DNA from: an uncultured Actinomycetes bacterium
GTDB taxonomy: Bacteria > Actinomycetota > Acidimicrobiia > Acidimicrobiales > RAAP-2
DNA length: 64,000 nt
NCBI GenBank assembly: GCA_903924205.1
Contig: CAIYAP010000002.1
Span: 186,001 to 250,000, forward strand
Direction of reading: 5' to 3'
Both the position numbers and the translations under genes were made by a program. Below the pieces are notes generated by a model. The model was given only the letters and a program-made list of their open reading frames with translations, had not been told where the DNA came from and made no database searches. Positions 1 to 64,000 of the stretch are shown here, piece by piece; position 1 is the first letter of the stretch; each line of letters starts with the position of its first letter.

Positions 1-700
1 CAACCTCGTGGAAAATGGGGTCGTTCATGTAGCGCTTCACTAAGCGGTCCACGGCGCCATCCAGCGTGGCCGAGAACAACAGGGTCTGGTGCGGGCGGTC
101 TGCCAAACGACGCAGCACCCACTCCACCTGGGGCATGAAACCCATGTCGGCCATGCGGTCGGCCTCGTCGAGGACGAGAATGTCGAGTCCGTCAACCTTG
201 ACTTCGCCGCGATCGCCGAGGTCAATCAAACGTCCCGGAGTCGCGATGATGACGTCGACGCCGGCCCGCATTTGTTTGATCTGCTTTTCGATGTCAGCAC
301 CGCCATACACCGCGACTACGGAGAGACCCATGGCGGCGCCCAAGGTTTCGATCACTTCAAATACCTGAACGGCTAACTCGCGAGTGGGCAATAGGACGAG
401 GCCACGGGGGCGGGCGACGGGTCCCTCGTGACGACCGTCACGAGCATTGATTTCCGCCACTCGTTGGAGTAATGGCAAACCGAAGCCCAAGGTCTTGCCC
501 GATCCAGTCTTGGCTTTACCGCAGGTGTCGCGGCCGGCCAGTGCGTCCGCGATGGTCATGGCTTGAATTGGAAATGCTGTCACAATGCCCTGCGCCGCGA
601 GGGCGTCGACCATGGGTGTGGCAATTCCGAGGCTCGCGAAGCTGTGCTCCGTAGCGTAGGTATCGTTCCCCGCCGTAGGGGCGGAGGGTGCGTCGGACAT
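1..700 (-). CDS. DEAD-box RNA helicase, N-terminal part (cut by window edge)
   Basis: ATP-dependent RNA helicase of the DEAD-box family, acting on structured RNA in the cytoplasm. The 233 visible residues carry the first RecA-like domain: Q motif with Gln46, Walker A AKTGSGKT at 63-70 (the usual AQ is AK here), PTREL at 105-109, TPGR at 154-157, DEAD at 178-181 and SAT at 210-212. The second helicase domain and tail lie beyond base 1, so the subfamily (RhlE, CsdA or DbpA type) cannot be decided. ATG at 700. No leaderless -10 box lies at the usual distance, so it probably has a short leader. Confidence 0.93.
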   Translation of the reverse strand, partial: MSDAPSAPTAGNDTYATEHSFASLGIATPMVDALAAQGIVTAFPIQAMTIADALAGRDTCGKAKTGSGKTLGFGLPLLQRVAEINARDGRHEGPVARPRGLVLLPTRELAVQVFEVIETLGAAMGLSVVAVYGGADIEKQIKQMRAGVDVIIATPGRLIDLGDRGEVKVDGLDILVLDEADRMADMGFMPQVEWVLRRLADRPHQTLLFSATLDGAVDRLVKRYMNDPIFHEV

Positions 701-788
701 AAGGGTTCGTTTCCCGGTCGGACCCTGAACCGTCACACGTGAAGAAAAATGGGCCCGGATACCCGCGCGTCGCGCGTGTTCCCTCCTT

Positions 789-794
789 TATCTT
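789..794 (+). promoter_or_regulatory. Probable -10 box (TATCTT) of the peroxiredoxin gene
   Basis: TATCTT fits the actinobacterial TANNNT consensus. It predicts a start near 801 and a leader of about 14 bases holding the purine-rich ribosome site GAAAGGAAG. A G/C-only inverted repeat (CGCGCG-T-CGCGCG, 764-776) lies just upstream and could be an operator. No clear -35 is visible. Confidence 0.4.
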
Positions 795-814
795 ACGACT
801 GCGAAAGGAAGTAC

Positions 815-1276
815 ATGCGACTCGAACTTGGACAGATGGCACCGGCGTTCACTCTGACGAACGAAAACGGGGAGAAAGTGGCACTTAAGGACTTTCGGGG
901 TCAGCGTGTCATCATCTACTTCTACCCCGCCGATGACACGCCCGGATGCACGAAAGAGGCTTGCCAGTTCAATGACGAGCTCGCCACCTTGGTCACGGCC
1001 GGTGTGACGGTTCTGGGAATTTCTCCGGACGACGCTGCGTCGCACCAGACATTTCGAGCGAAGTATGGCTTGGCCTTCTCCCTCCTATCTGACCCCACCA
1101 AGAGCACCATGGAGAAGTACGGCGCCTTCGGCGAGAAGATGATGTACGGGAAGAAGGTCACCGGCGTGATTCGCTCCACGTTCATTATCGGGCCGACGGG
1201 CAAAATTGAACAACTCTGGTACAACGTGCGCGCTGACGGTCACCCGGCCAAAGTGGTTGCTGCCCTCACCGCCTAA
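815..1276 (+). CDS. bcp: Thioredoxin-dependent peroxiredoxin, BCP/PrxQ type
   Basis: Reduces hydrogen peroxide and organic hydroperoxides using thioredoxin-type reductants, in the cytoplasm. The 153-residue protein has the family length. The peroxidatic cysteine is Cys45 in the motif DDTPGCTKEAC, and Cys50 five residues later is the resolving cysteine typical of atypical 2-Cys BCP enzymes. I chose ATG 815 over an upstream in-frame start at 749 because it has the ribosome site GAAAGGAAG and the protein then begins at the family's usual position. It is a single gene, divergent from the helicase. Confidence 0.95.
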   Translation: MRLELGQMAPAFTLTNENGEKVALKDFRGQRVIIYFYPADDTPGCTKEACQFNDELATLVTAGVTVLGISPDDAASHQTFRAKYGLAFSLLSDPTKSTMEKYGAFGEKMMYGKKVTGVIRSTFIIGPTGKIEQLWYNVRADGHPAKVVAALTA

Positions 1277-1351
1277 TCCGGCAAATGCCGCTCACGGGCT
1301 CCGTCACGAAATCGACAGATAGTGGCCCTCGGGGCAAGTAGAGCGCGAGAG

Positions 1352-1357
1352 TATCCT
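1352..1357 (+). promoter_or_regulatory. Possible -10 box (TATCCT) of the comA-like operon
   Basis: TATCCT fits TANNNT and lies 39 bases upstream of the chosen ATG at 1396, giving a leader of roughly 30 bases with a G-rich ribosome site. No convincing -35 hexamer is visible. Confidence 0.25.
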
Positions 1358-1395
1358 TAGCCAACCGAATGTTGCCGGAAAGCGGGGGACACATC

Positions 1396-2160
1396 ATGGC
1401 GCACACGTTGACACTTCCCGAACGTCCATCACAGCCCCGTCGCCATGGCGTGACGATGGTGATTGATTCCGGAATACCACTGCGTGCGTTTGAGGACATC
1501 GTCGAATCGTTCGCCCCTCTAATCGACTTCATCAAATTTGGGTGGGGAACGTCCGTGGCCTACCCCTTGGTCGGACGCAAAATCGACATCTTGAAGTCCC
1601 ATGGCATTGGTGCCTATCTCGGTGGCACGCTGTTCGAGAAGTACATCATCCAAGGAAAGTTCGACGATTTTCGACGCGTTTGTCACGACTACGGCTTGAC
1701 CACCGTGGAAGTGAGTAACGGCACCGCCGCGATCAGCCACGAGGAGAAATCTCTCTACGTGGAGAAGTTGGCTCATGACTTTGAAGTCATTTCCGAAGTG
1801 GGATTCAAAGACAATTCGCAATCCGAAAACTTTGCGCCGAAGAAGTGGGTGGAGTCCATCGAACGCGACCTCGTCGCGGGCGCTCGTTTGGTGACCCTAG
1901 AAACTCGCGAATCGGGTCGCGGCGGCATGTGTCGTCCTAATGGCGAACTGCGTTACGGACTGATCGAGGAAATCCTGGATTCGGGGATTGACGTCACGCG
2001 ATTGATGTTCGAAGCGCCCACGAACGACTTGCAGAGTTATTTCGTCAAGCGCGTCGGCACCAACGTGAACTTGGGGAATATTCCCTCGGACGCCATCGTG
2101 TCCTGTGAAACTATTCGCGTGGGACTTCGCAGCGAAACCTTGCTCGAGTTCGAAAGGTAA
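1396..2160 (+). CDS. comA: Phosphosulfolactate synthase family protein (ComA-like)
   Basis: ComA-family TIM-barrel enzymes add sulfite to phosphoenolpyruvate to give (2R)-phospho-3-sulfolactate, the first step of coenzyme M or sulfolactate synthesis. The 254-residue protein matches the family length and conserved blocks: KFGWG 47-51, GGTLFE 76-81, EVSNG 105-109, SEVGFKD 133-139, FEAP 205-208 and NLGNI 225-229. ATG 1396 is preferred to 1369 for its G-rich ribosome site. It opens a four-gene operon with 6 to 22 base gaps. No ComB phosphatase, ComC dehydrogenase or other coenzyme M gene is in the window, so the product's fate is unknown and the substrate could have changed. Confidence 0.85.
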   Translation: MAHTLTLPERPSQPRRHGVTMVIDSGIPLRAFEDIVESFAPLIDFIKFGWGTSVAYPLVGRKIDILKSHGIGAYLGGTLFEKYIIQGKFDDFRRVCHDYGLTTVEVSNGTAAISHEEKSLYVEKLAHDFEVISEVGFKDNSQSENFAPKKWVESIERDLVAGARLVTLETRESGRGGMCRPNGELRYGLIEEILDSGIDVTRLMFEAPTNDLQSYFVKRVGTNVNLGNIPSDAIVSCETIRVGLRSETLLEFER

Positions 2161-2166
2161 TTTCGT

Positions 2167-2580
2167 ATGCGCGAATCACGAGACGTTTTCCACTTGGCCA
2201 TTCCGGCCTACGACGTCGACGCCACCATCGACTTCTACGTCACCAAGTTGGGTTGCAAACTTGCCCGTCGCTACGACGACCGCATAACTCTGGACTTCTT
2301 TGGCGATCAAGTGGTGTGTCACCTCGGGCCGGCGCCAGACACCTTGCCCGCCATTTCTGAACTGAAGATGTACCCACGACACTTTGGCGTGACTTTTCGG
2401 GAGGGCGTTGATTTCGACGCGCTGTACGCCTTAGCCAAAGCGCGTCACATCCCTTTCTATGCGGATCTCACCGACCGTTTTCACGGGCTTGTCGAAGTTC
2501 ACCGCACCTTCGTCTTGGTGGACCCCGCGAACAACTTGCTCGAGTTCAAGCATTACCACGACCATCGGATGATGTACTAA
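2167..2580 (+). CDS. VOC (glyoxalase/dioxygenase) superfamily protein
   Basis: A 137-residue single-domain member of the vicinal oxygen chelate superfamily, whose metal-dependent members isomerise, open or oxidise small substrates. The first babab module starts with FHLAIPAYDVDATIDFY and the end has the usual NLLEFK block (a C-terminal Glu metal-ligand position). His10 and the late Glu are visible candidate ligands. It lies 6 bases after comA, with GAAAGG before its ATG, so the two are probably made together. The substrate cannot be told from sequence; linkage suggests it acts on the ComA-like product or a derived acid. Confidence 0.8.
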   Translation: MRESRDVFHLAIPAYDVDATIDFYVTKLGCKLARRYDDRITLDFFGDQVVCHLGPAPDTLPAISELKMYPRHFGVTFREGVDFDALYALAKARHIPFYADLTDRFHGLVEVHRTFVLVDPANNLLEFKHYHDHRMMY

Positions 2581-2587
2581 GGACACC

Positions 2588-4093
2588 GTGCAGAGCAATG
2601 AGCGCCTCTCGGTGGCGCAACTGATACTGCGTCACCGCAGCAACAGCCTTTTTGCGCAAGCCCCTCAAGAGGAAAACGGGCGACGCACACTGAGCTTTGC
2701 GGAATTGTTCACGGCGACCAACTTCGTGGCTCACTACTACCGAGACCTCGGATTGACCCCCGGCGATCGCGTGGGTCTGCTGGTCGCTCAGCCCGTGGAT
2801 TTCATCATTCACTTTCTGGGGGGCATCTCCGCCGGGTTCTGGATGGCCCCGCTCGACCCCACCTTGGACTACGACGCCCTGCCGTCCGTCGACAGCCACC
2901 TTGCCTCCTTGGACCTAACCATGGTTATTGCGGATCGTCCCCAAGCAGCGACGTCGGATCTCGCCTGGCATGACGCCCCTGTGGGCCACCGCGATGACGA
3001 CCTCCCTAGTGACCTCGGTGGGATCTTGCTCTCCTCGTCGGGGACGACGGGGACACCGAAGACAATGCTGCTGAGCCAGCAACAAATCTTGACGACCGCG
3101 ACGAACATTGCCCGTCACAATCAATTAGGTCCCGCTGACGTAGGCCTCAACCCTCTCCCCCTGTGGCATATCAACGCGGAAGTCGTTGCCGTGTTGGCGA
3201 GTCTCGTGGCCGGCAGCCAGTTGGTGTTGCAGCGTCGCTTTAAGCGCAGCGACTTTTGGCGCCTCGCGGGTGACGTCAATGCGACATGGATTAATGCCGT
3301 GCCCGCCATCGTCTCACATCTCTCCGTTTTGCGCGACGGCGAAAGCATTCCTTCGGGTATTCGTTTCATTCGCTCCGCATCGGCACCGCTACCCGCTGAC
3401 ATCATTCGAAACTTCGAGTCCACCATCACCATCCCGATTATCGAGTCGTATGGCATGACCGAGGCGGCCAGTCAAATATGTGCCAATCCTCTCCAGGGGG
3501 TGCGCAAGGCGGGATCGGTGGGCCTTCCTGTTGGCGTCGAGCTCCAATGCCTTCCCTTTGAGTCAGATGAAGTTCTGGGCAGCAAGGGAGAGCCGCACGT
3601 TGGCCACATAGCCATCAAGGGGCCGAGTGTTATTTCCCACTACGCCACCGACGCCCATGCTCACCGCTTCACCGACGATGGCTGGCTGCTGACGGGCGAC
3701 CTGGGCTATCTCGATGATGATGGCTACGTCTTTCTCGTCGGACGCATCGACGACGTCATCAATCGCTCGGGAGAGAAGATTTACCCACGCGAAATCGAAG
3801 AGGTGATCCTGAGAGTGGAGGGCGTCGTGGCGAGCGCTGTCATCGGTCTTCCGCACCCCACCCTCGGCGCGGTACCCCTCGCATTCGTGGAACTCGATGC
3901 GGCCACCGACGAGCAACGCCACCTCATCTGTCGTGAGATTGCCCACGTTCTCGACGCGTCCCTCGGGCGATCAAAGCGGCCCACCGCCATACGCGTGGTG
4001 GACTCATTCCCCCGCCACGCGACCGGAAAAATTCTGCGTCAACCTCTTCGTCTCGGAGACGTGGTCGTTCGGCACGAAGAACTACTCTCGTAA
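2588..4093 (+). CDS. AMP-forming acyl-CoA synthetase / acid-thiol ligase
   Basis: ANL-superfamily enzyme that adenylates a carboxylic acid and passes it to CoA or another thiol. In 501 residues it has the P-loop-like SSSGTTGTPK (about 148-157), ESYGMTEA (about 284-291), the hinge region TGDLGYLDDDGY...VGRIDDVINRSGEKIYP (about 369-400) and the C-terminal catalytic lysine in ATGKILR (about 478-484). GTG start, 7 bases after the VOC stop. The acid is unknown. Operon linkage to a ComA-like enzyme makes a sulfonated or hydroxy acid worth considering, but ordinary fatty or aromatic acids are not excluded. Confidence 0.9.
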   Translation: MQSNERLSVAQLILRHRSNSLFAQAPQEENGRRTLSFAELFTATNFVAHYYRDLGLTPGDRVGLLVAQPVDFIIHFLGGISAGFWMAPLDPTLDYDALPSVDSHLASLDLTMVIADRPQAATSDLAWHDAPVGHRDDDLPSDLGGILLSSSGTTGTPKTMLLSQQQILTTATNIARHNQLGPADVGLNPLPLWHINAEVVAVLASLVAGSQLVLQRRFKRSDFWRLAGDVNATWINAVPAIVSHLSVLRDGESIPSGIRFIRSASAPLPADIIRNFESTITIPIIESYGMTEAASQICANPLQGVRKAGSVGLPVGVELQCLPFESDEVLGSKGEPHVGHIAIKGPSVISHYATDAHAHRFTDDGWLLTGDLGYLDDDGYVFLVGRIDDVINRSGEKIYPREIEEVILRVEGVVASAVIGLPHPTLGAVPLAFVELDAATDEQRHLICREIAHVLDASLGRSKRPTAIRVVDSFPRHATGKILRQPLRLGDVVVRHEELLS

Positions 4094-4115
4094 AAATGTG
4101 TGGTGAAAAGTAGCC

Positions 4116-5333
4116 ATGTCGGCACCTGTGAGCACTAATGGCGGAACGCGCCGACGACTCGAGCACGTCGACGCCATGCGACCTGTCAAGCAGTTTGCCG
4201 TCATTGGCACGCACGCCATGCAGTTCTTCGCGCCCGCCGCGACGACGGTGCTCTGGAAAAGTGGACTCATTTTCACTCGTTTTTCGCGAGATGCGTTCCT
4301 CTTCGTCTCGGCATGCATGTTGGCCTACAGCTATCGCACAGCAGCTCGCGTGGTGCTGCGCTCCTATGTGTGGCGGCGATTCATGTCGGTGGGAGCGCCC
4401 TATCTCGCGTGGACGGTGATCTACTGGCTATGGACAGCCTGCCACCCGATTCACGGCTTCCCTCTCTACGCGCTCCATACCAATGAACTGACGTGGTCAG
4501 CACTCGTGGGCTTTACCCGCTGGGGATACTTCCACCTCTACTTCTTGTTGATTCTCATGCAGTTCTATGTCGTATTCCCGGCCCTACTCTGGGTGATCCG
4601 TCGCTTCCCCGGCCTGCGCGTACATCTGCTCTGGTCCTCGCTTCTCATCCAGATTCTCATTGACCTCGCGAATCGTGGACGGTGGTGGGGCTTTCATATG
4701 TCGTTCATTGTGGAGACACGAGTCCTCATCTCGTATCCCTTCTACCTCGTGGCGGGAGTAGTGGTCGCCTTGAATTTTGAGGAATTCCACGCCTGGGTGG
4801 TGCGACGAGCGAGGCCGATTGTGCTTCTGACGCTGGTGGCGTTCGCCGGTGCCAGCGCCACGAATCTCTTTTACGGTTCGCATCTATATCGCACCTACCT
4901 TCTTATCGGCAAGAACCCTTTCGGGGCGCTCGCCATTCCGTATGACATTGGCGGAGTGCTGTGCGTATATCTCCTCGGCGTCTATCTCGTCGACTCTCGT
5001 CGCCATTGGCGAACGCGACGGTTGGTGGCTGTTGGCTCAGACAATGCTTACGGCATCTATCTCTCGCAGATGATTTTCATTCCCATTGCGTTTCGCTTCG
5101 TCGAACCGACACACGGTCGCCACCTGTTCCCGTCCGGGATTGCCTGCGTCATTGTCATTTTGCTGACCTATGCGGCGGGCTTCATTCTGACCGGAGTCAT
5201 CGCACGAACGCCTCTGGCCAAGGTCGTGGCGGGAAGAAGCCGAGCCACATGGCGATCACTTTTTCCGCGCAGCACTCCGGAATCGGCGCACGGTCAACTG
5301 GGTAATGGGCCCTTTGACAACGCCTCGGCATAG
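4116..5333 (+). CDS. Acyltransferase-3 family membrane protein (OafA/YrhL-like)
   Basis: Integral membrane O-acyltransferase family that moves acyl groups from the cytoplasm onto sugars, peptidoglycan, lipids or small molecules. The 405-residue protein has about ten hydrophobic segments. The N-terminal region RRLEHVDAMRPVKQFAVIGTH matches the family pattern of Arg-rich start, Asp-x-x-R and a His in the first membrane segment. It follows the AMP ligase by 22 bases and probably ends that operon, so its acyl donor or acceptor may come from it. Its last 40 bases overlap the convergent phosphatase gene. Confidence 0.85.
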   Translation: MSAPVSTNGGTRRRLEHVDAMRPVKQFAVIGTHAMQFFAPAATTVLWKSGLIFTRFSRDAFLFVSACMLAYSYRTAARVVLRSYVWRRFMSVGAPYLAWTVIYWLWTACHPIHGFPLYALHTNELTWSALVGFTRWGYFHLYFLLILMQFYVVFPALLWVIRRFPGLRVHLLWSSLLIQILIDLANRGRWWGFHMSFIVETRVLISYPFYLVAGVVVALNFEEFHAWVVRRARPIVLLTLVAFAGASATNLFYGSHLYRTYLLIGKNPFGALAIPYDIGGVLCVYLLGVYLVDSRRHWRTRRLVAVGSDNAYGIYLSQMIFIPIAFRFVEPTHGRHLFPSGIACVIVILLTYAAGFILTGVIARTPLAKVVAGRSRATWRSLFPRSTPESAHGQLGNGPFDNASA

Positions 5334-5905
5334 CTCTGCTCGAGGGGCCACCACGAGCAGTTTCCGACGGGGAGCCACGATGACCCCTGCAGGTCAGAGC
5401 CGGAGGCATACGACAGCATGGTGCGAATGGGTCCACCGTGCGAGATCAGCAAGATCCGGTCATCGTGACCATCGTGCAAGGTGTCTCGAAGGAATGACGC
5501 CGTCCGCTCATACATCTCACGAAGTGATTCGCCGCCCTCGGGCTTGGCGTCCACGTTCACCACTCGCTGCGCGGCGAGGTCGAGTCCGCTGAGCTCAACG
5601 GTCACGCCACTGCTCGGCCCCGTTTCCAGCACGCCGTAGGACCGTTCACGCAGGCGCTCATCGTGGGCCACCGTGAGCCCCAGAACTGCCGCGATGATGT
5701 CGGCGGTTTGGCGAGCCCGTCGCAGATCGCTGGAAATAATGCGAGAGAACGAGAGGTCTGCGAGTTCCATGGCCACTGCTCTCGCCATGGCTTGACCATC
5801 ATCGGTCAACTCCGCGTCATCGTTCTGGCCCTGTACTTTCTGCACTGCGTTCCACGTGCTCTGGCCGTGGCGCACCACCGTCAGACGAGAGAAGTTTTCC
5901 GACAC
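5294..5905 (-). CDS. Histidine phosphatase family protein (phosphoglycerate mutase-like)
   Basis: Phosphatase or mutase of the branch-1 histidine phosphatase superfamily, 203 residues. The catalytic RHG lies in VVRHGQSTWN near residue 12. The partner motif ISSDLRRARQTA (about 56-67) and the second catalytic His in ISHGGP (about 152-157) are present. GTG start at 5905, chosen because TACGCT sits exactly six bases before it on the minus strand (leaderless). Substrate unknown; many relatives act on phosphorylated metabolites. It runs tail to tail into the acyltransferase with a 40-base overlap. Confidence 0.9.
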   Translation of the reverse strand: MSENFSRLTVVRHGQSTWNAVQKVQGQNDDAELTDDGQAMARAVAMELADLSFSRIISSDLRRARQTADIIAAVLGLTVAHDERLRERSYGVLETGPSSGVTVELSGLDLAAQRVVNVDAKPEGGESLREMYERTASFLRDTLHDGHDDRILLISHGGPIRTMLSYASGSDLQGSSWLPVGNCSWWPLEQSYAEALSKGPLPS

Positions 5906-5911
5906 GTGCCG

Positions 5912-5917
5912 AGCGTA
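5912..5917 (-). promoter_or_regulatory. Leaderless-type -10 box of the histidine phosphatase gene
   Basis: TACGCT (read on the minus strand) followed by six bases and then the GTG at 5905, placing the transcription start on the start codon. Confidence 0.45.
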
Positions 5918-5993
5918 GTGTGGTCGGCCGCCACTTTCCCCGTTGTGTCACGATGAGAGGTAGACCTGCTGATAACGACCGAGGGGGAGACAC

Positions 5994-6740
5994 ATGGCCA
6001 TCGTTTTGTTGCACGGCAATCCCGAGACGCCGGCCATCTGGGACGACCTGCGTCGCGCGTGGGGCCGAGAGGACATTCTCACTCCCGCGCTCCCCGGCTT
6101 TGGATGCCCACGACCTGATGGATTCAGCGCCACGATGGAGGCCTATCACGACTGGTTGGTGGACGTCATCACCACCATCAACGAACCCACTCATCTCATC
6201 GGTCATGACTGGGGAGGCATTCTCACCGCCCGCGTCGCCATCACGCATCCCGACATTCTCGCGTCCTGGGCGTCAGACGCCGTCGGCGCCCTTCACCCTC
6301 GATACGTCTGGCACGATGCGGCCCAGGGATGGCAAACGCCCCAGGTCGGCGAAGACATGATGCGAGCCATGACGGCTCCGCCCGTCGAGGAGCGAATCGC
6401 GATCCTCACCGCCATTGGCGTTCCCGAAGTCGCGGCGAACATTCTGGCCGGCCCTCTCGACGCGACCATGGGTGACTGCGCGCTGGACCTCTATCGATCG
6501 GCGGCTCAACCGGCGCTCGCGGCATGGGGTCAGGGCGCGGAGGCGGCGTCGGCAACACGCGGTGCCTTTCTGCACGCCACGGCCGATCCCTTTGTCGGTG
6601 CGGCGACGGGCACCAAGGATTTCATCACCGTCATGGGTGCACAGGTCCTCACCTTGGCGGGGGCGGGTCATTGGTGGATGGTGGAGGACCCCCACGGTGC
6701 GGCTCGCGTTCTTGACGCATGGGTGAACCAAGCGCCGTAG
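5994..6740 (+). CDS. Alpha/beta hydrolase with aspartate nucleophile (dehalogenase/epoxide hydrolase group)
   Basis: Soluble alpha/beta hydrolase of 248 residues. The nucleophile elbow reads GHDWGG (about 66-71), so the nucleophile is Asp, the pattern of haloalkane dehalogenases and epoxide hydrolases rather than Ser esterases. The catalytic His lies in AGAGHWWMVEDP near residue 223, and the oxyanion turn is the HGNPETP near the N-terminus. Ribosome site GAGGGGGA six bases before ATG. It is a single gene, divergent from the histidine phosphatase. The substrate cannot be assigned. Confidence 0.88.
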   Translation: MAIVLLHGNPETPAIWDDLRRAWGREDILTPALPGFGCPRPDGFSATMEAYHDWLVDVITTINEPTHLIGHDWGGILTARVAITHPDILASWASDAVGALHPRYVWHDAAQGWQTPQVGEDMMRAMTAPPVEERIAILTAIGVPEVAANILAGPLDATMGDCALDLYRSAAQPALAAWGQGAEAASATRGAFLHATADPFVGAATGTKDFITVMGAQVLTLAGAGHWWMVEDPHGAARVLDAWVNQAP

Positions 6741-6747
6741 TTGGCCA

Positions 6748-6781
6748 GACCTATTTCTGGTGCTGCGAGCACCAATAGGTC
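6748..6781. repeat. Inverted repeat at the convergent hydrolase/glycosylase ends
   Basis: GACCTATT and GGTGCT pair with AGCACC and AATAGGTC, separated by a three-base bulge (TCT) and a GCG loop. It lies eight bases after the hydrolase stop and overlaps the last codons of the glycosylase gene. No U-run follows on either strand, so it may end transcription weakly or protect 3' ends. Confidence 0.55.
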
Positions 6782-7533
6782 GTGCGCCCACCCACCGTGG
6801 CACTACGCATCTCCGCGCCATCTCGAGGGCAAAAACCACCGGGGCGTCGACCCACCATGTGATCACCCGTGTGGCTACCGCCACGCTTCGTCATGGTCGT
6901 CAGCGTGCGCTTCCACACCTGCCACAGACGCTGACGTTCATCGGCCGACAAACTGCCAGTGGCGCGGCGCGGTTCGATGCCCGCCCGAAAGAGCAGTTCG
7001 TCGCCGAGGAGATTGCCAATTCCCGCGACCACGGATTGGTCCAGCAGGCGTGCCTTGATCGCTCGCCCATCACGCGCCACCGTCATCACCGCATCAAATT
7101 GCGTCTTCGTCAGTGACAAGGCGTCTGGCCCCAACTCGCTGAGGTCGGGGTTCAGCTCCACGCGACCAAGTCGGCGGGGATCGTGAAGAACCAGACGACG
7201 CCCATCGTCAAACACCAATCCCCCGCGCACCCATTCGGGCTTAAACGTGTGGGGCCCGTAGAAGAGCCCCTCAATACCCGCATCGCTATCGAGCAGCAAT
7301 ACCCCCGTCATGCCGAATCGCCAACCGAGGGTGGCGCCGGTGGTTTCGAGCAACATGAGCTTGCCGCGACGACTCGTTCCGGTAATCGTGAGGCCCGGCA
7401 CGGCTGTTGACCAGGTCGACGGTGAGCCCAGCTTCTTCGCGGCGTAGCGGTCAGCGAAGCCCTCGTGAATGGTCGCTCCCACCACCCTCTCCGCCAATTG
7501 ACGGTAGGACTCGATCTCCAAAATCTCCGGCAC
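6751..7533 (-). CDS. Fpg/Nei family DNA glycosylase-AP lyase with altered zinc finger
   Basis: Base-excision repair enzyme removing oxidised bases and cutting the abasic strand. In 260 residues: Pro2 and Glu3 (catalytic), a core Lys in RRGKLML near 58, the helix-two-turn-helix GIGNLLGDE (about 167-175) and the C-terminal finger with GGRTTYWC, whose Arg reads the lesion. The family's four zinc cysteines are not all present: the finger has Cys-Pro-Arg-Asp then Cys-Ser-Gln-His, so ligands are probably Cys, Cys, His and an upstream His of HTGDH. GTG start at 7533, supported by a leaderless -10 box. Substrate range (8-oxoG or oxidised pyrimidine) is open. Confidence 0.9.
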   Translation of the reverse strand: MPEILEIESYRQLAERVVGATIHEGFADRYAAKKLGSPSTWSTAVPGLTITGTSRRGKLMLLETTGATLGWRFGMTGVLLLDSDAGIEGLFYGPHTFKPEWVRGGLVFDDGRRLVLHDPRRLGRVELNPDLSELGPDALSLTKTQFDAVMTVARDGRAIKARLLDQSVVAGIGNLLGDELLFRAGIEPRRATGSLSADERQRLWQVWKRTLTTMTKRGGSHTGDHMVGRRPGGFCPRDGAEMRSATVGGRTTYWCSQHQK

Positions 7534-7539
7534 GTGCGA

Positions 7540-7561
7540 AGCGTACCGGTGGACCTACCAT
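7540..7561. promoter_or_regulatory. Back-to-back leaderless promoters for the glycosylase and FrhB-like genes
   Basis: On the minus strand TACGCT (7545-7540) is followed by six bases and the GTG at 7533. On the plus strand TACCAT (7556-7561) is followed by six bases and the ATG at 7568. Both genes would thus start transcripts on their first codon from a 34-base intergenic region. Confidence 0.5.
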
Positions 7562-7567
7562 GGATGC

Positions 7568-8680
7568 ATGTCCGACAAGCCGCAATGGGCCGAGTTATTC
7601 ACTGAAGTTGTCACGAGTGGGCTGTGCACCGGGTGCGCGGCCTGCGTGATTGCGTGCCCCAAGGACGTTCTGGAATACGACCGTCGCGGCACCGTCCCCT
7701 TTCACATCGCCGACGATGGTGGCCTCGACAACTGCACTCACGGCGAGCGAGGCTGCACGCTGTGCACCCGTGCCTGCCCGCGATTTCGACACTGGGAAAG
7801 CGAAGCGGACCACGTACGCCACGGACGCGATCGTGAGATCACTGAGGTGGCGGGAATTGGCGACGTCTACCTGACGCGGGCCACGAGTGCCGATGAACTC
7901 GCGGCGGGTCAAGACGGTGGTTTCGTATCGGCCATCTTGAATTTCCTCCTCGAGCGAGGCGATATTGACGCGGCCCTCGTGGGGGGCCTCGACGAAACTG
8001 AGCCATGGCGAACGGCGCCCGCCGTTATTCGCACTCGTGACGAGGTCGAAGCGACCGCCGGCTCTCGCTACACCTACTCCCCCAACCTCCTCGCCTATCC
8101 CGCCGCTGCCGAGTCCGGTGCCGAGAAGATGGCGGTGGTGGGCATGGGTTGCATGGTGAGTGCACCGGCCGTGATGGCCGCTCGCAAGACCGGTAAGACC
8201 GCTCGACGACTGGGCCTCACCATTGGGCTTCTGTGCTCGAAGACGTTTGACGAGGAAATCTTTGATGGTCTCTTCCTCACCTCATACGGCATTCGTCGCG
8301 AGGACATTGTGAAGATGAACATCAAGGGCGTCTTTCAGCTGTGGCTCGCTGATGGTCGTTATGTCGAAGTGCCCCTCAAGGAAGCCCACGCCTTCACCCG
8401 CAGCGGATGCAAGAGCTGCCCCGACTTTGCGGCCGAACACGCCGACATATCTGCGGGTGGCATTGGAGCATTCAGTGAGTGGACCCTCACTATCGTTCGC
8501 ACCGAGCTCGGGCGGACGATTTTTAACGATGCGGTCGCGGCGGGCGTCATTGAGGTGCGCCCGGGTAGTGACGACCCCGGCGCCATCGCGCTGATGAACA
8601 AGTTGTCGACAGTGAGTCGAAAGCGTTGGCCCGAATGGGCGCAGGGTGGACCTCGACGCATTCCCGTGACGTCGGCCTGA
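7568..8680 (+). CDS. F420 hydrogenase/dehydrogenase beta-subunit (FrhB/FdhB) family Fe-S flavoprotein
   Basis: Family members pass electrons between coenzyme F420 or ferredoxin and FAD through 4Fe-4S clusters. The 370-residue protein starts with a ferredoxin-like motif CTGCAACVIACP (about 19-30) and a second cluster CTHGERGCTLCTRACP (about 56-71). The FrhB N and C domains follow, with a later GCKSCPDF (about 280-287). No hydrogenase, formate dehydrogenase or F420-synthesis gene is adjacent, so the partner is unknown. Actinobacterial relatives often stand alone like this one. A role as an F420-linked reductase is inference. Confidence 0.85.
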   Translation: MSDKPQWAELFTEVVTSGLCTGCAACVIACPKDVLEYDRRGTVPFHIADDGGLDNCTHGERGCTLCTRACPRFRHWESEADHVRHGRDREITEVAGIGDVYLTRATSADELAAGQDGGFVSAILNFLLERGDIDAALVGGLDETEPWRTAPAVIRTRDEVEATAGSRYTYSPNLLAYPAAAESGAEKMAVVGMGCMVSAPAVMAARKTGKTARRLGLTIGLLCSKTFDEEIFDGLFLTSYGIRREDIVKMNIKGVFQLWLADGRYVEVPLKEAHAFTRSGCKSCPDFAAEHADISAGGIGAFSEWTLTIVRTELGRTIFNDAVAAGVIEVRPGSDDPGAIALMNKLSTVSRKRWPEWAQGGPRRIPVTSA

Positions 8681-8707
8681 GCCGGCGGCGGCGCTGAGCG
8701 AAACGCA

Positions 8708-8713
8708 TAGATT
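8708..8713 (+). promoter_or_regulatory. Leaderless-type -10 box before the MSMEG_4193-like operon
   Basis: TAGATT, six bases, then ATG at 8720. It starts the three-gene coupled operon. Confidence 0.45.
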
Positions 8714-8719
8714 CGCTTC

Positions 8720-9349
8720 ATGACCACGGCCACCACTATCTATCTCGTGCGCCATGGTGTCACCAGCACCACCGGCAAAGTTCTCCCGGGACGTGCTCTC
8801 GGACTTCACCTGTCGGCCACGGGCCAGACCCAAGCTCGCACCGTGGCGGAGCGACTGTCCGCGCTGCGTCGCCCACCCACTGCGGTCTTCGCATCCCCGC
8901 TCGAGCGCACGCGTGAAACCGCTGCACCCATCTCGGCGGCACTGGGCATCAAAACGCGAATCGACAAGGGTCTCCTCGAGTGTGACTTCGGCGAGTGGAC
9001 GGGGAAGAGTCTGGCGACATTGCGTCGCCACAAGGACTGGGGCCTGGTGCAAAACCGTCCCAGCGCCTTCCGCTTCCCCGATGGTGAGTCCTTCCTCGAG
9101 ATGCAGCAACGAATCTGGTCCAGCATTGAGCGATTGGCCGCGAACCATGGGGGCGAATCCATCGTGCTCGTGAGCCACGCGGATCCCATCAAGGCCGCGG
9201 TCACCTTCGCTCAAGGCGTCCCACTGGACCTTTTTCAGCGCACGGTGATCTCACCGTGCTCGGTATCGGTCCTGCAGTTCCACGACCGCACCCCCATTGT
9301 CCTCACGATCAACTCAACCGCCAACCTCCAGGAGCTCGCCCCCGCATGA
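8720..9349 (+). CDS. Histidine phosphatase, MSMEG_4193 family
   Basis: Putative phosphomutase/phosphatase of a subfamily found mainly in actinobacteria. In 209 residues: YLVRHG near 9-14 with the catalytic His, SPLERTRETA (about 60-69), a Glu-containing ECDFGEWTG (about 92-100) and the second catalytic His in LVSHADPIKA (about 154-163). It is the first gene of the conserved MSMEG_4193-DUF3090-SCO1664 trio, and its stop overlaps the next start as ATGA. Substrate unknown. In many actinobacteria the trio lies near mycothiol ligase mshC, which is not next to it here. Confidence 0.9.
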   Translation: MTTATTIYLVRHGVTSTTGKVLPGRALGLHLSATGQTQARTVAERLSALRRPPTAVFASPLERTRETAAPISAALGIKTRIDKGLLECDFGEWTGKSLATLRRHKDWGLVQNRPSAFRFPDGESFLEMQQRIWSSIERLAANHGGESIVLVSHADPIKAAVTFAQGVPLDLFQRTVISPCSVSVLQFHDRTPIVLTINSTANLQELAPA

Positions 9350-9825
9350 ACTACGAATTCTTGAACCCCGACAAAGTCATGGTGGGCACCCGCGGCGTCC
9401 CCGGTCAGCGACTCTTTTTGCTGCAAGTTCGCCAAGGACCGCGTCTCGTGGTCATCAAGATGGAAAAGCAGCAGCTGGGTGCGATCAGCGAGTGGGTCAC
9501 GGCCGCCATGGAAACCTGGGGCCGACCGGGGCACCTGCCCGATGAGCTCGCCCTCGAACCGGAGTACGAGCCGGACTTCGCGTGCGGGGACATCACTTTG
9601 GCGCTCGATGACGAGGCGGGTCGCCTCATCATCGAACTCGAATCAATGGATGAGGAGCACCAGGCCACGATTTCCGTGTCACGCGAATGGGCCTGCGCCC
9701 TCGCGATCGAAGTCGCACGCCTCATTGCGGCAGGACGCCCAGATTGCCCACTCTGCGGTCACCCGCTGGAGCCCGGCGAACACGCATGTCCCCGCACGAA
9801 TGGCAATCGTCCTCCGGCACGATGA
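9346..9825 (+). CDS. DUF3090 family protein with C-terminal zinc ribbon
   Basis: Conserved actinobacterial protein of unknown function, 159 residues. The body resembles DUF3090 (start MNYEFLNPDKVMVGTRGVPG). The C-terminus has CPLCGHPL followed by HACPR, a likely Cys4 or Cys3His zinc site. ATG 9346 overlaps the upstream stop as ATGA, and its own stop overlaps the next start the same way, so the three proteins are probably made in step and may form a complex. An earlier in-frame start at 9256 would lie inside the upstream gene and is rejected. Confidence 0.9.
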   Translation: MNYEFLNPDKVMVGTRGVPGQRLFLLQVRQGPRLVVIKMEKQQLGAISEWVTAAMETWGRPGHLPDELALEPEYEPDFACGDITLALDDEAGRLIIELESMDEEHQATISVSREWACALAIEVARLIAAGRPDCPLCGHPLEPGEHACPRTNGNRPPAR

Positions 9826-10529
9826 ATCAGCGCGACGTCGAAGAAGTGCTGCGCCACGGCGCCGTTACCATCGAAGGTCGCATTGTTGCTAGCTCGAATA
9901 ACGCGCTGTACGGGACGTTCGAATTAAATGGCATCACCCTGGCGGGCTGCATCAAAGCCGAAGCGGGCGAGCGACCACTCTGGGATTTTCCTGATGGCTT
10001 GTGGCGTCGCGAAATTGCCGCGTACCAACTCGACCACCACCTCGGCCAGCGTCACGTCCCGCCGACCATTTTTCGAGACGACTTCGAGTTTGGTGTGGCG
10101 TCGGTGCAGATGTGGGTCAACGACAATGGCGACGACCACTACTTCACACTTCGAGACAGCGGGGAGCACGATGTCTGGCTTCGTAGCGTTGCCGTCTTTG
10201 ATGCCCTCATTAACAACGCGGACCGCAAAGCCGGGCACATCATCTTCGATAACGATGACTGCTGGGCCATCGACAATGGTCTGAGCTTCCACATCGAGGA
10301 CAAGTTGCGCACCGTCATCTGGGACTGGGCAGGTGACCCGTTCGACGATGGTGCGCGCGACATGCTTCACGCGGCGGCGGAGATTCCCCACACTGTTCTC
10401 GACGAATGGATTGCCCCCGCGGAAATTGACGCGCTGCGTGAACGCGCCCACCGCCTGCTCGCGGCGGGCGAATTCCCCCTCCCCGACGAGGACGGGGATT
10501 ATCCGCCCTACCCCTGGCCTCTGATTTAG
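9822..10529 (+). CDS. SCO1664 family protein (PI3/PI4-kinase-like or HipA-like fold)
   Basis: Third member of the trio, 235 residues. A kinase-like core is visible: a catalytic-loop-like segment FDALINNADRKAGH (about 126-139) and a DFG-like metal motif AIDNGLSFH (about 148-156), both typical of the PI3/PI4-kinase-like superfamily. ATG 9822 overlaps the DUF3090 stop. It could phosphorylate a protein or a small molecule that the MSMEG_4193-like phosphatase then acts on. That pairing is inference from gene order. Confidence 0.88.
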   Translation: MNQRDVEEVLRHGAVTIEGRIVASSNNALYGTFELNGITLAGCIKAEAGERPLWDFPDGLWRREIAAYQLDHHLGQRHVPPTIFRDDFEFGVASVQMWVNDNGDDHYFTLRDSGEHDVWLRSVAVFDALINNADRKAGHIIFDNDDCWAIDNGLSFHIEDKLRTVIWDWAGDPFDDGARDMLHAAAEIPHTVLDEWIAPAEIDALRERAHRLLAAGEFPLPDEDGDYPPYPWPLI

Positions 10530-10558
10530 ACGGGAAAAACGGTCCGAGCCGTCATTGG

Positions 10559-10564
10559 TAGCCT
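10559..10564 (+). promoter_or_regulatory. Leaderless-type -10 box of the deoC operon
   Basis: TAGCCT, six bases, then ATG at 10571. It decides the deoC start against the in-frame GTG at 10568, and is the likely promoter for the nucleoside-catabolism operon. Confidence 0.45.
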
Positions 10565-10570
10565 GAGGTG

Positions 10571-11548
10571 ATGACGTCTGTTGCCGCTCACGGCCGGCCG
10601 GAACTTCCCGCCACCACTTCTCGTCCGGTTCGTATCGGCTCCGAACACGATCTACGCAGCACTCTTGGTGGCCTATCCGGTGTCGACGCCGTCGGGCTCG
10701 AGGCCCGCGCGGCCAAGCTGGGCACGCGTTCCTTGAAGCAGGACACCAAGCGGGCCGCCATTGACTTGGCGATCACCATGGTGGACCTCACCACGCTCGA
10801 GGGTGCGGACACCACCGGCAAAGTGCGCGCACTGTGCACCAAGGCCATGCGGCCCGATGCCAGTGACCCCAGCGTTCCACCGGTGGCCGCGGTGTGCGTC
10901 TACCCCGACCTCGTGGACGTGGCGGTACGAACCCTCGGCACCAGCGGCGTCAATATCGCCTCCGTCGCGACGGCCTTCCCCTCTGGTCGCGCGTCGCTCG
11001 CGATCAAATTGGCTGACGTTCGCGAAGCCGTGGCCGCCGGCGCGACCGAAATCGACATGGTGATTGATCGCGGAGCGTTCTTGTCTGGCAACATCGGCAA
11101 AGTCTTTGACGAAATTGTGGCCGTGAAGGAAGCCTGTGGCGCCGCCCACTTGAAAGTTATTTTGGAGACGGGTGAACTCGTCACCTACGACAACGTGCGA
11201 CGTGCCAGCTGGATTGCGATGTTGGCGGGCGCCGACTTCATTAAGACCTCCACCGGCAAAGTGGGCGTGAATGCCACGATTCCCGTCACCCTCCTTATGT
11301 TGGAAGCGGTGCGTGACTTTGCGCTCGAGACGGGCGCCGTGATCGGCGTGAAGGCCGCCGGCGGCATTCGCACCACCAAGGATGCCCTGAAGTATCTCGT
11401 CGTCGTGAACGAAACTGCTGGTTCGCGCTGGTTGTCGCCAGACTTCTTTCGCTTCGGTGCCTCATCACTTCTCAATGACCTACTCATGCAGCGTACGAAG
11501 CAGGCCACTGGCTCTTACGTGCGCGCCGACCGATTTAGTGGAGATTAA
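10571..11548 (+). CDS. deoC: Deoxyribose-phosphate aldolase
   Basis: Splits 2-deoxyribose-5-phosphate to glyceraldehyde-3-phosphate and acetaldehyde in deoxynucleoside breakdown. The 325-residue protein is of the long DeoC type. The Schiff-base lysine is in DFIKTSTGK (about 217-225), and the second active lysine is in GVKAAGGIRT (about 257-266). It opens a plus-strand operon with two aldehyde dehydrogenase genes, a purine nucleoside phosphorylase and a phospho-sugar mutase, which matches the chemistry: phosphorolysis, sugar-phosphate isomerisation, aldol cleavage and acetaldehyde oxidation. Confidence 0.95.
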   Translation: MTSVAAHGRPELPATTSRPVRIGSEHDLRSTLGGLSGVDAVGLEARAAKLGTRSLKQDTKRAAIDLAITMVDLTTLEGADTTGKVRALCTKAMRPDASDPSVPPVAAVCVYPDLVDVAVRTLGTSGVNIASVATAFPSGRASLAIKLADVREAVAAGATEIDMVIDRGAFLSGNIGKVFDEIVAVKEACGAAHLKVILETGELVTYDNVRRASWIAMLAGADFIKTSTGKVGVNATIPVTLLMLEAVRDFALETGAVIGVKAAGGIRTTKDALKYLVVVNETAGSRWLSPDFFRFGASSLLNDLLMQRTKQATGSYVRADRFSGD

Positions 11549-11550
11549 CG

Positions 11551-13014
11551 ATGAGCGACCTCACTCCCCTGTCCTCGCTGAGCTCGCTGGAGTACGCGCC
11601 CGCGCCCGAGTCTCGTGCCGTCGTCACCGTGCAGGACGCCTACGGGCACTTCATCAACGGCGACTTCACGAACCCGGCATCATCTGAACAATTCGCCACC
11701 ATTAATCCCGCCACGGGCGAACACCTCGCCACGGTGGCACAGGGGTCGGATGCTGATGTCGACGCCGCCGTCGCCGCTGCTCGTAAGGCGTACGAAAAGG
11801 TCTGGTCCACACTGCCCGGATCAGAGCGAGCCAAATACCTCTTCCGCATTGCTCGATTGATTCAAGAGCGTTCTCGCGAACTTGCCGTTCTCGAAACCCT
11901 TGATAACGGCAAGCCCATTCGCGAAACGCGTGATATCGACGTACCCATGGCCGCTGCCTGGTTTTTCTATTACGCAGGGTGGGCCGACAAGTTGGACTAC
12001 GCCGGATTTGGTCCGCAACCAGCCGCCCTCGGCGTTGCCGGACAGGTGATTCCCTGGAATTTCCCCCTCCTCATGGCCGCGTGGAAGATCGCGCCGGCAC
12101 TGGCCGCGGGCAACACGGTTGTTCTGAAGCCCGCCGAAACCACTCCTCTTACAGCCCTCCTCCTCGCCGACATCATTCGCCAAGCGGGTGTGCCGGACGG
12201 TGTGGTCAACATCGTGACCGGTGACGGTCGCACCGGCGCGGCTCTCGTCAATCACCCCGGGATCAACAAGGTGGCGTTCACGGGTTCGACCGAAGTGGGA
12301 CGCATCATTCAATCGGCCGTGGCAGGGAGCGGCAAGAAGCTCACGCTCGAGCTCGGTGGCAAGGGTGCAAATATCGTGTTCGCTGATGCCCCCATCGACG
12401 AAACAATCGAAGGCATCATCGATGGCATCTTCTTCAACCAAGGTCACGTGTGCTGCGCGGGATCACGCCTCTTGGTCCAAGAGTCCATTCACGACGATGT
12501 GATCGAGCGACTTCTTCGTCGCGTGGAACAACTTCGTGTCGGTGACCCCCTTGATAAGAACACGGACGTGGGCGCGATTAACTCCGCCGCCCAATTGGCC
12601 AAGATCGCCGAGTTGACCGAGGCCGGAGTTCTCGAGGGTGCCACGCGTTTCTCCTCGTCGTGCGCACTCCCCTCGGCGGGCTTCTTCTTCCCGCCCACGG
12701 TCTTTACCGGCGTCGAGCAAACGCACCGCATCGCCCGTGAAGAGATTTTCGGCCCGGTGCTCTCGGTCTTGACCTTTCGCACGCCCGAGGAAGCGGTCGC
12801 CAAGGCGAACAACACCACCTTTGGTCTCGCGGCCGGCATCTGGTCCGAAAAGGGCAGCCGCACATTGTGGATGGCGGAGAGACTTCGCGCGGGAGTGATT
12901 TGGGCGAACACCTACAACAAGTTTGATCCCACAAGCCCCTTTGGTGGCGTGCGGGAATCAGGGTTCGGTCGCGAAGGTGGCCGTCATGGACTGGAGGCGT
13001 ACCTCAATGTCTGA
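11551..13014 (+). CDS. Aldehyde dehydrogenase, catalytically complete
   Basis: NAD(P)-dependent aldehyde dehydrogenase of 487 residues. It has the substrate-tunnel IPWNFPLLM (about 166-174), the Rossmann FTGSTEVG (about 244-251), a general-base Glu in LELGGKGAN (near 265) and the catalytic Cys in QGHVCCAGSR (near 300). GGAG precedes the ATG, two bases after deoC. The likely substrate is acetaldehyde released by DeoC, inferred from gene order. The next gene is a half-length relative, and the two overlap by eight bases. Confidence 0.94.
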   Translation: MSDLTPLSSLSSLEYAPAPESRAVVTVQDAYGHFINGDFTNPASSEQFATINPATGEHLATVAQGSDADVDAAVAAARKAYEKVWSTLPGSERAKYLFRIARLIQERSRELAVLETLDNGKPIRETRDIDVPMAAAWFFYYAGWADKLDYAGFGPQPAALGVAGQVIPWNFPLLMAAWKIAPALAAGNTVVLKPAETTPLTALLLADIIRQAGVPDGVVNIVTGDGRTGAALVNHPGINKVAFTGSTEVGRIIQSAVAGSGKKLTLELGGKGANIVFADAPIDETIEGIIDGIFFNQGHVCCAGSRLLVQESIHDDVIERLLRRVEQLRVGDPLDKNTDVGAINSAAQLAKIAELTEAGVLEGATRFSSSCALPSAGFFFPPTVFTGVEQTHRIAREEIFGPVLSVLTFRTPEEAVAKANNTTFGLAAGIWSEKGSRTLWMAERLRAGVIWANTYNKFDPTSPFGGVRESGFGREGGRHGLEAYLNV

Positions 13015-13858
13015 TCGTGTCAGCGTGTCGAAGACGTACAAGATGTACGTCAATGGAGCATTTCCTCGCTCCGAATCCGGTCGCACCTTCGTTCTCAACG
13101 ACGTCGAGGGCAACTTCCTCGCCAACGTGGCCCACGGCTCGCGCAAGGACATTCGCGATGCCGTCGTCGCCGCTCGTGGCGCGACCAACAAATGGAAGTC
13201 TGCGACCGCCTATAACCGTGGCCAGGTGCTCTACCGCGTCGCCGAAATTCTGGAGTCGCGTCATGACGAATTCGTCAGCCTGCTGCAGCTCACTGACGGC
13301 GTCTCAGCCAAAAGGGCGGCTAACGAAGTTTCCAAGTCGATTGACCTGACCGTCTGGTACGCCGGATGGACCGACAAAATCGCTCAAGTCGTCGGTGGCA
13401 CCAATCCGGTTGCCGGTCCGTTTTTCAACTTCTCCATCCCCGCTCCCTGTGGCGTGGTGGGCATCATTACCCCTACCGTGAACTCCTTGTCGGGTTTCAT
13501 TGCCACCGTCTTGCCGGCATTGGCGTCGGGCAACACCGTCGTCGTGGTTCCGGGCTCGCACGAGGCCATTCCCGTGGCGGTGACCCTGGGTGAGGTAGCC
13601 GCCACCAGTGACGTGCCCGCGGGCGTGATCAACATTGTCACCGGCACGGCGAGCGAGCTTGCTCCCATCCTGGCGTCACACGAAGACGTCGATGGTCTCG
13701 ATCTCGCGGGGGCCGGCGAGAGCCGTCTCGAACTTGGTCGTCTCGCAAGCGCCACCATTACCCGCGTGGTGGACAGCGACCTACGCGACCTGCACGACCT
13801 CAAGCGCCTGCGCGCCTTCATCGACACCGTCACCGTGTGGCACACCATCGGTCAATAG
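13007..13858 (+). CDS. Half-length aldehyde dehydrogenase-like protein lacking the catalytic domain
   Basis: 283 residues resembling only the N-terminal and coenzyme-binding part of an aldehyde dehydrogenase: YVNGAF start, WYAGWTDK (about 111-118) and ALASGNTVVV (about 162-171), then INIVTG near 207. The segment that should give the ELGGK glutamate and the catalytic cysteine is absent; the protein ends shortly after a GLDLAG segment that replaces the FTGS strand. ATG 13007 overlaps the complete enzyme by eight bases. The frame is open and intact, so I read it as a non-catalytic partner or regulator, not recent decay. I recall paired genes of this kind beside deoC in other actinobacteria; not checked here. 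Confidence 0.85.
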   Translation: MSDRVSVSKTYKMYVNGAFPRSESGRTFVLNDVEGNFLANVAHGSRKDIRDAVVAARGATNKWKSATAYNRGQVLYRVAEILESRHDEFVSLLQLTDGVSAKRAANEVSKSIDLTVWYAGWTDKIAQVVGGTNPVAGPFFNFSIPAPCGVVGIITPTVNSLSGFIATVLPALASGNTVVVVPGSHEAIPVAVTLGEVAATSDVPAGVINIVTGTASELAPILASHEDVDGLDLAGAGESRLELGRLASATITRVVDSDLRDLHDLKRLRAFIDTVTVWHTIGQ

Positions 13859-13869
13859 GAGATAACAAC

Positions 13870-14697
13870 ATGGACCTTCGTCACGACCCCTACGCCTTGG
13901 CCCACACCGCGGCAGCCCAGCTCACCGCTCGTGCCGGCGTCGACAAGTTCGACATTGCCATTGTGCTCGGTTCCGGGTGGCAGCAAGCCGCCGAAACTCT
14001 GGCCCCTATCGACTGTGAAATCCGCACCAGCGACCTTCCGGGCTTTCACGCTCCGTCCGTCCAGGGACACAAGGGCCGCATCATGTCCATCGAATTTGCT
14101 GGCAAGCGCATCGCCCTCGTAGCGGGCCGCGTGCATCTCTACGAGGGACACCCCACCGCTGACGTCGTGCACCCGGTTCGCACCGTGATTGCGGCGGGCG
14201 CCGATACGGTCATTCTCACGAACGCGGCGGGCGGTATCGACCCGAACCGTGGTCCTGGAACGATGATGCTGATCAGCGACCACATCAACCTGACCGCCAC
14301 CAGCCCCATGGAAGGTGCGTCACCGCCCGAGGGCTACGGCTCACGCTTTGTCGACCTTTCCGATGTCTACAGCCGCGAAACGCGAGCCGCCATCCGCGAC
14401 CTGCGCCCCGACCTCACCGAGGGTGTGTACGTGGGCTTCCGAGGGCCGCACTACGAAACCCCCGCCGAGATCAAGATGGCCAAGACCATGGGCGGCGATC
14501 TGGTGGGAATGTCAACGGTTCTCGAGGCCATTGCCGCGCGTCACCTCGGCGCCCGCGTCATTGGATTCTCGCTGGTGACGAACTTGGCCGCGGGTGTCTC
14601 GCCCACACCGCTCAACCACTTAGAAGTGCTGGAAGCCGGCCAGAAGGCGGCAGCCGGCATGGCTGACCTCTTCCGCGACATCCTGCCGTGTCTCTAG
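13870..14697 (+). CDS. punA: Purine nucleoside phosphorylase, trimeric type
   Basis: Phosphorolysis of (deoxy)guanosine and (deoxy)inosine to base plus (deoxy)ribose-1-phosphate. The 275 residues have the PNP/MTAP class-2 motifs: LGSGWQ (about 36-41), GHKGR (about 65-69), LTNAAGGI (about 118-125), the base-site FRGPHYETPAE (about 192-202) and GMSTVLEA (about 216-223). A strong AGGAG precedes ATG 13870. The gene end overlaps the mutase start by 10 bases. It supplies pentose-1-phosphate for the mutase, and the hydrolysed amino group of adenosine is handled by the nearby add gene. Confidence 0.95.
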   Translation: MDLRHDPYALAHTAAAQLTARAGVDKFDIAIVLGSGWQQAAETLAPIDCEIRTSDLPGFHAPSVQGHKGRIMSIEFAGKRIALVAGRVHLYEGHPTADVVHPVRTVIAAGADTVILTNAAGGIDPNRGPGTMMLISDHINLTATSPMEGASPPEGYGSRFVDLSDVYSRETRAAIRDLRPDLTEGVYVGFRGPHYETPAEIKMAKTMGGDLVGMSTVLEAIAARHLGARVIGFSLVTNLAAGVSPTPLNHLEVLEAGQKAAAGMADLFRDILPCL

Positions 14698-16307
14698 ACG
14701 AACTGCAGGACGCGGCTCGCGCATGGGCCGAGCTCGACCATGACCCCGATACTCGCGCGCAGCTACTGAGCGCCCTCGACGACGAGCCACGCCTCGCGAC
14801 AATGATGGGCAATCCTCTTAGCTTTGGCACCGCCGGTCTTCGTGGCCCCGTCATGGCGGGACCCAGTGGCATGAACCGGCGCACGGTGCGGCGTGCGACG
14901 CAGGGTGTGGTGGCCTGGCTCAACACCCTCGACGAGAGCACTCGCGCGGGCGGTGTGGTGGTGGGCTGTGACGCCCGACATGGCTCCGCCGACTTTTACG
15001 ACGAAGTCATTCGGGTACTCACCCACGCGGGGATGGAGGTGGTGGCGCTGCCTCCCCAATTGCCCACCCCCCTCGTTCCCTTCACGGTGCGGCAATTTTC
15101 GGCGGCCGCCGGCATCATGATCACCGCGAGCCACAATCCCGCACCGGATAATGGCTACAAGCTGTACGTCACTGACGGAGCCCAAGTGAACGCCCCCGTC
15201 GACTCTTTCATTGAAGCGGCAATGAATTCAGCGGACGAACTCGCCAACCTCCCCGACGTGGATATCGACGACACCCGAGGTCGTCTGGCGCAGATGCTCT
15301 ACGTCGAGCACCACGTGTCGCGCTGGCGATTGCCGGAACGCTCCCCCCTGCGCATTGTGTACACGCCGGTCTGTGGCGTCGGTGGCCAGATTGCCACTGA
15401 GACCCTGACCGGTGTGGGCTTTCCCGTCATCAATTGCGTGACCTCGCAAATGGTTCCCGATCCACACTTTAGGGGTCTGCCCTTCCCAAATCCAGAAGAA
15501 GCGGGGGTCTTGGACGCGGCCCTCGCGCTGGCTAATGAGATAGACGCGGACATCGTGATCGCCAATGATCCCGACGCCGACCGCTTGGCGGTGGCCCTTG
15601 TCGATGGTGGATCATGGCGCATCTTGAGCGGTGATGAGATTGGCTGGTTGCTCGCCTCGGCGTTGTTGCCCACCTGCGAATCACACGATGTCGTCGCCAC
15701 CTCCATTGTGTCCTCGGAACTCCTCCTGCGCATGGCCGCCGCCGCCGGCGTCACCGCGCGACAGACCCTCACCGGATTCAAGTGGATTGCCCGAGGCGCC
15801 GACGTCGGTGAGCGCTTGGCCTTCGGTTACGAAGAAGCCCTCGGCTACGCCGTGGATCCTACGGTGGCGGATAAGGACGGTATTTCCGCCGCGTTGGCCA
15901 TCTGCACCTATGCCGACCAACTGCGTCGCGACGGGCGATCGCTCCTCGAAGTCCTAGCTCACATTCGTGCCACTTTTGGCGACGTTGCGCTGCTACAGGT
16001 ATCCCTGCGCGCGAATGACGCCACCGAGCTCGACCGCTGGCGCCAACGGCTGCGTGACCTCATCGCGTCTCCACCGACCACGTGGGGCGACTGTGCGGTC
16101 AGCGAGGTCATTGATTTGAACGAGGGCTATCACGGCCTGGCCCCCACGACGGGCGTCATGCTGCGTTTCGCGCAACGTGGCCGCGTAACTATTCGGCCCT
16201 CCGGCACCGAGCCGAAAATGAAGGCCTATCTCGAAATAGTTCGACAGGGGCCATCTGATGACACCTTGAACCGCGTTGCCACGGCCACGCGAGCGTGGTT
16301 CGCTTAA
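14688..16307 (+). CDS. Phospho-sugar mutase, probably acting as phosphopentomutase
   Basis: Alpha-D-phosphohexomutase superfamily protein of 539 residues. The phosphoserine loop TASHNP (about 145-150), metal loop DPDADR (about 295-300), sugar loop GYEEALGY (about 382-389) and phosphate-binding RPSGTEPK (about 504-511) are all present. The superfamily interconverts sugar-1- and sugar-6- (or 5-) phosphates. Its place between punA and the other nucleoside genes suggests it converts (deoxy)ribose-1-phosphate to the 5-phosphate, replacing DeoB. Phosphoglucomutase activity is possible. GTG start, overlapping punA by 10 bases; the stop overlaps add tail to tail by four. Confidence 0.9.
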
Positions 16308-17401
16308 GCCGTCAACTCCGCTCGCAAAGCGTTGTAGCCCGGCTTGATGACCGAGTTAATCAGCTCCAGTCGCTGATCGAAGGGGAAGAAGGCGCTCTTC
16401 ATGGTATTGATGGTGACCCACTGCATTTCGTCCACACCCCAACCGAAAGCGTCCTGACACGAGCTGAATTCATCACTGAGGGTGATGCCACTCATGAGAC
16501 GATTGTCCGTGTTCAACGTGATACGAAAACCCAATTGGCGCAATAGCTCAATCGGATGCTCCGCGAAGGTGGCGGCGGCGCCCGTGTGCACGTTGCTGGT
16601 CGGGCAGAGTTCCAAGGGAACGCGGCGGTCACGGACGAAGTTGGCGAGGCGGCCCAACTTCCACTCGCCATCAACGAACTGAATGTCGTCGACGATGCGC
16701 ACTCCGTGGCCCAGGCGCTCCGCGCCACAGTGCTGCAAGGCCTCCCAAATAGACGGCAGACCGAAGGCCTCACCGGCATGAATGGTGATGTGGAAGTTTT
16801 CCTTGTGGACGAACTCAAACGCATCAAGGTGCAAGGTCGGCGGGAAACCCTTCTCCGGGCCGGCAACGTCGAAACCCACGACGCCCTGGTCACGGTAACG
16901 GACGGCCAACTCGGCGATTTGTAACGAATGCGCCGCTTGACGCATGGCGCAGAGCAGCGCGCGAACAACGATCGCGTGACCTTCCGCCGCCGCCTCGCGC
17001 ACCCCCGCGGCAAACCCCGCCATGACGGCCTCAACAATCTCGTCGAGCGAGAGACCCTTTTCGATATGCAGTTCGGGGGCAAAGCGCACCTCGGCGTACA
17101 CCACGCCATCACGAGCGAGATCCAGCGCACATTCGGCGGCCACACGATGCAGTGCACCCGTGGTCTGCATGACTCCCACCGTGTGCTCAAAGGCGGCCAG
17201 ATAACGAACGAGGTCAGTGGCCCCGTCGTCTTGAACGAACCAGTTGGTCAATTCAGTCAAATCCGTGCTCGGCAACTTGTCGTAACCGGTCTCGGCAGCT
17301 AGCTCGATCACCGTGAGCGGTCGCACGCCCCCATCGAGGTGGTCGTGCAGAAGAACTTTCGGAGCACGTCGGATCTGGTCGGTGGAGAGAAGAGTCGTCA
17401 T
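16304..17401 (-). CDS. add: Adenosine deaminase
   Basis: Converts (deoxy)adenosine to (deoxy)inosine, a substrate for the neighbouring purine phosphorylase. In 365 residues: N-terminal zinc motif HDHLDG (about 19-24), HAGEA (about 207-211) with the catalytic Glu, a zinc His in LGHGVRI and an Asp in NTDNRLMS (about 305-312). It follows deoA by 15 bases but has its own leaderless-type -10 box right before its ATG, so it may be transcribed apart from the pyrimidine genes. Confidence 0.95.
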
Positions 17402-17407
17402 CTCCCT

Positions 17408-17413
17408 AGCGTA
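17408..17413 (-). promoter_or_regulatory. Leaderless-type -10 box of add
   Basis: TACGCT on the minus strand, six bases, then the add ATG at 17401. It lies in the 15-base gap after deoA, so add could be transcribed independently inside the cdd-deoA-add run. Confidence 0.45.
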
Positions 17414-17416
17414 GAA

Positions 17417-18694
17417 CTAAACGATGCGATCAATGATGAGTGGCCGCGTCGCTCGCACCTCGCCATCGAGTTCGATGGCTGTCTCGAGGGCCGCCCTTCC
17501 GAACTGAAGGTGCGCGTCGTCGTCAGCATGAAGTTCAAACAACGGTTGACCTACCGAGACATGGTCGCCTTCGCGAACAAGCACCTTGAGCCCCGCGGCG
17601 TCACTCACCGGGTCCTCCTTGCGGGCGCGACCGGCACCCAAGCGCCATGCGGAGATGCCAATCGACAGGGAGTCCAATGAGGTAATCACCCCATCGCGCT
17701 CGGCCGTAACGGTCTGTATGAGGGGCGCCACGCGCAACGCCGCACCAGGGTCACCGCCTTGGGCGGCCACCATCTGACACCACACCTCGAAGGCCGACCC
17801 GTCATCGAGCTTCTTCTCGACATCGATGTCAATCCCCGCCAGCGCCACCATCTCGCGTGCCAGCGCGAGCGTTTCTTCGCGAATATCCGATGGACCGCCG
17901 CCACGCAGAACATCAATGGACTCAAGAACTTCAAGACCATTCCCGACCGCAATTCCCAGGGGCACGTCCATGTTGGTGAGCAGTGCCGTCGTGCGAACGC
18001 CGTTCGCATTGCCCAGCGCCACCATCGTGGCTGCCAATTCGCGCGCCTTACCTTCATCGCTCATGAATGCACCTCGACCCGTTTTCACATCGAGCACCAA
18101 ACTGGCGGTACCTTCGGCAATCTTCTTTGACATGATGGACGAGGAAATAAGGGGGATGGACTCCACCGTCGCCGTCACGTCACGCAGGGCGTAGAGCTTG
18201 CGATCCGCGGGAGCCAATCCATCGCCGGCGGCACAAATAACGACGCCCACCTCTTCTAGTTGGCGACGCATCTCGTCGTTCGAGAGGTGCGCGCGCCATC
18301 CGGCAATCGCTTCCATTTTGTCCAAGGTGCCACCGGTGTGGCCGAGGCCCCGACCGGACAGTTGCGGAACGGCCGCGCCGCACGCGGCCACGAGGGGGCA
18401 GAGGATGAGTGAAATTTTGTCGCCGACACCACCCGTGGAGTGCTTGTCAACGGTGGGACGCGAGAGTCCTGACAAGTCGAGCCTCTCGCCCGACTCGATC
18501 ATGGCCGCGGTCCATTCGGCCAACTCATGGGGAACCATGCCCCGGAAGAAGATTGCCATCAGCAAGGATGACATTTGCTCCTCGGCGACCGCACCGGCCA
18601 CGTAGGCCTCGAGAACCCAGCGGATCATGTCGGGGCTCAATTCGCCGCCGTCACGTTTTTGCTTGATGACCTCCACGGCCGCAAAGCGGCTCAC
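17417..18694 (-). CDS. deoA: Thymidine phosphorylase
   Basis: Phosphorolysis of thymidine and deoxyuridine to base plus 2-deoxyribose-1-phosphate. The 425-residue protein has the glycosyltransferase-family-3 signature in two blocks: the phosphate site KHSTGGVGDK (about 82-91) and SGRGLGHTGGTLDK (about 111-124). The C-terminal pyrimidine phosphorylase domain is also there (GRARKEDPVS near 360). The start overlaps the cdd stop by four bases, coupling deamination of (deoxy)cytidine to cleavage of the product. Uridine may also be a substrate. Confidence 0.95.
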   Translation of the reverse strand: MSRFAAVEVIKQKRDGGELSPDMIRWVLEAYVAGAVAEEQMSSLLMAIFFRGMVPHELAEWTAAMIESGERLDLSGLSRPTVDKHSTGGVGDKISLILCPLVAACGAAVPQLSGRGLGHTGGTLDKMEAIAGWRAHLSNDEMRRQLEEVGVVICAAGDGLAPADRKLYALRDVTATVESIPLISSSIMSKKIAEGTASLVLDVKTGRGAFMSDEGKARELAATMVALGNANGVRTTALLTNMDVPLGIAVGNGLEVLESIDVLRGGGPSDIREETLALAREMVALAGIDIDVEKKLDDGSAFEVWCQMVAAQGGDPGAALRVAPLIQTVTAERDGVITSLDSLSIGISAWRLGAGRARKEDPVSDAAGLKVLVREGDHVSVGQPLFELHADDDAHLQFGRAALETAIELDGEVRATRPLIIDRIV

Positions 18695-19110
18695 GCCTCA
18701 CTCCGAGCGTCGAGATCAGCTGGACCAAATGCGCCAGGAATCAGCGTGTCCAGAAGTGCGGACGACTCGGGCCGGTCGCCACATACTTCGAGCTGCGGTC
18801 CTCCGTGCTCGAAGAGGAGCTGACGACAGCGGCCACACGGCGTGAGATGCTCTCCATCCCCGGCCACCACCATCACGGCAGCCAAACGTCCACCACCTTG
18901 ACGCGCCAAATCGCTTACCAGCGAGCATTCCGCGCACAGCGTCAGGCCGTAGCTGGCGTTCTCCACGTTCTGGCCAGTAATGAGCCGACCATCGGTCGTG
19001 AGGGCGGCGGCGCCGACGCGCAGTTTGGAGTACGGGGCGTAGGCACGGGCGGCTGCTTGTTGTGCTTCGTGGCGCAGCATTGTCCACTGATCATTCGAGA
19101 GGGGGCTCAT
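18691..19110 (-). CDS. cdd: Cytidine deaminase
   Basis: Hydrolytic deamination of (deoxy)cytidine to (deoxy)uridine. The 139-residue single-domain tetrameric form is seen: AAARAYAPYSKLRVGAA near the start, the catalytic CAECS (about 58-62; Cys ligand and Glu acid) and PCGRCRQ (about 92-98; two zinc Cys). ATG 19110 is exactly six bases from a TAATTT -10 box, so the transcript is probably leaderless. First gene of the cdd-deoA-add run; divergent from psuG. Confidence 0.95.
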   Translation of the reverse strand: MSPLSNDQWTMLRHEAQQAAARAYAPYSKLRVGAAALTTDGRLITGQNVENASYGLTLCAECSLVSDLARQGGGRLAAVMVVAGDGEHLTPCGRCRQLLFEHGGPQLEVCGDRPESSALLDTLIPGAFGPADLDARSEA

Positions 19111-19116
19111 ATGACC

Positions 19117-19126
19117 AAATTACACT
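19117..19126. promoter_or_regulatory. Bidirectional leaderless promoter between cdd and psuG
   Basis: The plus strand reads AAATTACACT. TACACT (19121-19126) plus six bases leads to the psuG ATG at 19133. On the other strand TAATTT (19122-19117) plus six bases leads to the cdd ATG at 19110. The two -10 boxes share a TA step, so initiation in the two directions must be mutually exclusive at any moment. Confidence 0.5.
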
Positions 19127-19132
19127 TGATGC

Positions 19133-20059
19133 ATGAGCCAGCGATCCGCCCACTTGCCCGTTGTCGTTAGTGACGAGGTGGCCACCGCTCTCGCGGAGAA
19201 GCGTCCCGTGGTGGCGCTCGAAACCACGATCATTTCTCACGGACTGCCCTTCCCCACCAATCGAGAAGTTGCCGACCTCTGTGAAGCGGCCGTGCGGGCG
19301 TCCGACAGCGTGCCCGCCACCATCGGCATCATTGATGGTGTCATTCATGTCGGCCTGAACTCATCGCAGATCGACCTCATGGCCGACCCCCTCTCGTCAG
19401 TGACGAAGGCCTCCACTCGTGATCTCGGTGCCGTGGTGGCCCGCGGATTGCATGGAGCCACGACCGTAGCCGGCACCATTGCCATCGCTCGCCACGTGGG
19501 CATCGATGTCATGGCCACCGGCGGTCTGGGCGGCGTTCATCGTGGCGCATCGGAATCCTTTGATGAATCACACGACCTGGTCGCCCTATCGCGAACGTCC
19601 ATCGTGGTGGTTGCCAGTGGCTGTAAGTCCATTTTGGATGTGGGCGCCACGTTGGAACGCCTCGACACCCTGGGCGTCAGCATCGTGGGCTATCACACTG
19701 ACAACTTCCCCGGTTTCTATCGCCACTCCACCGAATTTCCCATTGATTGGCGTAGCGACACGGCGGCCGACATCGCCCGCATCTTTGCTGGTCACCGTGT
19801 CATTTCGGGTACCGCGGTGGTCGTTGCCAATCCGGTGCCCCGTGATCGGCAGCTCGACGAAGCGCTACACGATGCCGCCCTCGCCGAAGGCCTTCGCCGC
19901 GTGGCGGCCGGCAAAGTAACCGGCAAAGCGGTGACTCCCGTGCTGCTGTCGGCTTTCGCGGAGTTCACCTCAGGGGTCTCCGTCACCGTCAACACTGATC
20001 TTGTGGTGAATAACTCCACCGTCGCCGGCCAGATAGCCGCCGAACTCACATCTCGATGA
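19133..20059 (+). CDS. psuG: Pseudouridine-5'-phosphate glycosidase
   Basis: Breaks the C-C glycosidic bond of pseudouridine-5'-phosphate to uracil and ribose-5-phosphate, so pseudouridine from RNA turnover can be used. The 308-residue protein shows family blocks VALETTIISHGLPFP (about 23-37), GATTVAGT (about 109-116), ATGGLGGVHRGA (about 127-138) and NTDLVVNNSTVA near the end. It overlaps the kinase gene by four bases. The order psuG then kinase beside deoA and cdd places pseudouridine in the same salvage programme as ordinary nucleosides. Confidence 0.95.
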   Translation: MSQRSAHLPVVVSDEVATALAEKRPVVALETTIISHGLPFPTNREVADLCEAAVRASDSVPATIGIIDGVIHVGLNSSQIDLMADPLSSVTKASTRDLGAVVARGLHGATTVAGTIAIARHVGIDVMATGGLGGVHRGASESFDESHDLVALSRTSIVVVASGCKSILDVGATLERLDTLGVSIVGYHTDNFPGFYRHSTEFPIDWRSDTAADIARIFAGHRVISGTAVVVANPVPRDRQLDEALHDAALAEGLRRVAAGKVTGKAVTPVLLSAFAEFTSGVSVTVNTDLVVNNSTVAGQIAAELTSR

Positions 20060-20901
20060 GCACTCCCCACCTTCTCGTCGCGGGTCACATCATGATGGAT
20101 GTGATTGTTCGCCCCGAGTCGGCTATCGCACCCACCAGCGACACCCCCTCGGAGGTATCGATCTCCCGCGGTGGAGCCGGCGCCAACATTGCCCGGTCAG
20201 CACACGCCGCGGGCATTACCGCCACCTTCGTGGGCGCTATCGGCGACGACCTCATCGGAAAATTAGTGGCGTCGCAATTCGATTTCCCCGTCCAGTTTCA
20301 GCCCTCCCCCCAGCCCACCGGATCATTGGTCGCGCTGGTGCACGCCGACGGTCAGCGAGCCATGTTGACGCAGGCGGGTGCGAATGACGATTTGTCCGCT
20401 GACTTCCTCACTCAGGCGCTCGACACGCACCAACCCGACTGGTTTCATCTGTCGGGTTACGTCATTTTGTCGCCCGCAACCCGTGCGGCGGGTCGGGCGG
20501 CCATTGCCCACGCTCGACAACTCGGCATACCCGTTTCGACCGATGCCTGTTCGGTGGGGCCGCTCATGACAATGGGCCCGAAGAATTTCATTGACGCCAT
20601 CAACGGCATCACGTTGCTCTGCAGCAATGCCGAAGAGTTTGACGTCCTTGCTTCCCACCTCGGTGGTACGGACCTAGATCTATTAACCACACTTGGTGCG
20701 GCGGGGGCACGTTTCTCCCATCACGGCGACCGCTGGGAAGTCCCCGCCGTCGCCACGCAGGTAGTCGACACCACGGGAGCGGGTGACGCAGCGACCGGCG
20801 CATTCTTGGCTTCGCGTCTGCTAAATCCAGATCCCGAGCTGGCCCTGCGGGCAGCCATGCGCCAAGCCGCCGAGGTCATCTCACGGCTCGGCGCCCACTG
20901 A
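20056..20901 (+). CDS. psuK: PfkB-family kinase, probable pseudouridine kinase
   Basis: Ribokinase-like sugar or nucleoside kinase of 281 residues. It has an N-terminal glycine pair SRGGAGANIARSAHAAG (about 35-51) and the C-terminal anion-hole DTTGAGDAATGAF (about 238-250), with the catalytic Asp. The coupled position after psuG makes pseudouridine the likely substrate, giving the 5'-phosphate the glycosidase needs. Other nucleosides or ribose are possible by sequence alone. It ends two bases before the convergent ABC permease gene. Confidence 0.88.
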   Translation: MSTPHLLVAGHIMMDVIVRPESAIAPTSDTPSEVSISRGGAGANIARSAHAAGITATFVGAIGDDLIGKLVASQFDFPVQFQPSPQPTGSLVALVHADGQRAMLTQAGANDDLSADFLTQALDTHQPDWFHLSGYVILSPATRAAGRAAIAHARQLGIPVSTDACSVGPLMTMGPKNFIDAINGITLLCSNAEEFDVLASHLGGTDLDLLTTLGAAGARFSHHGDRWEVPAVATQVVDTTGAGDAATGAFLASRLLNPDPELALRAAMRQAAEVISRLGAH

Positions 20902-20902
20902 G

Positions 20903-22402
20903 TTATTCGCGACTGAACGGAATACCGTCAGCGGCGGGCGGGCGGATGCGCCCCACCAGACCGGCCACCGCCGCAATGGTGATGATGTAGGGCAGCGCAC
21001 TAATGAACTGCTGCGGAATCACCAACTGGCTCAGGTAGATGTTCAGGTTCGCACTCATGGCGATCGTGAAGCCAAAGAGCAGTGAGGCGGCGAGAGCCCC
21101 GTAGGGGCGCCAGCGACCGAAGATCATGATGGCCAAGGCGATGTAACCGTAACCGTTGGTCATGCCGTAACTGAACGATGAACCGGGTCCCACGGTGAAC
21201 GCCGCACCACCAATGCCCGCGATGAATCCACCCAAGATCACGGCGCCGTAACGCATACGCGATACCGACACGCCCACCGTCTCTGAGGCGATGGGCTTCT
21301 CGCCCACTGAGCGAACGCGTAGTCCCCATCGGGTGCGGTACAGCAGGATATTCACTGCCACCACCATCAAGACCGCGACGAACACCAAGACGTTCTGATC
21401 GAAGAGGACTGGTCCCAACACGGGAATCTTGGAGAGACCGGGCACCGCCCACACCGGCAAGGGCTCAGACTGATTCAGGTTCTGGTGGAAATTCAATACC
21501 TGCGAGCTAAGGAATTGAGTGATGGCGCTACAGAAGGCCACAATCACCACGCCGACAATGACTTGGTCGGCCTTGTAACGAAGCGCCATAACGGCGAGCA
21601 AAGAACCCATCAGGGCGCCGAACACGCCACCCAGCAACACAGCGAAGGTTTTGGATATTCCCGCCCCATTAAACGCACTGGCAAACATGACCGCACTCAT
21701 TGCGCCGACCATGAACTGGCCCTCAATGGCGATATTCACGACACCGGAACGTTCGCAAATGGTGCCCGAGAGAGAGCCGAACATGAGGCACGTGGCGGCC
21801 GACACCGACAGGGCGAGCAGCGAGGTCAACTGGAGGTGAAGTCCCGACACGTCTGACCCACGCGCCACCCACACCAAGAAGGTGAGCAGAAAAGCAATCA
21901 GTGCGGCGTAGAGGGTGGCTGACGCGCCACGGTCATAGCGCTTCCAGGCGAGGTATCCGCCCGCGAGCAGTGAGAGGACTCCAATAACCAGCCCCACCAC
22001 GTGTACGGGAACGGTCCACGATCGCAAGATGCCGTCGACATTCACGTGGAGCCACAAGGAAATCGGCCACAGTGCCAGCGCTATGGCGATGATACGAACC
22101 GCCAGCGTGCCTGAGCGTGGAAGAGCGAAGCGGCGACCTTGCGTCGTCGCGATCGCGCTGATTCCCGCCAGCAAGAGAGCGGCGGCGAGAACGATGACGC
22201 GCCACGCTCCAGAGAGTTCGGGCATGCTGGTCGAACTATTGGCGCCGAACTCGATAGTGGTGTTCAGACCCGGGTGAGTCTGGCCCATCCACACGATTTC
22301 CAAGATTCCAAAGATTGCGGTGGTGATGCCATAGGCACGAGCCCGGCCGCGCGAGACCGCCCTCAGATTTTCGAGGGTGACAATTTCGACTGACGTGCTC
22401 AT
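20903..22402 (-). CDS. ABC transporter permease of nucleoside (BMP-type) importer, second subunit
   Basis: Integral membrane permease of the branched-chain/BMP class, 499 residues with about twelve hydrophobic segments, including extra N-terminal ones. The conserved core GSLSGTICERSGVVNIAIEG (about 220-239) and the late GGAAFTVGPGSSF block fit nucleoside permeases such as NupQ. ATG 22402 overlaps the preceding permease stop as ATGA; an in-frame start further upstream (22618) would lie inside that gene. It forms the channel together with the next gene. Located directly beside psuK and the other salvage genes, so nucleosides are the expected cargo. Confidence 0.9.
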   Translation of the reverse strand: MSTSVEIVTLENLRAVSRGRARAYGITTAIFGILEIVWMGQTHPGLNTTIEFGANSSTSMPELSGAWRVIVLAAALLLAGISAIATTQGRRFALPRSGTLAVRIIAIALALWPISLWLHVNVDGILRSWTVPVHVVGLVIGVLSLLAGGYLAWKRYDRGASATLYAALIAFLLTFLVWVARGSDVSGLHLQLTSLLALSVSAATCLMFGSLSGTICERSGVVNIAIEGQFMVGAMSAVMFASAFNGAGISKTFAVLLGGVFGALMGSLLAVMALRYKADQVIVGVVIVAFCSAITQFLSSQVLNFHQNLNQSEPLPVWAVPGLSKIPVLGPVLFDQNVLVFVAVLMVVAVNILLYRTRWGLRVRSVGEKPIASETVGVSVSRMRYGAVILGGFIAGIGGAAFTVGPGSSFSYGMTNGYGYIALAIMIFGRWRPYGALAASLLFGFTIAMSANLNIYLSQLVIPQQFISALPYIITIAAVAGLVGRIRPPAADGIPFSRE

Positions 22403-23655
22403 GCCGCTGCTCCTTGTGCGTTCACTGCGGCACGACGAGCGGGCTCGCGGAGTTTGAACATTTCGATAATGAGTGCGGGGGTAGCCACACAGAAGACCAC
22501 GACCGCCTGGATGACCTGTGCCAGCGAGTAGTCGATATTCGTTGGGGTGACCGCCTGCATGATGTGTCCGCCCGTTGCCATTGCGCCAAAGAAGATGGCG
22601 CCGAAGAACACGCCCCACGGACGGTTACGGCCGAGGAGAGCAACGGTGATGGCATCAAAACCATACGAGCCACCGAAGGTGGGAGAAATATGGTGGTCAA
22701 CACCGGCGACCTGCATCATTCCCGACAAGCCCAGCACGCCACCGGCCAAGGCCAAGGTGACAATCGTCGATCGACGAACATTGATGCCCGCCGTACGCGC
22801 GGCTTCCGCATTACGGCCTACCGCCAAAAGTTCGAAACCTGTTTTTGATCGATCGAAGAACCACTGCGTCCCAAAGACTGCGACGATGGCAAAGACGAAG
22901 CCAAAGTTGAAATAGAGAGTGGTGGAGATATGGCTCAGGAACTCGGGCAGCTGAGCCGAGGGGTTGATGGTCTTTGACAAACCATCGAGGATGCCGGGTT
23001 GGGCAAAGAGCGGCTGAATCAGCAGATAACCCATCACCAACACCACGATGTAGTTGGTCATCATGGTCACGATGACTTCGTGAGCACCGGTGTACGCCTT
23101 CAGGACGCCGGCGAAACCGCCCAGTAATCCCCCGACGATGATTGCCGCCACAATTTCTAGAGAAATCTCAACGACCGGCGTGAAGTTGAAAGTGAAGCCC
23201 ACCCAGGCGGCGGCCATGCCGCCACCGATGATCTGACCTCGCCCACCGATGTCAAAGAGCCCGGAGCGAAAACCAATGGCCAGGCCCAGGCCGGCGACGA
23301 TGAGGGGCGTGGCGTACGACAACGTGCCCGCCAGCGGCGTGATGAAAGTGGAGAAGTTTTCCGTCGACCAATGATGGAGCAACACATTGGTGGCGTGGAA
23401 ATTAATCACGGAACCCTGGAAGATCATCTCGTACGCGTACCAGACAGTCCGCAACGTCAGGGTGATTGTGCCACCCGGGTGCGAAAAGAATCCACCCCAG
23501 GACGCGGTGAGTAAAGGTGTCGTGAAGATGATGAGAAGTCCGCCGAGCACGATTGCTATCGAGATGGCGCAGAGCAGCACCATGGCCATGTTGGCCTCAC
23601 GCACGCGCATCGCCACTCGCAACAACGTGGGTGTTGATTCAACTGACTCGCTCAT
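22399..23655 (-). CDS. ABC transporter permease of nucleoside (BMP-type) importer, first subunit
   Basis: Membrane permease of 418 residues, about ten hydrophobic segments. The family hallmark FRSGLFDIGGRGQIIGG (about 130-146) is present, followed by GAHEVIVTMMTNYI (about 190-203). Its start overlaps the ATPase stop by four bases and its stop overlaps the second permease start by four. Partner of the second permease in the heterodimeric channel. Confidence 0.92.
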   Translation of the reverse strand: MSESVESTPTLLRVAMRVREANMAMVLLCAISIAIVLGGLLIIFTTPLLTASWGGFFSHPGGTITLTLRTVWYAYEMIFQGSVINFHATNVLLHHWSTENFSTFITPLAGTLSYATPLIVAGLGLAIGFRSGLFDIGGRGQIIGGGMAAAWVGFTFNFTPVVEISLEIVAAIIVGGLLGGFAGVLKAYTGAHEVIVTMMTNYIVVLVMGYLLIQPLFAQPGILDGLSKTINPSAQLPEFLSHISTTLYFNFGFVFAIVAVFGTQWFFDRSKTGFELLAVGRNAEAARTAGINVRRSTIVTLALAGGVLGLSGMMQVAGVDHHISPTFGGSYGFDAITVALLGRNRPWGVFFGAIFFGAMATGGHIMQAVTPTNIDYSLAQVIQAVVVFCVATPALIIEMFKLREPARRAAVNAQGAAA

Positions 23656-25184
23656 GCCTGTTCCTCACTTGTCGCCGCGTTTCCCGCACCGGCCATCATC
23701 AGGCCAATGTCCTCACGACTGGTGGTCGGAGGAACGATGCCTTGAATTTTTCCGTCGTACATGACCGCAATTCGGTCCCCCAGAGCCAGAACTTCGTCCA
23801 ACTCACTCGACACAATGATCACCGCGACATTGGCGTCACGATTCGCCACGATTTGTCGGTGCATGTATTCAATTGAACCCACGTCGAGACCTCGAGTGGG
23901 CTGCGAACAAATCAGGACGCGTAGCTCTCGTGAGAGTTCACGAGCAATGACGACCTTTTGCTGGTTGCCACCTGACAGGCTGCCCGCCTCGAGCTCGGGA
24001 CCCTGCGTGCGGATATCGAAATCGGTGATCTGTGTGCGGGCATTCTCTCGAATCGCGCGCAACTTACGACCGAAGCGGCCGTGGTATCGAGGGTCTGACA
24101 ATTGGTCAAGAACAAGGTTGTCCTCCACGGGCAGGGAGAGAACGAGGCCATGACGTTGCCGGTCTTCGGGAACGTGACCAATGCCCGCGTGGAGAATATC
24201 GCGAACTGCGGCACCGGCAAGGTTGCCGTCGTACCCCTTAAGAATCACTGAACCCGACGTGACACCGCGAAGTCCGGTGAGTGCCTCCACGAGTTCTGTT
24301 TGGCCGTTACCTTGCACGCCCGCAATGGCCAAGATTTCACCGGCGTGCACATCAAAACTCACACTCTTGACGGCGGTGAGGCCTCGGTCTTCTTCGACGA
24401 GCAGGTCGCGGACTTCCAGGACGACATCACCGGGTGCTGCCGGCTTCTTGTCAACAACCAGATTCACTGAACGACCCACCATCATCGTGGCGAGGTCTTC
24501 TTCGTTCGTCTCGGCGGGTGTGGTGGATCCCACCACCTCACCGAGACGCAGCACGGTGATGACGTCGGCAATTTCCAACACTTCGCGCAACTTGTGGGTG
24601 ATGAAAATGATGGACTTACCCATCTCCTTGAGCGACCTCAAAATCATGATGAGCGCATCAGCTTCCTGGGGCGTCAAAACGGCAGTGGGTTCGTCAAGGA
24701 CGAGGAGGTCGGCGTGATGGCTGAGTGCCTTGAGGATTTCGACGCGCTGCTGCGTACCGATAGGTAAGTTCTCGATGGTGGCGTGGGGGTCCACGTCGAA
24801 GTTGTAGCGCTGCGATAATTCAGTAATCATCGTGACGGCTTTGCGGTAATCAACAAAGGGCCACGGGCGAACGGGCTCATCGCCGAGAATCACATTTTCT
24901 GTGACGGAGAAAACGGGGATGAGCATGAAGTGCTGGTGGACCATGCCAATGCCACGCGCGACGGCATCTTTGGGATCGCGGATGGTGACCGGCTCACCGT
25001 CAATCAGGATTTCTCCCGAGTCCGGCGTGAGCATGCCGTAGAGAACGTTCATCAATGTTGACTTGCCCGCGCCATTCTCGCCGAGCAGGCAGTGAATCTC
25101 TCCGGGCTCGACCGTCAAGCTGACGTTGTGATTGGCAACCAGGCTGCCGAAGGACTTGGTAATGCCGCGCAGTTCGAGTCTCAT
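23652..25184 (-). CDS. ABC transporter ATPase with two nucleotide-binding domains (nucleoside/sugar type)
   Basis: 510 residues with tandem ATPase domains, as in RbsA, MglA and NupO. Domain 1: Walker A GENGAGKST (about 36-44) and LVLDEPTA (about 158-165). Domain 2: degenerate Walker A GVQGNGQTE (about 290-298), typical of this subfamily, signature SGGNQQK (about 404-410). It drives import of whatever the BMP protein binds. A TAGGAT box lies 10 bases before the ATG, so besides read-through past the upstream hairpin the gene may have its own short-leader promoter. Confidence 0.94.
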   Translation of the reverse strand: MRLELRGITKSFGSLVANHNVSLTVEPGEIHCLLGENGAGKSTLMNVLYGMLTPDSGEILIDGEPVTIRDPKDAVARGIGMVHQHFMLIPVFSVTENVILGDEPVRPWPFVDYRKAVTMITELSQRYNFDVDPHATIENLPIGTQQRVEILKALSHHADLLVLDEPTAVLTPQEADALIMILRSLKEMGKSIIFITHKLREVLEIADVITVLRLGEVVGSTTPAETNEEDLATMMVGRSVNLVVDKKPAAPGDVVLEVRDLLVEEDRGLTAVKSVSFDVHAGEILAIAGVQGNGQTELVEALTGLRGVTSGSVILKGYDGNLAGAAVRDILHAGIGHVPEDRQRHGLVLSLPVEDNLVLDQLSDPRYHGRFGRKLRAIRENARTQITDFDIRTQGPELEAGSLSGGNQQKVVIARELSRELRVLICSQPTRGLDVGSIEYMHRQIVANRDANVAVIIVSSELDEVLALGDRIAVMYDGKIQGIVPPTTSREDIGLMMAGAGNAATSEEQA

Positions 25185-25193
25185 TAATGGAAA

Positions 25194-25199
25194 ATCCTA
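25194..25199 (-). promoter_or_regulatory. Possible internal -10 box of the ABC ATPase gene
   Basis: TAGGAT on the minus strand, nine bases from the ATG at 25184. The same box and distance occur before valS. It would give a nearly leaderless transcript that bypasses the hairpin upstream. Confidence 0.3.
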
Positions 25200-25219
25200 G
25201 CCGTGTGAGGGGTACAAGC

Positions 25220-25252
25220 CTGAGGGGGCCGGGCATTGCCCGACCCCCTCAG
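25220..25252 (-). promoter_or_regulatory. Stable intercistronic hairpin between binding-protein and ATPase genes
   Basis: On the minus strand a 15-base stem, with one G-U pair and otherwise perfect, closes a three-base loop. It begins 30 bases after the binding-protein stop. No U-run follows, so it is not a standard terminator. Such hairpins commonly protect the upstream message or allow partial termination, raising binding protein over transporter. Confidence 0.7.
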
Positions 25253-25281
25253 AGAGTTAAATACTTTCGCTACGCGACGGC

Positions 25282-26439
25282 TCAGCCGACGGCGATGGCG
25301 ATCTTGCCAGCGATGATGGACGCCGTGATCGACTTGATCTTGGCGGCCAGAGCGTTGCCCGCAGTCTTCGAGAAGAACGTGGTCAAACCCTTGTCCTGGA
25401 CGAAGGCAGCGCCACCGTTCTTCAAGGTACCGACGTAGTTACCACCGGTGCCCCACTTACCCGTGGCCTGAGCAACAATCGCTGCCGTCACGGATGCGGT
25501 GACACCCTTGGTGATCGAGTTCAAGAAGATCGAGCAGTCCGTCGCGTCGCTGATGCAACCGTCGGTGTCAACCCACTCCACGTTCGCCTTGATGGCGTGC
25601 GAGGCGTTCCACGTCATCACGGCAGAGTTGGTACCGAGACCGTCTGCACCGGCAACCGGGAAGATGGTGGTAGCACCCTGCTGCAAGAACGCAGTGGTGT
25701 CAGAGAAGGCAGTGGCCTGGTCGTTGAACGAACCGATGAAGGTACCCGTCTGCGACGGCTGGCTCCAACCGAGGACGATAACCGCGTGCGCCGGCTTCAC
25801 GGTGGTGTTGTAGTACTTCACACCGTCGTAGAAACCGTCCATGTACGAGGTCACCGAGCTGAACTGCATACCACCGTAGGTGGCAACCTTCGGAGCGCTG
25901 GGGTTCTTCGACACGGCGTAGGCCGCAGCCTCGTAACCACCGAGGAACGCGTCCTGCTGGGTCGAGTAGGTAAGGCCGAGGTAGTTGCTCAACGGACCAG
26001 CGTGGCCTGACGTGTCACCAAAGGGTGCCGCGTTGTTGTTGTCCACCTGGGCGAAGTGCTGCGACGGGGTAGCCACTGCGGCCAACCAAGTCGCTTCGCT
26101 CATGAGGAAGCCAACGGTCACGATGATGTTGCAGTGCTGGCTCTCGAAAATCGAGATGTTGGTGTTGTAGTCAGACTCCTGCGACGAAGCCAGGTAAGAC
26201 ACGGTGATCTTGCTGCTGAGCTTGTGCGCGGCGGTCAGACCGGCATAGGCCGATGCGTTGAATGACTTGTCGTTGATGCCACCGGTGTCAGTGACAAGGC
26301 AAGCCCTGGTCGTTGCGTAAGTGGTGTGGGCTGCGACCTTGGTCGAAGCACCCGCGGTAACGGTGAAAGCTGACGCAACCAAAGCGGCTGCACCGGCGAA
26401 CGCCGCAACACGCGTCATCCCCTTCTTCTGAAACTGCAT
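25282..26439 (-). CDS. BMP-family substrate-binding protein (nucleoside receptor, PnrA-like), without lipobox
   Basis: Extracytoplasmic receptor of the Bmp/PnrA family that binds purine and other nucleosides for the ABC importer. 385 residues: basic start MQFQKKGMTR, a hydrophobic signal segment of about 18 residues, then the mature family start CLVTDTGGINDKSFN (about 50-64). I see no lipobox cysteine after the hydrophobic stretch; the cleavage site looks like a plain Ala-x-Ala type. ATG 26439 has a very strong AGGAGG site. TATGTT at 26531-26536 could be the -10, with a long leader. First gene of the importer operon. Confidence 0.92.
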   Translation of the reverse strand: MQFQKKGMTRVAAFAGAAALVASAFTVTAGASTKVAAHTTYATTRACLVTDTGGINDKSFNASAYAGLTAAHKLSSKITVSYLASSQESDYNTNISIFESQHCNIIVTVGFLMSEATWLAAVATPSQHFAQVDNNNAAPFGDTSGHAGPLSNYLGLTYSTQQDAFLGGYEAAAYAVSKNPSAPKVATYGGMQFSSVTSYMDGFYDGVKYYNTTVKPAHAVIVLGWSQPSQTGTFIGSFNDQATAFSDTTAFLQQGATTIFPVAGADGLGTNSAVMTWNASHAIKANVEWVDTDGCISDATDCSIFLNSITKGVTASVTAAIVAQATGKWGTGGNYVGTLKNGGAAFVQDKGLTTFFSKTAGNALAAKIKSITASIIAGKIAIAVG

Positions 26440-26647
26440 TCCATTTCCTCCTAGTGGAAAGCTGGACACGCGTCGACGCCCGACAAGAAGTCGACCACGT
26501 TGTCCTGGAGCGAGGGTCGCTCCGTCGCTCAACATAGTGGAAAATCTCGCCGGCAATTTGCTTTGCTGCCCCCGAACCGTCACAAATTTTTTCCCTAGGA
26601 AATCTGGGGATATTTGACCTGATGGCGAGGGCTCCGAGAAACGAAAA

Positions 26648-26674
26648 ACGGGCGGGGCTGTCAGCCCCGCCCGT
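26648..26674 (-). terminator. Rho-independent terminator of the etfBA operon
   Basis: Perfect 12-base G/C-rich stem (ACGGGCGGGGCT with its complement) and a three-base loop, followed on the minus strand by TTTTTCGTTTCTC. It begins 17 bases after the etfA stop and insulates the downstream BMP operon. Confidence 0.9.
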
Positions 26675-26691
26675 CACTTCGACACCGCAAA

Positions 26692-27657
26692 TCAGCGGCT
26701 CTTGAGCTTCTCGATCAAAGCCGGCAGCACCTTGTGGACATCGCCCACAATGCCGAGGTCGGCAATCTGGAAAATGGGAGCTTCGGGGTCCTTGTTGATG
26801 GCCACGATGTTCTTAGAGCCCTTCATACCGACCATGTGCTGGGTCGCACCGGAGATGCCACACGCGATGTACACGGTGGGCTTGACGGTCTTACCGGTCT
26901 GGCCAACTTGGAAGGAGTAGGGAACCCAGCCGGCATCCACGATGGCGCGGCTCGCACCGGCAGCACCGTTGAGCAACTTGGCCGCGTCGGCGACCAGGCT
27001 GTACGCGCTGGCTTCGCCCAGTCCACGTCCACCGGAGACGACCACGGCGGCCTCTTCCAGCTTGGGACCTTCTTGCTCTTCGACGTGAGTCCCGGTGATC
27101 TTCGCACTGTTCGTTGGTCCGAGGTCACCGATGCTGGCTGACTGCACGACGGCGGGAGCGCCACCGGCAGACTCGGCCACGAAGCTCTTGGCGCGCACCA
27201 CGACGAGCGCCGGAGCGGTCCCCGTGAACTGCGCCTTGGCAATCTGAGTGCCACCAAAGATGGGGTGCTCAGTGACGATGCCACCGTTGTCGGCGACACC
27301 AGTCACGTTCGTCAAAACGGTGCGGTCGAGCTTGGCCGAGAGGCGACCCGCAATGTCGCGGCCGTCATAGCTCGTCGGAATCAAGATGAGGTCAGGGGCA
27401 CCCTGGCTCGCCACGAGGCTCGCAATGGCGCCAGCGACGGGAGCACCCGCAAGGGCTCCGCCGAGATCACCGGCGTCATACAGCGTGGTCGCGCCGTACT
27501 CGCCCGCAACAGCGGCGAGCGAGGCAGCCTGACCGCCCCAGGTGATGGCGGTAATGGTGGCACCGAAGGTGCGCGCGTGGGTCAGCAACTCGAGCGACGT
27601 CGTCGTGAACGAACCGTTCGTCGGCTCCGCGACTACCCAGATGGAAGAAATAGCCAT
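26692..27657 (-). CDS. etfA: Electron transfer flavoprotein, alpha subunit
   Basis: FAD-carrying subunit of the ETF heterodimer that takes electrons from acyl-CoA dehydrogenases and related flavoenzymes to the membrane quinone pool. 321 residues with the C-terminal FAD-binding block [19 protein letters not shown] (about 252-270) and [18 protein letters not shown] (about 290-307), which is the family signature. AAGGAGATATC gives a strong ribosome site, 12 bases after etfB. An acyl-CoA dehydrogenase, one likely donor, lies at 51765-52979. Confidence 0.96.
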
Positions 27658-27669
27658 GTCGATATCTCC

Positions 27670-28440
27670 TTACAGAACCTTGATGGACTCGAGGAAGGCG
27701 ACAATCTTGTCGGCACCGTCGCCATCGTCAATGTGCTTCTCACCGGCCTGGCGCGCCTCGGCGGCCTCGACGGTGACGATTTTTTGACCCGCGTTGGCGG
27801 CGCCGGCGGCGACACCCAGGTCAGCAGCGGTGGGCTGGTCGACGGGCTTGGACTTCGCGGCCATGATGCCCTTGAAGGACGCGTAGCGAGGCTCCACGAC
27901 ACCGGCGGTCACCGAGACGACGGCCGGAAGGGGACACACGACATCGTCGTAGCCCGCTTCGGTCTGACGCTGGACGGACAGTTGTCCGCCCTCCACCGTG
28001 ACAGACTTCGCGAAGGTGACTGAGGGCAAGCCCAAAACTTCGGCCAGCTGCACGGGCAAGGTGCCGGTATACCCGTCGGACGATTCGGTGGCGCACAGAA
28101 TCAAGTCGTACTGGGTGCGACCAATGGCGGCGGCGAGGATCTTGGCGGTGCCCAGGGCGTCTGAACCACGAAGCGAGTCGTCCGACACGACGACGGCGGA
28201 ACTCGCACCCATGGCCAGCGCGTTACGGATACCGGTCAGGTCCGCAGCCGAACCCATTGACACGACGGTGACCTCGCCACCACCGGCCTTTTCGGTCAAC
28301 TGCAAGGCCATCTCGACACCGTACGTGTCAGCCTCGTCAAGAATCAGCTTGCCCGAGCGATTCAGGTTGTAGGAGCCGGAGTCCAGCGACTGGGGGGCAG
28401 CGGGGTCCGGAATCTGCTTTACGCATACGACGACGTTCAT
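27670..28440 (-). CDS. etfB: Electron transfer flavoprotein, beta subunit
   Basis: AMP-binding subunit of ETF, 256 residues. Starts MNVVVCVKQIPDP as in the family, and has the beta-subunit signature around VEGGQLSVQRQTEAGYDDV (about 167-185). ATG 28440 is preferred to GTG 28449 because a TAGTGT -10 box lies seven bases before it, giving a leaderless message. Cotranscribed with etfA and ended by the hairpin at 26648-26674. Confidence 0.96.
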   Translation of the reverse strand: MNVVVCVKQIPDPAAPQSLDSGSYNLNRSGKLILDEADTYGVEMALQLTEKAGGGEVTVVSMGSAADLTGIRNALAMGASSAVVVSDDSLRGSDALGTAKILAAAIGRTQYDLILCATESSDGYTGTLPVQLAEVLGLPSVTFAKSVTVEGGQLSVQRQTEAGYDDVVCPLPAVVSVTAGVVEPRYASFKGIMAAKSKPVDQPTAADLGVAAGAANAGQKIVTVEAAEARQAGEKHIDDGDGADKIVAFLESIKVL

Positions 28441-28447
28441 GGCGTCC

Positions 28448-28480
28448 ACACTAGGGGATACTCACCAGTAACCGGTCAGT
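28448..28480 (-). promoter_or_regulatory. etfBA promoter with overlapping palindrome
   Basis: TAGTGT (28453-28448) lies seven bases before the etfB ATG. About 14 bases upstream is an imperfect palindrome around an ACCGGT core (28467-28480; AGTAACC against ACTGACC), at the -35 position. It may be the site of a TetR-type repressor. It also covers the end of the diesterase gene. Confidence 0.35.
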
Positions 28481-29165
28481 GAGGGCGACGGTGGCAATTC
28501 CGTGCAAGGACGGGGTCATCGCTGATGACCCCGTCTACCCCCAGATCGAGGAGGTGGCGAATATCTTCTTCACGGTTTACCGTCCACGTGTTGACCGCGA
28601 CGCCGAGGCCATGAGCCAACGCCACCGATTCTGAGGTGACATCCATAAAGAATGGGTGAACGGCGGCGAACCCGGCGGCCGCCGCTTGTCGCACGCAACT
28701 CGCCACGTCCGCGCCGACATCAAGCAACCAGCCCACCGGCAAGGGTGAGGACATTTCCACGACCTGCAGACAGGTGCCGTAATGAAAGGAGGAGATGATG
28801 ACTCGGTCACGATGACCACCTTCGTCAATAATCCCCGCCACGTCGGTCACGAGAGAACCCGACGGGTCAAAATCGGGTTCGGAAGGGTCATTTTTGATTT
28901 CGACGTTGACAATGAGGTCGCCGCACGCTGCCAGCGCCACGGCCAAAGTGGGCAGGTGATCAGGCAAATCTCGACATGCCACCTCTCGAATGAGGCGACC
29001 GTCCGCCACGGTGGGGTTGTGGTGGACCACGAGAGCCCCGTCGGCACAACGCCGCACGTCGAGCTCGATGCCATCGGCACCCACCGCCACCGCTTCGGCG
29101 AAGGCGGCCACGGTGTTTTCGGGAACATGTTGATGGAGTCCACGGTGGGCAAAGATCTGAGTCAC
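28476..29165 (-). CDS. Glycerophosphodiester phosphodiesterase
   Basis: Hydrolyses glycerophosphodiesters from phospholipid turnover to glycerol-3-phosphate and an alcohol. About 229 residues of the GDPD TIM-barrel: catalytic AHRG (about 5-8), ENTVAAF (about 15-21), the metal pair ELDV (about 35-38) and VHHNP with the second catalytic His (about 47-51). I chose GTG 29165, which follows a GGGGGG-type ribosome site and places the HRG motif at the usual distance; an ATG at 29210 would add 15 residues. No signal peptide, so it acts in the cytoplasm. Confidence 0.9.
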   Translation of the reverse strand: MTQIFAHRGLHQHVPENTVAAFAEAVAVGADGIELDVRRCADGALVVHHNPTVADGRLIREVACRDLPDHLPTLAVALAACGDLIVNVEIKNDPSEPDFDPSGSLVTDVAGIIDEGGHRDRVIISSFHYGTCLQVVEMSSPLPVGWLLDVGADVASCVRQAAAAGFAAVHPFFMDVTSESVALAHGLGVAVNTWTVNREEDIRHLLDLGVDGVISDDPVLARNCHRRPH

Positions 29166-29267
29166 CCCCCTACTTTGCCCCACAGGCTCGAGAATGGCAG
29201 CGATTTCCATGATTTGTCGATTGTTTTACCTGATCAAGGAGATTTAGAGAAAATTCTCATCTACCCC

Positions 29268-29296
29268 TTGAAATTCGAGCACCCCCGTCGTAGCCT
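29268..29296 (+). promoter_or_regulatory. whiB1 promoter
   Basis: TTGAAA (29268-29273), a 17-base spacer, then TAGCCT (29291-29296). This is the clearest -35/-10 pair in the window. It predicts a leader of about 35 bases before the ATG at 29338, containing AAGAGG. Confidence 0.6.
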
Positions 29297-29337
29297 TGTC
29301 ATTCCGCTCCCCGAGCACTGACAAAGAGGTTTGTGAC

Positions 29338-29634
29338 ATGTCCCTTATCTGGAACCGTACCCACGACTGGAACTCTGATGACTGGCGTACGGCGGCAGCT
29401 TGCCGGGACACCGAGCCGGACCTTTTCTTCCCCATTGGCACCACGGGCGTGGCCCTCGACCAGATCGAGAACGCCAAGCGAGTCTGCAACGGCTGCGACG
29501 CGTCGAAGGACTGCCTCGAGTTTGCCCTCGCAACCAACCAGGAATCGGGCGTCTGGGGCGGCACCACGGAAGACGAGCGACGCAAACTACGTAAGCACTG
29601 GCTGGCGAATCGCCGCGCCAAACAAATGGCTTAA
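29338..29634 (+). CDS. whiB1: WhiB-family Fe-S regulator, WhiB1-like
   Basis: Actinobacterial 4Fe-4S protein that binds the primary sigma factor and tunes transcription; WhiB1 in mycobacteria is nitric-oxide sensitive. 98 residues with all four cluster cysteines, Cys22, Cys50, Cys53 and Cys59 (C-x27-C-x2-C-x5-C), and the GVWGG turn at 71-75. The tail is basic (RRKLRKHWLANRRAK) and has no AT-hook. ATG 29338 has AAGAGG nine bases upstream; an in-frame start at 29296 is rejected because it overlaps the -10 box. The tail-to-tail neighbour is a PdtaS-type kinase, as in mycobacteria (Rv3219/Rv3220c), which supports the WhiB1 assignment. Confidence 0.93.
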   Translation: MSLIWNRTHDWNSDDWRTAAACRDTEPDLFFPIGTTGVALDQIENAKRVCNGCDASKDCLEFALATNQESGVWGGTTEDERRKLRKHWLANRRAKQMA

Positions 29635-31103
29635 GCGGTCGCCGTTAGCGGCACCGTAATTTCCGCCACCGCTCCCCCGCCGAGTTCGGCCGGATTGTTT
29701 CTCATTTCGATACTGCCTCGCAATTGCGAGCGCACGAGGTCGCGCACAATCGACAGCCCCAAACTGCGAGGGATCTCGATGGTGAAGCGATCGTCAAAGC
29801 CTTTACCGTTATCGCGCACCACCACGGTGGCCTCGGTGTCGGTATGCGTCAAGCGCAAGGTGACCCATCGCACGTCACTCACTGAACCGTCGGTAAAGGC
29901 GTGCTCCATGGCGTTAGTGAGAAGTTCGGCGACCACAATGGCCAGCGGCGTCGCAATATCCGTCGCCAACATTCCGAGTGACCCATCCACAATGATGTCG
30001 ACGTCAAAACCGCTCACGTTGGTGTCGTGAACGAGGGCCACAATCTGCGACACGATCTCGTCAAAGTGAACAACGCCACCAGGTTCACGGCTGAGCACTT
30101 CGTGAACGACCGCGATGGAGCGAATTCGCCTCTCCGCTTCCAGCAAGGCCATCCGCGTGGTTTCTTGTTCGCTGCGACGTGACTGCAGCCGCAGCAGCGA
30201 AGAGATGGTCTGCAGATTGTTCTTAACGCGGTGATGTACCTCGCGAATCGCGGAGTCCTTGTTGAGCACCATGCGATTCAGATAGCGAATGTCCGACACG
30301 TCTCGTAGGAGGAGAAGCACTCCCGTGGCAACGTGATGCTGCAGCAACGGAATGCAATTCACCACGATGGCCACGTCGGTACCGCGCTCGACTTCTTCCA
30401 TCGTGGGTAGACCGAATTCCACGGCGCGGTCAACGGCGCGCACCCGCAGGCCAAGTTGGCGTAGCGGCCGCCCGAACGGGGAGGCGAAGAGTCCGAGGCG
30501 GTGAAGCGCACTGATGGCGTTCGGACTACCGAATTGCACCACACCACGACTATCCAGCATGAGCAGTCCGTCACCCACGCGCGGGAGGCCCGGCCCGGCA
30601 ACGTCGGCCTCGCGAAAGGGGAAGGACGACTCCATGACCATGGCGCAAAAGCGTCGAAAAATATCGAGATAACTAGTCGAGTACACCGTCATTGCCCCGG
30701 GAACATCGACGTGTAGGCGGACGAGTGCCGCAATGACCTCACCCCCAAAGGTGATGGGGACAATCCATGCGGTGAGGGGCGCGTCCGCCCAATCGACGTG
30801 CACGACAGATTCCGTGATGGCGTCAGCGTGCCACGCGGCGGTGAGCTGTTGAGCCAAGTCGCGCGGAACCGTCCCTCCGACGATGTCGTCGAAGATGGCG
30901 GTCTCGTGATTATTGGGTCGAACGTGACCGGCAATCACGTATTGAGGTTCGTCTAGCTGAGCAATCGTCGGCGTCACGATGACGAGGTCGGAAAATGACA
31001 AGTCGGCCAGGAGGGACCACGAGGCCAAGAGTCGCTGTAGGTGCTCGACGGGAGCGCCGGTGAGGCGGGTGCGTAGTGCCAGGATTTCTGAGAGGTTTGA
31101 CAT
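29631..31103 (-). CDS. pdtaS: PdtaS-type sensor histidine kinase (HisKA_2 family)
   Basis: Cytosolic sensor kinase of the PdtaS/PdtaR system, which in mycobacteria controls an ANTAR antiterminator regulator. 490 residues and no membrane segment: an N-terminal GAF-like domain (about 1-165), a PAS-like domain (about 180-280), the phosphoacceptor helix HHRVKNNLQTI (near 290) and a C-terminal ATPase with NAMEHAF (about 392-398) and DNGKGF (about 431-436). No response regulator gene is adjacent. ATG 31103 shares one base with the upstream stop; a GTG at 31106 is also possible. Overlaps whiB1 tail to tail by four bases. Confidence 0.92.
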   Translation of the reverse strand: MSNLSEILALRTRLTGAPVEHLQRLLASWSLLADLSFSDLVIVTPTIAQLDEPQYVIAGHVRPNNHETAIFDDIVGGTVPRDLAQQLTAAWHADAITESVVHVDWADAPLTAWIVPITFGGEVIAALVRLHVDVPGAMTVYSTSYLDIFRRFCAMVMESSFPFREADVAGPGLPRVGDGLLMLDSRGVVQFGSPNAISALHRLGLFASPFGRPLRQLGLRVRAVDRAVEFGLPTMEEVERGTDVAIVVNCIPLLQHHVATGVLLLLRDVSDIRYLNRMVLNKDSAIREVHHRVKNNLQTISSLLRLQSRRSEQETTRMALLEAERRIRSIAVVHEVLSREPGGVVHFDEIVSQIVALVHDTNVSGFDVDIIVDGSLGMLATDIATPLAIVVAELLTNAMEHAFTDGSVSDVRWVTLRLTHTDTEATVVVRDNGKGFDDRFTIEIPRSLGLSIVRDLVRSQLRGSIEMRNNPAELGGGAVAEITVPLTATA

Positions 31104-31978
31104 CACACACTCCGAAGCGGAACGGTCACTCGACGGCGCCCCTCATAACTGGCGAGGGTACTCACTCCTCGCGACTCCAAACGAACGGCAAGATCGTGAG
31201 CCCGCTCCCCCACTCGCTCATAGGAGTGCGCGTCACTGGCGGTCGTGAAGGTGGCACCCGCGCTCACGAACCTCTCGAGAAGGCCATCGGCGGGATAGGG
31301 CTCGCCAATGGGCTTCTTCCACCCGGCCGAGGAATACTCCACCGATACGTCCACCGCCGCGACGGCTTCGGCCATACGGTCCCACAGTGGTTCTGGTTGC
31401 GCGATGGTGTAGCCCGCCACTTTGATGACGTCGGGATGCGCCATGACGTCTACCGTCTTCGTTGCCGCCAATTCTTCGAAGGCCACCACGTACTGCGCCC
31501 AAACATCATCAATGTGTCGTGTCGTCCACTCGGTCATGTTGGCCGGACCATCGACATCATCGAATTGCCACGTGTCGAGCCAATGGATGGAGCCAATGAG
31601 CACATCGAAGGGATACTGCGCATACAGCTCGGCGAGCTGATCCATCTTCCCCGCGACGTAATCCACTTCGAGGCCAATTTTTACCGGCAGCCCTTGATCT
31701 TTCGCAGCCTGCGCGACCGTGAGGTAGTCCTCCAGCGAATTTCGAGCGTGAAAATCAAAGTAGCGAGCCATCTCAATCGCGGTGGGCTCATGGCCACGGC
31801 GCAACCAGAACGAATCCATGATGCCCATGACGTCTACGAAACGATGCGCGTGCTCCGTCAGGGCAATCTCGGTGACGCCGTTGCGTGCGGCTTCATCGCA
31901 ATACGCCGCCACTTGATCGACGTGATAGGAGACGTCGCGCTGATGGTGGGGCCACAGGTGCAAGTGGTAATCCAGCAC
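31103..31978 (-). CDS. PHP-domain phosphoesterase, HisJ-like
   Basis: Polymerase and histidinol phosphatase (PHP) superfamily, 291 residues. Metal-site His residues appear in DYHLHLWPH (about 3-11), ALTEHAHRF (about 39-47), IGSIHWLD (about 128-135), MAHPDV (about 187-192) and TASDAHSYE (about 248-256). The layout fits histidinol-phosphatase HisJ, but no other histidine gene is nearby, so another phosphate ester is possible. GTG start, translated just after the ArsA-like gene and coupled to the kinase by overlap. Confidence 0.85.
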   Translation of the reverse strand: MLDYHLHLWPHHQRDVSYHVDQVAAYCDEAARNGVTEIALTEHAHRFVDVMGIMDSFWLRRGHEPTAIEMARYFDFHARNSLEDYLTVAQAAKDQGLPVKIGLEVDYVAGKMDQLAELYAQYPFDVLIGSIHWLDTWQFDDVDGPANMTEWTTRHIDDVWAQYVVAFEELAATKTVDVMAHPDVIKVAGYTIAQPEPLWDRMAEAVAAVDVSVEYSSAGWKKPIGEPYPADGLLERFVSAGATFTTASDAHSYERVGERAHDLAVRLESRGVSTLASYEGRRRVTVPLRSV

Positions 31979-31980
31979 GC

Positions 31981-33039
31981 TTAGTCCCCTCGCAACTCGC
32001 TATCGAGCACATCGCGTCCGAAGGCCACCAGCTCGCTCACGCTGCCCGACATCTCGTCTCGTCGATACCCCACGGCCACGGGGGCCACCGCGGCCAACTG
32101 CATGATGATCAACTCGTCGCGCTCGATGCGGCCACGTTCACGGGTGGCAGCCGCCGCGAGGAGTCGCTGAACACTCTCATCACCGCCACTCCAAGTAGTC
32201 GCCCCGTCGGCCACTGGCGCATGCGCCTGATTCACGACCCACGCCGCAAGGTGGCCGCCGCGAGCTCGCACTTCGCTCGAGAAGTGTCGTGCTTCATCAC
32301 GGGGAAACTCTTCCGTGGTGGTGACCACCACATAGGTCGTCGCGTCATCGATGAGCAGGTTCGCGACCGCACGACCACGATCGACAAAACCCGTCGACAA
32401 GGTGGCGAGGGCACCAAAAAGGTCGGCAATGTCCGAGAGAAACTGTCCACCCAAGATTCGTTGCGCGACAGCCGAGAACGCCTTCGCGGCCACCGAGGTC
32501 ACCGACGTGCCACCCGGCGCAATCAACCACTTGAGAAGGCGCGAACTAAAGAAGTCGGCCATCCTTGTCGGAGCATCCAGGAAATCCACCGCGTGCCGCG
32601 TCGGCGGGGTGTCGATAACAATCAGATCCCACTGCCCACTGGAATAGGCGTCATACAGCATCTCCATGGCGATGTAGTCGTGGCCGTGAATAAATCGAGC
32701 CGTGATGGAGCGGTAGAGCGGGCTCTTAATAATGCGCTGCGCCGTGTCGTCGTCGGGGGCGTAGCGCCGAATGAGAGCGTCCCATTGACGCGGGGCATCC
32801 AACATGACGACGTGGACATCGACGCCATCGGCGGAGACGTCACTGCCCGCGAGCCCCCCATCAGTGATGCCCAAGGTGTCAGCCAGGCGGCGTGCCGGGT
32901 CGATGGTGAGCAGGAGGACGCGACGGTCTGCAGCCGCCGACCCGAGGGCAATGGCCGCGGCGCACGTCGTTTTGCCGACGCCACCCGGCCCGCACATCAC
33001 CACGACCCGAGCGGGACGTAACTGGTCGCGCAAGGTCAT
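31981..33039 (-). CDS. ArsA/Get3-like ATPase, second of a pair (BagB-like)
   Basis: 352-residue P-loop ATPase of the ArsA/Get3 branch. Walker A is CGPGGVGKTT (about 16-25); the signature Lys before GGVGK is replaced by Pro. Switch segments follow: TIDPARRLAD (about 44-53) and VIDTPPTRHAVDFLD (about 145-159). ATG 33039 overlaps the partner's stop as ATGA, so both subunits are coupled. The pair matches Rv3679/Rv3680 (BagA/BagB) of mycobacteria, which I recall as a Get3-like heteromer linked to stress tolerance. No arsenic genes are near, so arsenite transport is unlikely. Confidence 0.9.
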   Translation of the reverse strand: MTLRDQLRPARVVVMCGPGGVGKTTCAAAIALGSAAADRRVLLLTIDPARRLADTLGITDGGLAGSDVSADGVDVHVVMLDAPRQWDALIRRYAPDDDTAQRIIKSPLYRSITARFIHGHDYIAMEMLYDAYSSGQWDLIVIDTPPTRHAVDFLDAPTRMADFFSSRLLKWLIAPGGTSVTSVAAKAFSAVAQRILGGQFLSDIADLFGALATLSTGFVDRGRAVANLLIDDATTYVVVTTTEEFPRDEARHFSSEVRARGGHLAAWVVNQAHAPVADGATTWSGGDESVQRLLAAAATRERGRIERDELIIMQLAAVAPVAVGYRRDEMSGSVSELVAFGRDVLDSELRGD

Positions 33040-33926
33040 AGTGACAACTCCTCGGCGAGCGCGCGCGCTACCTCGACTATCGACCCTTCGCCGATCACGA
33101 CGACGTCTGTGTCGGGCGCAGCGGTGCGCAGCCGATGCCATTGGGCGAGGTGTGCCTCTCGTCGGTCGACCGCACGCTGTACGAGCTGTACCTCGGGGCC
33201 ATGAGAGTTAGCCAACAACTCATTGAGGTCTTCACTGGCGGCACCGGGGGCGATGGCGGGGGCCATGCGGTTCGCGATGATGGCGTCAACCCCCACGTCC
33301 GCAGTGTCGCGGAGCGAGGTAATCAGCTCGATACTTTCATTGACGGGCGTTTCTTCGAGCGACGTGACCACAATGGCGCTCGTTCGGTCTCGATTTTGCA
33401 AAATCGCCCGCATCCACTCCGTCTGTTGACGAATGAGACCGCCACCGACCAATTCTTGGAGCGTGGTCGCCGCGGCGAGGTGTCCTGCCACGTGGCCAGT
33501 GGCCGATGCATCCACCACCACCACGTCGTAGTGCTCCTCGCGCACTTCGTACGTGACTTTGCCCATGGTCACAATTTCGCGAACTCCCGGAGCGGCGGTG
33601 GCCACGAAGTCCAGCACCGCGGCAATAGGCGCCACCGAGGTCACGAAGGGGAGGTGGAGATGCAGTTTGAGGTATTCCTTGAGTGACGCTTCCGGCTCGA
33701 TAGACGAGACAAACAGGTGGGGGCGAACTTCGGCCGCACGAAAGTTCGCGGCGGTGGCCCCGACAAAGCGGGCCGCGTCAATGCGTTCATCCAGTGTGCA
33801 CAGCAAGGTGCGCCGACCTGCATCCGCAAAGGCCGACGCGAGGGCGGCGGCAATAAAGGACTTGCCCACGCCACCCTTTCCCGTCACGACGACGAGATCG
33901 CGACGAGCAATGTCGCGAGCAGACAT
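33036..33926 (-). CDS. ArsA/Get3-like ATPase, first of a pair (BagA-like)
   Basis: 296-residue partner of the downstream ATPase. It keeps the deviant Walker A VTGKGGVGKS (about 12-21) with the signature Lys. The nucleotide-binding VVVDASATGHV (about 131-141) replaces the DTAPTGH of ArsA. ATG 33926 lies two bases after the DUF3107 stop; the earlier in-frame ATG at 34040 is inside DUF3107 and is rejected. The two subunits together could give a complete pair of asymmetrical ATP sites. Confidence 0.9.
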   Translation of the reverse strand: MSARDIARRDLVVVTGKGGVGKSFIAAALASAFADAGRRTLLCTLDERIDAARFVGATAANFRAAEVRPHLFVSSIEPEASLKEYLKLHLHLPFVTSVAPIAAVLDFVATAAPGVREIVTMGKVTYEVREEHYDVVVVDASATGHVAGHLAAATTLQELVGGGLIRQQTEWMRAILQNRDRTSAIVVTSLEETPVNESIELITSLRDTADVGVDAIIANRMAPAIAPGAASEDLNELLANSHGPEVQLVQRAVDRREAHLAQWHRLRTAAPDTDVVVIGEGSIVEVARALAEELSL

Positions 33927-33928
33927 CT

Positions 33929-34159
33929 TTAGCTGTGGCCGAAGCCGACGCGACGCTCGGTGTTCGACGAGCCAAAGTCCACGTAGGCAATACGGGCCGC
34001 GGGGATGCCGACGGTGCGCCCACGCTTGTCGGTGAGCCACAAGACGCTGTCGCCACTCAGGGCGGTTTCGACAGCCGTCTGGGTGGCGGCGCGCGAGTCG
34101 TCAGCCATTTCCAGTTCGATTTCCTTCATCGCCTGAACAATTCCAATACGCAATTCCAT
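33929..34159 (-). CDS. DUF3107 family protein
   Basis: Conserved actinobacterial protein of 76 residues, function unknown. It shows MELRIGIVQAMKEIELEM, a central acidic helix, and a C-terminal RTVGIPAARIAYVDFGS. Strong AGGAGG before the ATG. First gene of the run DUF3107-ArsA-ArsA-PHP-pdtaS, with gaps of 0-2 bases or overlaps throughout, implying joint expression. The mycobacterial homologue is Rv3208A. Confidence 0.9.
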   Translation of the reverse strand: MELRIGIVQAMKEIELEMADDSRAATQTAVETALSGDSVLWLTDKRGRTVGIPAARIAYVDFGSSNTERRVGFGHS

Positions 34160-34212
34160 CTGAGCGCCTCCTGAGGTATCCCCATGTTACGGCCCTACGG
34201 CAGAATGGAGAC

Positions 34213-35343
34213 ATGGTGGACAACGTCAGTGAACGCAATCGCTTATGGGCCGCGACGATGGAGGGATACGGCGACGAGTCCATCACCCGCGCGCACCGCG
34301 ACTCCGTGGCCCAGATTGCCGCCGCGGTCGGACCCGAGGGTTTTCGTCGCGCCGACCGAGAGGCTGAGCAAGATCATCTGTTGGCTCCCGGCGCCACACG
34401 TTCGCGCGGCGGCGGAAACCGCGCGGTCGAGGAAGCACCCGATGACTTTCGCACGTGCTTTGAGCGCGACCGTGACCGGATTTTGCACTCCAACTCATTT
34501 CGTCGACTCGCCGGCAAGACGCAGGTCTTCATTTTCCCCGATGACCACCAGCGCACACGTTTAACGCACGCACTCGAAGTCGCCCAGGTGGCGGGCGGCG
34601 TGGCACGCGCCACGGGACTCAACGTCGCCCTCGCCGAAGCAATCGCCATTGGCCATGACTGCGGCCACGGTCCAGCGGGTCACGCGAGTGAAGAAGCATT
34701 CGACAAGTTCATTCCCGGTGGTTTCGATCACGCCCCGTGGGGTGCGGATGTCTCACTTCGTGGCCTCAACCTGTGCCTTGAGACTCTCGACGGCATTCGT
34801 AATCACAGTTGGAGCCGACCGGCACCGTCGACCCCCGAAGGTGAAGTGGTGTCGTGGGCGGACCGCATTGCCTATGTCTGCCACGACTTTGAAGATGCGG
34901 TCTCCGCGGGCATTGTTCGTGACGACCAGCTGCCCGACATCGTGGCCGAACGCTGTGGCCGTCGTCGCGGCCAGCAACTGGGCGCCTTCATCAACGCGAT
35001 GATTCGAACTATTCAGCGCACCGGCATCATCGGCATGGATGCACCTTTTGCCGAGGCCCTCGCAGCGTTTCGCACTTTTAACTACGAGAACATCTATCTA
35101 CGCGACGCTTCGCGCGATCACGCCCACGTGGTCGTGGACATGTTGACCGACCTCGTGGAGTACTTCGCGCAACACAGCGACGACATCCCGAACGTCGCCG
35201 AGCGTGGCGGGCTCAAAGATGACGATGCCGTCATGGAGTCGGTGGCGTACGTGGCCGGCATGACCGACCGTTTTGCCTGTCGCCAAGCGGTCGCCGTCTT
35301 GGGCTGGGAAGTCTCTCGACTCCCCCGTGGCATCAACGACTAA
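34213..35343 (+). CDS. dgt: dGTPase-like HD-domain dNTP triphosphohydrolase
   Basis: Cleaves dNTPs to deoxynucleoside and triphosphate, thereby controlling dNTP pools and feeding deoxynucleosides to the salvage route. 376 residues: FRRLAGKTQVF (about 96-106), HD ligands in RTRLTHALEVAQ (about 115-126) and AIGHDCGHGPAGH (about 146-158), and the later Asp in WADRIAYVCHDFED (about 216-229). About 30 N-terminal residues with few family landmarks precede the core. ATG with GGAG four bases away; the stop overlaps the SDR gene by four bases. Confidence 0.92.
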   Translation: MVDNVSERNRLWAATMEGYGDESITRAHRDSVAQIAAAVGPEGFRRADREAEQDHLLAPGATRSRGGGNRAVEEAPDDFRTCFERDRDRILHSNSFRRLAGKTQVFIFPDDHQRTRLTHALEVAQVAGGVARATGLNVALAEAIAIGHDCGHGPAGHASEEAFDKFIPGGFDHAPWGADVSLRGLNLCLETLDGIRNHSWSRPAPSTPEGEVVSWADRIAYVCHDFEDAVSAGIVRDDQLPDIVAERCGRRRGQQLGAFINAMIRTIQRTGIIGMDAPFAEALAAFRTFNYENIYLRDASRDHAHVVVDMLTDLVEYFAQHSDDIPNVAERGGLKDDDAVMESVAYVAGMTDRFACRQAVAVLGWEVSRLPRGIND

Positions 35344-36185
35344 GGCTGAGTGACGCCGTCAAAACCCAATGGGGGGGCGTCATTCGTCGCCATCCACTGT
35401 GCGCGCTTTTCCGTGGTGCGAACCGCGGCCTTATGGTGAGTGAGAATCCAGAAGTGACCCTGGTCGACGGCGTCATAGACCGCATCGGCGAGTGTCTCCA
35501 CCTCGATGCCCGCCTCGACGAAGCTCTTGGCCATGTCGTTCATGAATGCGGCTTCCGGTGATTCGGCGTAGCTGCGCAGGTCGGAGGGCAAGTTACGTGT
35601 GGACTCGTGAATACGCGTCTTGACAAAACCGGGGCACAGGGCCGAGACCTTCACGTTCGACTGACGGATCTGCAGGTCATAGAACAACGACTCGCAAATA
35701 CCCACGACCGCGAACTTCGACGCGTTGTACGGCGCCATGCCGGGCACGCCGCCGAGGCCGGCCAGTGACGCGGTGTTGATGATGTGACCTTCGTTTTGCT
35801 CCAGCAGGAGCGGCAAGAAGGCGTTCATGCCGTTGATCACGCCTCCGACGTTCACGTCCATGACCCAGTCCCACACCTTTTTCGAGGTGCCGATGGCGGA
35901 GCCCGCGGCCACGCCGGCGTTGTTAAAGACAATGTGCGCGGTGCCGAATTCGTTGACGGCGACGTCGCGCAGGTTCAGCACGTCGTCTTCACGACGAACA
36001 TCGCAATGCGCGCCCACGACCTCGACACCGCCGGCGCGAAGTTCGGTCACGACGAGCGCGAGAGGGCCCTCTTCGATGTCCGCGAGCACCAGCTGGGCAC
36101 CGTGCGCGGCAAACTTCTTCGCCGTGGCCAATCCAATGCCACTGGCACCGCCAGTGATGACGGCAACTTTGTCCTTGATGTCCAT
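35340..36185 (-). CDS. Short-chain dehydrogenase/reductase
   Basis: Classical SDR of 281 residues, cytoplasmic NAD(P)-dependent oxidoreductase. Cofactor motif TGGASGIG (about 11-18), Asp after the second strand (LADIE, about 34-38) that favours NAD(H), NNAGVA (about 88-93), and a catalytic Tyr/Lys in APYNASK (about 155-161) after a Ser in TASLAG. It lies 13 bases after mrp on the same strand with GGAGGG before its ATG, and may share its transcript. The substrate is not predictable. Confidence 0.9.
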   Translation of the reverse strand: MDIKDKVAVITGGASGIGLATAKKFAAHGAQLVLADIEEGPLALVVTELRAGGVEVVGAHCDVRREDDVLNLRDVAVNEFGTAHIVFNNAGVAAGSAIGTSKKVWDWVMDVNVGGVINGMNAFLPLLLEQNEGHIINTASLAGLGGVPGMAPYNASKFAVVGICESLFYDLQIRQSNVKVSALCPGFVKTRIHESTRNLPSDLRSYAESPEAAFMNDMAKSFVEAGIEVETLADAVYDAVDQGHFWILTHHKAAVRTTEKRAQWMATNDAPPLGFDGVTQP

Positions 36186-36198
36186 GGGACCCTCCGAA

Positions 36199-37299
36199 TT
36201 AAACGAGCTTCAGTTCGCGACGGTACACCCGCGCGGGGCCCTGAGCGGCAATAGTCGCGGCCAGGGCGTTAAACGCCTGAGCAACCTCACTCGTCGGTGC
36301 GGAGACCATGATGGGTGCGCCGTTATCGCCACCTTCACGAAGACGAGTGTCGAGTGGAACCTGACCGAGTAGTGGCACGCCGAGGTCGCTGGCCAATGCC
36401 GCGCCACCACCCGCACCGAAGATTTCGTAACGCTTGCCGTCGTCGCCGGTAAACCAGCTCATGTTTTCGATCACGCCACGCACTGCGAGCTTGAGCTTGC
36501 GCGCCGCGTAGGCCGAACGCTGGGCCACTCGCTGGGCGGCGGCCTGCGGAGTGGTGACGACGTACATTTCGATCTTGGGCACAATTTCGCTCAAGGTGAG
36601 GGCAACGTCACCGGTGCCCGGCGGCATGTCGATGAGCAAGAAGTCCGGCTCATCCCACCATGCTTCGGTCACGAGTTGTTCGATGGCCTTGTGGAGCATC
36701 GGTCCGCGCCAGATCACCGGCTGCTCGTCAGGTACGAAATAGCCCATTGACAAGCAGCGCACGCCGTGTGCCAACGTCGGAATCACCGTGTCTCCCAAGA
36801 TGATGGGGTCGAGTGGTGCGCCCAGCATCTTGGGCAAGGAGAACCCATACACGTCGGCGTCGAGCACCCCTACGGTGTGACCGAGATTCGCCAAGGCAAT
36901 CGCGAGGTTGATGGTGACCGAGGACTTGCCCACGCCACCCTTACCCGAGCTGATGCCCAGAATTCGCGTGGTGCTGTGTCGATCAAGAAGTCGTGGCCCT
37001 GGCTCGCTGTGGTCGTGGTGCCCGGGTCCGGCCTCACCCGCCATGGCGCGGCGAAGCACTGAACGCAGTTCGAATCTTCCCTCGTCAGTCATCGTGCGAC
37101 GAGTAATGGCGAGTCCGGGCGCAATCTCGCGCCAGGCGGCCTCAATGTCGTCGGCCATCGGCCAGTTCGTTACCGGGACGACTAATTCGGCCATATTCGC
37201 GGCTTCATCGACCGCGCCCACAAAGCCCAATTCGGCCAAGCTGCGCACCAGCAGGACGTCGCGCACGGCGCCCAATCGTTCACGTAGAGAGTCAGACAC
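36199..37299 (-). CDS. mrp: Mrp/ApbC-family Fe-S cluster carrier ATPase
   Basis: Carries and delivers 4Fe-4S clusters in the cytosol. About 366 residues: an N-terminal MIP18/DUF59-like domain (about 1-75), then the P-loop SSGKGGVGKSS (about 117-127), DADVYGFSLP (about 149-158) and LLIDMPPGTGD (about 220-230). The CxxC often seen near the end of Mrp proteins is not apparent. GTG 37299 is preferred over ATG 37317: a TAGCCT -10 box at 37326-37321 would start RNA near 37314, giving a short leader with GGAAGGGGA before GTG. Divergent from a SufR-like regulator, which fits Fe-S control. Confidence 0.9.
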   Translation of the reverse strand: MSDSLRERLGAVRDVLLVRSLAELGFVGAVDEAANMAELVVPVTNWPMADDIEAAWREIAPGLAITRRTMTDEGRFELRSVLRRAMAGEAGPGHHDHSEPGPRLLDRHSTTRILGISSGKGGVGKSSVTINLAIALANLGHTVGVLDADVYGFSLPKMLGAPLDPIILGDTVIPTLAHGVRCLSMGYFVPDEQPVIWRGPMLHKAIEQLVTEAWWDEPDFLLIDMPPGTGDVALTLSEIVPKIEMYVVTTPQAAAQRVAQRSAYAARKLKLAVRGVIENMSWFTGDDGKRYEIFGAGGGAALASDLGVPLLGQVPLDTRLREGGDNGAPIMVSAPTSEVAQAFNALAATIAAQGPARVYRRELKLV

Positions 37300-37319
37300 A
37301 GATTCCCCTTCCTGCATCT

Positions 37320-37359
37320 GAGGCTAACCGCCTCGTCAGGAGGTGCCTCCTCCTAGACT
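37320..37359. promoter_or_regulatory. Divergent mrp/SufR-like promoter region with inverted repeats
   Basis: It holds GAGGC-TAACC-GCCTC (37320-37334) and AGGAGG-TG-CCTCCT (37338-37351). The first contains the mrp -10 (TAGCCT, minus strand). TAGACT (37354-37359) lies seven bases before the regulator ATG. The repeats overlap both start sites, as expected of a shared operator, although the second also looks like a ribosome site. Confidence 0.4.
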
Positions 37360-37366
37360 TTTTTCT

Positions 37367-38053
37367 ATGGCGCACGACCTTTTCGACGACGGCGGACTCG
37401 CTCTCGCGACCGTGACGGCGACCTTCGGCGATCAAACTCGTCGCGACATCTATCTCTTCGTTCGCCAGAACCCCACCTGCAGCGTGAATGACATTGCGTC
37501 AGCCTGCAAAGTTCACCCCAACGTGGCGCGCTATCACATCGGAATTTTGAAAGATGCTGGTCACGTGGTGGAAACCACCGGACGTGGCACCGGGAAGGGC
37601 CGCCCCCCGCGTGGATACGAAGTCACGGACAAAGTTCCCGACCTCACTCCCCCAGCTCGGGGCGAATCGCTCATGGTCGCCCTCTTGGAACGCGCCCTCG
37701 AAAAATTAGGTCCCGAGCAAGCCGAGCAGGTCGCCCTAGAAGTAGGTCGCAGTTTCGGTCGTGACGTAGCCGAACGCGATGGCATCGTGCCGGATTCGTC
37801 CATGGCGTCAGAGACCCTCAGCCGTTTGGCGAGCGCACTCACTCGATACGGCTTTAACGCTCGCGCCGATGGCGATGAAGTCATCGCGGCGGCCTGCCCC
37901 TTCGGCACCGCCCCCGGCGATCATCCCGTGTTGTGCGCGATTGACCGTGGTTTCATGTCTGGCATGTTGTCGTCGTGGGGCGAGGGCGCTCAGCCCGTGC
38001 GGCTCGCGACGCGGGCGCGCGCCGGCGGCGAGTGCCGAACAGCTATTTCGTAA
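37367..38053 (+). CDS. SufR-like winged-helix regulator with cysteine-rich C-terminus
   Basis: 228-residue DNA-binding regulator. An ArsR/MarR-type winged helix covers about 10-90 (helix-turn-helix VNDIASACKVHPNVARYHIG; wing GKGRPPRGYEV). The C-terminal part has Cys177-x12-Cys190, the spacing of SufR cluster ligands, plus Cys223 six residues from the end. SufR senses Fe-S status and represses the suf operon. Here the divergent neighbour is Mrp, an Fe-S carrier. ATG 37367 is backed by a leaderless -10 box; a GTG at 37343 has a ribosome-like AGGAGG but would lie in the repeat. Overlaps the TPR gene tail to tail by 11 bases. Confidence 0.82.
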   Translation: MAHDLFDDGGLALATVTATFGDQTRRDIYLFVRQNPTCSVNDIASACKVHPNVARYHIGILKDAGHVVETTGRGTGKGRPPRGYEVTDKVPDLTPPARGESLMVALLERALEKLGPEQAEQVALEVGRSFGRDVAERDGIVPDSSMASETLSRLASALTRYGFNARADGDEVIAAACPFGTAPGDHPVLCAIDRGFMSGMLSSWGEGAQPVRLATRARAGGECRTAIS

Positions 38054-38774
38054 GACCAGCGGCCACGAGCCACGGCTTCGCAATGGCCATCTCCCCTGCC
38101 GTCGGTGACAGGGAAAGAAATTTCCTGAAAGTGCGAATGGCGAGAGCCGTGTTCCCCGGCGTGGATTGGGCCGCGATGGCGTAATACAAATACGCCGACG
38201 GCAATGTCGGCTCCACGCTGATGGCCTCTTTCAAATACGACAGACCCGTTGCCACGTCGGCGCTCTTGTGCGCGGTGGCACCCGCAGAGAAAGTCAGCCA
38301 TCCCACTTGCGTCAAGGCCACGTAGTTCCGAGGGTCAGCCGCGAGAGCGTGCTGGTAATCCGTGAGTGCCGTGACGAGAGAACCCGAGGCCACGGCGGAC
38401 TCGGCGAGTGAATTCCAATTGGCCGCTTCTTGGGCACTATTGACGCTGACTGAGCCCGTCGCCGATTGTCCGTTTTGACGCGCGGATACCGCCGCCACCA
38501 GGACGATGACGACAGCCACGAAGAAGGACACCAACGATAGATACAGCAGACCTCGACGTCGGCGCCGAGGAGTTGCGTCTGGCGAGGTTGCCTCCGGCTC
38601 CTCGGACAACTCGCCTAGTTCGAGGCGGGCGCGCTGCAGTGCGGCGAGGTCTCGAGCTTCGATGTCGGCGAGTTCCTCCGCCGTGAGATCACCGGCGTCG
38701 AATTCTCGCCGCGCATCTCGAAGCGACGCGTCGCGTAACGAGATTTCGTCCTCGAGGTCTCGACGTCGCGTCAT
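38043..38774 (-). CDS. Membrane-anchored TPR protein of the ccm operon (CcmI-like)
   Basis: Last gene of the cytochrome c maturation operon, 243 residues. A cytosolic coiled-coil part (about 1-55, rich in Arg, Glu and Ala), one membrane segment (about 75-95), then an extracytoplasmic region with TPR-like helices (ALTDYQHALAADPRNYVALTQVGW, about 140-163, quoted in part). CcmI proteins present apocytochrome to the haem lyase; the gene order supports that role, but the sequence match is only to the general architecture. Confidence 0.75.
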   Translation of the reverse strand: MTRRRDLEDEISLRDASLRDARREFDAGDLTAEELADIEARDLAALQRARLELGELSEEPEATSPDATPRRRRRGLLYLSLVSFFVAVVIVLVAAVSARQNGQSATGSVSVNSAQEAANWNSLAESAVASGSLVTALTDYQHALAADPRNYVALTQVGWLTFSAGATAHKSADVATGLSYLKEAISVEPTLPSAYLYYAIAAQSTPGNTALAIRTFRKFLSLSPTAGEMAIAKPWLVAAGLTK

Positions 38775-39154
38775 CGCCGTCGACCCACTCGAGACACAGT
38801 GACTACCCCCCCCACGGCGAGCACCACCGGCACCGCCCAGAGCACGACACCAATCCCCGAGGTGGAGGGCGTCACCGTGATGTTCGAGCCATATTGAGAT
38901 TGCAGAGCGGACAAGATGTCACCATCGCTGCGGCCACTCGTGACCATGCGTTCAATTTGGTGGCGTATCGCCACCGAACTCGGGGCATTGCTTTGGCCCA
39001 CGGTCAGGCTGTCGCAGGCCGGACACTTCACCACCGATTCCAAGTGGGCAATGCGAGATGCCCGTGTGGTCGATGACGGCTGAGAGACGACGGCCACCAG
39101 CACTACGGCGACCACCGCTACCACGAAAAACCGAAAAGAGCCGAGAACCTTCAT
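38771..39154 (-). CDS. ccmH: Cytochrome c maturation protein CcmH
   Basis: Thiol oxidoreductase that reduces apocytochrome CxxCH for haem attachment, anchored and facing outside. 127 residues: N-terminal membrane segment (about 8-24), the active pair KCPACDSL with Cys44 and Cys47 (the family RCxxC), the helical domain, and a second membrane segment near the end (about 103-120). An eight-G run lies in the final segment (38806-38813). ATG 39154 shares a base with the ccmG stop; GTG 39157 is possible. Confidence 0.92.
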   Translation of the reverse strand: MKVLGSFRFFVVAVVAVVLVAVVSQPSSTTRASRIAHLESVVKCPACDSLTVGQSNAPSSVAIRHQIERMVTSGRSDGDILSALQSQYGSNITVTPSTSGIGVVLWAVPVVLAVGGVVTVSRVGRRR

Positions 39155-39678
39155 CACTGCGCCATCACCACCGCGTGATCGAGCTGGCTCGCCGTGACCG
39201 CCCCCACCAAGACGGCCGCGACTCGACCCGAACGGTCGATCACGTACGTCGTCGGTGGCGCTGTCACCCCACAGGCATTGGCGTACTGGCCACCGTTGTC
39301 AACCGCAGTGGGAAATAGGTTGCCGTACTGGCGTTCAAAGGCCAGGGCGTTGCTGGCGAGGTCATTAAAGAGAACACCCACCACCGTGACGTGATCGAGG
39401 CGATTGTTCCACGCAAACGTTGATAACTCGGGAGACTCGGTGACGCAGGGTCCACACCAGCTCGCCCAGAAATTGATCACCGTGATATTTGGTGACGGCC
39501 CACCCACATGAACACTGCCGCCGTGCAACAGAGACAAAGTGGCGACGGGCGCCGCCTTGCCGAGAAGGGGCGACGACGCCGTGACGTCATCGGCAGCGGG
39601 TCGGGTTCCGAGGAACGCGGACAAGATCACGATGAAGATGGCCGCCCCGGTACCCGCGATGAACAGTGGTCGCTTCAT
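39154..39678 (-). CDS. ccmG: Thioredoxin-like CcmG/ResA thiol-disulfide protein
   Basis: Membrane-tethered thioredoxin-fold protein that keeps apocytochrome cysteines or CcmH reduced. 174 residues: membrane anchor (about 5-24), active site NFWASWCGPC (Cys75, Cys78), and a cis-Pro in the later APPTTYVID. ATG 39678 overlaps the ccmF stop as ATGA; the earlier in-frame start at 39741 is inside ccmF. Confidence 0.92.
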   Translation of the reverse strand: MKRPLFIAGTGAAIFIVILSAFLGTRPAADDVTASSPLLGKAAPVATLSLLHGGSVHVGGPSPNITVINFWASWCGPCVTESPELSTFAWNNRLDHVTVVGVLFNDLASNALAFERQYGNLFPTAVDNGGQYANACGVTAPPTTYVIDRSGRVAAVLVGAVTASQLDHAVVMAQ

Positions 39679-41624
39679 GAGTCTCGCCGACGCCACAGGG
39701 ATAGGAGCGAGCCGAGACCGACCACAAAACCGCCAATCCACATCCAGTAGATCATGGGCTCGACCGTCACGCCGATTGCCACCGAGCCCGTGGGCAAGTT
39801 AGAAGCGACTTGCGGACCCGAGACGGTGCCTTGACCCACCGCATCCAAGGTGACGTACACGTCTCGCCACAGAGAAGAGTCAATGCCCGGAGTAGCCACG
39901 TCTTGGCTCTCTCGACCACGGAAGCTAGTGATGGCCGGCAAAATGATGGTCCCACCATTGACGTGCACCACGAGTTGCGTCTGCACCTTGAGCGAATCCG
40001 AGACGCTACGAAGGGCGTCGAAGGTCACGACGTTGCCGGCGATTTCTGCCGACTGGCCGCGAGCGAGGGAGAACTCTTGTCGTGACACAAAACTGGTGGC
40101 GCTCACGATGGCTACCGCCATCATCACGATGCCGAGGTGAACCACCATGCCACCCGCCGACGGTCCCGTGAAAGCTCGCCAGCGAGCGTCGCCGCGCTGA
40201 TGAGCCGCGCGCCACGACCCCGCCAGCGACCGAACCGCCGAACCGGCAGCCAACGCCGCGAGGAAATAGGCCGCCAGTGGCACGACCCGATGAATACCCG
40301 CGACCCAGCAGGTCATGGTGATGAGAAGGGCGATCCACGCAATAGGGCGAAGGCGTCGCCACAGCACGGCGGGGGTGGCCCGGCGCCATCCCGCCACTGG
40401 TGCGACCGCCATGAGGAGGAGCAGAACGATAGACGCGGGCGCGGCTACGTGGACGAAGTAGGGGGCTCCCACGGTGACCACGCTGCCGTTAACCGCCTGA
40501 TACAAAATCGGAAACACGGTGCCGAGCAACACCACGATGGCAAAGCCGATAAACAAAATGTTGTTGGCGACAAACAGTCCTTCGCGAGATGACGGCGACT
40601 CGATGCCGACGGGCGAGCGCAGGGCATCACCACGCCAGGCCACCAACAGTGCCCCCGCTCCCACGGTGAGAGCGAAGAAGCCCATGAGGATGGGTCCGAG
40701 AGTCGACGTGGAGAAGGCGTGGACGCTTTGCACGACGCCCGATCGAGTGAAGAAGGTGCCCAATATTGTCAGGGCAAAAGTGGTGATGGCGAGAACCATG
40801 TTCCACATTCGTAGCAATCCACGGCGATCTTGCACGATGACTGAATGGAGATAGGCCGTGCCGGTGAGCCACGGTAAGAGCGCCGAGTTCTCCACGGGGT
40901 CCCAGCCCCAAAACCCGCCCCACCCCAAGACTTGATAACTCCACCAGGCTCCCAAGACAATCCCGACGGACAGGGCACCCCAGGTCACCACCGTGAAACG
41001 GCGCAGCTCGACCATCCACGCCTCGCCGACGCGGCCGGTGATCAACATCGCCATTGCGAAAGCGAAAGGAATGGTGGCGCCCACAAATCCGGTGTAGAGG
41101 AGAGGTGGGTGGATCGCGACCAGCGGATTGTCCTGCAGTAAAGCGTTAGGTCCCGCTCCTTGCGGCGAGTAGGTGACGGCCCGCACGAAGGGATCGGCGG
41201 GTCCGGCCATCAGAAGCGCGAAGAAGGCGACCACGGCGAAGAGGATTCCGGTTGCCCACTGCACGACGGCGTCGGCCGCACGCGAGCGATACACGAACAC
41301 GATAACGACGGTGCCGATGGCCAACAAGATGGCCCACAGCAAAATCGATCCCTCGAGGTTGGACCACATGCCGGTGATGGAATAAATGAGCGGTGTAAAC
41401 GTGGCGTTGTTTTCGGCCACGTACGACAGGGAGAAGTTGTGAGTAATCAGCGCGACCTGCATGACGGTGACCGAGGCCACGACGGACAGCAGCATCAACG
41501 CCGAGAGAATCAGGGCGTGACCGCGTTGATGACGCCGACGCGCCATGGCAAGATCAACCATGCCGACCAGCGCAAACATCCCCGACAACCACACGCCGAG
41601 ATGGCCCAGGAACGTCGCGTTCAT
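39675..41624 (-). CDS. ccmF: Cytochrome c haem lyase subunit CcmF
   Basis: Core of the System I haem lyase, joining haem to apocytochrome outside the membrane. 649 residues and many membrane segments, with the tryptophan-rich WWD signature GGFWGWDPVENSALLPWL (about 235-252) that holds haem between conserved His. His residues flank it (DNPLVAIHPPLLY about 165-177). The start overlaps ccmE and the stop overlaps ccmG by four bases. Confidence 0.96.
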   Translation of the reverse strand: MNATFLGHLGVWLSGMFALVGMVDLAMARRRHQRGHALILSALMLLSVVASVTVMQVALITHNFSLSYVAENNATFTPLIYSITGMWSNLEGSILLWAILLAIGTVVIVFVYRSRAADAVVQWATGILFAVVAFFALLMAGPADPFVRAVTYSPQGAGPNALLQDNPLVAIHPPLLYTGFVGATIPFAFAMAMLITGRVGEAWMVELRRFTVVTWGALSVGIVLGAWWSYQVLGWGGFWGWDPVENSALLPWLTGTAYLHSVIVQDRRGLLRMWNMVLAITTFALTILGTFFTRSGVVQSVHAFSTSTLGPILMGFFALTVGAGALLVAWRGDALRSPVGIESPSSREGLFVANNILFIGFAIVVLLGTVFPILYQAVNGSVVTVGAPYFVHVAAPASIVLLLLMAVAPVAGWRRATPAVLWRRLRPIAWIALLITMTCWVAGIHRVVPLAAYFLAALAAGSAVRSLAGSWRAAHQRGDARWRAFTGPSAGGMVVHLGIVMMAVAIVSATSFVSRQEFSLARGQSAEIAGNVVTFDALRSVSDSLKVQTQLVVHVNGGTIILPAITSFRGRESQDVATPGIDSSLWRDVYVTLDAVGQGTVSGPQVASNLPTGSVAIGVTVEPMIYWMWIGGFVVGLGSLLSLWRRRDS

Positions 41625-42124
41625 CGAACCGTTCCGTTCGGCGCCTTCACTCGATTCGGATTCTTCGCGATGTAACTCGCCGAGTGCTTCACCATGATTT
41701 GGTTAGCTCGGAAAGTGAAACTGGTCGCCGTCGTGAAATGGCCGATGACGACGACGGGGATGTTCGCCTGAAAAAGTTGCGGCGGTGTACCCACCTCGTG
41801 AACGGCAACGTCGCGATGCTGCGAGCCCGTCAGAACAAAATTTGCGCCGAAGGTGGTGCGCACCACGGAGCCCTTCTTCACGACGCCTTCGAGACGAATA
41901 TCCGTCGTACCCACCGCGAGGCGGTGCGCGTAGACCTCGTCGACCGTCTTGAAATAGTCCAGTGAGTTAAAGAGTCCTTGACTCAGTAAGGCGCCAATAA
42001 TCAGCGCGATGAGGCCGAGAACAACGAGTGGCCGCAGCCGAGATCGACGCACGACCGCCGGTGCCTCAACGGTGAGGACCTGGTTATCGACCACGGCGAC
42101 GAGCTCCGAGCAGGTAGGCGCCAT
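41621..42124 (-). CDS. ccmE: Haem chaperone CcmE
   Basis: Periplasm-facing carrier that takes haem from CcmABCD to CcmF through a covalent His-haem bond. Up to 167 residues: membrane anchor (about 33-50), OB-fold, and the haem-binding HSASY (His147, Tyr151), the classical HxxxY rather than the CxxxY of some lineages. ATG 42124 lies inside ccmD. GTG 42094 (residue 11), with GGAG upstream, would leave only an 11-base overlap and is an equal candidate for the true start. Confidence 0.92.
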   Translation of the reverse strand: MAPTCSELVAVVDNQVLTVEAPAVVRRSRLRPLVVLGLIALIIGALLSQGLFNSLDYFKTVDEVYAHRLAVGTTDIRLEGVVKKGSVVRTTFGANFVLTGSQHRDVAVHEVGTPPQLFQANIPVVVIGHFTTATSFTFRANQIMVKHSASYIAKNPNRVKAPNGTVR

Positions 42125-42176
42125 AACCCCCGAGCAGCACTGCCGTCACGATGTAACCGCCATAGACGTAGTTCAT
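42084..42176 (-). CDS. ccmD: Very small haem exporter protein CcmD
   Basis: A 30-residue open frame that starts MNYVYGGYIVTAVLLGGYGA and ends LLGARRRGR. This is one membrane helix with a basic cytosolic tail, the CcmD architecture: it holds CcmE on the CcmABC exporter. ATG 42176 overlaps the ccmC stop as ATGA, and the frame ends inside the 5' end of ccmE. Position (after ccmC, before ccmE) and the tyrosines before the helix agree with the family. Too short for most gene finders, so probably missed in automatic annotation. Confidence 0.85.
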   Translation of the reverse strand: MNYVYGGYIVTAVLLGGYGAYLLGARRRGR

Positions 42177-42892
42177 ACGCCACCTTCCGATTGACGAGCA
42201 GCAATGGCCGAGGTGAGTCGAGTACGAGAGTCTTCCTGCGCCTGACGAGCGATGAGGTAGCGAACGCGCGTCATCCACACGAAGCAGAGAGTGAAGGCGA
42301 TGAAGCTCAACAGCATGGTCCACGCCATGATGCCGTGGATTTTGATCGAGGCTCCCGGTGTTAAAACCGTGGCACCTTGGTGCAGGGTCTTCCACCACAC
42401 CACCGAGAAGTGGATGATGGGGACATTGACCGCACTGATGAGCGCCAAAATCGCCGAGCGCTGCGCTCGTCGCATGGGATCGTCAAAGGAATATCGGTAG
42501 GCCAAGTAGCCCAGAGCGAGTACGGCCATCACCGCGGTTGACGTCAGTCGCGCATCCCACGCCCACCACACGCCCCAGGTCGGGCGGCCCCAAATGGCGC
42601 CGGTAATGAGGGTGAGTACCAAGAAGACGACCGATACTTCCATGGCACTCGCGGCAACGAGATCGAGCGACGCACGGCGAGTACGCGGCCACAGGTAGAG
42701 GCCTGACGCGATAACCGCCGTGCCAAAAGACACATAAATGCCCACCCAGGCTTCAGCGGGGTGGAGGTACACGAGACGCGCAAAGTCACCTTGCTGCTGC
42801 GCACGTGGGGTCACCCACAGGCCGAGCCAGCCCGTGAGTAGCAAAGAAATCAGCGTTACTGGACCGAGGGCCCGCCACCAAAGGTTTTTCAT
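42173..42892 (-). CDS. ccmC: Haem exporter/handling protein CcmC
   Basis: Membrane protein that loads haem onto CcmE. 239 residues with six hydrophobic segments. The haem-binding WWD motif GVWWAWDARLTS (about 118-129) lies between conserved His residues (YLHPAEAW about 52-59; IIHFSVVWWKTLHQG about 166-180). ATG 42892 overlaps the ccmB stop as ATGA; the longer frame to 42970 is rejected because it lies in ccmB. Confidence 0.95.
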   Translation of the reverse strand: MKNLWWRALGPVTLISLLLTGWLGLWVTPRAQQQGDFARLVYLHPAEAWVGIYVSFGTAVIASGLYLWPRTRRASLDLVAASAMEVSVVFLVLTLITGAIWGRPTWGVWWAWDARLTSTAVMAVLALGYLAYRYSFDDPMRRAQRSAILALISAVNVPIIHFSVVWWKTLHQGATVLTPGASIKIHGIMAWTMLLSFIAFTLCFVWMTRVRYLIARQAQEDSRTRLTSAIAARQSEGGV

Positions 42893-43548
42893 AGTTCTCC
42901 GATAACACCGTAAAGGAGAACTCCAATTCCTCCGTACACCGCACTCATAAGAATGAGCAGTCCCCACCACTGCCCCGCACCGTGATGAGTCACGGCCGCC
43001 GTGAGCAGTCGCTCCCCCGCAATGATTACTGGCGTGAATGACGGCAACGCGATGAGCGGTAGCAACGCGGCTGATTGACCGGGACGAGCCGCGAGAGCGC
43101 CGAAGAGAACGCCGAGGGTGGTGAGGTCGATGATGGTCACCACGATCGAAGGGGCCGCGACCAGGAGCGACAGGGCGGAAAAGTGAAAGAGCAAGCCAGA
43201 GATGGCCACCACCACACCCGTGACGACGAGCAACTCGACCGCCAAGGCAATCACGGTGCCTAGATACGCCGCTGACCCGTCAATCGCCAACATGGTGAAA
43301 CTCGGGGAGCTGAGGGAGCTGGACTCGGCACTGAAGAGTCGTCCGATTAACAGCAGCGTGGTGAACACCAGCACCACGTAGACCAGACCAGGTCCCACGT
43401 CAGTGCGGGTCACGCTGCGAGCATTGGCCGCCAATCCCGTAATGACCAGAGCCATCACGGCGAAGGGAGCCACCTGCCACAGCAAGACTCGTTGACGCAT
43501 CTCCACGCGCCACTGCACGCGAATAATGGCGGCGATGGTGGACCACAT
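42889..43548 (-). CDS. ccmB: Haem exporter permease CcmB
   Basis: Six-helix membrane partner of the CcmA ATPase, 219 residues. The family pattern PFAVMALVITGLAANARS (about 27-44) and FTTLLLIGRLFSAE (about 67-80) is visible, with the late LPLIALPSFTPVIIAGE. Its ATG begins on the last base of the ccmA stop. Together with CcmA, C and D it releases haem-loaded CcmE. Confidence 0.93.
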   Translation of the reverse strand: MWSTIAAIIRVQWRVEMRQRVLLWQVAPFAVMALVITGLAANARSVTRTDVGPGLVYVVLVFTTLLLIGRLFSAESSSLSSPSFTMLAIDGSAAYLGTVIALAVELLVVTGVVVAISGLLFHFSALSLLVAAPSIVVTIIDLTTLGVLFGALAARPGQSAALLPLIALPSFTPVIIAGERLLTAAVTHHGAGQWWGLLILMSAVYGGIGVLLYGVIGEL

Positions 43549-44171
43549 CAGCGGCCCCCTCGCACCACGATCTCGCCGTCAACACGTGACAGAACGACGT
43601 CCTGGTGGGTCGTGAGCACCACTGTGGCGCCACCGGCCACGGCCCGCGCCACGACGTCATCAACCAATTGACGTCCCGCGTCATCGAGAGCGGCGTGTGG
43701 CTCATCGAGCAACCACAATTCGGGTCGACGCATGATGAGCCACGCGATACCTAGTCGCCGGCGTTGGCCCGCGCTCAAACGACTCGCCACCGTTGCCGAC
43801 CGCGAGGTCAGCTCGACTTGATCGAGAGCGTCAGCCATTCGCTCACGCGGCACCCTCGTCACCGTGCTCGCAAATGAGAGATTTTCCGCCACCGTGAGGG
43901 CGTCATGAAATGGTGCGTCGTGGCCCAGCCAGCCGGATCGGCGTCGTACCTCACGTCTACCCGTGGCGTTCAGCGGATGTCCCAATACCTGCGCGTCGCC
44001 TGACGCGATGGCATCCAGTCCCGCGAGGACTCGCAGGAGTGACGTTTTCCCGGAGCCATTTCCCCCGCGCACCACGTAGGCGCCCGGGTGCTCAATCGTC
44101 CAACTCAGTCCCGCGAGAACTGGAAAGGCGTCTCGAGTGACGACGACGTCCGTCAGGCGCGCCACCGTCAT
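43548..44171 (-). CDS. ccmA: Haem exporter ATPase CcmA
   Basis: ABC ATPase of 207 residues that powers release of holo-CcmE. Walker A GGNGSGKT (36-43), signature LSAGQRRRLGIA (about 129-140), Walker B LWLLDEPHAALD (about 147-158). First ccm gene in the transcript. It starts only six bases after gmd with no visible promoter, so the operon may be read from the gmd promoter at 45166-45171. Confidence 0.95.
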   Translation of the reverse strand: MTVARLTDVVVTRDAFPVLAGLSWTIEHPGAYVVRGGNGSGKTSLLRVLAGLDAIASGDAQVLGHPLNATGRREVRRRSGWLGHDAPFHDALTVAENLSFASTVTRVPRERMADALDQVELTSRSATVASRLSAGQRRRLGIAWLIMRRPELWLLDEPHAALDDAGRQLVDDVVARAVAGGATVVLTTHQDVVLSRVDGEIVVRGGR

Positions 44172-44177
44172 GGCGCG

Positions 44178-46255
<2,078 letters not shown>

Positions 46256-46265
46256 GGTGCCGGCC

Positions 46266-46865
46266 ATGTCGGCCGCCACATCTCCCACCGCAGATCGCCG
46301 CCAACACCTTCTCAAAGTTGCGCAAGTCTTGTTCGCCAGCCGCGGCTACGTCACGACCACCATGGACGACGTCGCGGAAGCCGCGGGTTTTACCAAGCCC
46401 ATCGTGTACCAGCACTTTGCGGGCAAAGAAGCCCTCTACGCCGAACTCGTGACCTCGACTGGCGACGCGCTCATCAAGGAACTAACGGAGGCCGTCGCTG
46501 ACTCTCCGTCGCCGGAAGAAACAGTGCGACGCGGCTTTACCACGTACTTCACTTTTCTCACTGCTCAGCCGGACGCCTTTCGCCTGCTCTTCCTGCAAAA
46601 CCCCCACTCCACGGTGGAGGACTATCAGCGTCGCCTCGAAGTTCGTCTCATGAGCTTCGTCGAGCCGCTTCTCATTCACGTGCAAGATGACGCGCACCGC
46701 ACACAACTGGCCGCTGCCGTTGTCGGCCTCGCCGAGGGAGCCGCATTGGTGTGGCTGGTGGAAAACCCCACCGCGGCGGCCGATCCCGCGACGGAAGCCG
46801 CCACGCTGACGGCGCGTATGACGCAGTTGGCCTGGGGCGGTCTGCGGTCGCTGGGAAACTCTTAG
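46266..46865 (+). CDS. TetR-family transcriptional regulator
   Basis: 199-residue repressor-type protein. N-terminal helix-turn-helix: RRQHLLKVAQVLFASRGY, then TTMDDVAEAAGFTKPIVYQHF (about 32-52, quoted in part), which is a typical TetR DNA-binding domain. The ligand domain (about 65-199) has no recognisable substrate pattern. ATG 46266 is chosen over GTG 46257 by the -10 spacing. Overlaps the cystathionine lyase gene tail to tail by four bases; targets unknown. Confidence 0.92.
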   Translation: MSAATSPTADRRQHLLKVAQVLFASRGYVTTTMDDVAEAAGFTKPIVYQHFAGKEALYAELVTSTGDALIKELTEAVADSPSPEETVRRGFTTYFTFLTAQPDAFRLLFLQNPHSTVEDYQRRLEVRLMSFVEPLLIHVQDDAHRTQLAAAVVGLAEGAALVWLVENPTAAADPATEAATLTARMTQLAWGGLRSLGNS

Positions 46866-48010
46866 CGAAGGGCGCGGCGAAGGTCGGCGACGAGGTCGTC
46901 GACATTCTCAATGCCCACGGAGAGTCGCACGAGATCACTCGGCACTTCTAGCTGTGATCCCGCCACTGAGGCGTGTGTCATGGCGCCTGGATGTTCAATG
47001 AGCGACTCCACCCCACCGAGCGACTCGGCGAGAGTGAAGATCTCGGTGCGGCCACAAATTTCCAGTGCTCGAGCTTCTCCTCCGCGAACGCGGAAGGAAA
47101 TCATTCCTCCGAATCGGCGCATTTGTCGCGCCGCGATGTCAAAGCCGGGGTGTGACTCCAGTCCCGGGTATCGCACCTGAAGAACGTCAGGGTGCGCGAG
47201 GAGGAAGGCGACAATCTGCTCGGCGTTATCGCAGTGACGCTCCATGCGCACCGCCAGGGTCTTTATGCCTCGCAGCACCAACCACGCGTCAAAGGGACCG
47301 GCAATGGCACCCATGGCGTTTTGGTGGAAGTACACCCGCTCGGCGAGTTCGGCGTCCTTCACCACGACGAGCCCACCGACCACGTCACTGTGTCCACCGA
47401 GATACTTCGTCGACGAGTGCGTCACCACGTCGGCACCCACGAGAAGCGGCTGCTGCAAGTAGGGAGAGGCGAAAGTGTTGTCGACGATGGTCAGGACTCC
47501 CTGCGCCTTCGCGATCGCCGATAGGGCGGCGATGTCCGCGACGTTCAGCAGCGGGTTCGTCGGCGTCTCAATCCACAACGCCACCGTGCGGCCCGGCTGG
47601 ATTGCCGCCGCCACCGATGCGACGTCTAACTGTGCGACTGGCGTATGGTCGACGCCCCATCGCTCCAGGATGCGCTTGTAGAGGCGATAGGTGCCGCCGT
47701 AGGCGTCATCGGGAATGATGACGTGATCGCCCGGCTGACAGATGGTGCGTAAAAGAGTGTCGGCAGCCGCCATGCCCGATGCGAAGGCAAAACCACGATG
47801 CCCACCCTCGAGGTTCGCGATGCACTCTTCGAGGGCGGTGCGCGTGGGGTTGATGGAACGGGCGTAGTCGTGACCGCCGCGGGCGCCGCCGACGCCATCT
47901 TGTTTGTACGTCGACACTTGATAAATCGGTGGGACCACCGCACCCGTCAGTGGGTCAGGAGCTTGGCCGGCGTGTATCGCACGCGTTTCGAATTCGTGAT
48001 GGTCGGTCAC
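46862..48010 (-). CDS. metB: Cystathionine gamma-synthase/lyase family PLP enzyme
   Basis: Cys/Met metabolism PLP enzyme, 382 residues. Start HHEFETRAIHAGQ, PLP-phosphate contacts SGMAAADT (about 77-84), and the PLP lysine in THSSTKYLGGHSD (about 191-203). Enzymes of this group either make cystathionine from O-succinyl/acetyl-homoserine or cleave it to cysteine. As the next gene in the transcript after cystathionine beta-synthase, cleavage (reverse transsulfuration, homocysteine to cysteine) is the more likely direction. GTG start with AGGAG. Confidence 0.93.
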   Translation of the reverse strand: MTDHHEFETRAIHAGQAPDPLTGAVVPPIYQVSTYKQDGVGGARGGHDYARSINPTRTALEECIANLEGGHRGFAFASGMAAADTLLRTICQPGDHVIIPDDAYGGTYRLYKRILERWGVDHTPVAQLDVASVAAAIQPGRTVALWIETPTNPLLNVADIAALSAIAKAQGVLTIVDNTFASPYLQQPLLVGADVVTHSSTKYLGGHSDVVGGLVVVKDAELAERVYFHQNAMGAIAGPFDAWLVLRGIKTLAVRMERHCDNAEQIVAFLLAHPDVLQVRYPGLESHPGFDIAARQMRRFGGMISFRVRGGEARALEICGRTEIFTLAESLGGVESLIEHPGAMTHASVAGSQLEVPSDLVRLSVGIENVDDLVADLRRALR

Positions 48011-48019
48011 CTTGTCTCC

Positions 48020-49384
48020 TTACGAGCCGATGTGGACTAAGAGGTCTTGACGGGTGAGCACTCCCACGGGGAAGCCATCGCGCAGCACAATGAGAGCGTC
48101 GGCCTCGGCCAATGCGCCGATCGCCGTGTCCACGGACTCGTTGGCGCCCACGAGGGGCAAAGGGGCGGACATGTGGCGATCCACTCGATCGCTCAACGTC
48201 GCCGTCTTGGCATACAGCGCATCCATGAGTTCACGCTCGGTCACCGAGCCCACGATTTCTGCCACCTTGACCGGTGGTTCGGCTCGCACCACGGGCAACT
48301 GCGACACACCGAATTCGCGCAGAATGTCAATCGCGTCACGCACCGTCTCGGTGGGGTGCGTGTGGACGAACTCCGGCAAATCCATTCCCTTCGCGGCGAG
48401 GACATCGCCCACGGTGAGGCCGACCGACTTTTCGCCAAAACCGTACTTGTTCAGCCAGTCATCATTGAAGACCTTCGAGACGTATCCGCGTCCCGAGTCG
48501 GGCAGTAAGACGACGATGAGATCGTCGGGCCCACACCGCTTCGCGACTTCCAGTGCCGCGACGACGGCCATGCCACAGGACCCGCCCACGAGCAAGCCTT
48601 CCTCACGAGCGAGACGACGGGTCATCGCGAAGGAGTCGGCGTCGGAGACCGCAATCACCTCATCAATAACGGAGGCGTCGTAGTTCGCGGGCCAGAAGTC
48701 CTCACCCACGCCTTCGACGAGATAGGGGCGACCATCACCACCCGAATAGACCGAACCCGCCGGATCCGCGCCAATGATGCGCACCTTGCCATGGGAGACT
48801 TCATGCAAGTATCGGCCGGTCCCCACAATGCTGCCCGCGGTGCCGACACCAGCAACGAAGTGGGTGACGCGCCCATCAGTTTGACGCCAAATTTCCGGTC
48901 CAGTGCTGGCATAGTGTGCCGCGGGATTCGCAGGGTTGGAGTACTGATCGAGTTTCACTGCGCCCGGAATTTCGCGCTCGAGTCGCGAGGAAACGGAGTA
49001 GTACGAACGAGGGTCATCGGGTTCAACGGCATACGGGCAGACGACAACGTCAGCGCCGTAAGCGCGAAGCACGGCAATTTTGTCTTGGCTCACCTTGTCG
49101 GGACAGACAAAGACGCACTTGTAGCCACGCTGCTGCGCGACGATGGCGAGACCGACTCCGGTGTTGCCACTAGTGGGTTCAATGATGGTCCCCCCGGGCT
49201 GGAGGCGACCGTCACGCTCGGCGGCATCGATCATGCCCAGGGCAATGCGATCCTTCGAGCTGCCACCAGGGTTGAAATACTCCACCTTGGCGACCACCGT
49301 GGCCGTGATGCCCTTGGTCACCACGTTCAAGCGAACGAGTGGCGTATTACCAATGAGATCAACCAGTGAGTTCGCGATTTCCAT
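48020..49384 (-). CDS. cbs: Cystathionine beta-synthase with C-terminal CBS domain pair
   Basis: Condenses homocysteine with serine to cystathionine, and can release hydrogen sulfide from cysteine. 454 residues: PLP fold with GNTPLVRL (about 12-19), PLP lysine Lys44 in GGSSKDR, SGNTGVGLA (about 72-80), GVGTAGSIVGTGR (about 176-188), and a regulatory tandem CBS pair (about 335-454). ATG 49384 lies exactly six bases from a TACGCT box, so the cbs-metB unit probably has its own leaderless promoter apart from the phosphatase gene upstream. Confidence 0.94.
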   Translation of the reverse strand: MEIANSLVDLIGNTPLVRLNVVTKGITATVVAKVEYFNPGGSSKDRIALGMIDAAERDGRLQPGGTIIEPTSGNTGVGLAIVAQQRGYKCVFVCPDKVSQDKIAVLRAYGADVVVCPYAVEPDDPRSYYSVSSRLEREIPGAVKLDQYSNPANPAAHYASTGPEIWRQTDGRVTHFVAGVGTAGSIVGTGRYLHEVSHGKVRIIGADPAGSVYSGGDGRPYLVEGVGEDFWPANYDASVIDEVIAVSDADSFAMTRRLAREEGLLVGGSCGMAVVAALEVAKRCGPDDLIVVLLPDSGRGYVSKVFNDDWLNKYGFGEKSVGLTVGDVLAAKGMDLPEFVHTHPTETVRDAIDILREFGVSQLPVVRAEPPVKVAEIVGSVTERELMDALYAKTATLSDRVDRHMSAPLPLVGANESVDTAIGALAEADALIVLRDGFPVGVLTRQDLLVHIGS

Positions 49385-49390
49385 ACCCTC

Positions 49391-49396
49391 AGCGTA
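49391..49396 (-). promoter_or_regulatory. Leaderless-type -10 box of cbs
   Basis: TACGCT on the minus strand, six bases, then the cbs ATG at 49384. It sits in the 24-base gap after the phosphatase stop. Confidence 0.45.
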
Positions 49397-49408
49397 GGTC
49401 GCGGCGAC

Positions 49409-49933
49409 CTAGGCGTCTGGACCGAGCAGTACCGCGAGCGCGAGTGCCATTTCCCACAGTTCCTGGGCGCAGGCGTCATACGCCGCCTGGTCTTTCCCCG
49501 CGGGATCAGCCACATCCAGCGCATCGTCAAGCTCGATGTCGCTCACCGTCGCGACGCGCTCACGTAGCGAACCCTCGAGGGGCGCATAACGCAGCAAGGA
49601 ACCGAGAGTCACCGTCTGTGCGCTGGCATACGGATGACGGAGGCGCACACATCGAACGTGATCGGCTTCCGCCGCCACGATGAGGTCCGCCCATGCGCAG
49701 TCCTCATCAGTGAGCTGATGTGAGCGATGTTGCGTCACGGGTTGATGCGCGAGTTCGTCGATTGCCATGATGGCGTCACGAGTACGGGCCGAGATGCCCT
49801 GTCCTTCGCTGACGTGAGTGCCTGCCGTGCGCACAACCCACTGCCAGCCCTCATTCGTCGCCACGGTCTCGAGCATGTAACCCAGCATCACGGAGCGGGC
49901 CGCGTTTCCGGTACACAAGGTGAGAATGTTCAC
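49409..49933 (-). CDS. Low-molecular-weight protein tyrosine phosphatase-like protein
   Basis: 174-residue member of the LMW-PTP/arsenate reductase fold. The loop CTGNAARS gives C-x5-R-S (Cys7, Arg13), and a late ADPAGKD (about 141-147) gives the general-acid Asp. No second redox cysteine placed as in arsenate reductases is evident, so a phosphatase is more likely. ATG 49933 overlaps the BVMO stop by four bases. Protein or small-molecule substrate unknown. Confidence 0.86.
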   Translation of the reverse strand: MNILTLCTGNAARSVMLGYMLETVATNEGWQWVVRTAGTHVSEGQGISARTRDAIMAIDELAHQPVTQHRSHQLTDEDCAWADLIVAAEADHVRCVRLRHPYASAQTVTLGSLLRYAPLEGSLRERVATVSDIELDDALDVADPAGKDQAAYDACAQELWEMALALAVLLGPDA

Positions 49934-51723
49934 GCGGAGGGAGTAAAGGTCAAGCCCTCGTAGGACTCGGCACGTCGCCAGCCGTCGATGTAATCCATGA
50001 AGCCCACGGCGCCGGTCGGATAACTATTGGCATTGCGCTTTTCACGCACGCCGATGCCAGCTCCCTCGTTGTTGTAATAACCAGGCGTGCACTCGACATC
50101 CCCCAGGAAAGTGCTTCCATGATTTTCATAGAGATCCACCCACGCCGCTTGGGCGTCGAGAGTGGGCTCAATCACTTCGGCGTCTATCTCACGCGCGTGC
50201 GAGATCACCTGGGCCATGGTCGTGGCCGAGCTGATGAAGTTGGTGGGCAAATTCGAAAAGAGATTGAGTCCCTGCGTGAAACCCATGTAAAAGAGATTGG
50301 GGAATCCCACCGAGTAAATGCCGTGCAAGGTCGTGAGACCATTTGACCATGCGTCCGACAAGCTGACGCCGTCTCGACCATAAATAGGCAGTGCGCCAGC
50401 GCCCGAGTGCTCGGGGCCGACTTCGAATCCGGACGCGAAAATCAAACAATCAAGGTCGTAATGCTCACCATTCACCGTGACGCCGGTGGCGTCAATGGAC
50501 TCCACCCCTCGGCCATCCGTGTCAATGAGGTGAACGTTGGCGTTGTTGTACGCGTCAAGGTAGGAGTCGTGAAAACAGGGTCGCTTGCACAGCTGGCGAT
50601 ACCAGGGCTTTAGTTTCTCCGCCGTCTCGTGATTGGCGACGACGGCGTCCACGCGAGCGCGCAACTCTTCCATTTTCTCGTCGTCACTCTCTTCGTATGC
50701 CTCGCGCTGAATCGCGGAGTTGTACGCTCCTCGCTCCGTCACCAGCTTCACGACGCGATCGCGAATCCGCTGGGTGATGTCAGTCCAGCCGTCCTGTACG
50801 AGATCGACATCCGCGAAGCCACCCGTCTGCAGAATCGAAAAATTTCGCTGCCATTCATCTTGCCACCCCGGCTGGAGGTCGGCGTACCACTGCGGATCAA
50901 TGGGGTGATTATTGCGGACATTGATGGCCGACGGCGTGCGCTGGAAGACGAATACATCCGCCTGCGAGTTCGCGAGGTGGGGAATGATTTGCACTCCCGT
51001 GGCGCCGGTGCCGATCACTCCCACGCGCTTACCCGCGAGGCCATCCATGGGCGCACCCTGAGGGTTGCCACCGGTGTAGCCGTAGTCCCAACGGCTGGTG
51101 TGAAACGAATGACCCTGGAAGGTACCGAGACCCGCAATGCGAGGCAGCTTGGGACGAGCAATGGGGCCCGTCCCTAAGACGATCCATCGCGCGGCCAATT
51201 CATCCCCACGATTAGTGCGAACAATCCAGCGACCTCGAGATTCGTCCCAGCGTGCGGATTCGATGTTCGTATGAAATAAGGCGCCGTCGTAGAGGGCGAA
51301 CGTCTGCGCAATCTTTTGCGCGTGCGCAAAGATTTCGAAGCCCGGTACATACTTCGCGGACGGCATGTTGCCGGTCTCTTCGAGCAGCGGGAGGTAAACC
51401 ATCGCCGCGGTGTCGCACATCGCGCCGGGGTAGCGGTTCCAGTACCACACGCCACCCACGTCACCCGCACGGTCGATCAGACGAACATCGGTGATGCCCG
51501 CCTGGTGCAACTTGGCACCGGCCGATAGACCGGCGAATCCCCCGCCCACGATGACGCAGTCGAGCTCTTCCACAATGGGCTCACGCTCAACACGAGCCAC
51601 GTAGGGGTCGTGATAGACCGCTTCAAAGATGTCGCCGGCGGGCACGTATTGCTCACCCGCATCGTCACGAAGGCGCTTCGCGCGCTCGAGACGGTACTTC
51701 TCGGCAATCTCTTCTCGATCCAT
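49930..51723 (-). CDS. Baeyer-Villiger-type flavin monooxygenase
   Basis: FAD- and NADPH-dependent monooxygenase that inserts oxygen beside a ketone. 597 residues: FAD site IVGGGFAGLSAG (about 58-69), NADPH site GVIGTGATGVQ (about 227-237) and between them the BVMO fingerprint FQGHSFHTSRW (FxGxxxHxxxW, about 200-210). ATG 51723 has a very strong AGGGGGGAA site; the upstream start at 51753 falls in a hairpin. It lies 41 bases after an acyl-CoA dehydrogenase on the same strand, suggesting ketone or lipid oxidation. Substrate unknown. Confidence 0.92.
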   Translation of the reverse strand: MDREEIAEKYRLERAKRLRDDAGEQYVPAGDIFEAVYHDPYVARVEREPIVEELDCVIVGGGFAGLSAGAKLHQAGITDVRLIDRAGDVGGVWYWNRYPGAMCDTAAMVYLPLLEETGNMPSAKYVPGFEIFAHAQKIAQTFALYDGALFHTNIESARWDESRGRWIVRTNRGDELAARWIVLGTGPIARPKLPRIAGLGTFQGHSFHTSRWDYGYTGGNPQGAPMDGLAGKRVGVIGTGATGVQIIPHLANSQADVFVFQRTPSAINVRNNHPIDPQWYADLQPGWQDEWQRNFSILQTGGFADVDLVQDGWTDITQRIRDRVVKLVTERGAYNSAIQREAYEESDDEKMEELRARVDAVVANHETAEKLKPWYRQLCKRPCFHDSYLDAYNNANVHLIDTDGRGVESIDATGVTVNGEHYDLDCLIFASGFEVGPEHSGAGALPIYGRDGVSLSDAWSNGLTTLHGIYSVGFPNLFYMGFTQGLNLFSNLPTNFISSATTMAQVISHAREIDAEVIEPTLDAQAAWVDLYENHGSTFLGDVECTPGYYNNEGAGIGVREKRNANSYPTGAVGFMDYIDGWRRAESYEGLTFTPSA

Positions 51724-51739
51724 GTTCCCCCCTGGTGCA

Positions 51740-51764
51740 GTCATGACGGCCACGCCGTCATGAC
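51740..51764 (-). promoter_or_regulatory. Intercistronic hairpin between acyl-CoA dehydrogenase and BVMO genes
   Basis: Perfect 11-base inverted repeat GTCATGACGGC with a CAC loop, abutting the dehydrogenase stop codon. No U-run follows, so it is more likely an mRNA-processing or protection element, or a partial attenuator, than a full terminator. Confidence 0.65.
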
Positions 51765-52979
51765 CTACTTGATGTGAATGCCCGAGATGGCGCGCGCAAT
51801 GACGAGTTGCTGAATTTCGCTCGTACCTTCGAAGATGGTGTAAATCTTCGAGTCACGGTGCCAGCGCTCGACGGGGTACTCGCGTACGTAGCCGTAGCCA
51901 CCGAGAATCTGGATCGCCTCTTCGGTCACCTTCACCGCGGTCTCACCCGCGAACCACTTCGACATGGAACCTTCGCCCGCTTCAAACTTCTGGCCGGTGG
52001 CGGCCATGTTGGCGGCACGCCACACCAAGAGACGCGACGCGTCAATCTGGGTCTTCATCCACGCCAACTTGAACGCGATGGCCTGGTTCTCGATTATGGC
52101 GCGACCAAACTGCTTGCGCTCCTTGGCGTAGTCCAGTGAGTACTCGTAGGCGGCACGAGCGATTCCGAGAGCTTGTGCACCGACCGCGGGACGGGTGGCT
52201 TCGAACGTCGCCATGGCGGCGTTCGATTGAGCCTTCTTGCCCTCGCGAACGCGAGCGAGCTTCTCGTCAAGCTTCTCCTTACCACCGAGCAAGCAGCTTC
52301 CAGGGATGCGGCAGTCATCGAGGATGACTTCGGCGGTGTGACTCGCGCGAATACCCATCTTCTTGAACTTCTGACCCATAGAGATGCCCTTCGTGCCCTC
52401 TGGGATAACGAACGAGGCGTGACCACGCGATCCGAGCTCGGGATCGACGGCAGCAACGATGACGTGAACATTGGCGATACCACCGTTGGTGATCCACGTC
52501 TTCACACCGTTCAGCACCCACTCGTCGGTCGCGGCGTCGTAGACGGCGCGCGTGCGCAGCGACGACACGTCAGAACCCGCATCGGGCTCCGACACGCCGA
52601 AGGCGGCAAGCTTCAAGTCGCCCGGGGTGCCGTAGCACTGAGGAATCCACTCCATGGCCTGCTCGGGGGTGCCGTTGGCCGCGATACCCGCGACGGCGAG
52701 TGACGTGCCGAAGATGGCCATCGCGATACCGGCGTCGCCCCAGCACATCTCTTCGAGAGCGATAGGCATGGATAGGCCGGTCTTGTCAGAGAAGGAATTA
52801 AAAATGAAGTCGGCAGAATAGATACCCCACTTGGCGGCCTCTTCGATAACCGGCCACGGGGTTTCTTCGCGCTCGTCCCATTCTGAGGCGACGGGACGCA
52901 CGATGTCGGTGGCGAACTTGTGAACGAAGTCCTTGAGGGTCTTCTGGTCCTCGTTGAGCTGGGTAGAAAAGTCAGACAT
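51765..52979 (-). CDS. Acyl-CoA dehydrogenase
   Basis: FAD enzyme of fatty-acid or amino-acid breakdown that forms an alpha-beta double bond and passes electrons to ETF (etfBA at 26692-28440). 404 residues: FAD/substrate block FGVSEPDAGSDVSSL (about 126-140), WITNGG (about 160-165), and the catalytic Glu in YTIFEGTSEIQ (about 380-390), at the short/medium-chain position. ATG with AGGAGG. It has a clear promoter and palindrome upstream and starts the run to the BVMO and phosphatase. Confidence 0.95.
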   Translation of the reverse strand: MSDFSTQLNEDQKTLKDFVHKFATDIVRPVASEWDEREETPWPVIEEAAKWGIYSADFIFNSFSDKTGLSMPIALEEMCWGDAGIAMAIFGTSLAVAGIAANGTPEQAMEWIPQCYGTPGDLKLAAFGVSEPDAGSDVSSLRTRAVYDAATDEWVLNGVKTWITNGGIANVHVIVAAVDPELGSRGHASFVIPEGTKGISMGQKFKKMGIRASHTAEVILDDCRIPGSCLLGGKEKLDEKLARVREGKKAQSNAAMATFEATRPAVGAQALGIARAAYEYSLDYAKERKQFGRAIIENQAIAFKLAWMKTQIDASRLLVWRAANMAATGQKFEAGEGSMSKWFAGETAVKVTEEAIQILGGYGYVREYPVERWHRDSKIYTIFEGTSEIQQLVIARAISGIHIK

Positions 52980-52994
52980 GAAAAGGTCCTCCTG

Positions 52995-53050
52995 AGACCG
53001 GCACGAAAGTGACGGTCTTAAGTTACTCGCCGGTAATGGACTCGCGTCAA
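52995..53050 (-). promoter_or_regulatory. Promoter and operator-like palindrome of the acyl-CoA dehydrogenase gene
   Basis: On the minus strand TTGACG (53050-53045), a 19-base spacer and TAACTT (53025-53020). The predicted RNA start falls in an inverted repeat, AGACCGTCAC-TTTC-GTGCCGGTCT (52995-53018, one mismatch in ten), which ends two bases before the ribosome site AGGAGG. Position over the start site suits a repressor; as RNA it could also fold as a hairpin near the ribosome site. Confidence 0.5.
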
Positions 53051-53083
53051 TCTGGCAGTGGAACGTGTGCTTAGCAGCTCGGT

Positions 53084-53401
53084 TTAGTCGAGCCCAAGAA
53101 CTCGTTCGAGGGCGTCATCGATGGCCCATAGATCGTGGCCACGCATACTTCCCACCACTTTGCCCAATCGACGGACATCGAGTGCCCCCAACTGTTCCAC
53201 AAGGACTCGAGTTCGCATTCCTTCAACCACAATTTCAGGACGAATGCTGGCCGCGCGGGCCGACGTCGATGTCGGGGCAATAATCACCACCGACCGAGGT
53301 AGCAGCACATCCGACTGGATAACCACTCCGTATCGGCGCCCCCATTGCTCGCTCCCCTTTCCCTTGGGCAGCCGAATTTCAACGACGTCACCCCTCTGCA
53401 T
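53084..53401 (-). CDS. MazF/PemK-type endoribonuclease toxin
   Basis: 105-residue type II toxin of the CcdB/MazF fold, which cuts mRNA at short motifs and stops growth. It starts QRGDVVEIRLP, then RRYGVVIQSD (about 22-31), the central VVIIAPTSTSARAASIRPEI and VLVEQLGALDVRRLG (about 66-80), where MazF enzymes have their conserved Gln and small residues. It overlaps the antitoxin gene by 14 bases, so it is made from the same message. Confidence 0.9.
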   Translation of the reverse strand: MQRGDVVEIRLPKGKGSEQWGRRYGVVIQSDVLLPRSVVIIAPTSTSARAASIRPEIVVEGMRTRVLVEQLGALDVRRLGKVVGSMRGHDLWAIDDALERVLGLD

Positions 53402-53627
53402 GGAGAGCTTCCATCAGAACGGCAACTTGACGCATCTCGAATCGATCCTCTTGGTCGAATTCCAGCTCTGCCATCTCTTGACGGAGTTCCTCCCGACGTC
53501 GAGCGTGGCGAGCGCTCTGCACCAACGCGTGTCTAATTGCTTCGGATCGAGAAAGCCCTCGTGACTCGAGCAGAGCGAGGGCTCGCTCTGCTTCATCGTC
53601 TAATCGGACAGAAATGGCAATGCTCAT
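53388..53627 (-). CDS. Ribbon-helix-helix antitoxin of the MazF-type module
   Basis: 79-residue protein with an N-terminal ribbon-helix-helix DNA-binding domain (SIAISVRLDDEAERALALLE, then SRSEAIRHALVQSAR, about 2-41) and a charged, Glu-rich tail (about 42-79) that would wrap the toxin. It would neutralise MazF and repress its own promoter. ATG 53627 sits six bases from a TACACT box (leaderless). Confidence 0.9.
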   Translation of the reverse strand: MSIAISVRLDDEAERALALLESRGLSRSEAIRHALVQSARHARRREELRQEMAELEFDQEDRFEMRQVAVLMEALHAEG

Positions 53628-53633
53628 GATGAG

Positions 53634-53639
53634 AGTGTA
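53634..53639 (-). promoter_or_regulatory. Leaderless-type -10 box of the antitoxin-toxin operon
   Basis: TACACT on the minus strand, six bases, then the antitoxin ATG at 53627. An alternative box TAATAC overlaps it at 53637-53642. Confidence 0.45.
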
Positions 53640-53857
53640 TTACATTTTGTCGCACAATGGAAAGTTCGCAACGGGTCGCCCGTCGAGCGTCGCTTCCCTG
53701 AACTTCTCAAACAAAGTGGTGACGTGCTCGCCGCCACGAAAACAATGGGTAACGGCTGTCATCTTTCAACTCCGCATCCTCACACAACGACACCAGCGTG
53801 GAAGTGTGCGCGAGGGAGTTCGTCCCCCGGCATCAGGAGCCAGACACGTTGAAAAAG

Positions 53858-53891
53858 CAGAATCGCGGTGGGTTTCCCCACCGCGATTCTG
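53858..53891 (-). terminator. Rho-independent terminator of the cold-shock gene
   Basis: Perfect 15-base stem (CAGAATCGCGGTGGG and its complement) with a four-base loop, followed on the minus strand by CTTTTTC, 38 bases after the stop codon. Confidence 0.88.
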
Positions 53892-53929
53892 TCGAAATGA
53901 CGTACCGAGCAATTCGCTCGATAGGTGAT

Positions 53930-54133
53930 CTAGCCGACGATGCGAACGCCCTTAGCGAGCGGTCCACGCTCGCCAGCGGCGATGTCGAACTCGACGCGCT
54001 GACCCTCAAGAAGGGTGCGACGTCCGTCTGCCTGAATTTCACTGAAGTGAACGAAAACGTCCGCCTGGCCATCGCAGGCGATGAAGCCGAAGCCCTTCTC
54101 GTCGTTAAACCACTTTACGGTGCCGATTGCCAT
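53930..54133 (-). CDS. cspA: Cold-shock domain protein
   Basis: 67-residue single-domain RNA/DNA chaperone. Both nucleic-acid binding motifs are seen: [12 protein letters not shown] (RNP1, about 7-18) and DVFVHFSEI (RNP2, about 25-33). Starts [10 protein letters not shown] as in the family. It melts mRNA secondary structure. Ribosome site GAGGAG ten bases upstream; single-gene unit with its own promoter and terminator. Confidence 0.97.
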
Positions 54134-54170
54134 TGTTCTAAATTCTCCTCGCGGCTGTTGTTCTGATACA

Positions 54171-54198
54171 AACGTACCTGCGAGACACAGAACCGCAA
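54171..54198 (-). promoter_or_regulatory. Cold-shock gene promoter
   Basis: On the minus strand TTGCGG (54198-54193), a 16-base spacer and TACGTT (54176-54171), giving a leader of about 30 bases with GAGGAG. Confidence 0.4.
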
Positions 54199-54246
54199 CA
54201 CTGCACCTCGCTGGTCACACTAGCCCCTTGGAGCTACCCCCGCCGG

Positions 54247-55635
54247 TCAGAGTGCTCGTCGCAGAGTGGTTCCCGCGGCCGTGTCCTCCACAATCCACCC
54301 TTTGTTCACTAATTCGTCACGCAATTGGTCCGAACGGGCGAAGTCCTTGGCGGCCCTCGCCGCGTCTCGTTCGCGGGCTAATGACTGAGATTCGTCGTCA
54401 ATGGTGCTCTCCGCGCGTCTCAGAGTGAGGCCCATACCTGCCAATAAATAGGAGCAGGTCACCGCCAGCGATTCGGCCTCCGCTTGATCGCCGCGATCGG
54501 CGGTGGCGTTGGCTTCGCTGACGGCCTCGAAGATAAGGGCGAGGGCCTGAGGCGTGTTGAAGTCGTCGTCGAGTAGGGCGGTGACGGCCGCATCGAGCGT
54601 GGCGGCGCGCGCCTGAAGGCCTTCGGGACGGCGCGCGAAGTCGCTCCACGTAGTGGGAACCTCAAACCGACGAGCGAGGGAATCGAGTCGAGCGAGACCG
54701 CGCTCCGCATCGTCGATGGTGGTCGCCGACACCTCGATGGGTGATCGATAGTGGGAACGCAACACCAAGAGTCGGTAGGCACGAGCATCGGTCTTGGCAA
54801 TCATGTCGGTGAGCGAGGTGAAGTTACCGAGCGACTTGCTCATCTTCTCCTCGCCGACCATGACCCAACCCGAGTGAGCCCAGCGCCGAGCAAAAGGCGT
54901 GTGCGCCGCGATGGCCTGAGCGCGTTCATTTTCGTGGTGCGGAAAGCGCAGGTCTTGCCCACCGACGTGCAGGTCAAAGTCGGGGCCGAGGAGACCGAGT
55001 GACATCACCACACATTCGGTGTGCCATCCCGGTCGGCCATCACCAAAAGGTGCCGACCAGGTCGGATCGCCCGGCTTCGCGGCCTTCCACAGGGCGAAAT
55101 CGAAAGGTGAACGCTTTTCGAGATTGGCTTCGATGCGCGCCCCGACCTGGAGGCTCTCGAGGGACTGGCCCGCGAGCCCGCCGTATCCCTCCACTTTGCT
55201 GACGTCGAGATAGACCCCGTCGCTCGTGCGATAGGCCACGTCATCGGCAATCAGGGAGCTAATGAGTTCGACCATCTCGGTCACGTACTGGGTCGCGTGG
55301 GGAATGTGCGTGGGGCGCGCCACCCCAATGGCGTCCATGGCGTCCCACCAGTGTTGTTCGTATTGCGCCGCGATCTCGGCCTCGCTCTTTCCCTCGCGGG
55401 CGGCCCGATTAATGATGTTGTCGTCAATATCGGTGATGTTCGAGACGAAATCAACCTCGAAGCCGTTATAGGTCAACCAGCGGCGAACCGCATCCCAGAC
55501 CAAGGTGTAACGGCCGTGACCGAGGTGCGGGAGGTCATACACGGTGGGTCCACAGGTGTACATCGAGACGCGGTGGGCATCGCGAAGTTCCAACTCGCGC
55601 ACATCATGGGTCAACGAGTCGTAGAGGCGTAGCAC
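54247..55635 (-). CDS. cysS: Cysteinyl-tRNA synthetase
   Basis: Charges tRNA-Cys. 462 residues: zinc Cys in CGPTVYDLPHLGHGR (about 28-42; HLGH is the HIGH motif), zinc ligands WHTEC and FPHHENE (near 208 and 232-238), KMSKSLGN (about 265-272), DALR/anticodon region and a small C-terminal domain. Length and the complete anticodon part argue for CysS rather than mycothiol ligase MshC. GTG 55635 lies six bases from a TATCCT box, so the message is probably leaderless. Confidence 0.95.
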   Translation of the reverse strand: MLRLYDSLTHDVRELELRDAHRVSMYTCGPTVYDLPHLGHGRYTLVWDAVRRWLTYNGFEVDFVSNITDIDDNIINRAAREGKSEAEIAAQYEQHWWDAMDAIGVARPTHIPHATQYVTEMVELISSLIADDVAYRTSDGVYLDVSKVEGYGGLAGQSLESLQVGARIEANLEKRSPFDFALWKAAKPGDPTWSAPFGDGRPGWHTECVVMSLGLLGPDFDLHVGGQDLRFPHHENERAQAIAAHTPFARRWAHSGWVMVGEEKMSKSLGNFTSLTDMIAKTDARAYRLLVLRSHYRSPIEVSATTIDDAERGLARLDSLARRFEVPTTWSDFARRPEGLQARAATLDAAVTALLDDDFNTPQALALIFEAVSEANATADRGDQAEAESLAVTCSYLLAGMGLTLRRAESTIDDESQSLARERDAARAAKDFARSDQLRDELVNKGWIVEDTAAGTTLRRAL

Positions 55636-55640
55636 GGTTC

Positions 55641-55647
55641 TAGGATA
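55641..55647. promoter_or_regulatory. Shared bidirectional -10 element of cysS and valS
   Basis: The plus strand TAGGATA contains TAGGAT reading toward valS (ATG at 55656, nine bases away). Its complement TATCCT reads toward cysS (GTG at 55635, six bases away). The two -10 boxes overlap by five bases, so the two synthetase genes share one start region of 20 bases. Confidence 0.5.
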
Positions 55648-55655
55648 AATGACCT

Positions 55656-58226
55656 ATGGACGCTGCTCCCACTCGATTCTCCGTTCCCGACTCTCCGAGC
55701 TTGGAGGGCATCGAAAAAGCTTGGATGGAGCGCTGGGCAGCGGCCGACACCTACCGCTTTGACGAGACTGCCACGCGGGACAACGTCTTTTCCATTGATA
55801 CTCCCCCGCCCACGGTCTCCGGATCGCTGCACATTGGCCACGTTTTTAGTTACACCCAGACCGACACTCTGGCCCGATACCACCGCATGCGTGGCGAGCA
55901 GGTGTTTTACCCCATGGGCTGGGATGACAATGGCTTGCCCACCGAGCGCCGCGTGGAGAACTACTTCGGCGTACGTTGCGACCCCTCCTACCCCTACGTC
56001 CCCACCTTCGAACCTCCGGCGACACCCGACGCGAAAAACAAAGTCACCATCGGTCGCAAAAACTTCGTGGAACTCTGCCACCGTCTCACCGCGATTGACG
56101 AAGAAGCGTTCAAGGAACTCTTCATGCGCCTCGGCCTATCGATCGATTGGCGATACGAGTACACCACTATCTCTCGTAACGCGCAGGCCATTAGTCAGCG
56201 TGCTTTCTTGGAGATGACTCGCCGTGGCGAGGTCTACTCCACCGAAGCGCCGACCTTGTGGGACGTCGACTTTCGCACCGCGGTGTCCCAGGCTGAGCTC
56301 GAAGACCGCGAACGTCCGGGCGCGTATCACCGCGTGAGCTTCGCCCTCGAATCGGGTGATGAGACCATCGAGATTGAAACAACTCGTCCCGAACTCCTAC
56401 CGTCGTGTGTGGCCCTCGTCGCTCACCCCGACGACGCTCGCTACCAACCCTTCGTCGGCAAGAACGTCATCACGCCACTGTTCGGCGTTCCCGTCCCCGT
56501 TCTCGCTCACGAATTGGCCGATCCCGAGAAGGGCTCGGGCATCGCGATGATTTGCACCTTCGGTGACACCACCGACGTGACGTGGTGGCGCGAACTCAAG
56601 TTGCCGACTCGAGCGCTCATCGGACGTGATGGTCGCTTCCTTGCGAGCGCGGGCTTCGGTGCGGCCAACTGGCCCAGCGTGGATGTCGACCGGGCGCACG
56701 GTATTTACAGTGAGATGGCCGGCAAGAGCGTCCACAGTGGTCGCGAGGCGGTCGTCGCCCAGCTGCGCGAGTGTGGTGCCCTCATCGGCGAGCCTCGAAC
56801 GATTCAGCACGCGGTCAAGTTCTACGAGAAGGGTGATCGCCCGCTGGAAATCGTTACGAGCCGTCAGTGGTTCGTGCGAACGGTGGCACACCGTGACGAA
56901 CTGCTTCGTCGCGGCGAGGAGCTCGTGTGGCACCCCGACTTCATGAAGCACCGCTACCGCAGTTGGGTCGAGGGACTCAACGGGGACTGGTGCATTTCGC
57001 GTCAGCGTTATTTCGGCGTGCCCTTCCCCGCTTGGTATCCCATTAACGACGACGGCACATACAACTACGACACGCCGATCTTTCCGGAAATTGCCCAACT
57101 GCCGGTTGACCCGTCATCAGATGTCCCCGCGGGCTACGTCGAGTCCCAGCGCCACCAACCGGGTGGCTTCGTGGGCGACCCCGACGTCATGGACACCTGG
57201 GCGACGAGCTCACTCACGCCGCAGATTGCCGGCCAATGGGGCAGCGAGCTTTTCGAGCGCGTCTTCCCCATGGACCTTCGCCCCCAGGCCCACGAAATCA
57301 TCCGCACGTGGTTGTTCTCGACGGTGGTGCGAAGCCATTTCCAGTTCGATTCACTCCCCTTCCGCCACGCGGCCATCTCGGGCTGGATCTTGGACCCCGA
57401 TCGCAAGAAGATGAGCAAATCGGTGGGTAACGTCATCGTCCCCATCGGCCTTCTTCAAACCCACGGATCCGACGCCGTCCGCTACTGGGCCGCCAGCGGA
57501 CGCCCCGGCACGGACACCGCCTTCGATGAGGGTCAGATGAAGATAGGGCGCCGCCTCGCCATCAAGTTGCTGAACGTCTCCAAGTTTGTTCTCAGTCGAG
57601 TGGACGCCCACGCCGCGCTCGGGCCCGAGCACATCACCGAGGCGATTGACCGCGACCTCCTCGTCGCACTGCGCGATCTCGTCGCCGAGGCCACCGCGAG
57701 CTTTGACGACTTTGACTATGCCCGTGCCCTCGAACGCACCGAGAATTTCTTCTGGTCCTTTTGCGACGACTACGTCGAGCTAGTGAAGATTCGCGCCTAC
57801 GGTGACTCGTCACACCCCGCTGCCGCCTCGGCCCAGGCCACACTCGCTCTCACCTTGTCGGTGCTCCAGCGTCTCTTCGCCCCCATCTTGCCCTTCGTCA
57901 CCGACGAGGTCTGGAGCTGGTGGCACGAGGGCTCAATCCACGGTGCGGCGTGGCCCACGGTGAGCGAACTGGGCGACGCACCTCACGCGAGTGGTGCGTA
58001 TCGACTGGCGAGCGACATCGTGTCCGATATTCGTCGCGAAAAGACCACGGCAAAGGTGTCTCAGCGGGCCACCGTGTCCGAACTCACCATTAGCGATGCG
58101 GCGGAAGTCATTGAATTGGCCAAGTTGGTCGACAGCGATATCGCCGATGCCGGCAGTGTGACGGCAACGATCTACATCGTCGGCGACACTCGCCGTGACG
58201 TCACCCTCGAGACACCGTCCGCCTAG
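55656..58226 (+). CDS. valS: Valyl-tRNA synthetase
   Basis: Charges tRNA-Val. 856 residues of class I: LHIGHVFSYTQTD with the HIGH motif (near 57-60), editing domain (about 200-350; ETTRPELLPSCVALVAHPDD block), WCISRQRYFGVPFP (about 447-460) and KKMSKSVGN (about 584-592). It then has the anticodon-binding domain and a short C-terminal part; the long coiled-coil arm of some ValS is not obvious. Divergent from cysS, 20 bases apart. Confidence 0.96.
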   Translation: MDAAPTRFSVPDSPSLEGIEKAWMERWAAADTYRFDETATRDNVFSIDTPPPTVSGSLHIGHVFSYTQTDTLARYHRMRGEQVFYPMGWDDNGLPTERRVENYFGVRCDPSYPYVPTFEPPATPDAKNKVTIGRKNFVELCHRLTAIDEEAFKELFMRLGLSIDWRYEYTTISRNAQAISQRAFLEMTRRGEVYSTEAPTLWDVDFRTAVSQAELEDRERPGAYHRVSFALESGDETIEIETTRPELLPSCVALVAHPDDARYQPFVGKNVITPLFGVPVPVLAHELADPEKGSGIAMICTFGDTTDVTWWRELKLPTRALIGRDGRFLASAGFGAANWPSVDVDRAHGIYSEMAGKSVHSGREAVVAQLRECGALIGEPRTIQHAVKFYEKGDRPLEIVTSRQWFVRTVAHRDELLRRGEELVWHPDFMKHRYRSWVEGLNGDWCISRQRYFGVPFPAWYPINDDGTYNYDTPIFPEIAQLPVDPSSDVPAGYVESQRHQPGGFVGDPDVMDTWATSSLTPQIAGQWGSELFERVFPMDLRPQAHEIIRTWLFSTVVRSHFQFDSLPFRHAAISGWILDPDRKKMSKSVGNVIVPIGLLQTHGSDAVRYWAASGRPGTDTAFDEGQMKIGRRLAIKLLNVSKFVLSRVDAHAALGPEHITEAIDRDLLVALRDLVAEATASFDDFDYARALERTENFFWSFCDDYVELVKIRAYGDSSHPAAASAQATLALTLSVLQRLFAPILPFVTDEVWSWWHEGSIHGAAWPTVSELGDAPHASGAYRLASDIVSDIRREKTTAKVSQRATVSELTISDAAEVIELAKLVDSDIADAGSVTATIYIVGDTRRDVTLETPSA

Positions 58227-58227
58227 G

Positions 58228-59853
58228 TCAGCGTCGCGTTTCGTGCACCTCGATGGAGGTGGCGGTGACGTGATACCAGGCGAACTGCCCGTAGCGCTCC
58301 GACAGGTCGCGAACCGTGGCCACATCGAGGTTCCACAGCGCGAGGCCGGCTTCATTCCAATCGGGACTTGTCGGATCACGCCCTTCGCTGTCAGCCATAG
58401 TCCAGTTCTTGGCGGCCACCTCCCACCTAAGGCGGGTCGTCGCGAGGTCGTTAAAGGTGTTCGATGATCCGGACAGATCGGGTCGCGCGGGGTTCATCGC
58501 GGTGACGACGTCGTATGACCCTCGCTGCGCCGCGACAGACATGGGTTCACGCCAGTCATTGTCGTGCCAGACGACTAACGAGGCGGGGGGCACGGCGTAA
58601 CTCGCGAGGCGCTCGGTGGTGAGAGCTGCCCGGTGAGGTGCGGCGGGGCTCGTCGCCCACCTCGCAAATGCCAAGGCAGCCGACGTGGTGGACGCGGTGC
58701 GTGGCGACAGACTGAGGTCAAAGGCGTGCTGCGCGAGAGGAACAGTGACGGTCCACACTGCCGCGTGCGGCACGCGATCGGTGAATTCGCGGGCAAAGGC
58801 AGTTGCCACATTGGCGTCCACCAGCGTGTCCACCAGCCCGTGGATGAGCAGCATGGGCGGGGGGCCCGCTGCCAGGCGGTGATAGGGAGACGAAAGTTCA
58901 TAGGTAGCGGTCTCATCGAGCGGGCGCTGGATCACCGTCTTTTCGAGCAACGTGCGCAGGCCCGCACCATGACGGCGCCAAATCTCGTCGTCACCGGTCA
59001 TATCGAGTACTCCGTAAAACGCAATGGCGCCGCGAACTCGAAGGTCGAGGTCGGGGTCCACTGACGAGGGGCGCCATGCCGGATCGTTAGCGGTGATGGC
59101 GAGCAGGCTGGCGAGGTGCCCGCCCGCCGATCCGCCCGAGACGATGATGCGCGTGGGGTCACCGCCATACTGCGCAATGTTCTCGGCAATCCAAGCTCGC
59201 GCGGCGATCACATCCATGATCTGGGCCGGCCAGGGATGGCGCGGTGCGTGTCGATAATTCGCCGTGACCACGATGAAGCCGTGGCTAGCAAATTCGTACA
59301 TCATCGGTCGTGCCTGTTGTTGTTTGTCGCCGTACACCCACGCGCCGCCGTGGATATAGAAGAGCACGGGCGCCGAGTTGGGAGTGTTCGGTCCGCGCAG
59401 AACATCGAGGCGCTGAGCTCGGTCGGGGCCATAGGCGATATCACGCGTGACACGTATGCGGCGCGGGCGCCAGGGAACAAAAGTCAACGAGCGCAGCCAC
59501 GTGGCGTAGGCCGCGGGCACGCGCCACTCATTGAGATTCACGGGTCCGTTCGCGAGTCCACGAGCCACGCTCACCCGCGCGTACAGCGACGCGGAATACA
59601 GCACGCCATTAGAGATGAGTGACACGCTCGCCAGCGTCACGATGGCCACCGCTATCCACCCGTGCGGCCAGTGCCACCACCATAAGAATCCCACCGTCGT
59701 CGCCGTGAGCCCGGCCGACGACGGTGCCATTTCGCCGGCGGGCCACCCCACCGTCCACGCGAGCACGGCGAGGGGACCGCGATGCGCGGGCCGCAGCGCC
59801 ACGGTCGACGTCGCGGCAAGAAAAAGAAGGAGGCATAGGGCAATGACGGGCAC
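58228..59853 (-). CDS. Membrane-anchored alpha/beta hydrolase (esterase/lipase, BD-FAE-like)
   Basis: 541 residues: an N-terminal membrane part with about three hydrophobic segments (1-110), then an esterase of the hormone-sensitive-lipase-like group with oxyanion IHGGAWVYGDK (about 213-223), nucleophile VSGGSAGGH (about 281-289) and the late His in AQHAFDL (about 409-415). A C-terminal tail of about 100 residues follows that I do not recognise. GTG 59853 is chosen because the first membrane segment begins there; longer starts run into the divergent gene. The stop lies next to the valS stop. Confidence 0.82.
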   Translation of the reverse strand: MPVIALCLLLFLAATSTVALRPAHRGPLAVLAWTVGWPAGEMAPSSAGLTATTVGFLWWWHWPHGWIAVAIVTLASVSLISNGVLYSASLYARVSVARGLANGPVNLNEWRVPAAYATWLRSLTFVPWRPRRIRVTRDIAYGPDRAQRLDVLRGPNTPNSAPVLFYIHGGAWVYGDKQQQARPMMYEFASHGFIVVTANYRHAPRHPWPAQIMDVIAARAWIAENIAQYGGDPTRIIVSGGSAGGHLASLLAITANDPAWRPSSVDPDLDLRVRGAIAFYGVLDMTGDDEIWRRHGAGLRTLLEKTVIQRPLDETATYELSSPYHRLAAGPPPMLLIHGLVDTLVDANVATAFAREFTDRVPHAAVWTVTVPLAQHAFDLSLSPRTASTTSAALAFARWATSPAAPHRAALTTERLASYAVPPASLVVWHDNDWREPMSVAAQRGSYDVVTAMNPARPDLSGSSNTFNDLATTRLRWEVAAKNWTMADSEGRDPTSPDWNEAGLALWNLDVATVRDLSERYGQFAWYHVTATSIEVHETRR

Positions 59854-59892
59854 GGTTCCATTCTGTCCGCAAACTCCGCCGGTCGAGGTCGG

Positions 59893-59898
59893 TAGTGT
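59893..59898 (+). promoter_or_regulatory. Leaderless-type -10 box of the LLM oxidoreductase gene
   Basis: TAGTGT, seven bases, then ATG at 59906. Confidence 0.4.
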
Positions 59899-59905
59899 CG
59901 CAAAT

Positions 59906-60814
59906 ATGAGCACTTCCCTTCGGACACTGGATCGCATCCGCGGCACCGTGGGTGTGTGGACGACCACGCACGAGTCCTTGCCGGCAGCGAGGAGTGGCGA
60001 CGTCGCTCAGGCAATCGAAGCAGCCGGTTTTTCCACCATGTGGATCGCGGAAGCGTGGGGCCGCGAGGCCTTCACTAGTGCCCAACTTCTGCTTCAGGCA
60101 ACGAGCACTCTCACGGTCGCGACCGGTATTGCCAACATCTTCGCCCGCGACGCGGTCGCCTGCGCCAACGCCACGCGCACCTTGAATGCCGCGTATGACG
60201 ACCGCTTCCTTCTCGGCCTCGGCGTGTCGCACGAGCCCCTCGTTGAACGCATGCGCGGACACGAGTACTCCTCGCCCGTGGCGCGTATGGCCGACTACCT
60301 CGACAAGCTGGACGCCGCACCGAGCTTTACTCCCGAAGGATCTTCTCGACCCGCGCGACTCATTGCCGCTCTCGGGCCCAAGATGATGCAGCTCGGCGCC
60401 ACCAAGGCGGATGGCATCTTGCCGTATTTGACGACGCCGCAGCACACTGCCGAGGCTCGCGCAGCCATCGGGGACGCCTTCTTGGCTGTTGAGCAAGCAG
60501 TAGTGCTGGGAGGTACTCGCGAGCAATATCTCGAGCGCGCCCACGCCTACCTCGAGATCTACACCGGACTCGATAACTACAAGAACAACTGGCGTCGCCT
60601 GGGCTTCACCGACGAGGACTTTGTTCGCGGTGGCAGCGAGCGACTTAAAGAGGCCATGGTGATTCACGGGGATGAGTCCGTCATCGTGGACGCGATTGAC
60701 CGTCACGTGGCAGTGGGCGCCGACCACGTGTGCCTGCAGTTTCTCGGGGCCGACCTCACGACTCCCCCCTACGACGACTGGCAGCGAGTCGGAAAGGCCC
60801 TGGCCGCACGATGA
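59906..60814 (+). CDS. LLM-class F420-dependent oxidoreductase
   Basis: 302-residue luciferase-like TIM-barrel oxidoreductase. Features: TVGVWTTTHESL near the start, FSTMWIAEAWGREAF (about 42-56), ATGIANIFARDA (about 72-83) and LGLGVSHEPLVERM (about 103-116). These match the actinobacterial F420-binding subgroup (TIGR03620-like) rather than FMN luciferases. ATG 59906 is chosen from the -10 spacing; an in-frame start at 59531 lies inside the divergent hydrolase. The next gene overlaps by four bases. Confidence 0.87.
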   Translation: MSTSLRTLDRIRGTVGVWTTTHESLPAARSGDVAQAIEAAGFSTMWIAEAWGREAFTSAQLLLQATSTLTVATGIANIFARDAVACANATRTLNAAYDDRFLLGLGVSHEPLVERMRGHEYSSPVARMADYLDKLDAAPSFTPEGSSRPARLIAALGPKMMQLGATKADGILPYLTTPQHTAEARAAIGDAFLAVEQAVVLGGTREQYLERAHAYLEIYTGLDNYKNNWRRLGFTDEDFVRGGSERLKEAMVIHGDESVIVDAIDRHVAVGADHVCLQFLGADLTTPPYDDWQRVGKALAAR

Positions 60815-61239
60815 AAATTGACATCTACCGCGATATCGACGTCACACCGGCCGAGGTGTGGAATGCCCTGGCGGACATCTCCACACATATCGAGTGGATG
60901 GCTGATGCTCGCTCTATCACCTTCCTGACCGATCAGCGACATGGACTCGGCACCAGCTTTCTGTGCGTGACGGCCCTCGGACCGCTGCGCACCACGGACA
61001 AGATGACCATCACTCGTTGGGACGACGGCGTCTCCATGGGAGTTCGTCACGAAGGCCTCGTCACGGGTGAGGGTTACTTCACGATCAGCGACTCCCCCAC
61101 ACGACTGCGATGGACGGAAGAGTTGCACCTCCCGTGGTGGTGGGGCGGACCTCTCGCCGAGCTAATAGCGCGACCCATCTTGCGCGCCGTCTGGCGCGGA
61201 AATCTCCGACGATTCGCATCACGGGTGTCGTCGCACTGA
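60811..61239 (+). CDS. SRPBCC (START-like) domain protein
   Basis: 142-residue START/polyketide-cyclase-like fold with a hydrophobic ligand pocket. It starts KIDIYRDIDVTPAEVWNAL, has DISTHIEWMADA (about 24-35), and ends in a long helix. Overlaps the LLM gene as ATGA, so the two are made in step; it may present a lipophilic substrate to the F420 enzyme. No catalytic residue can be assigned. Confidence 0.85.
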   Translation: MKIDIYRDIDVTPAEVWNALADISTHIEWMADARSITFLTDQRHGLGTSFLCVTALGPLRTTDKMTITRWDDGVSMGVRHEGLVTGEGYFTISDSPTRLRWTEELHLPWWWGGPLAELIARPILRAVWRGNLRRFASRVSSH

Positions 61240-61243
61240 GTTC

Positions 61244-61249
61244 TAATCT
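61244..61249 (+). promoter_or_regulatory. Leaderless-type -10 box of the second TetR gene
   Basis: TAATCT, six bases, then GTG at 61256. The regulator could thus be read apart from the LLM-SRPBCC pair. Confidence 0.45.
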
Positions 61250-61255
61250 GTAGAG

Positions 61256-61882
61256 GTGACCACCACTCCTTCGCGCCATACTCCCCTGACAATGGACGAA
61301 GTATTGAGCGCGACCTCCGAAGTACTCAATGAGGGTGGGGCCGCAGGATTTCGTTTAAAGCACCTGGCGAACAAGCTGGGCGTGACGGCTCCCAGTATCT
61401 ACCGATTCTTTCCGACCAAGGAAGATCTCATCCGCACCGCGGTGGTCGCCTCCCACGAAGAGCTCATGTCGCGGTACGCCACCCACGTGGACCAGATTCC
61501 CGCACCGCGAACCAGCGCCGAGCTCTTGGCCACCATGAAGGCTTTCGTGACGGAGTTTTCTCCCGACATGCGACAACACAACCAAATCATCCGCGTGCGA
61601 TCCATGTCAGCGGCACTGCATGAGCCACAGCTCGCGGCCCGACACGCGAACTCGGTGCAGCGCCTGAATGACGCCATTGAGTCCTTTGTTCGTCGTGCGC
61701 AAGGTTCCGGCGTTGTCCGCTCCGATATTCCGACACTCACCATGGCGCAAGTGGTGCACGCGCTCGTGGGCAGTGGCGCCTTGGCGACTGCCGAACCGGT
61801 GACGCCCGAACAGTTGGCGGACTACTGGACGGCCGTCGAGGTTGCCCTCGGCGGATTCCTCACTAACTCCGCGAGTCGTTAG
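61256..61882 (+). CDS. TetR-family transcriptional regulator
   Basis: 208 residues. The DNA-binding domain starts TMDEVLSATSEVLNEGG and has the helix-turn-helix FRLKHLANKLGVTAPSIYRFF (about 27-47, quoted in part). The C-terminal ligand domain has no recognisable specificity. GTG start from the leaderless -10 box. It probably controls the LLM-SRPBCC pair upstream; overlaps the membrane protein tail to tail by 20 bases. Confidence 0.92.
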   Translation: MTTTPSRHTPLTMDEVLSATSEVLNEGGAAGFRLKHLANKLGVTAPSIYRFFPTKEDLIRTAVVASHEELMSRYATHVDQIPAPRTSAELLATMKAFVTEFSPDMRQHNQIIRVRSMSAALHEPQLAARHANSVQRLNDAIESFVRRAQGSGVVRSDIPTLTMAQVVHALVGSGALATAEPVTPEQLADYWTAVEVALGGFLTNSASR

Positions 61883-62297
61883 GTCCAAATATCTCGACGG
61901 CCGGTCGCGAGCGTGCCGGGACCACGAGTCGAACGGGAATGGCGATCAAACTCAGCAAGAACGTCATGCTGAGTGACACAACAAGTGCCCCGATGGTGAC
62001 GTCGAGGAAGCCGTGCACCACGCCGGCCAGAAACGGTCGATGCCATAGCGACGTGATGTACACCGGGAGGACCGCGACGAGCCATAGCCCCATGGGTGCG
62101 GTGATGAGTGACGTGAGGTGTCGCTGGACCCCAATGACGATGCCCAAGAGCAGGGTCAGCGTCACGGCGAGGATGGACCACCAGCCCACATGACCATCGC
62201 TGGCGACCCACCAGCAGGCATAGACCGTCATCACGCCACGCCACATAGCCGTGACTTTTTCTAGTTGCCGTCCGCGTGAAGCAATTCGTCGAGCCAT
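61863..62297 (-). CDS. Small membrane protein of unknown function
   Basis: 144 residues with four hydrophobic segments (about 16-30, 37-54, 64-82 and 95-120) and a short basic start MARRIASRGRQLEKV. No family recognised. I chose ATG 62297, which follows a TACCGT box by seven bases; an upstream in-frame start at 62333 would add 12 residues and overlap the box. Divergent from the S51-like gene. Confidence 0.65.
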   Translation of the reverse strand: MARRIASRGRQLEKVTAMWRGVMTVYACWWVASDGHVGWWSILAVTLTLLLGIVIGVQRHLTSLITAPMGLWLVAVLPVYITSLWHRPFLAGVVHGFLDVTIGALVVSLSMTFLLSLIAIPVRLVVPARSRPAVEIFGPNDSRS

Positions 62298-62304
62298 AGG
62301 CATC

Positions 62305-62344
62305 ACGGTATCAAGGTCGATGAACGCGGGCACGCCGATACGCT
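62305..62344. promoter_or_regulatory. Divergent leaderless promoters for the membrane and S51-like genes
   Basis: On the minus strand TACCGT (62310-62305) is seven bases from ATG 62297. On the plus strand TACGCT (62339-62344) is six bases from GTG 62351. Confidence 0.4.
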
Positions 62345-62350
62345 CTACGT

Positions 62351-63421
62351 GTGCCGTCTGGAGTTCTCGCCATCATTGGCTCGGGTGAAATCTCCCCGGG
62401 ACTAACAAAAATCCATCGTGAGCTGCTGTCTCGCCATTCCGGCCCCGCACTTCTCCTCACCTCAACTTTTGGTTTTCAGGAAAACATTCCTCAACTAACT
62501 GAGAAGATCACCGATTATTTCCGCGATGCGACGGGCACCACGTTGGTACGACAAGATCTCGAGCGCGACGCCACCGAGGTACAGCGCGCCGAACTTCGCC
62601 ACGCACTCGCCGATGCGCAATACGTCTTTGCCGGGCCGGGCAGCCCGAGCTACGCCATGAGCGCTTGGGGACCGGCCGCTCTCGACACCAGCCTCGCGGA
62701 CGTTTTACACCGTGGCGGCACGGTGACTTTTGCGTCCGCCGCTGCGTGCACCTTGGGGCAGCACTGTGCGCCCATCTATGAGATTTATAAAGTCGGCCAC
62801 GATCCACACTGGATTGAGGGACTGAACCTCCTCAATTACTTCGGTCTAAACGCGTCGGTGATTCCCCACTTTGACAATGCCGAGGGTGGCAACCACGACA
62901 CGCGCTACTGCTACCTCGGCGCGCGGCGTCTCGCGACGTTGCAGGCTCAACTCCCGCCGGGAGAAGCCATCTTCGGGGTCGACGAATACACCGTCGCCAT
63001 TTTCCGAGAAGACGAGCGCACCGTCGAGGTTCACGGTCGAGGGCACGCCTATTGGATCACCCCGAGCCACACTCTCACCCTCTCCCCCGGCGCGCCAGTG
63101 AGTTTGGATGATTTCGCCACCGCCACTCGCAGCTTTTCGCCGGGACCCGAAAAGACGGTCGGTGACCTTGACGCCTTAGTCGCTCAGATCGGTGCCACGT
63201 CGCCAGATGCCATCGATGCCGTCGCCACCTTGGTGCGTCGGGCGGCTACCGGTGGCGACGGTTTCATTGATCCCGCAATTCTCTTCACTCGCCTGCTCGA
63301 GATCCGTCGCGACGCTCGTGCGGAGCGCCAATTTGCCTTAGCGGATGCCATTCGTGACGCAATTGTTTCTACTGGGGTCGAAGTAAATGATGGGCCCGAG
63401 GGCTCGACCTGGAGCTGGTAA
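62351..63421 (+). CDS. S51/class-I amidotransferase-like protein fused to a CysS-type C-terminal domain
   Basis: 356 residues in two parts. Residues 1-230 resemble the peptidase S51/type-1 glutamine-amidotransferase-like fold: AIIGSGEISPG (about 7-17), the glycine turn AGPGSPSYAM (about 93-102) and FASAAACTLG (about 127-136) where the nucleophile elbow should be; a clear Ser of the S51 G-x-S-A-G-A type is not seen. The last 45 residues (LLEIRRDARAERQFALADAI, then a Trp-ending TW) match the C-terminal domain of cysteinyl-tRNA synthetases, including the one at 54247. Function unknown. GTG start with leaderless -10 box. Confidence 0.8.
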   Translation: MPSGVLAIIGSGEISPGLTKIHRELLSRHSGPALLLTSTFGFQENIPQLTEKITDYFRDATGTTLVRQDLERDATEVQRAELRHALADAQYVFAGPGSPSYAMSAWGPAALDTSLADVLHRGGTVTFASAAACTLGQHCAPIYEIYKVGHDPHWIEGLNLLNYFGLNASVIPHFDNAEGGNHDTRYCYLGARRLATLQAQLPPGEAIFGVDEYTVAIFREDERTVEVHGRGHAYWITPSHTLTLSPGAPVSLDDFATATRSFSPGPEKTVGDLDALVAQIGATSPDAIDAVATLVRRAATGGDGFIDPAILFTRLLEIRRDARAERQFALADAIRDAIVSTGVEVNDGPEGSTWSW

Positions 63422-63436
63422 CCCGCGGCCACTGAG

Positions 63437-63442
63437 TATGGT
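63437..63442 (+). promoter_or_regulatory. Leaderless-type -10 box of the methyltransferase gene
   Basis: TATGGT, six bases, then ATG at 63449. Confidence 0.45.
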
Positions 63443-63448
63443 CTCGGC

Positions 63449-64000
63449 ATGGGCCTGTATTCACGTGTCATTGCACCGCGTCTCGTTGATATTGCCTGCG
63501 GGCCGCAGGCCCTCGATAAGTGGCGTCGACCCGTCCTCGATGGCCTGTCCGGCGTTGTCTTAGAAATTGGGGTCGGGGGTGGGCGAAACCTTCACCTCTA
63601 CCCCGCCGAGGTCACCGAGATCTGGGGTGTCGAGCCATCGCCGGTGATGCGGGCCGTTGCGAACAAGCGCGCTCGATCTCTCGGACGTGAGATCACCTGG
63701 GTGGGCGACGACGCCCAGACCCTCGACCTTCCTGCTCACAGTGTTGACTTCGTGATCTCGACATTCACCGCCTGCACTATCCCCGACCCCACCTTGGCTT
63801 TCGTGAAGGCCAAAGGGGCGCTGAAGCCCAGCGGTGAACTTCGCTGCGTGGAACATGGCATTGCGCCTGACGAATCAGTTCGGCGCTGGCAACGGCGTCT
63901 TCAGCCCTTTCACATTCACTTGGCTGACGGCTGCCATCTCCTGCGCAATCCCGGCGAGATTGTGCGAGCGGCCGGATTCGCGGAAACGCAGCGATTCGAG
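63449..64000 (+). CDS. Class I SAM-dependent methyltransferase (cut by window edge)
   Basis: 184 residues visible, frame open to the window end. It starts MGLYSRVIAPRLVDIACG, with the SAM-binding motif LEIGVGGGRN (about 38-47), an acidic contact in GVEPSPVM (about 59-66), DDAQTLDLP (about 86-94) and a post-motif VISTFTAC (about 101-108). The pattern fits small methyltransferases of the METTL7/phospholipid N-methyltransferase-like group. The substrate is unknown and the C-terminus is outside the window. Confidence 0.85.
   Translation, partial: MGLYSRVIAPRLVDIACGPQALDKWRRPVLDGLSGVVLEIGVGGGRNLHLYPAEVTEIWGVEPSPVMRAVANKRARSLGREITWVGDDAQTLDLPAHSVDFVISTFTACTIPDPTLAFVKAKGALKPSGELRCVEHGIAPDESVRRWQRRLQPFHIHLADGCHLLRNPGEIVRAAGFAETQRFE

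Follow-up and report, generated by a model that had tools for sequence, protein, structure and literature searches.

ComA is the first enzyme of coenzyme M biosynthesis in archaea and in some bacteria, and it is well established that cell surfaces are acylated with groups such as acetyl and succinyl. Sulfolactate accounts for 5% of the dry weight of Bacillus subtilis spores, and the genes inferred to form phosphosulfolactate in this species are yitCD and yitBA-yisZ (PMC517825). With acyl-CoA as the donor, AT3 proteins pass acyl groups through the membrane (PMC9833829); stand-alone members of the family succinylate exopolysaccharide and periplasmic glucans (PMC9558356). We searched the literature for the sulfolactyl group, and for comA together with VOC or ligase genes, and found nothing relevant; nor did we find a description of a sulfonate acyl group provided by its own synthase and ligase.

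Here we describe a gene set around a comA homologue that is real, conserved and apparently undescribed; a first-pass annotation of the same DNA had already named it a candidate for an undescribed system, which fits our literature searches. We propose, with a probability of roughly one half, that it encodes a two-module pathway by which a C3 sulfonated acyl group would be attached outside the cytoplasm, with a surface glycan as the most likely acceptor.

Gene content of the locus

The window, that is the whole 64,000-nucleotide stretch of DNA analysed (G000:C2:186001-250000), belongs to a 1.66-Mb genome that is 97% complete and assembled into 7 contigs. Near its beginning, four plus-strand ORFs are separated by gaps of 6, 7 and 22 bases, an arrangement noticed at first pass and borne out by the ORF coordinates and Pfam matches. 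A fifth, convergent gene overlaps the end of the acyltransferase gene by 40 bases:

1396..2160, plus strand: comA-like phosphosulfolactate synthase, 254 aa (PF02679; 1u83 and 1qwg matches; ComA residues kept)
2167..2580, plus strand: VOC-fold metalloprotein of a comA-linked family, 137 aa (PF00903; 3rri_A match)
2588..4093, plus strand: adenylate-forming acid ligase, 501 aa, GTG start (PF00501 and PF13193)
4116..5333, plus strand: stand-alone AT3 (Acyl_transf_3) membrane acyltransferase, 405 aa (PF01757; R-X10-H)
5294..5905, minus strand: histidine phosphatase, 203 aa (PF00300; RHG motif)

The start of comA at 1396 agrees with its homologues; an in-frame ATG is also present 27 bases further upstream. 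The synthase belongs to the ComA family with 270 bits against a cut-off of 25.2, and the VOC protein scores 48.5 against 20.6 with Glyoxalase. The ligase carries both domains of its family, AMP-binding (158 bits) and AMP-binding_C (51 bits), the acyltransferase exceeds the Acyl_transf_3 cut-off of 31 with 84 bits, and the phosphatase reaches 154 bits with His_Phos_1. A scan for sigma-70-type promoters and for terminators gave matches at or below chance level.

Elsewhere in the window, an FrhB/FpoF-like F420-dehydrogenase beta-subunit protein with a 4Fe-4S domain is encoded at 7568-8680, followed by a second histidine phosphatase at 8720-9349. An apparent nucleoside salvage cluster, read by eye, lies beside an ABC transporter at 13837-28449 and comprises phosphorylases, a phosphomutase, deaminases, a pseudouridine-glycosidase-like protein and a sugar kinase. 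No glycan genes adjoin the operon; divergent GDP-mannose 4,6-dehydratase-like and glycosyltransferase-like genes at 44178-46255, also read by eye, are possible surface-glycan genes.

Conservation of the gene set

Small-genome actinobacteria of soil and bog carry the set; relatives with a name in the genome collection are MAGs labelled Acidimicrobiaceae, Actinomycetes or uncultured actinobacterium. Among 61 genomes of the genus, comA occurs in 32, the VOC gene in 29 and the ligase gene in 32. Both comA and the ligase are present in all 29 VOC genomes; for the co-occurrence of comA and VOC, Fisher's exact test over the 61 genomes gives p = 2.7e-14, a value that overstates independence because the genomes are related. 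The order comA-VOC-ligase is kept in 29/29 VOC loci, with the acyltransferase next after the ligase in 28, the contig ending in the 29th. The phosphatase adjoins the set in 25 of these loci, lying upstream in divergent or downstream in convergent orientation; in the four where none is visible, the contig stops within the ligase or acyltransferase gene or shortly past it, before the downstream site is reached. Within the genus, ComA proteins diverge by up to about 45%, and ligases and acyltransferases by more than 50%; more than recent descent therefore lies behind the conservation of the set. In the ComA tree, the VOC-linked sequences do not form a single clade (2 changes); the linkage may thus have been gained or lost more than once.

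The four genes were also found in three other actinobacterial families, two of them with a changed order. In a genome from another family of the same order (G090), phosphatase, comA, VOC, ligase and acyltransferase run in one direction, phosphatase and comA overlapping by 4 bases. The reordered set ligase-acyltransferase-comA-VOC occurs in G081, of another family, and in G189 and G286, of a further family of the phylum; the acyltransferases of these three genomes are only 27-30% identical to that of the window. The first-pass annotation had tied its reading to gene order conserved outside this strain, and the gene set is conserved far beyond it, in the genus and, partly reordered, in the three families, with comA-VOC pairs in other phyla as well: in Sulfuricurvum (L036/L125), Sulfurimonas (L037), a Nitrospiraceae MAG (L038/L122) and Bacillota (L039-L041, L043).

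The VOC protein itself is rare, with matches in 3 of 296 sampled genomes of Actinomycetota, the window's own included. It was found in 2 of 299 genomes of Bacillota and in 1 of 298 of Campylobacterota, the latter being the search centre itself. Nitrospirota gave matches in 27 of 198 genomes, 26 of which represent a sister family (L100-L118), 42-49% identical, with the same catalytic residues and common in that phylum; no comA was found in the 13 checked genomes that carry it. Spread by plasmids was considered and discarded, with no plasmid matches.

Not every genome of the genus keeps the set whole. In G027, G036 and G052 (loci L158, L159 and L160), an SGNH-flanked ligase-AT3 pair stands with no comA, VOC or phosphatase there, and at L158 and L160 an aldehyde dehydrogenase gene lies upstream of the ligase. 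From two of the three assemblies, which are incomplete (82% and 86%), comA is missing altogether, and G027 has comA with a phosphatase at another place. A supply module and a transfer module can therefore separate, and the transfer module may take its acid from elsewhere, or take another acid; this weakens, and does not break, the link between the two. Aldehyde dehydrogenases encoded upstream of comA or the ligase at five loci were considered as sulfolactaldehyde dehydrogenases and set aside, their best NCBIfam matches being only general.

The chief rival to our reading, which we consider unlikely, starts from this separation: comA, VOC and phosphatase would make free sulfolactate to serve as osmolyte or reserve, like that of Bacillus spores with the 5% share cited above, and the ligase-AT3 pair would acylate the surface with another small acid. 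Besides the three genomes with the pair alone, it is favoured by comA-VOC pairs in Bacillota that have no ligase and by other loci where comA is accompanied by a phosphatase only. It has to reckon, however, with the occurrence of VOC, throughout the genus, only in genomes that also bear the ligase, and with the recurrence of the same set in two orders across families.

A further argument against separate functions comes from Sulfuricurvum, where the order is comB-comA-VOC-AMP ligase-Antibiotic_NAT acyltransferase. Neither its ligase nor its acyltransferase clusters with those of the window, and the acyltransferase belongs to an unrelated family; non-homologous genes for activation and transfer thus adjoin comA-VOC there. 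Around them, Pfam recognises a cytidylyltransferase, a nucleotidyltransferase, one or more aminotransferases and a DUF4910 protein, and ABC flippase-like, RmlC-like and NeuB-type synthase-like genes were read by eye: judged by this content, it is a surface-glycan locus. The Nitrospiraceae MAG has comB-comA-VOC preceded by a ligase to which a phosphopantetheine carrier domain is fused. For an activation and transfer of the ComA product, the strongest evidence is the presence of two different types of ligase and two unrelated families of acyltransferase beside comA-VOC, and the Sulfuricurvum locus independently supports the sequence of making an acid, activating it and transferring it.

A ComA-family synthase and a possible sulfite supply

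Among solved structures, the synthase matches best 1u83, named 'Phosphosulfolactate synthase' (E 4.9e-69), and next 1qwg from Methanocaldococcus jannaschii (E 3.6e-45). A ComA position counted as near-invariant if 97% or more of 62 sequences, 1qwg and 1u83 included, agree in it; the synthase keeps 35/35 of these. Its K138 aligns with Lys137 of the M. jannaschii enzyme, a residue proposed as catalytic. The comparison with Methanocaldococcus ComA suggested at first pass for the PEP and sulfite residues thus came out in favour of an intact signature. With 227.1 bits, the synthase misses the cut-off of 280 of the archaeal ComA equivalog model TIGR03849, so we regard it as a ComA-family protein of the bacterial YitD-like branch and not as a proven phosphosulfolactate synthase. 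It would convert PEP and sulfite to 2-phospho-3-sulfolactate.

Should the synthase use another nucleophile, the acid would not be a sulfonate. The missed equivalog cut-off leaves room for this, as does HSA32, a distant plant homologue of ComA that has, to our knowledge, no established phosphosulfolactate synthase activity. We judge it distinctly improbable all the same, against a synthase that retains every near-invariant ComA residue and stands close to 1u83, and against the neighbours of comA in other genomes. ComB adjoins comA in Bacillota, Nitrospirota and Campylobacterota, and relatives of comA lie beside genes that lead from sulfate to sulfite or beside an MBL-rhodanese gene. Thus in Sediminibacillus, comA and VOC are found with cysH (PAPS reductase), a PHO4-family permease, sat (ATP sulfurylase) and cysC (APS kinase). 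The second comA of G286 (L155:6073-8388) adjoins a gene for an MBL-fold and rhodanese protein, which could be a sulfite-forming enzyme like persulfide dioxygenase and suggests a local supply of sulfite. In the genome of the window, PAPS_reduct matches well at two places outside the window, C2:136162-136635 and C2:136857-137531; since PAPS reductase is near-universal in the relatives, they are not discriminating.

Other surroundings of comA were noted in passing. A second type of locus in the genus has comA near an MfnA-like PLP decarboxylase, with neither VOC nor ligase (L078:7165-10139; L133:9953-12780; L035:5965-8792; L066:5708-10102); L078, L133 and L035 also contain a histidine phosphatase, L133 and L035 being probably the same genome. 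Such loci could offer a route to cysteate- or taurine-like sulfonates. In Bacteroidota (L044:4574-6741; L049:4574-6738), comA is placed directly 3' of a conserved gene of 470 aa and 5' of a membrane protein gene.

Probable steps between synthase and ligase

A profile search found no ComB (PF04029) in the window's genome, and ComB occurs in only 3 of the 29 comA-bearing genomes of the genus that were searched, being absent in 26. Sulfopyruvate decarboxylase ComD (TIGR03845) has no match in this genome and none above the cut-off in its relatives. The absence of ComB and of other coenzyme M genes, first noted for the window, thus extends for ComB and ComD to the whole genome. A part in coenzyme M biosynthesis, which the place of ComA at the head of that route would suggest, is on these grounds very improbable indeed and excluded as far as tested; moreover, no alkene-metabolism genes were recognised by eye among the ORFs of the window.

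The histidine phosphatase has its RHG motif (R12, H13, G14) and second catalytic histidine (H156) in place, and these residues together with E87 are near-invariant in 31 sequences. Its gene is missing beside the ligase-acyltransferase pair in the three genomes where comA-VOC is missing there. In Lactobacilli (L051:5983-7406; L053-L055), a histidine phosphatase gene directly follows comA, independently. The absence of ComB, the kept motif, the joint loss with comA-VOC and the pairing in Lactobacilli make the enzyme a likely replacement of ComB as phosphosulfolactate phosphatase. The first-pass suggestion that it could supply the dephosphorylation has gained support from its presence and loss together with comA-VOC in a genome that lacks ComB.

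By sequence, the VOC protein is closest to the structure 3rri_A (E 1.4e-56). Its predicted structure (pLDDT 93) agrees, with 3rri as the closest fold (Z 19.7), then FosA proteins (Z about 14). Across 64 sequences, H9, H72 and E126 are invariant, together with R34, H52, R104, H112, K128 and Y130; the first three would form a typical H-H-E metal set, and the invariant residues fit a highly anionic substrate. Since the protein is paired with comA in Bacillota even when there is no ligase, it probably acts on phosphosulfolactate or sulfolactate and not on a CoA ester. The Nitrospira sister family, found in genomes with no comA, means that its role may be broader.

A version of our preferred reading would have the VOC protein make the acid that is transferred: a sulfolactate derivative (an epimer, or an oxidised or cleaved product), so that the decoration would be another C2 or C3 sulfonate. 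The strict conservation of the protein, its full metal set and many cationic residues, and its pairing with comA irrespective of a ligase all point this way. Against them, the family has no known reaction, 3rri being a structure with no assigned function, and the sister family again allows for a broader role; we find this version rather unlikely, if worth keeping in view.

Proposed activation and transfer

The solved structures nearest to the ligase are oxalate-CoA ligases and malonyl-CoA synthetases. It reached none of the curated subfamily or equivalog models, the malonyl-CoA synthase model giving 236 against 558 bits. As its nearest relatives are ligases of small diacids, it suits a small dianion such as sulfolactate, and would make the acyl-CoA of the sulfonated acid.

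SGNH hydrolases are frequent partners of AT3 proteins, and their genes flank many loci of the set; none was found adjoining the window's operon. The acyltransferase carries R22-X10-H33, the R/K-X10-H motif of the first helix, in 28/28 orthologues. In the RXXR motif of the third helix, the first arginine is kept and the second occurs in 0/28, its place being taken mostly by S, A or L. Both R-X10-H and the second arginine of RXXR are essential in OafA, and RXXR is highly, not absolutely, conserved in AT3 proteins (PMC7448272). With no second arginine, the present enzyme may bind its donor differently.

A proposed two-module pathway

In the first module of the proposed pathway, ComA would join PEP and sulfite into 2-phospho-3-sulfolactate; the histidine phosphatase, in the place of ComB, would take off the phosphate to give sulfolactate, and the VOC protein would perform a metal-dependent step on sulfolactate or its phosphate. 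In the second, the ligase would activate the acid and the AT3 protein would attach the acyl group outside the membrane. We observe a conserved gene set, a ComA with an intact signature, a genome devoid of ComB and ComD, and the pairing in Sulfuricurvum; the individual reactions, the nature of the acid, the role of CoA as carrier and the acceptor are what we infer. The main doubts come from the ligase-AT3 pairs without comA-VOC in three genomes, the missing RXXR arginine and the unnamed VOC step; the TIGR03849 shortfall and the lack of adjoining glycan genes also count against the pathway. The interpretation given at first pass, a sulfonated surface or lipid conjugate, holds in part: conservation, ComA residues and the phosphatase speak for it, a surface glycan is made more likely by the Sulfuricurvum locus and by AT3 biology, and the lipid conjugate is unsupported.

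More tentatively, and with somewhat less than even confidence, we propose a dedicated route from PEP and sulfite through a C3 sulfonate and its thioester to a surface polymer. It would give soil and bog actinobacteria an anionic decoration whose charge persists even when the pH is very low, and would have been reassembled in Campylobacterota with other ligase and acyltransferase genes. If true, this would be a new bacterial way to a permanently acidic surface and an additional source of organosulfonates in soils and bogs; it would provide a role for the VOC family of PDB 3rri and explain bacterial comA genes that come with neither ComB nor coenzyme M.

Comparison with known systems

The locus shares with coenzyme M biosynthesis (ComA-ComB-ComC-ComDE, or the bacterial XcbB1 route) the family of the first enzyme; VOC, ligase and AT3 proteins have no part in that pathway, and the window's genome has neither ComB nor ComD. 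Closer is the yit system of B. subtilis (PMC517825), with a ComA-type synthase of the same branch (1u83), sulfolactate as the inferred product and a supply of sulfite. That system, however, uses ComB (YitC) and yields free sulfolactate in the spore, with no ligase or acyltransferase described in the operon; in the window, the PAPS reductase gene is not beside comA.

The enzymes FosA, FosB and FosX of fosfomycin resistance represent the nearest functionally known fold to the VOC protein (Z about 14), at 18% identity and with no resistance context here; FosA enzymes act on a C3 phosphonate. Oxalate-CoA ligase and malonyl-CoA synthetase (5ie0, 6qjz, 4fuq), the nearest solved ligases, have the AMP-binding and C-terminal domains in common with the ligase of the window, whose clade carries H-x-N-A at 194-197 where the oxalate enzymes have H-V-H-G. 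Finally, the acyltransferase resembles the stand-alone succinyltransferases ExoH and MdoC/OpgC (PMC9558356), which are likewise AT3-only proteins with an R-X10-H motif and place an anionic acyl group on an extracytoplasmic glycan, as the window's enzyme is presumed to do. It differs from them in the missing second arginine of RXXR and in its putative donor, a sulfonated acyl-CoA that would come from a dedicated synthase and ligase.
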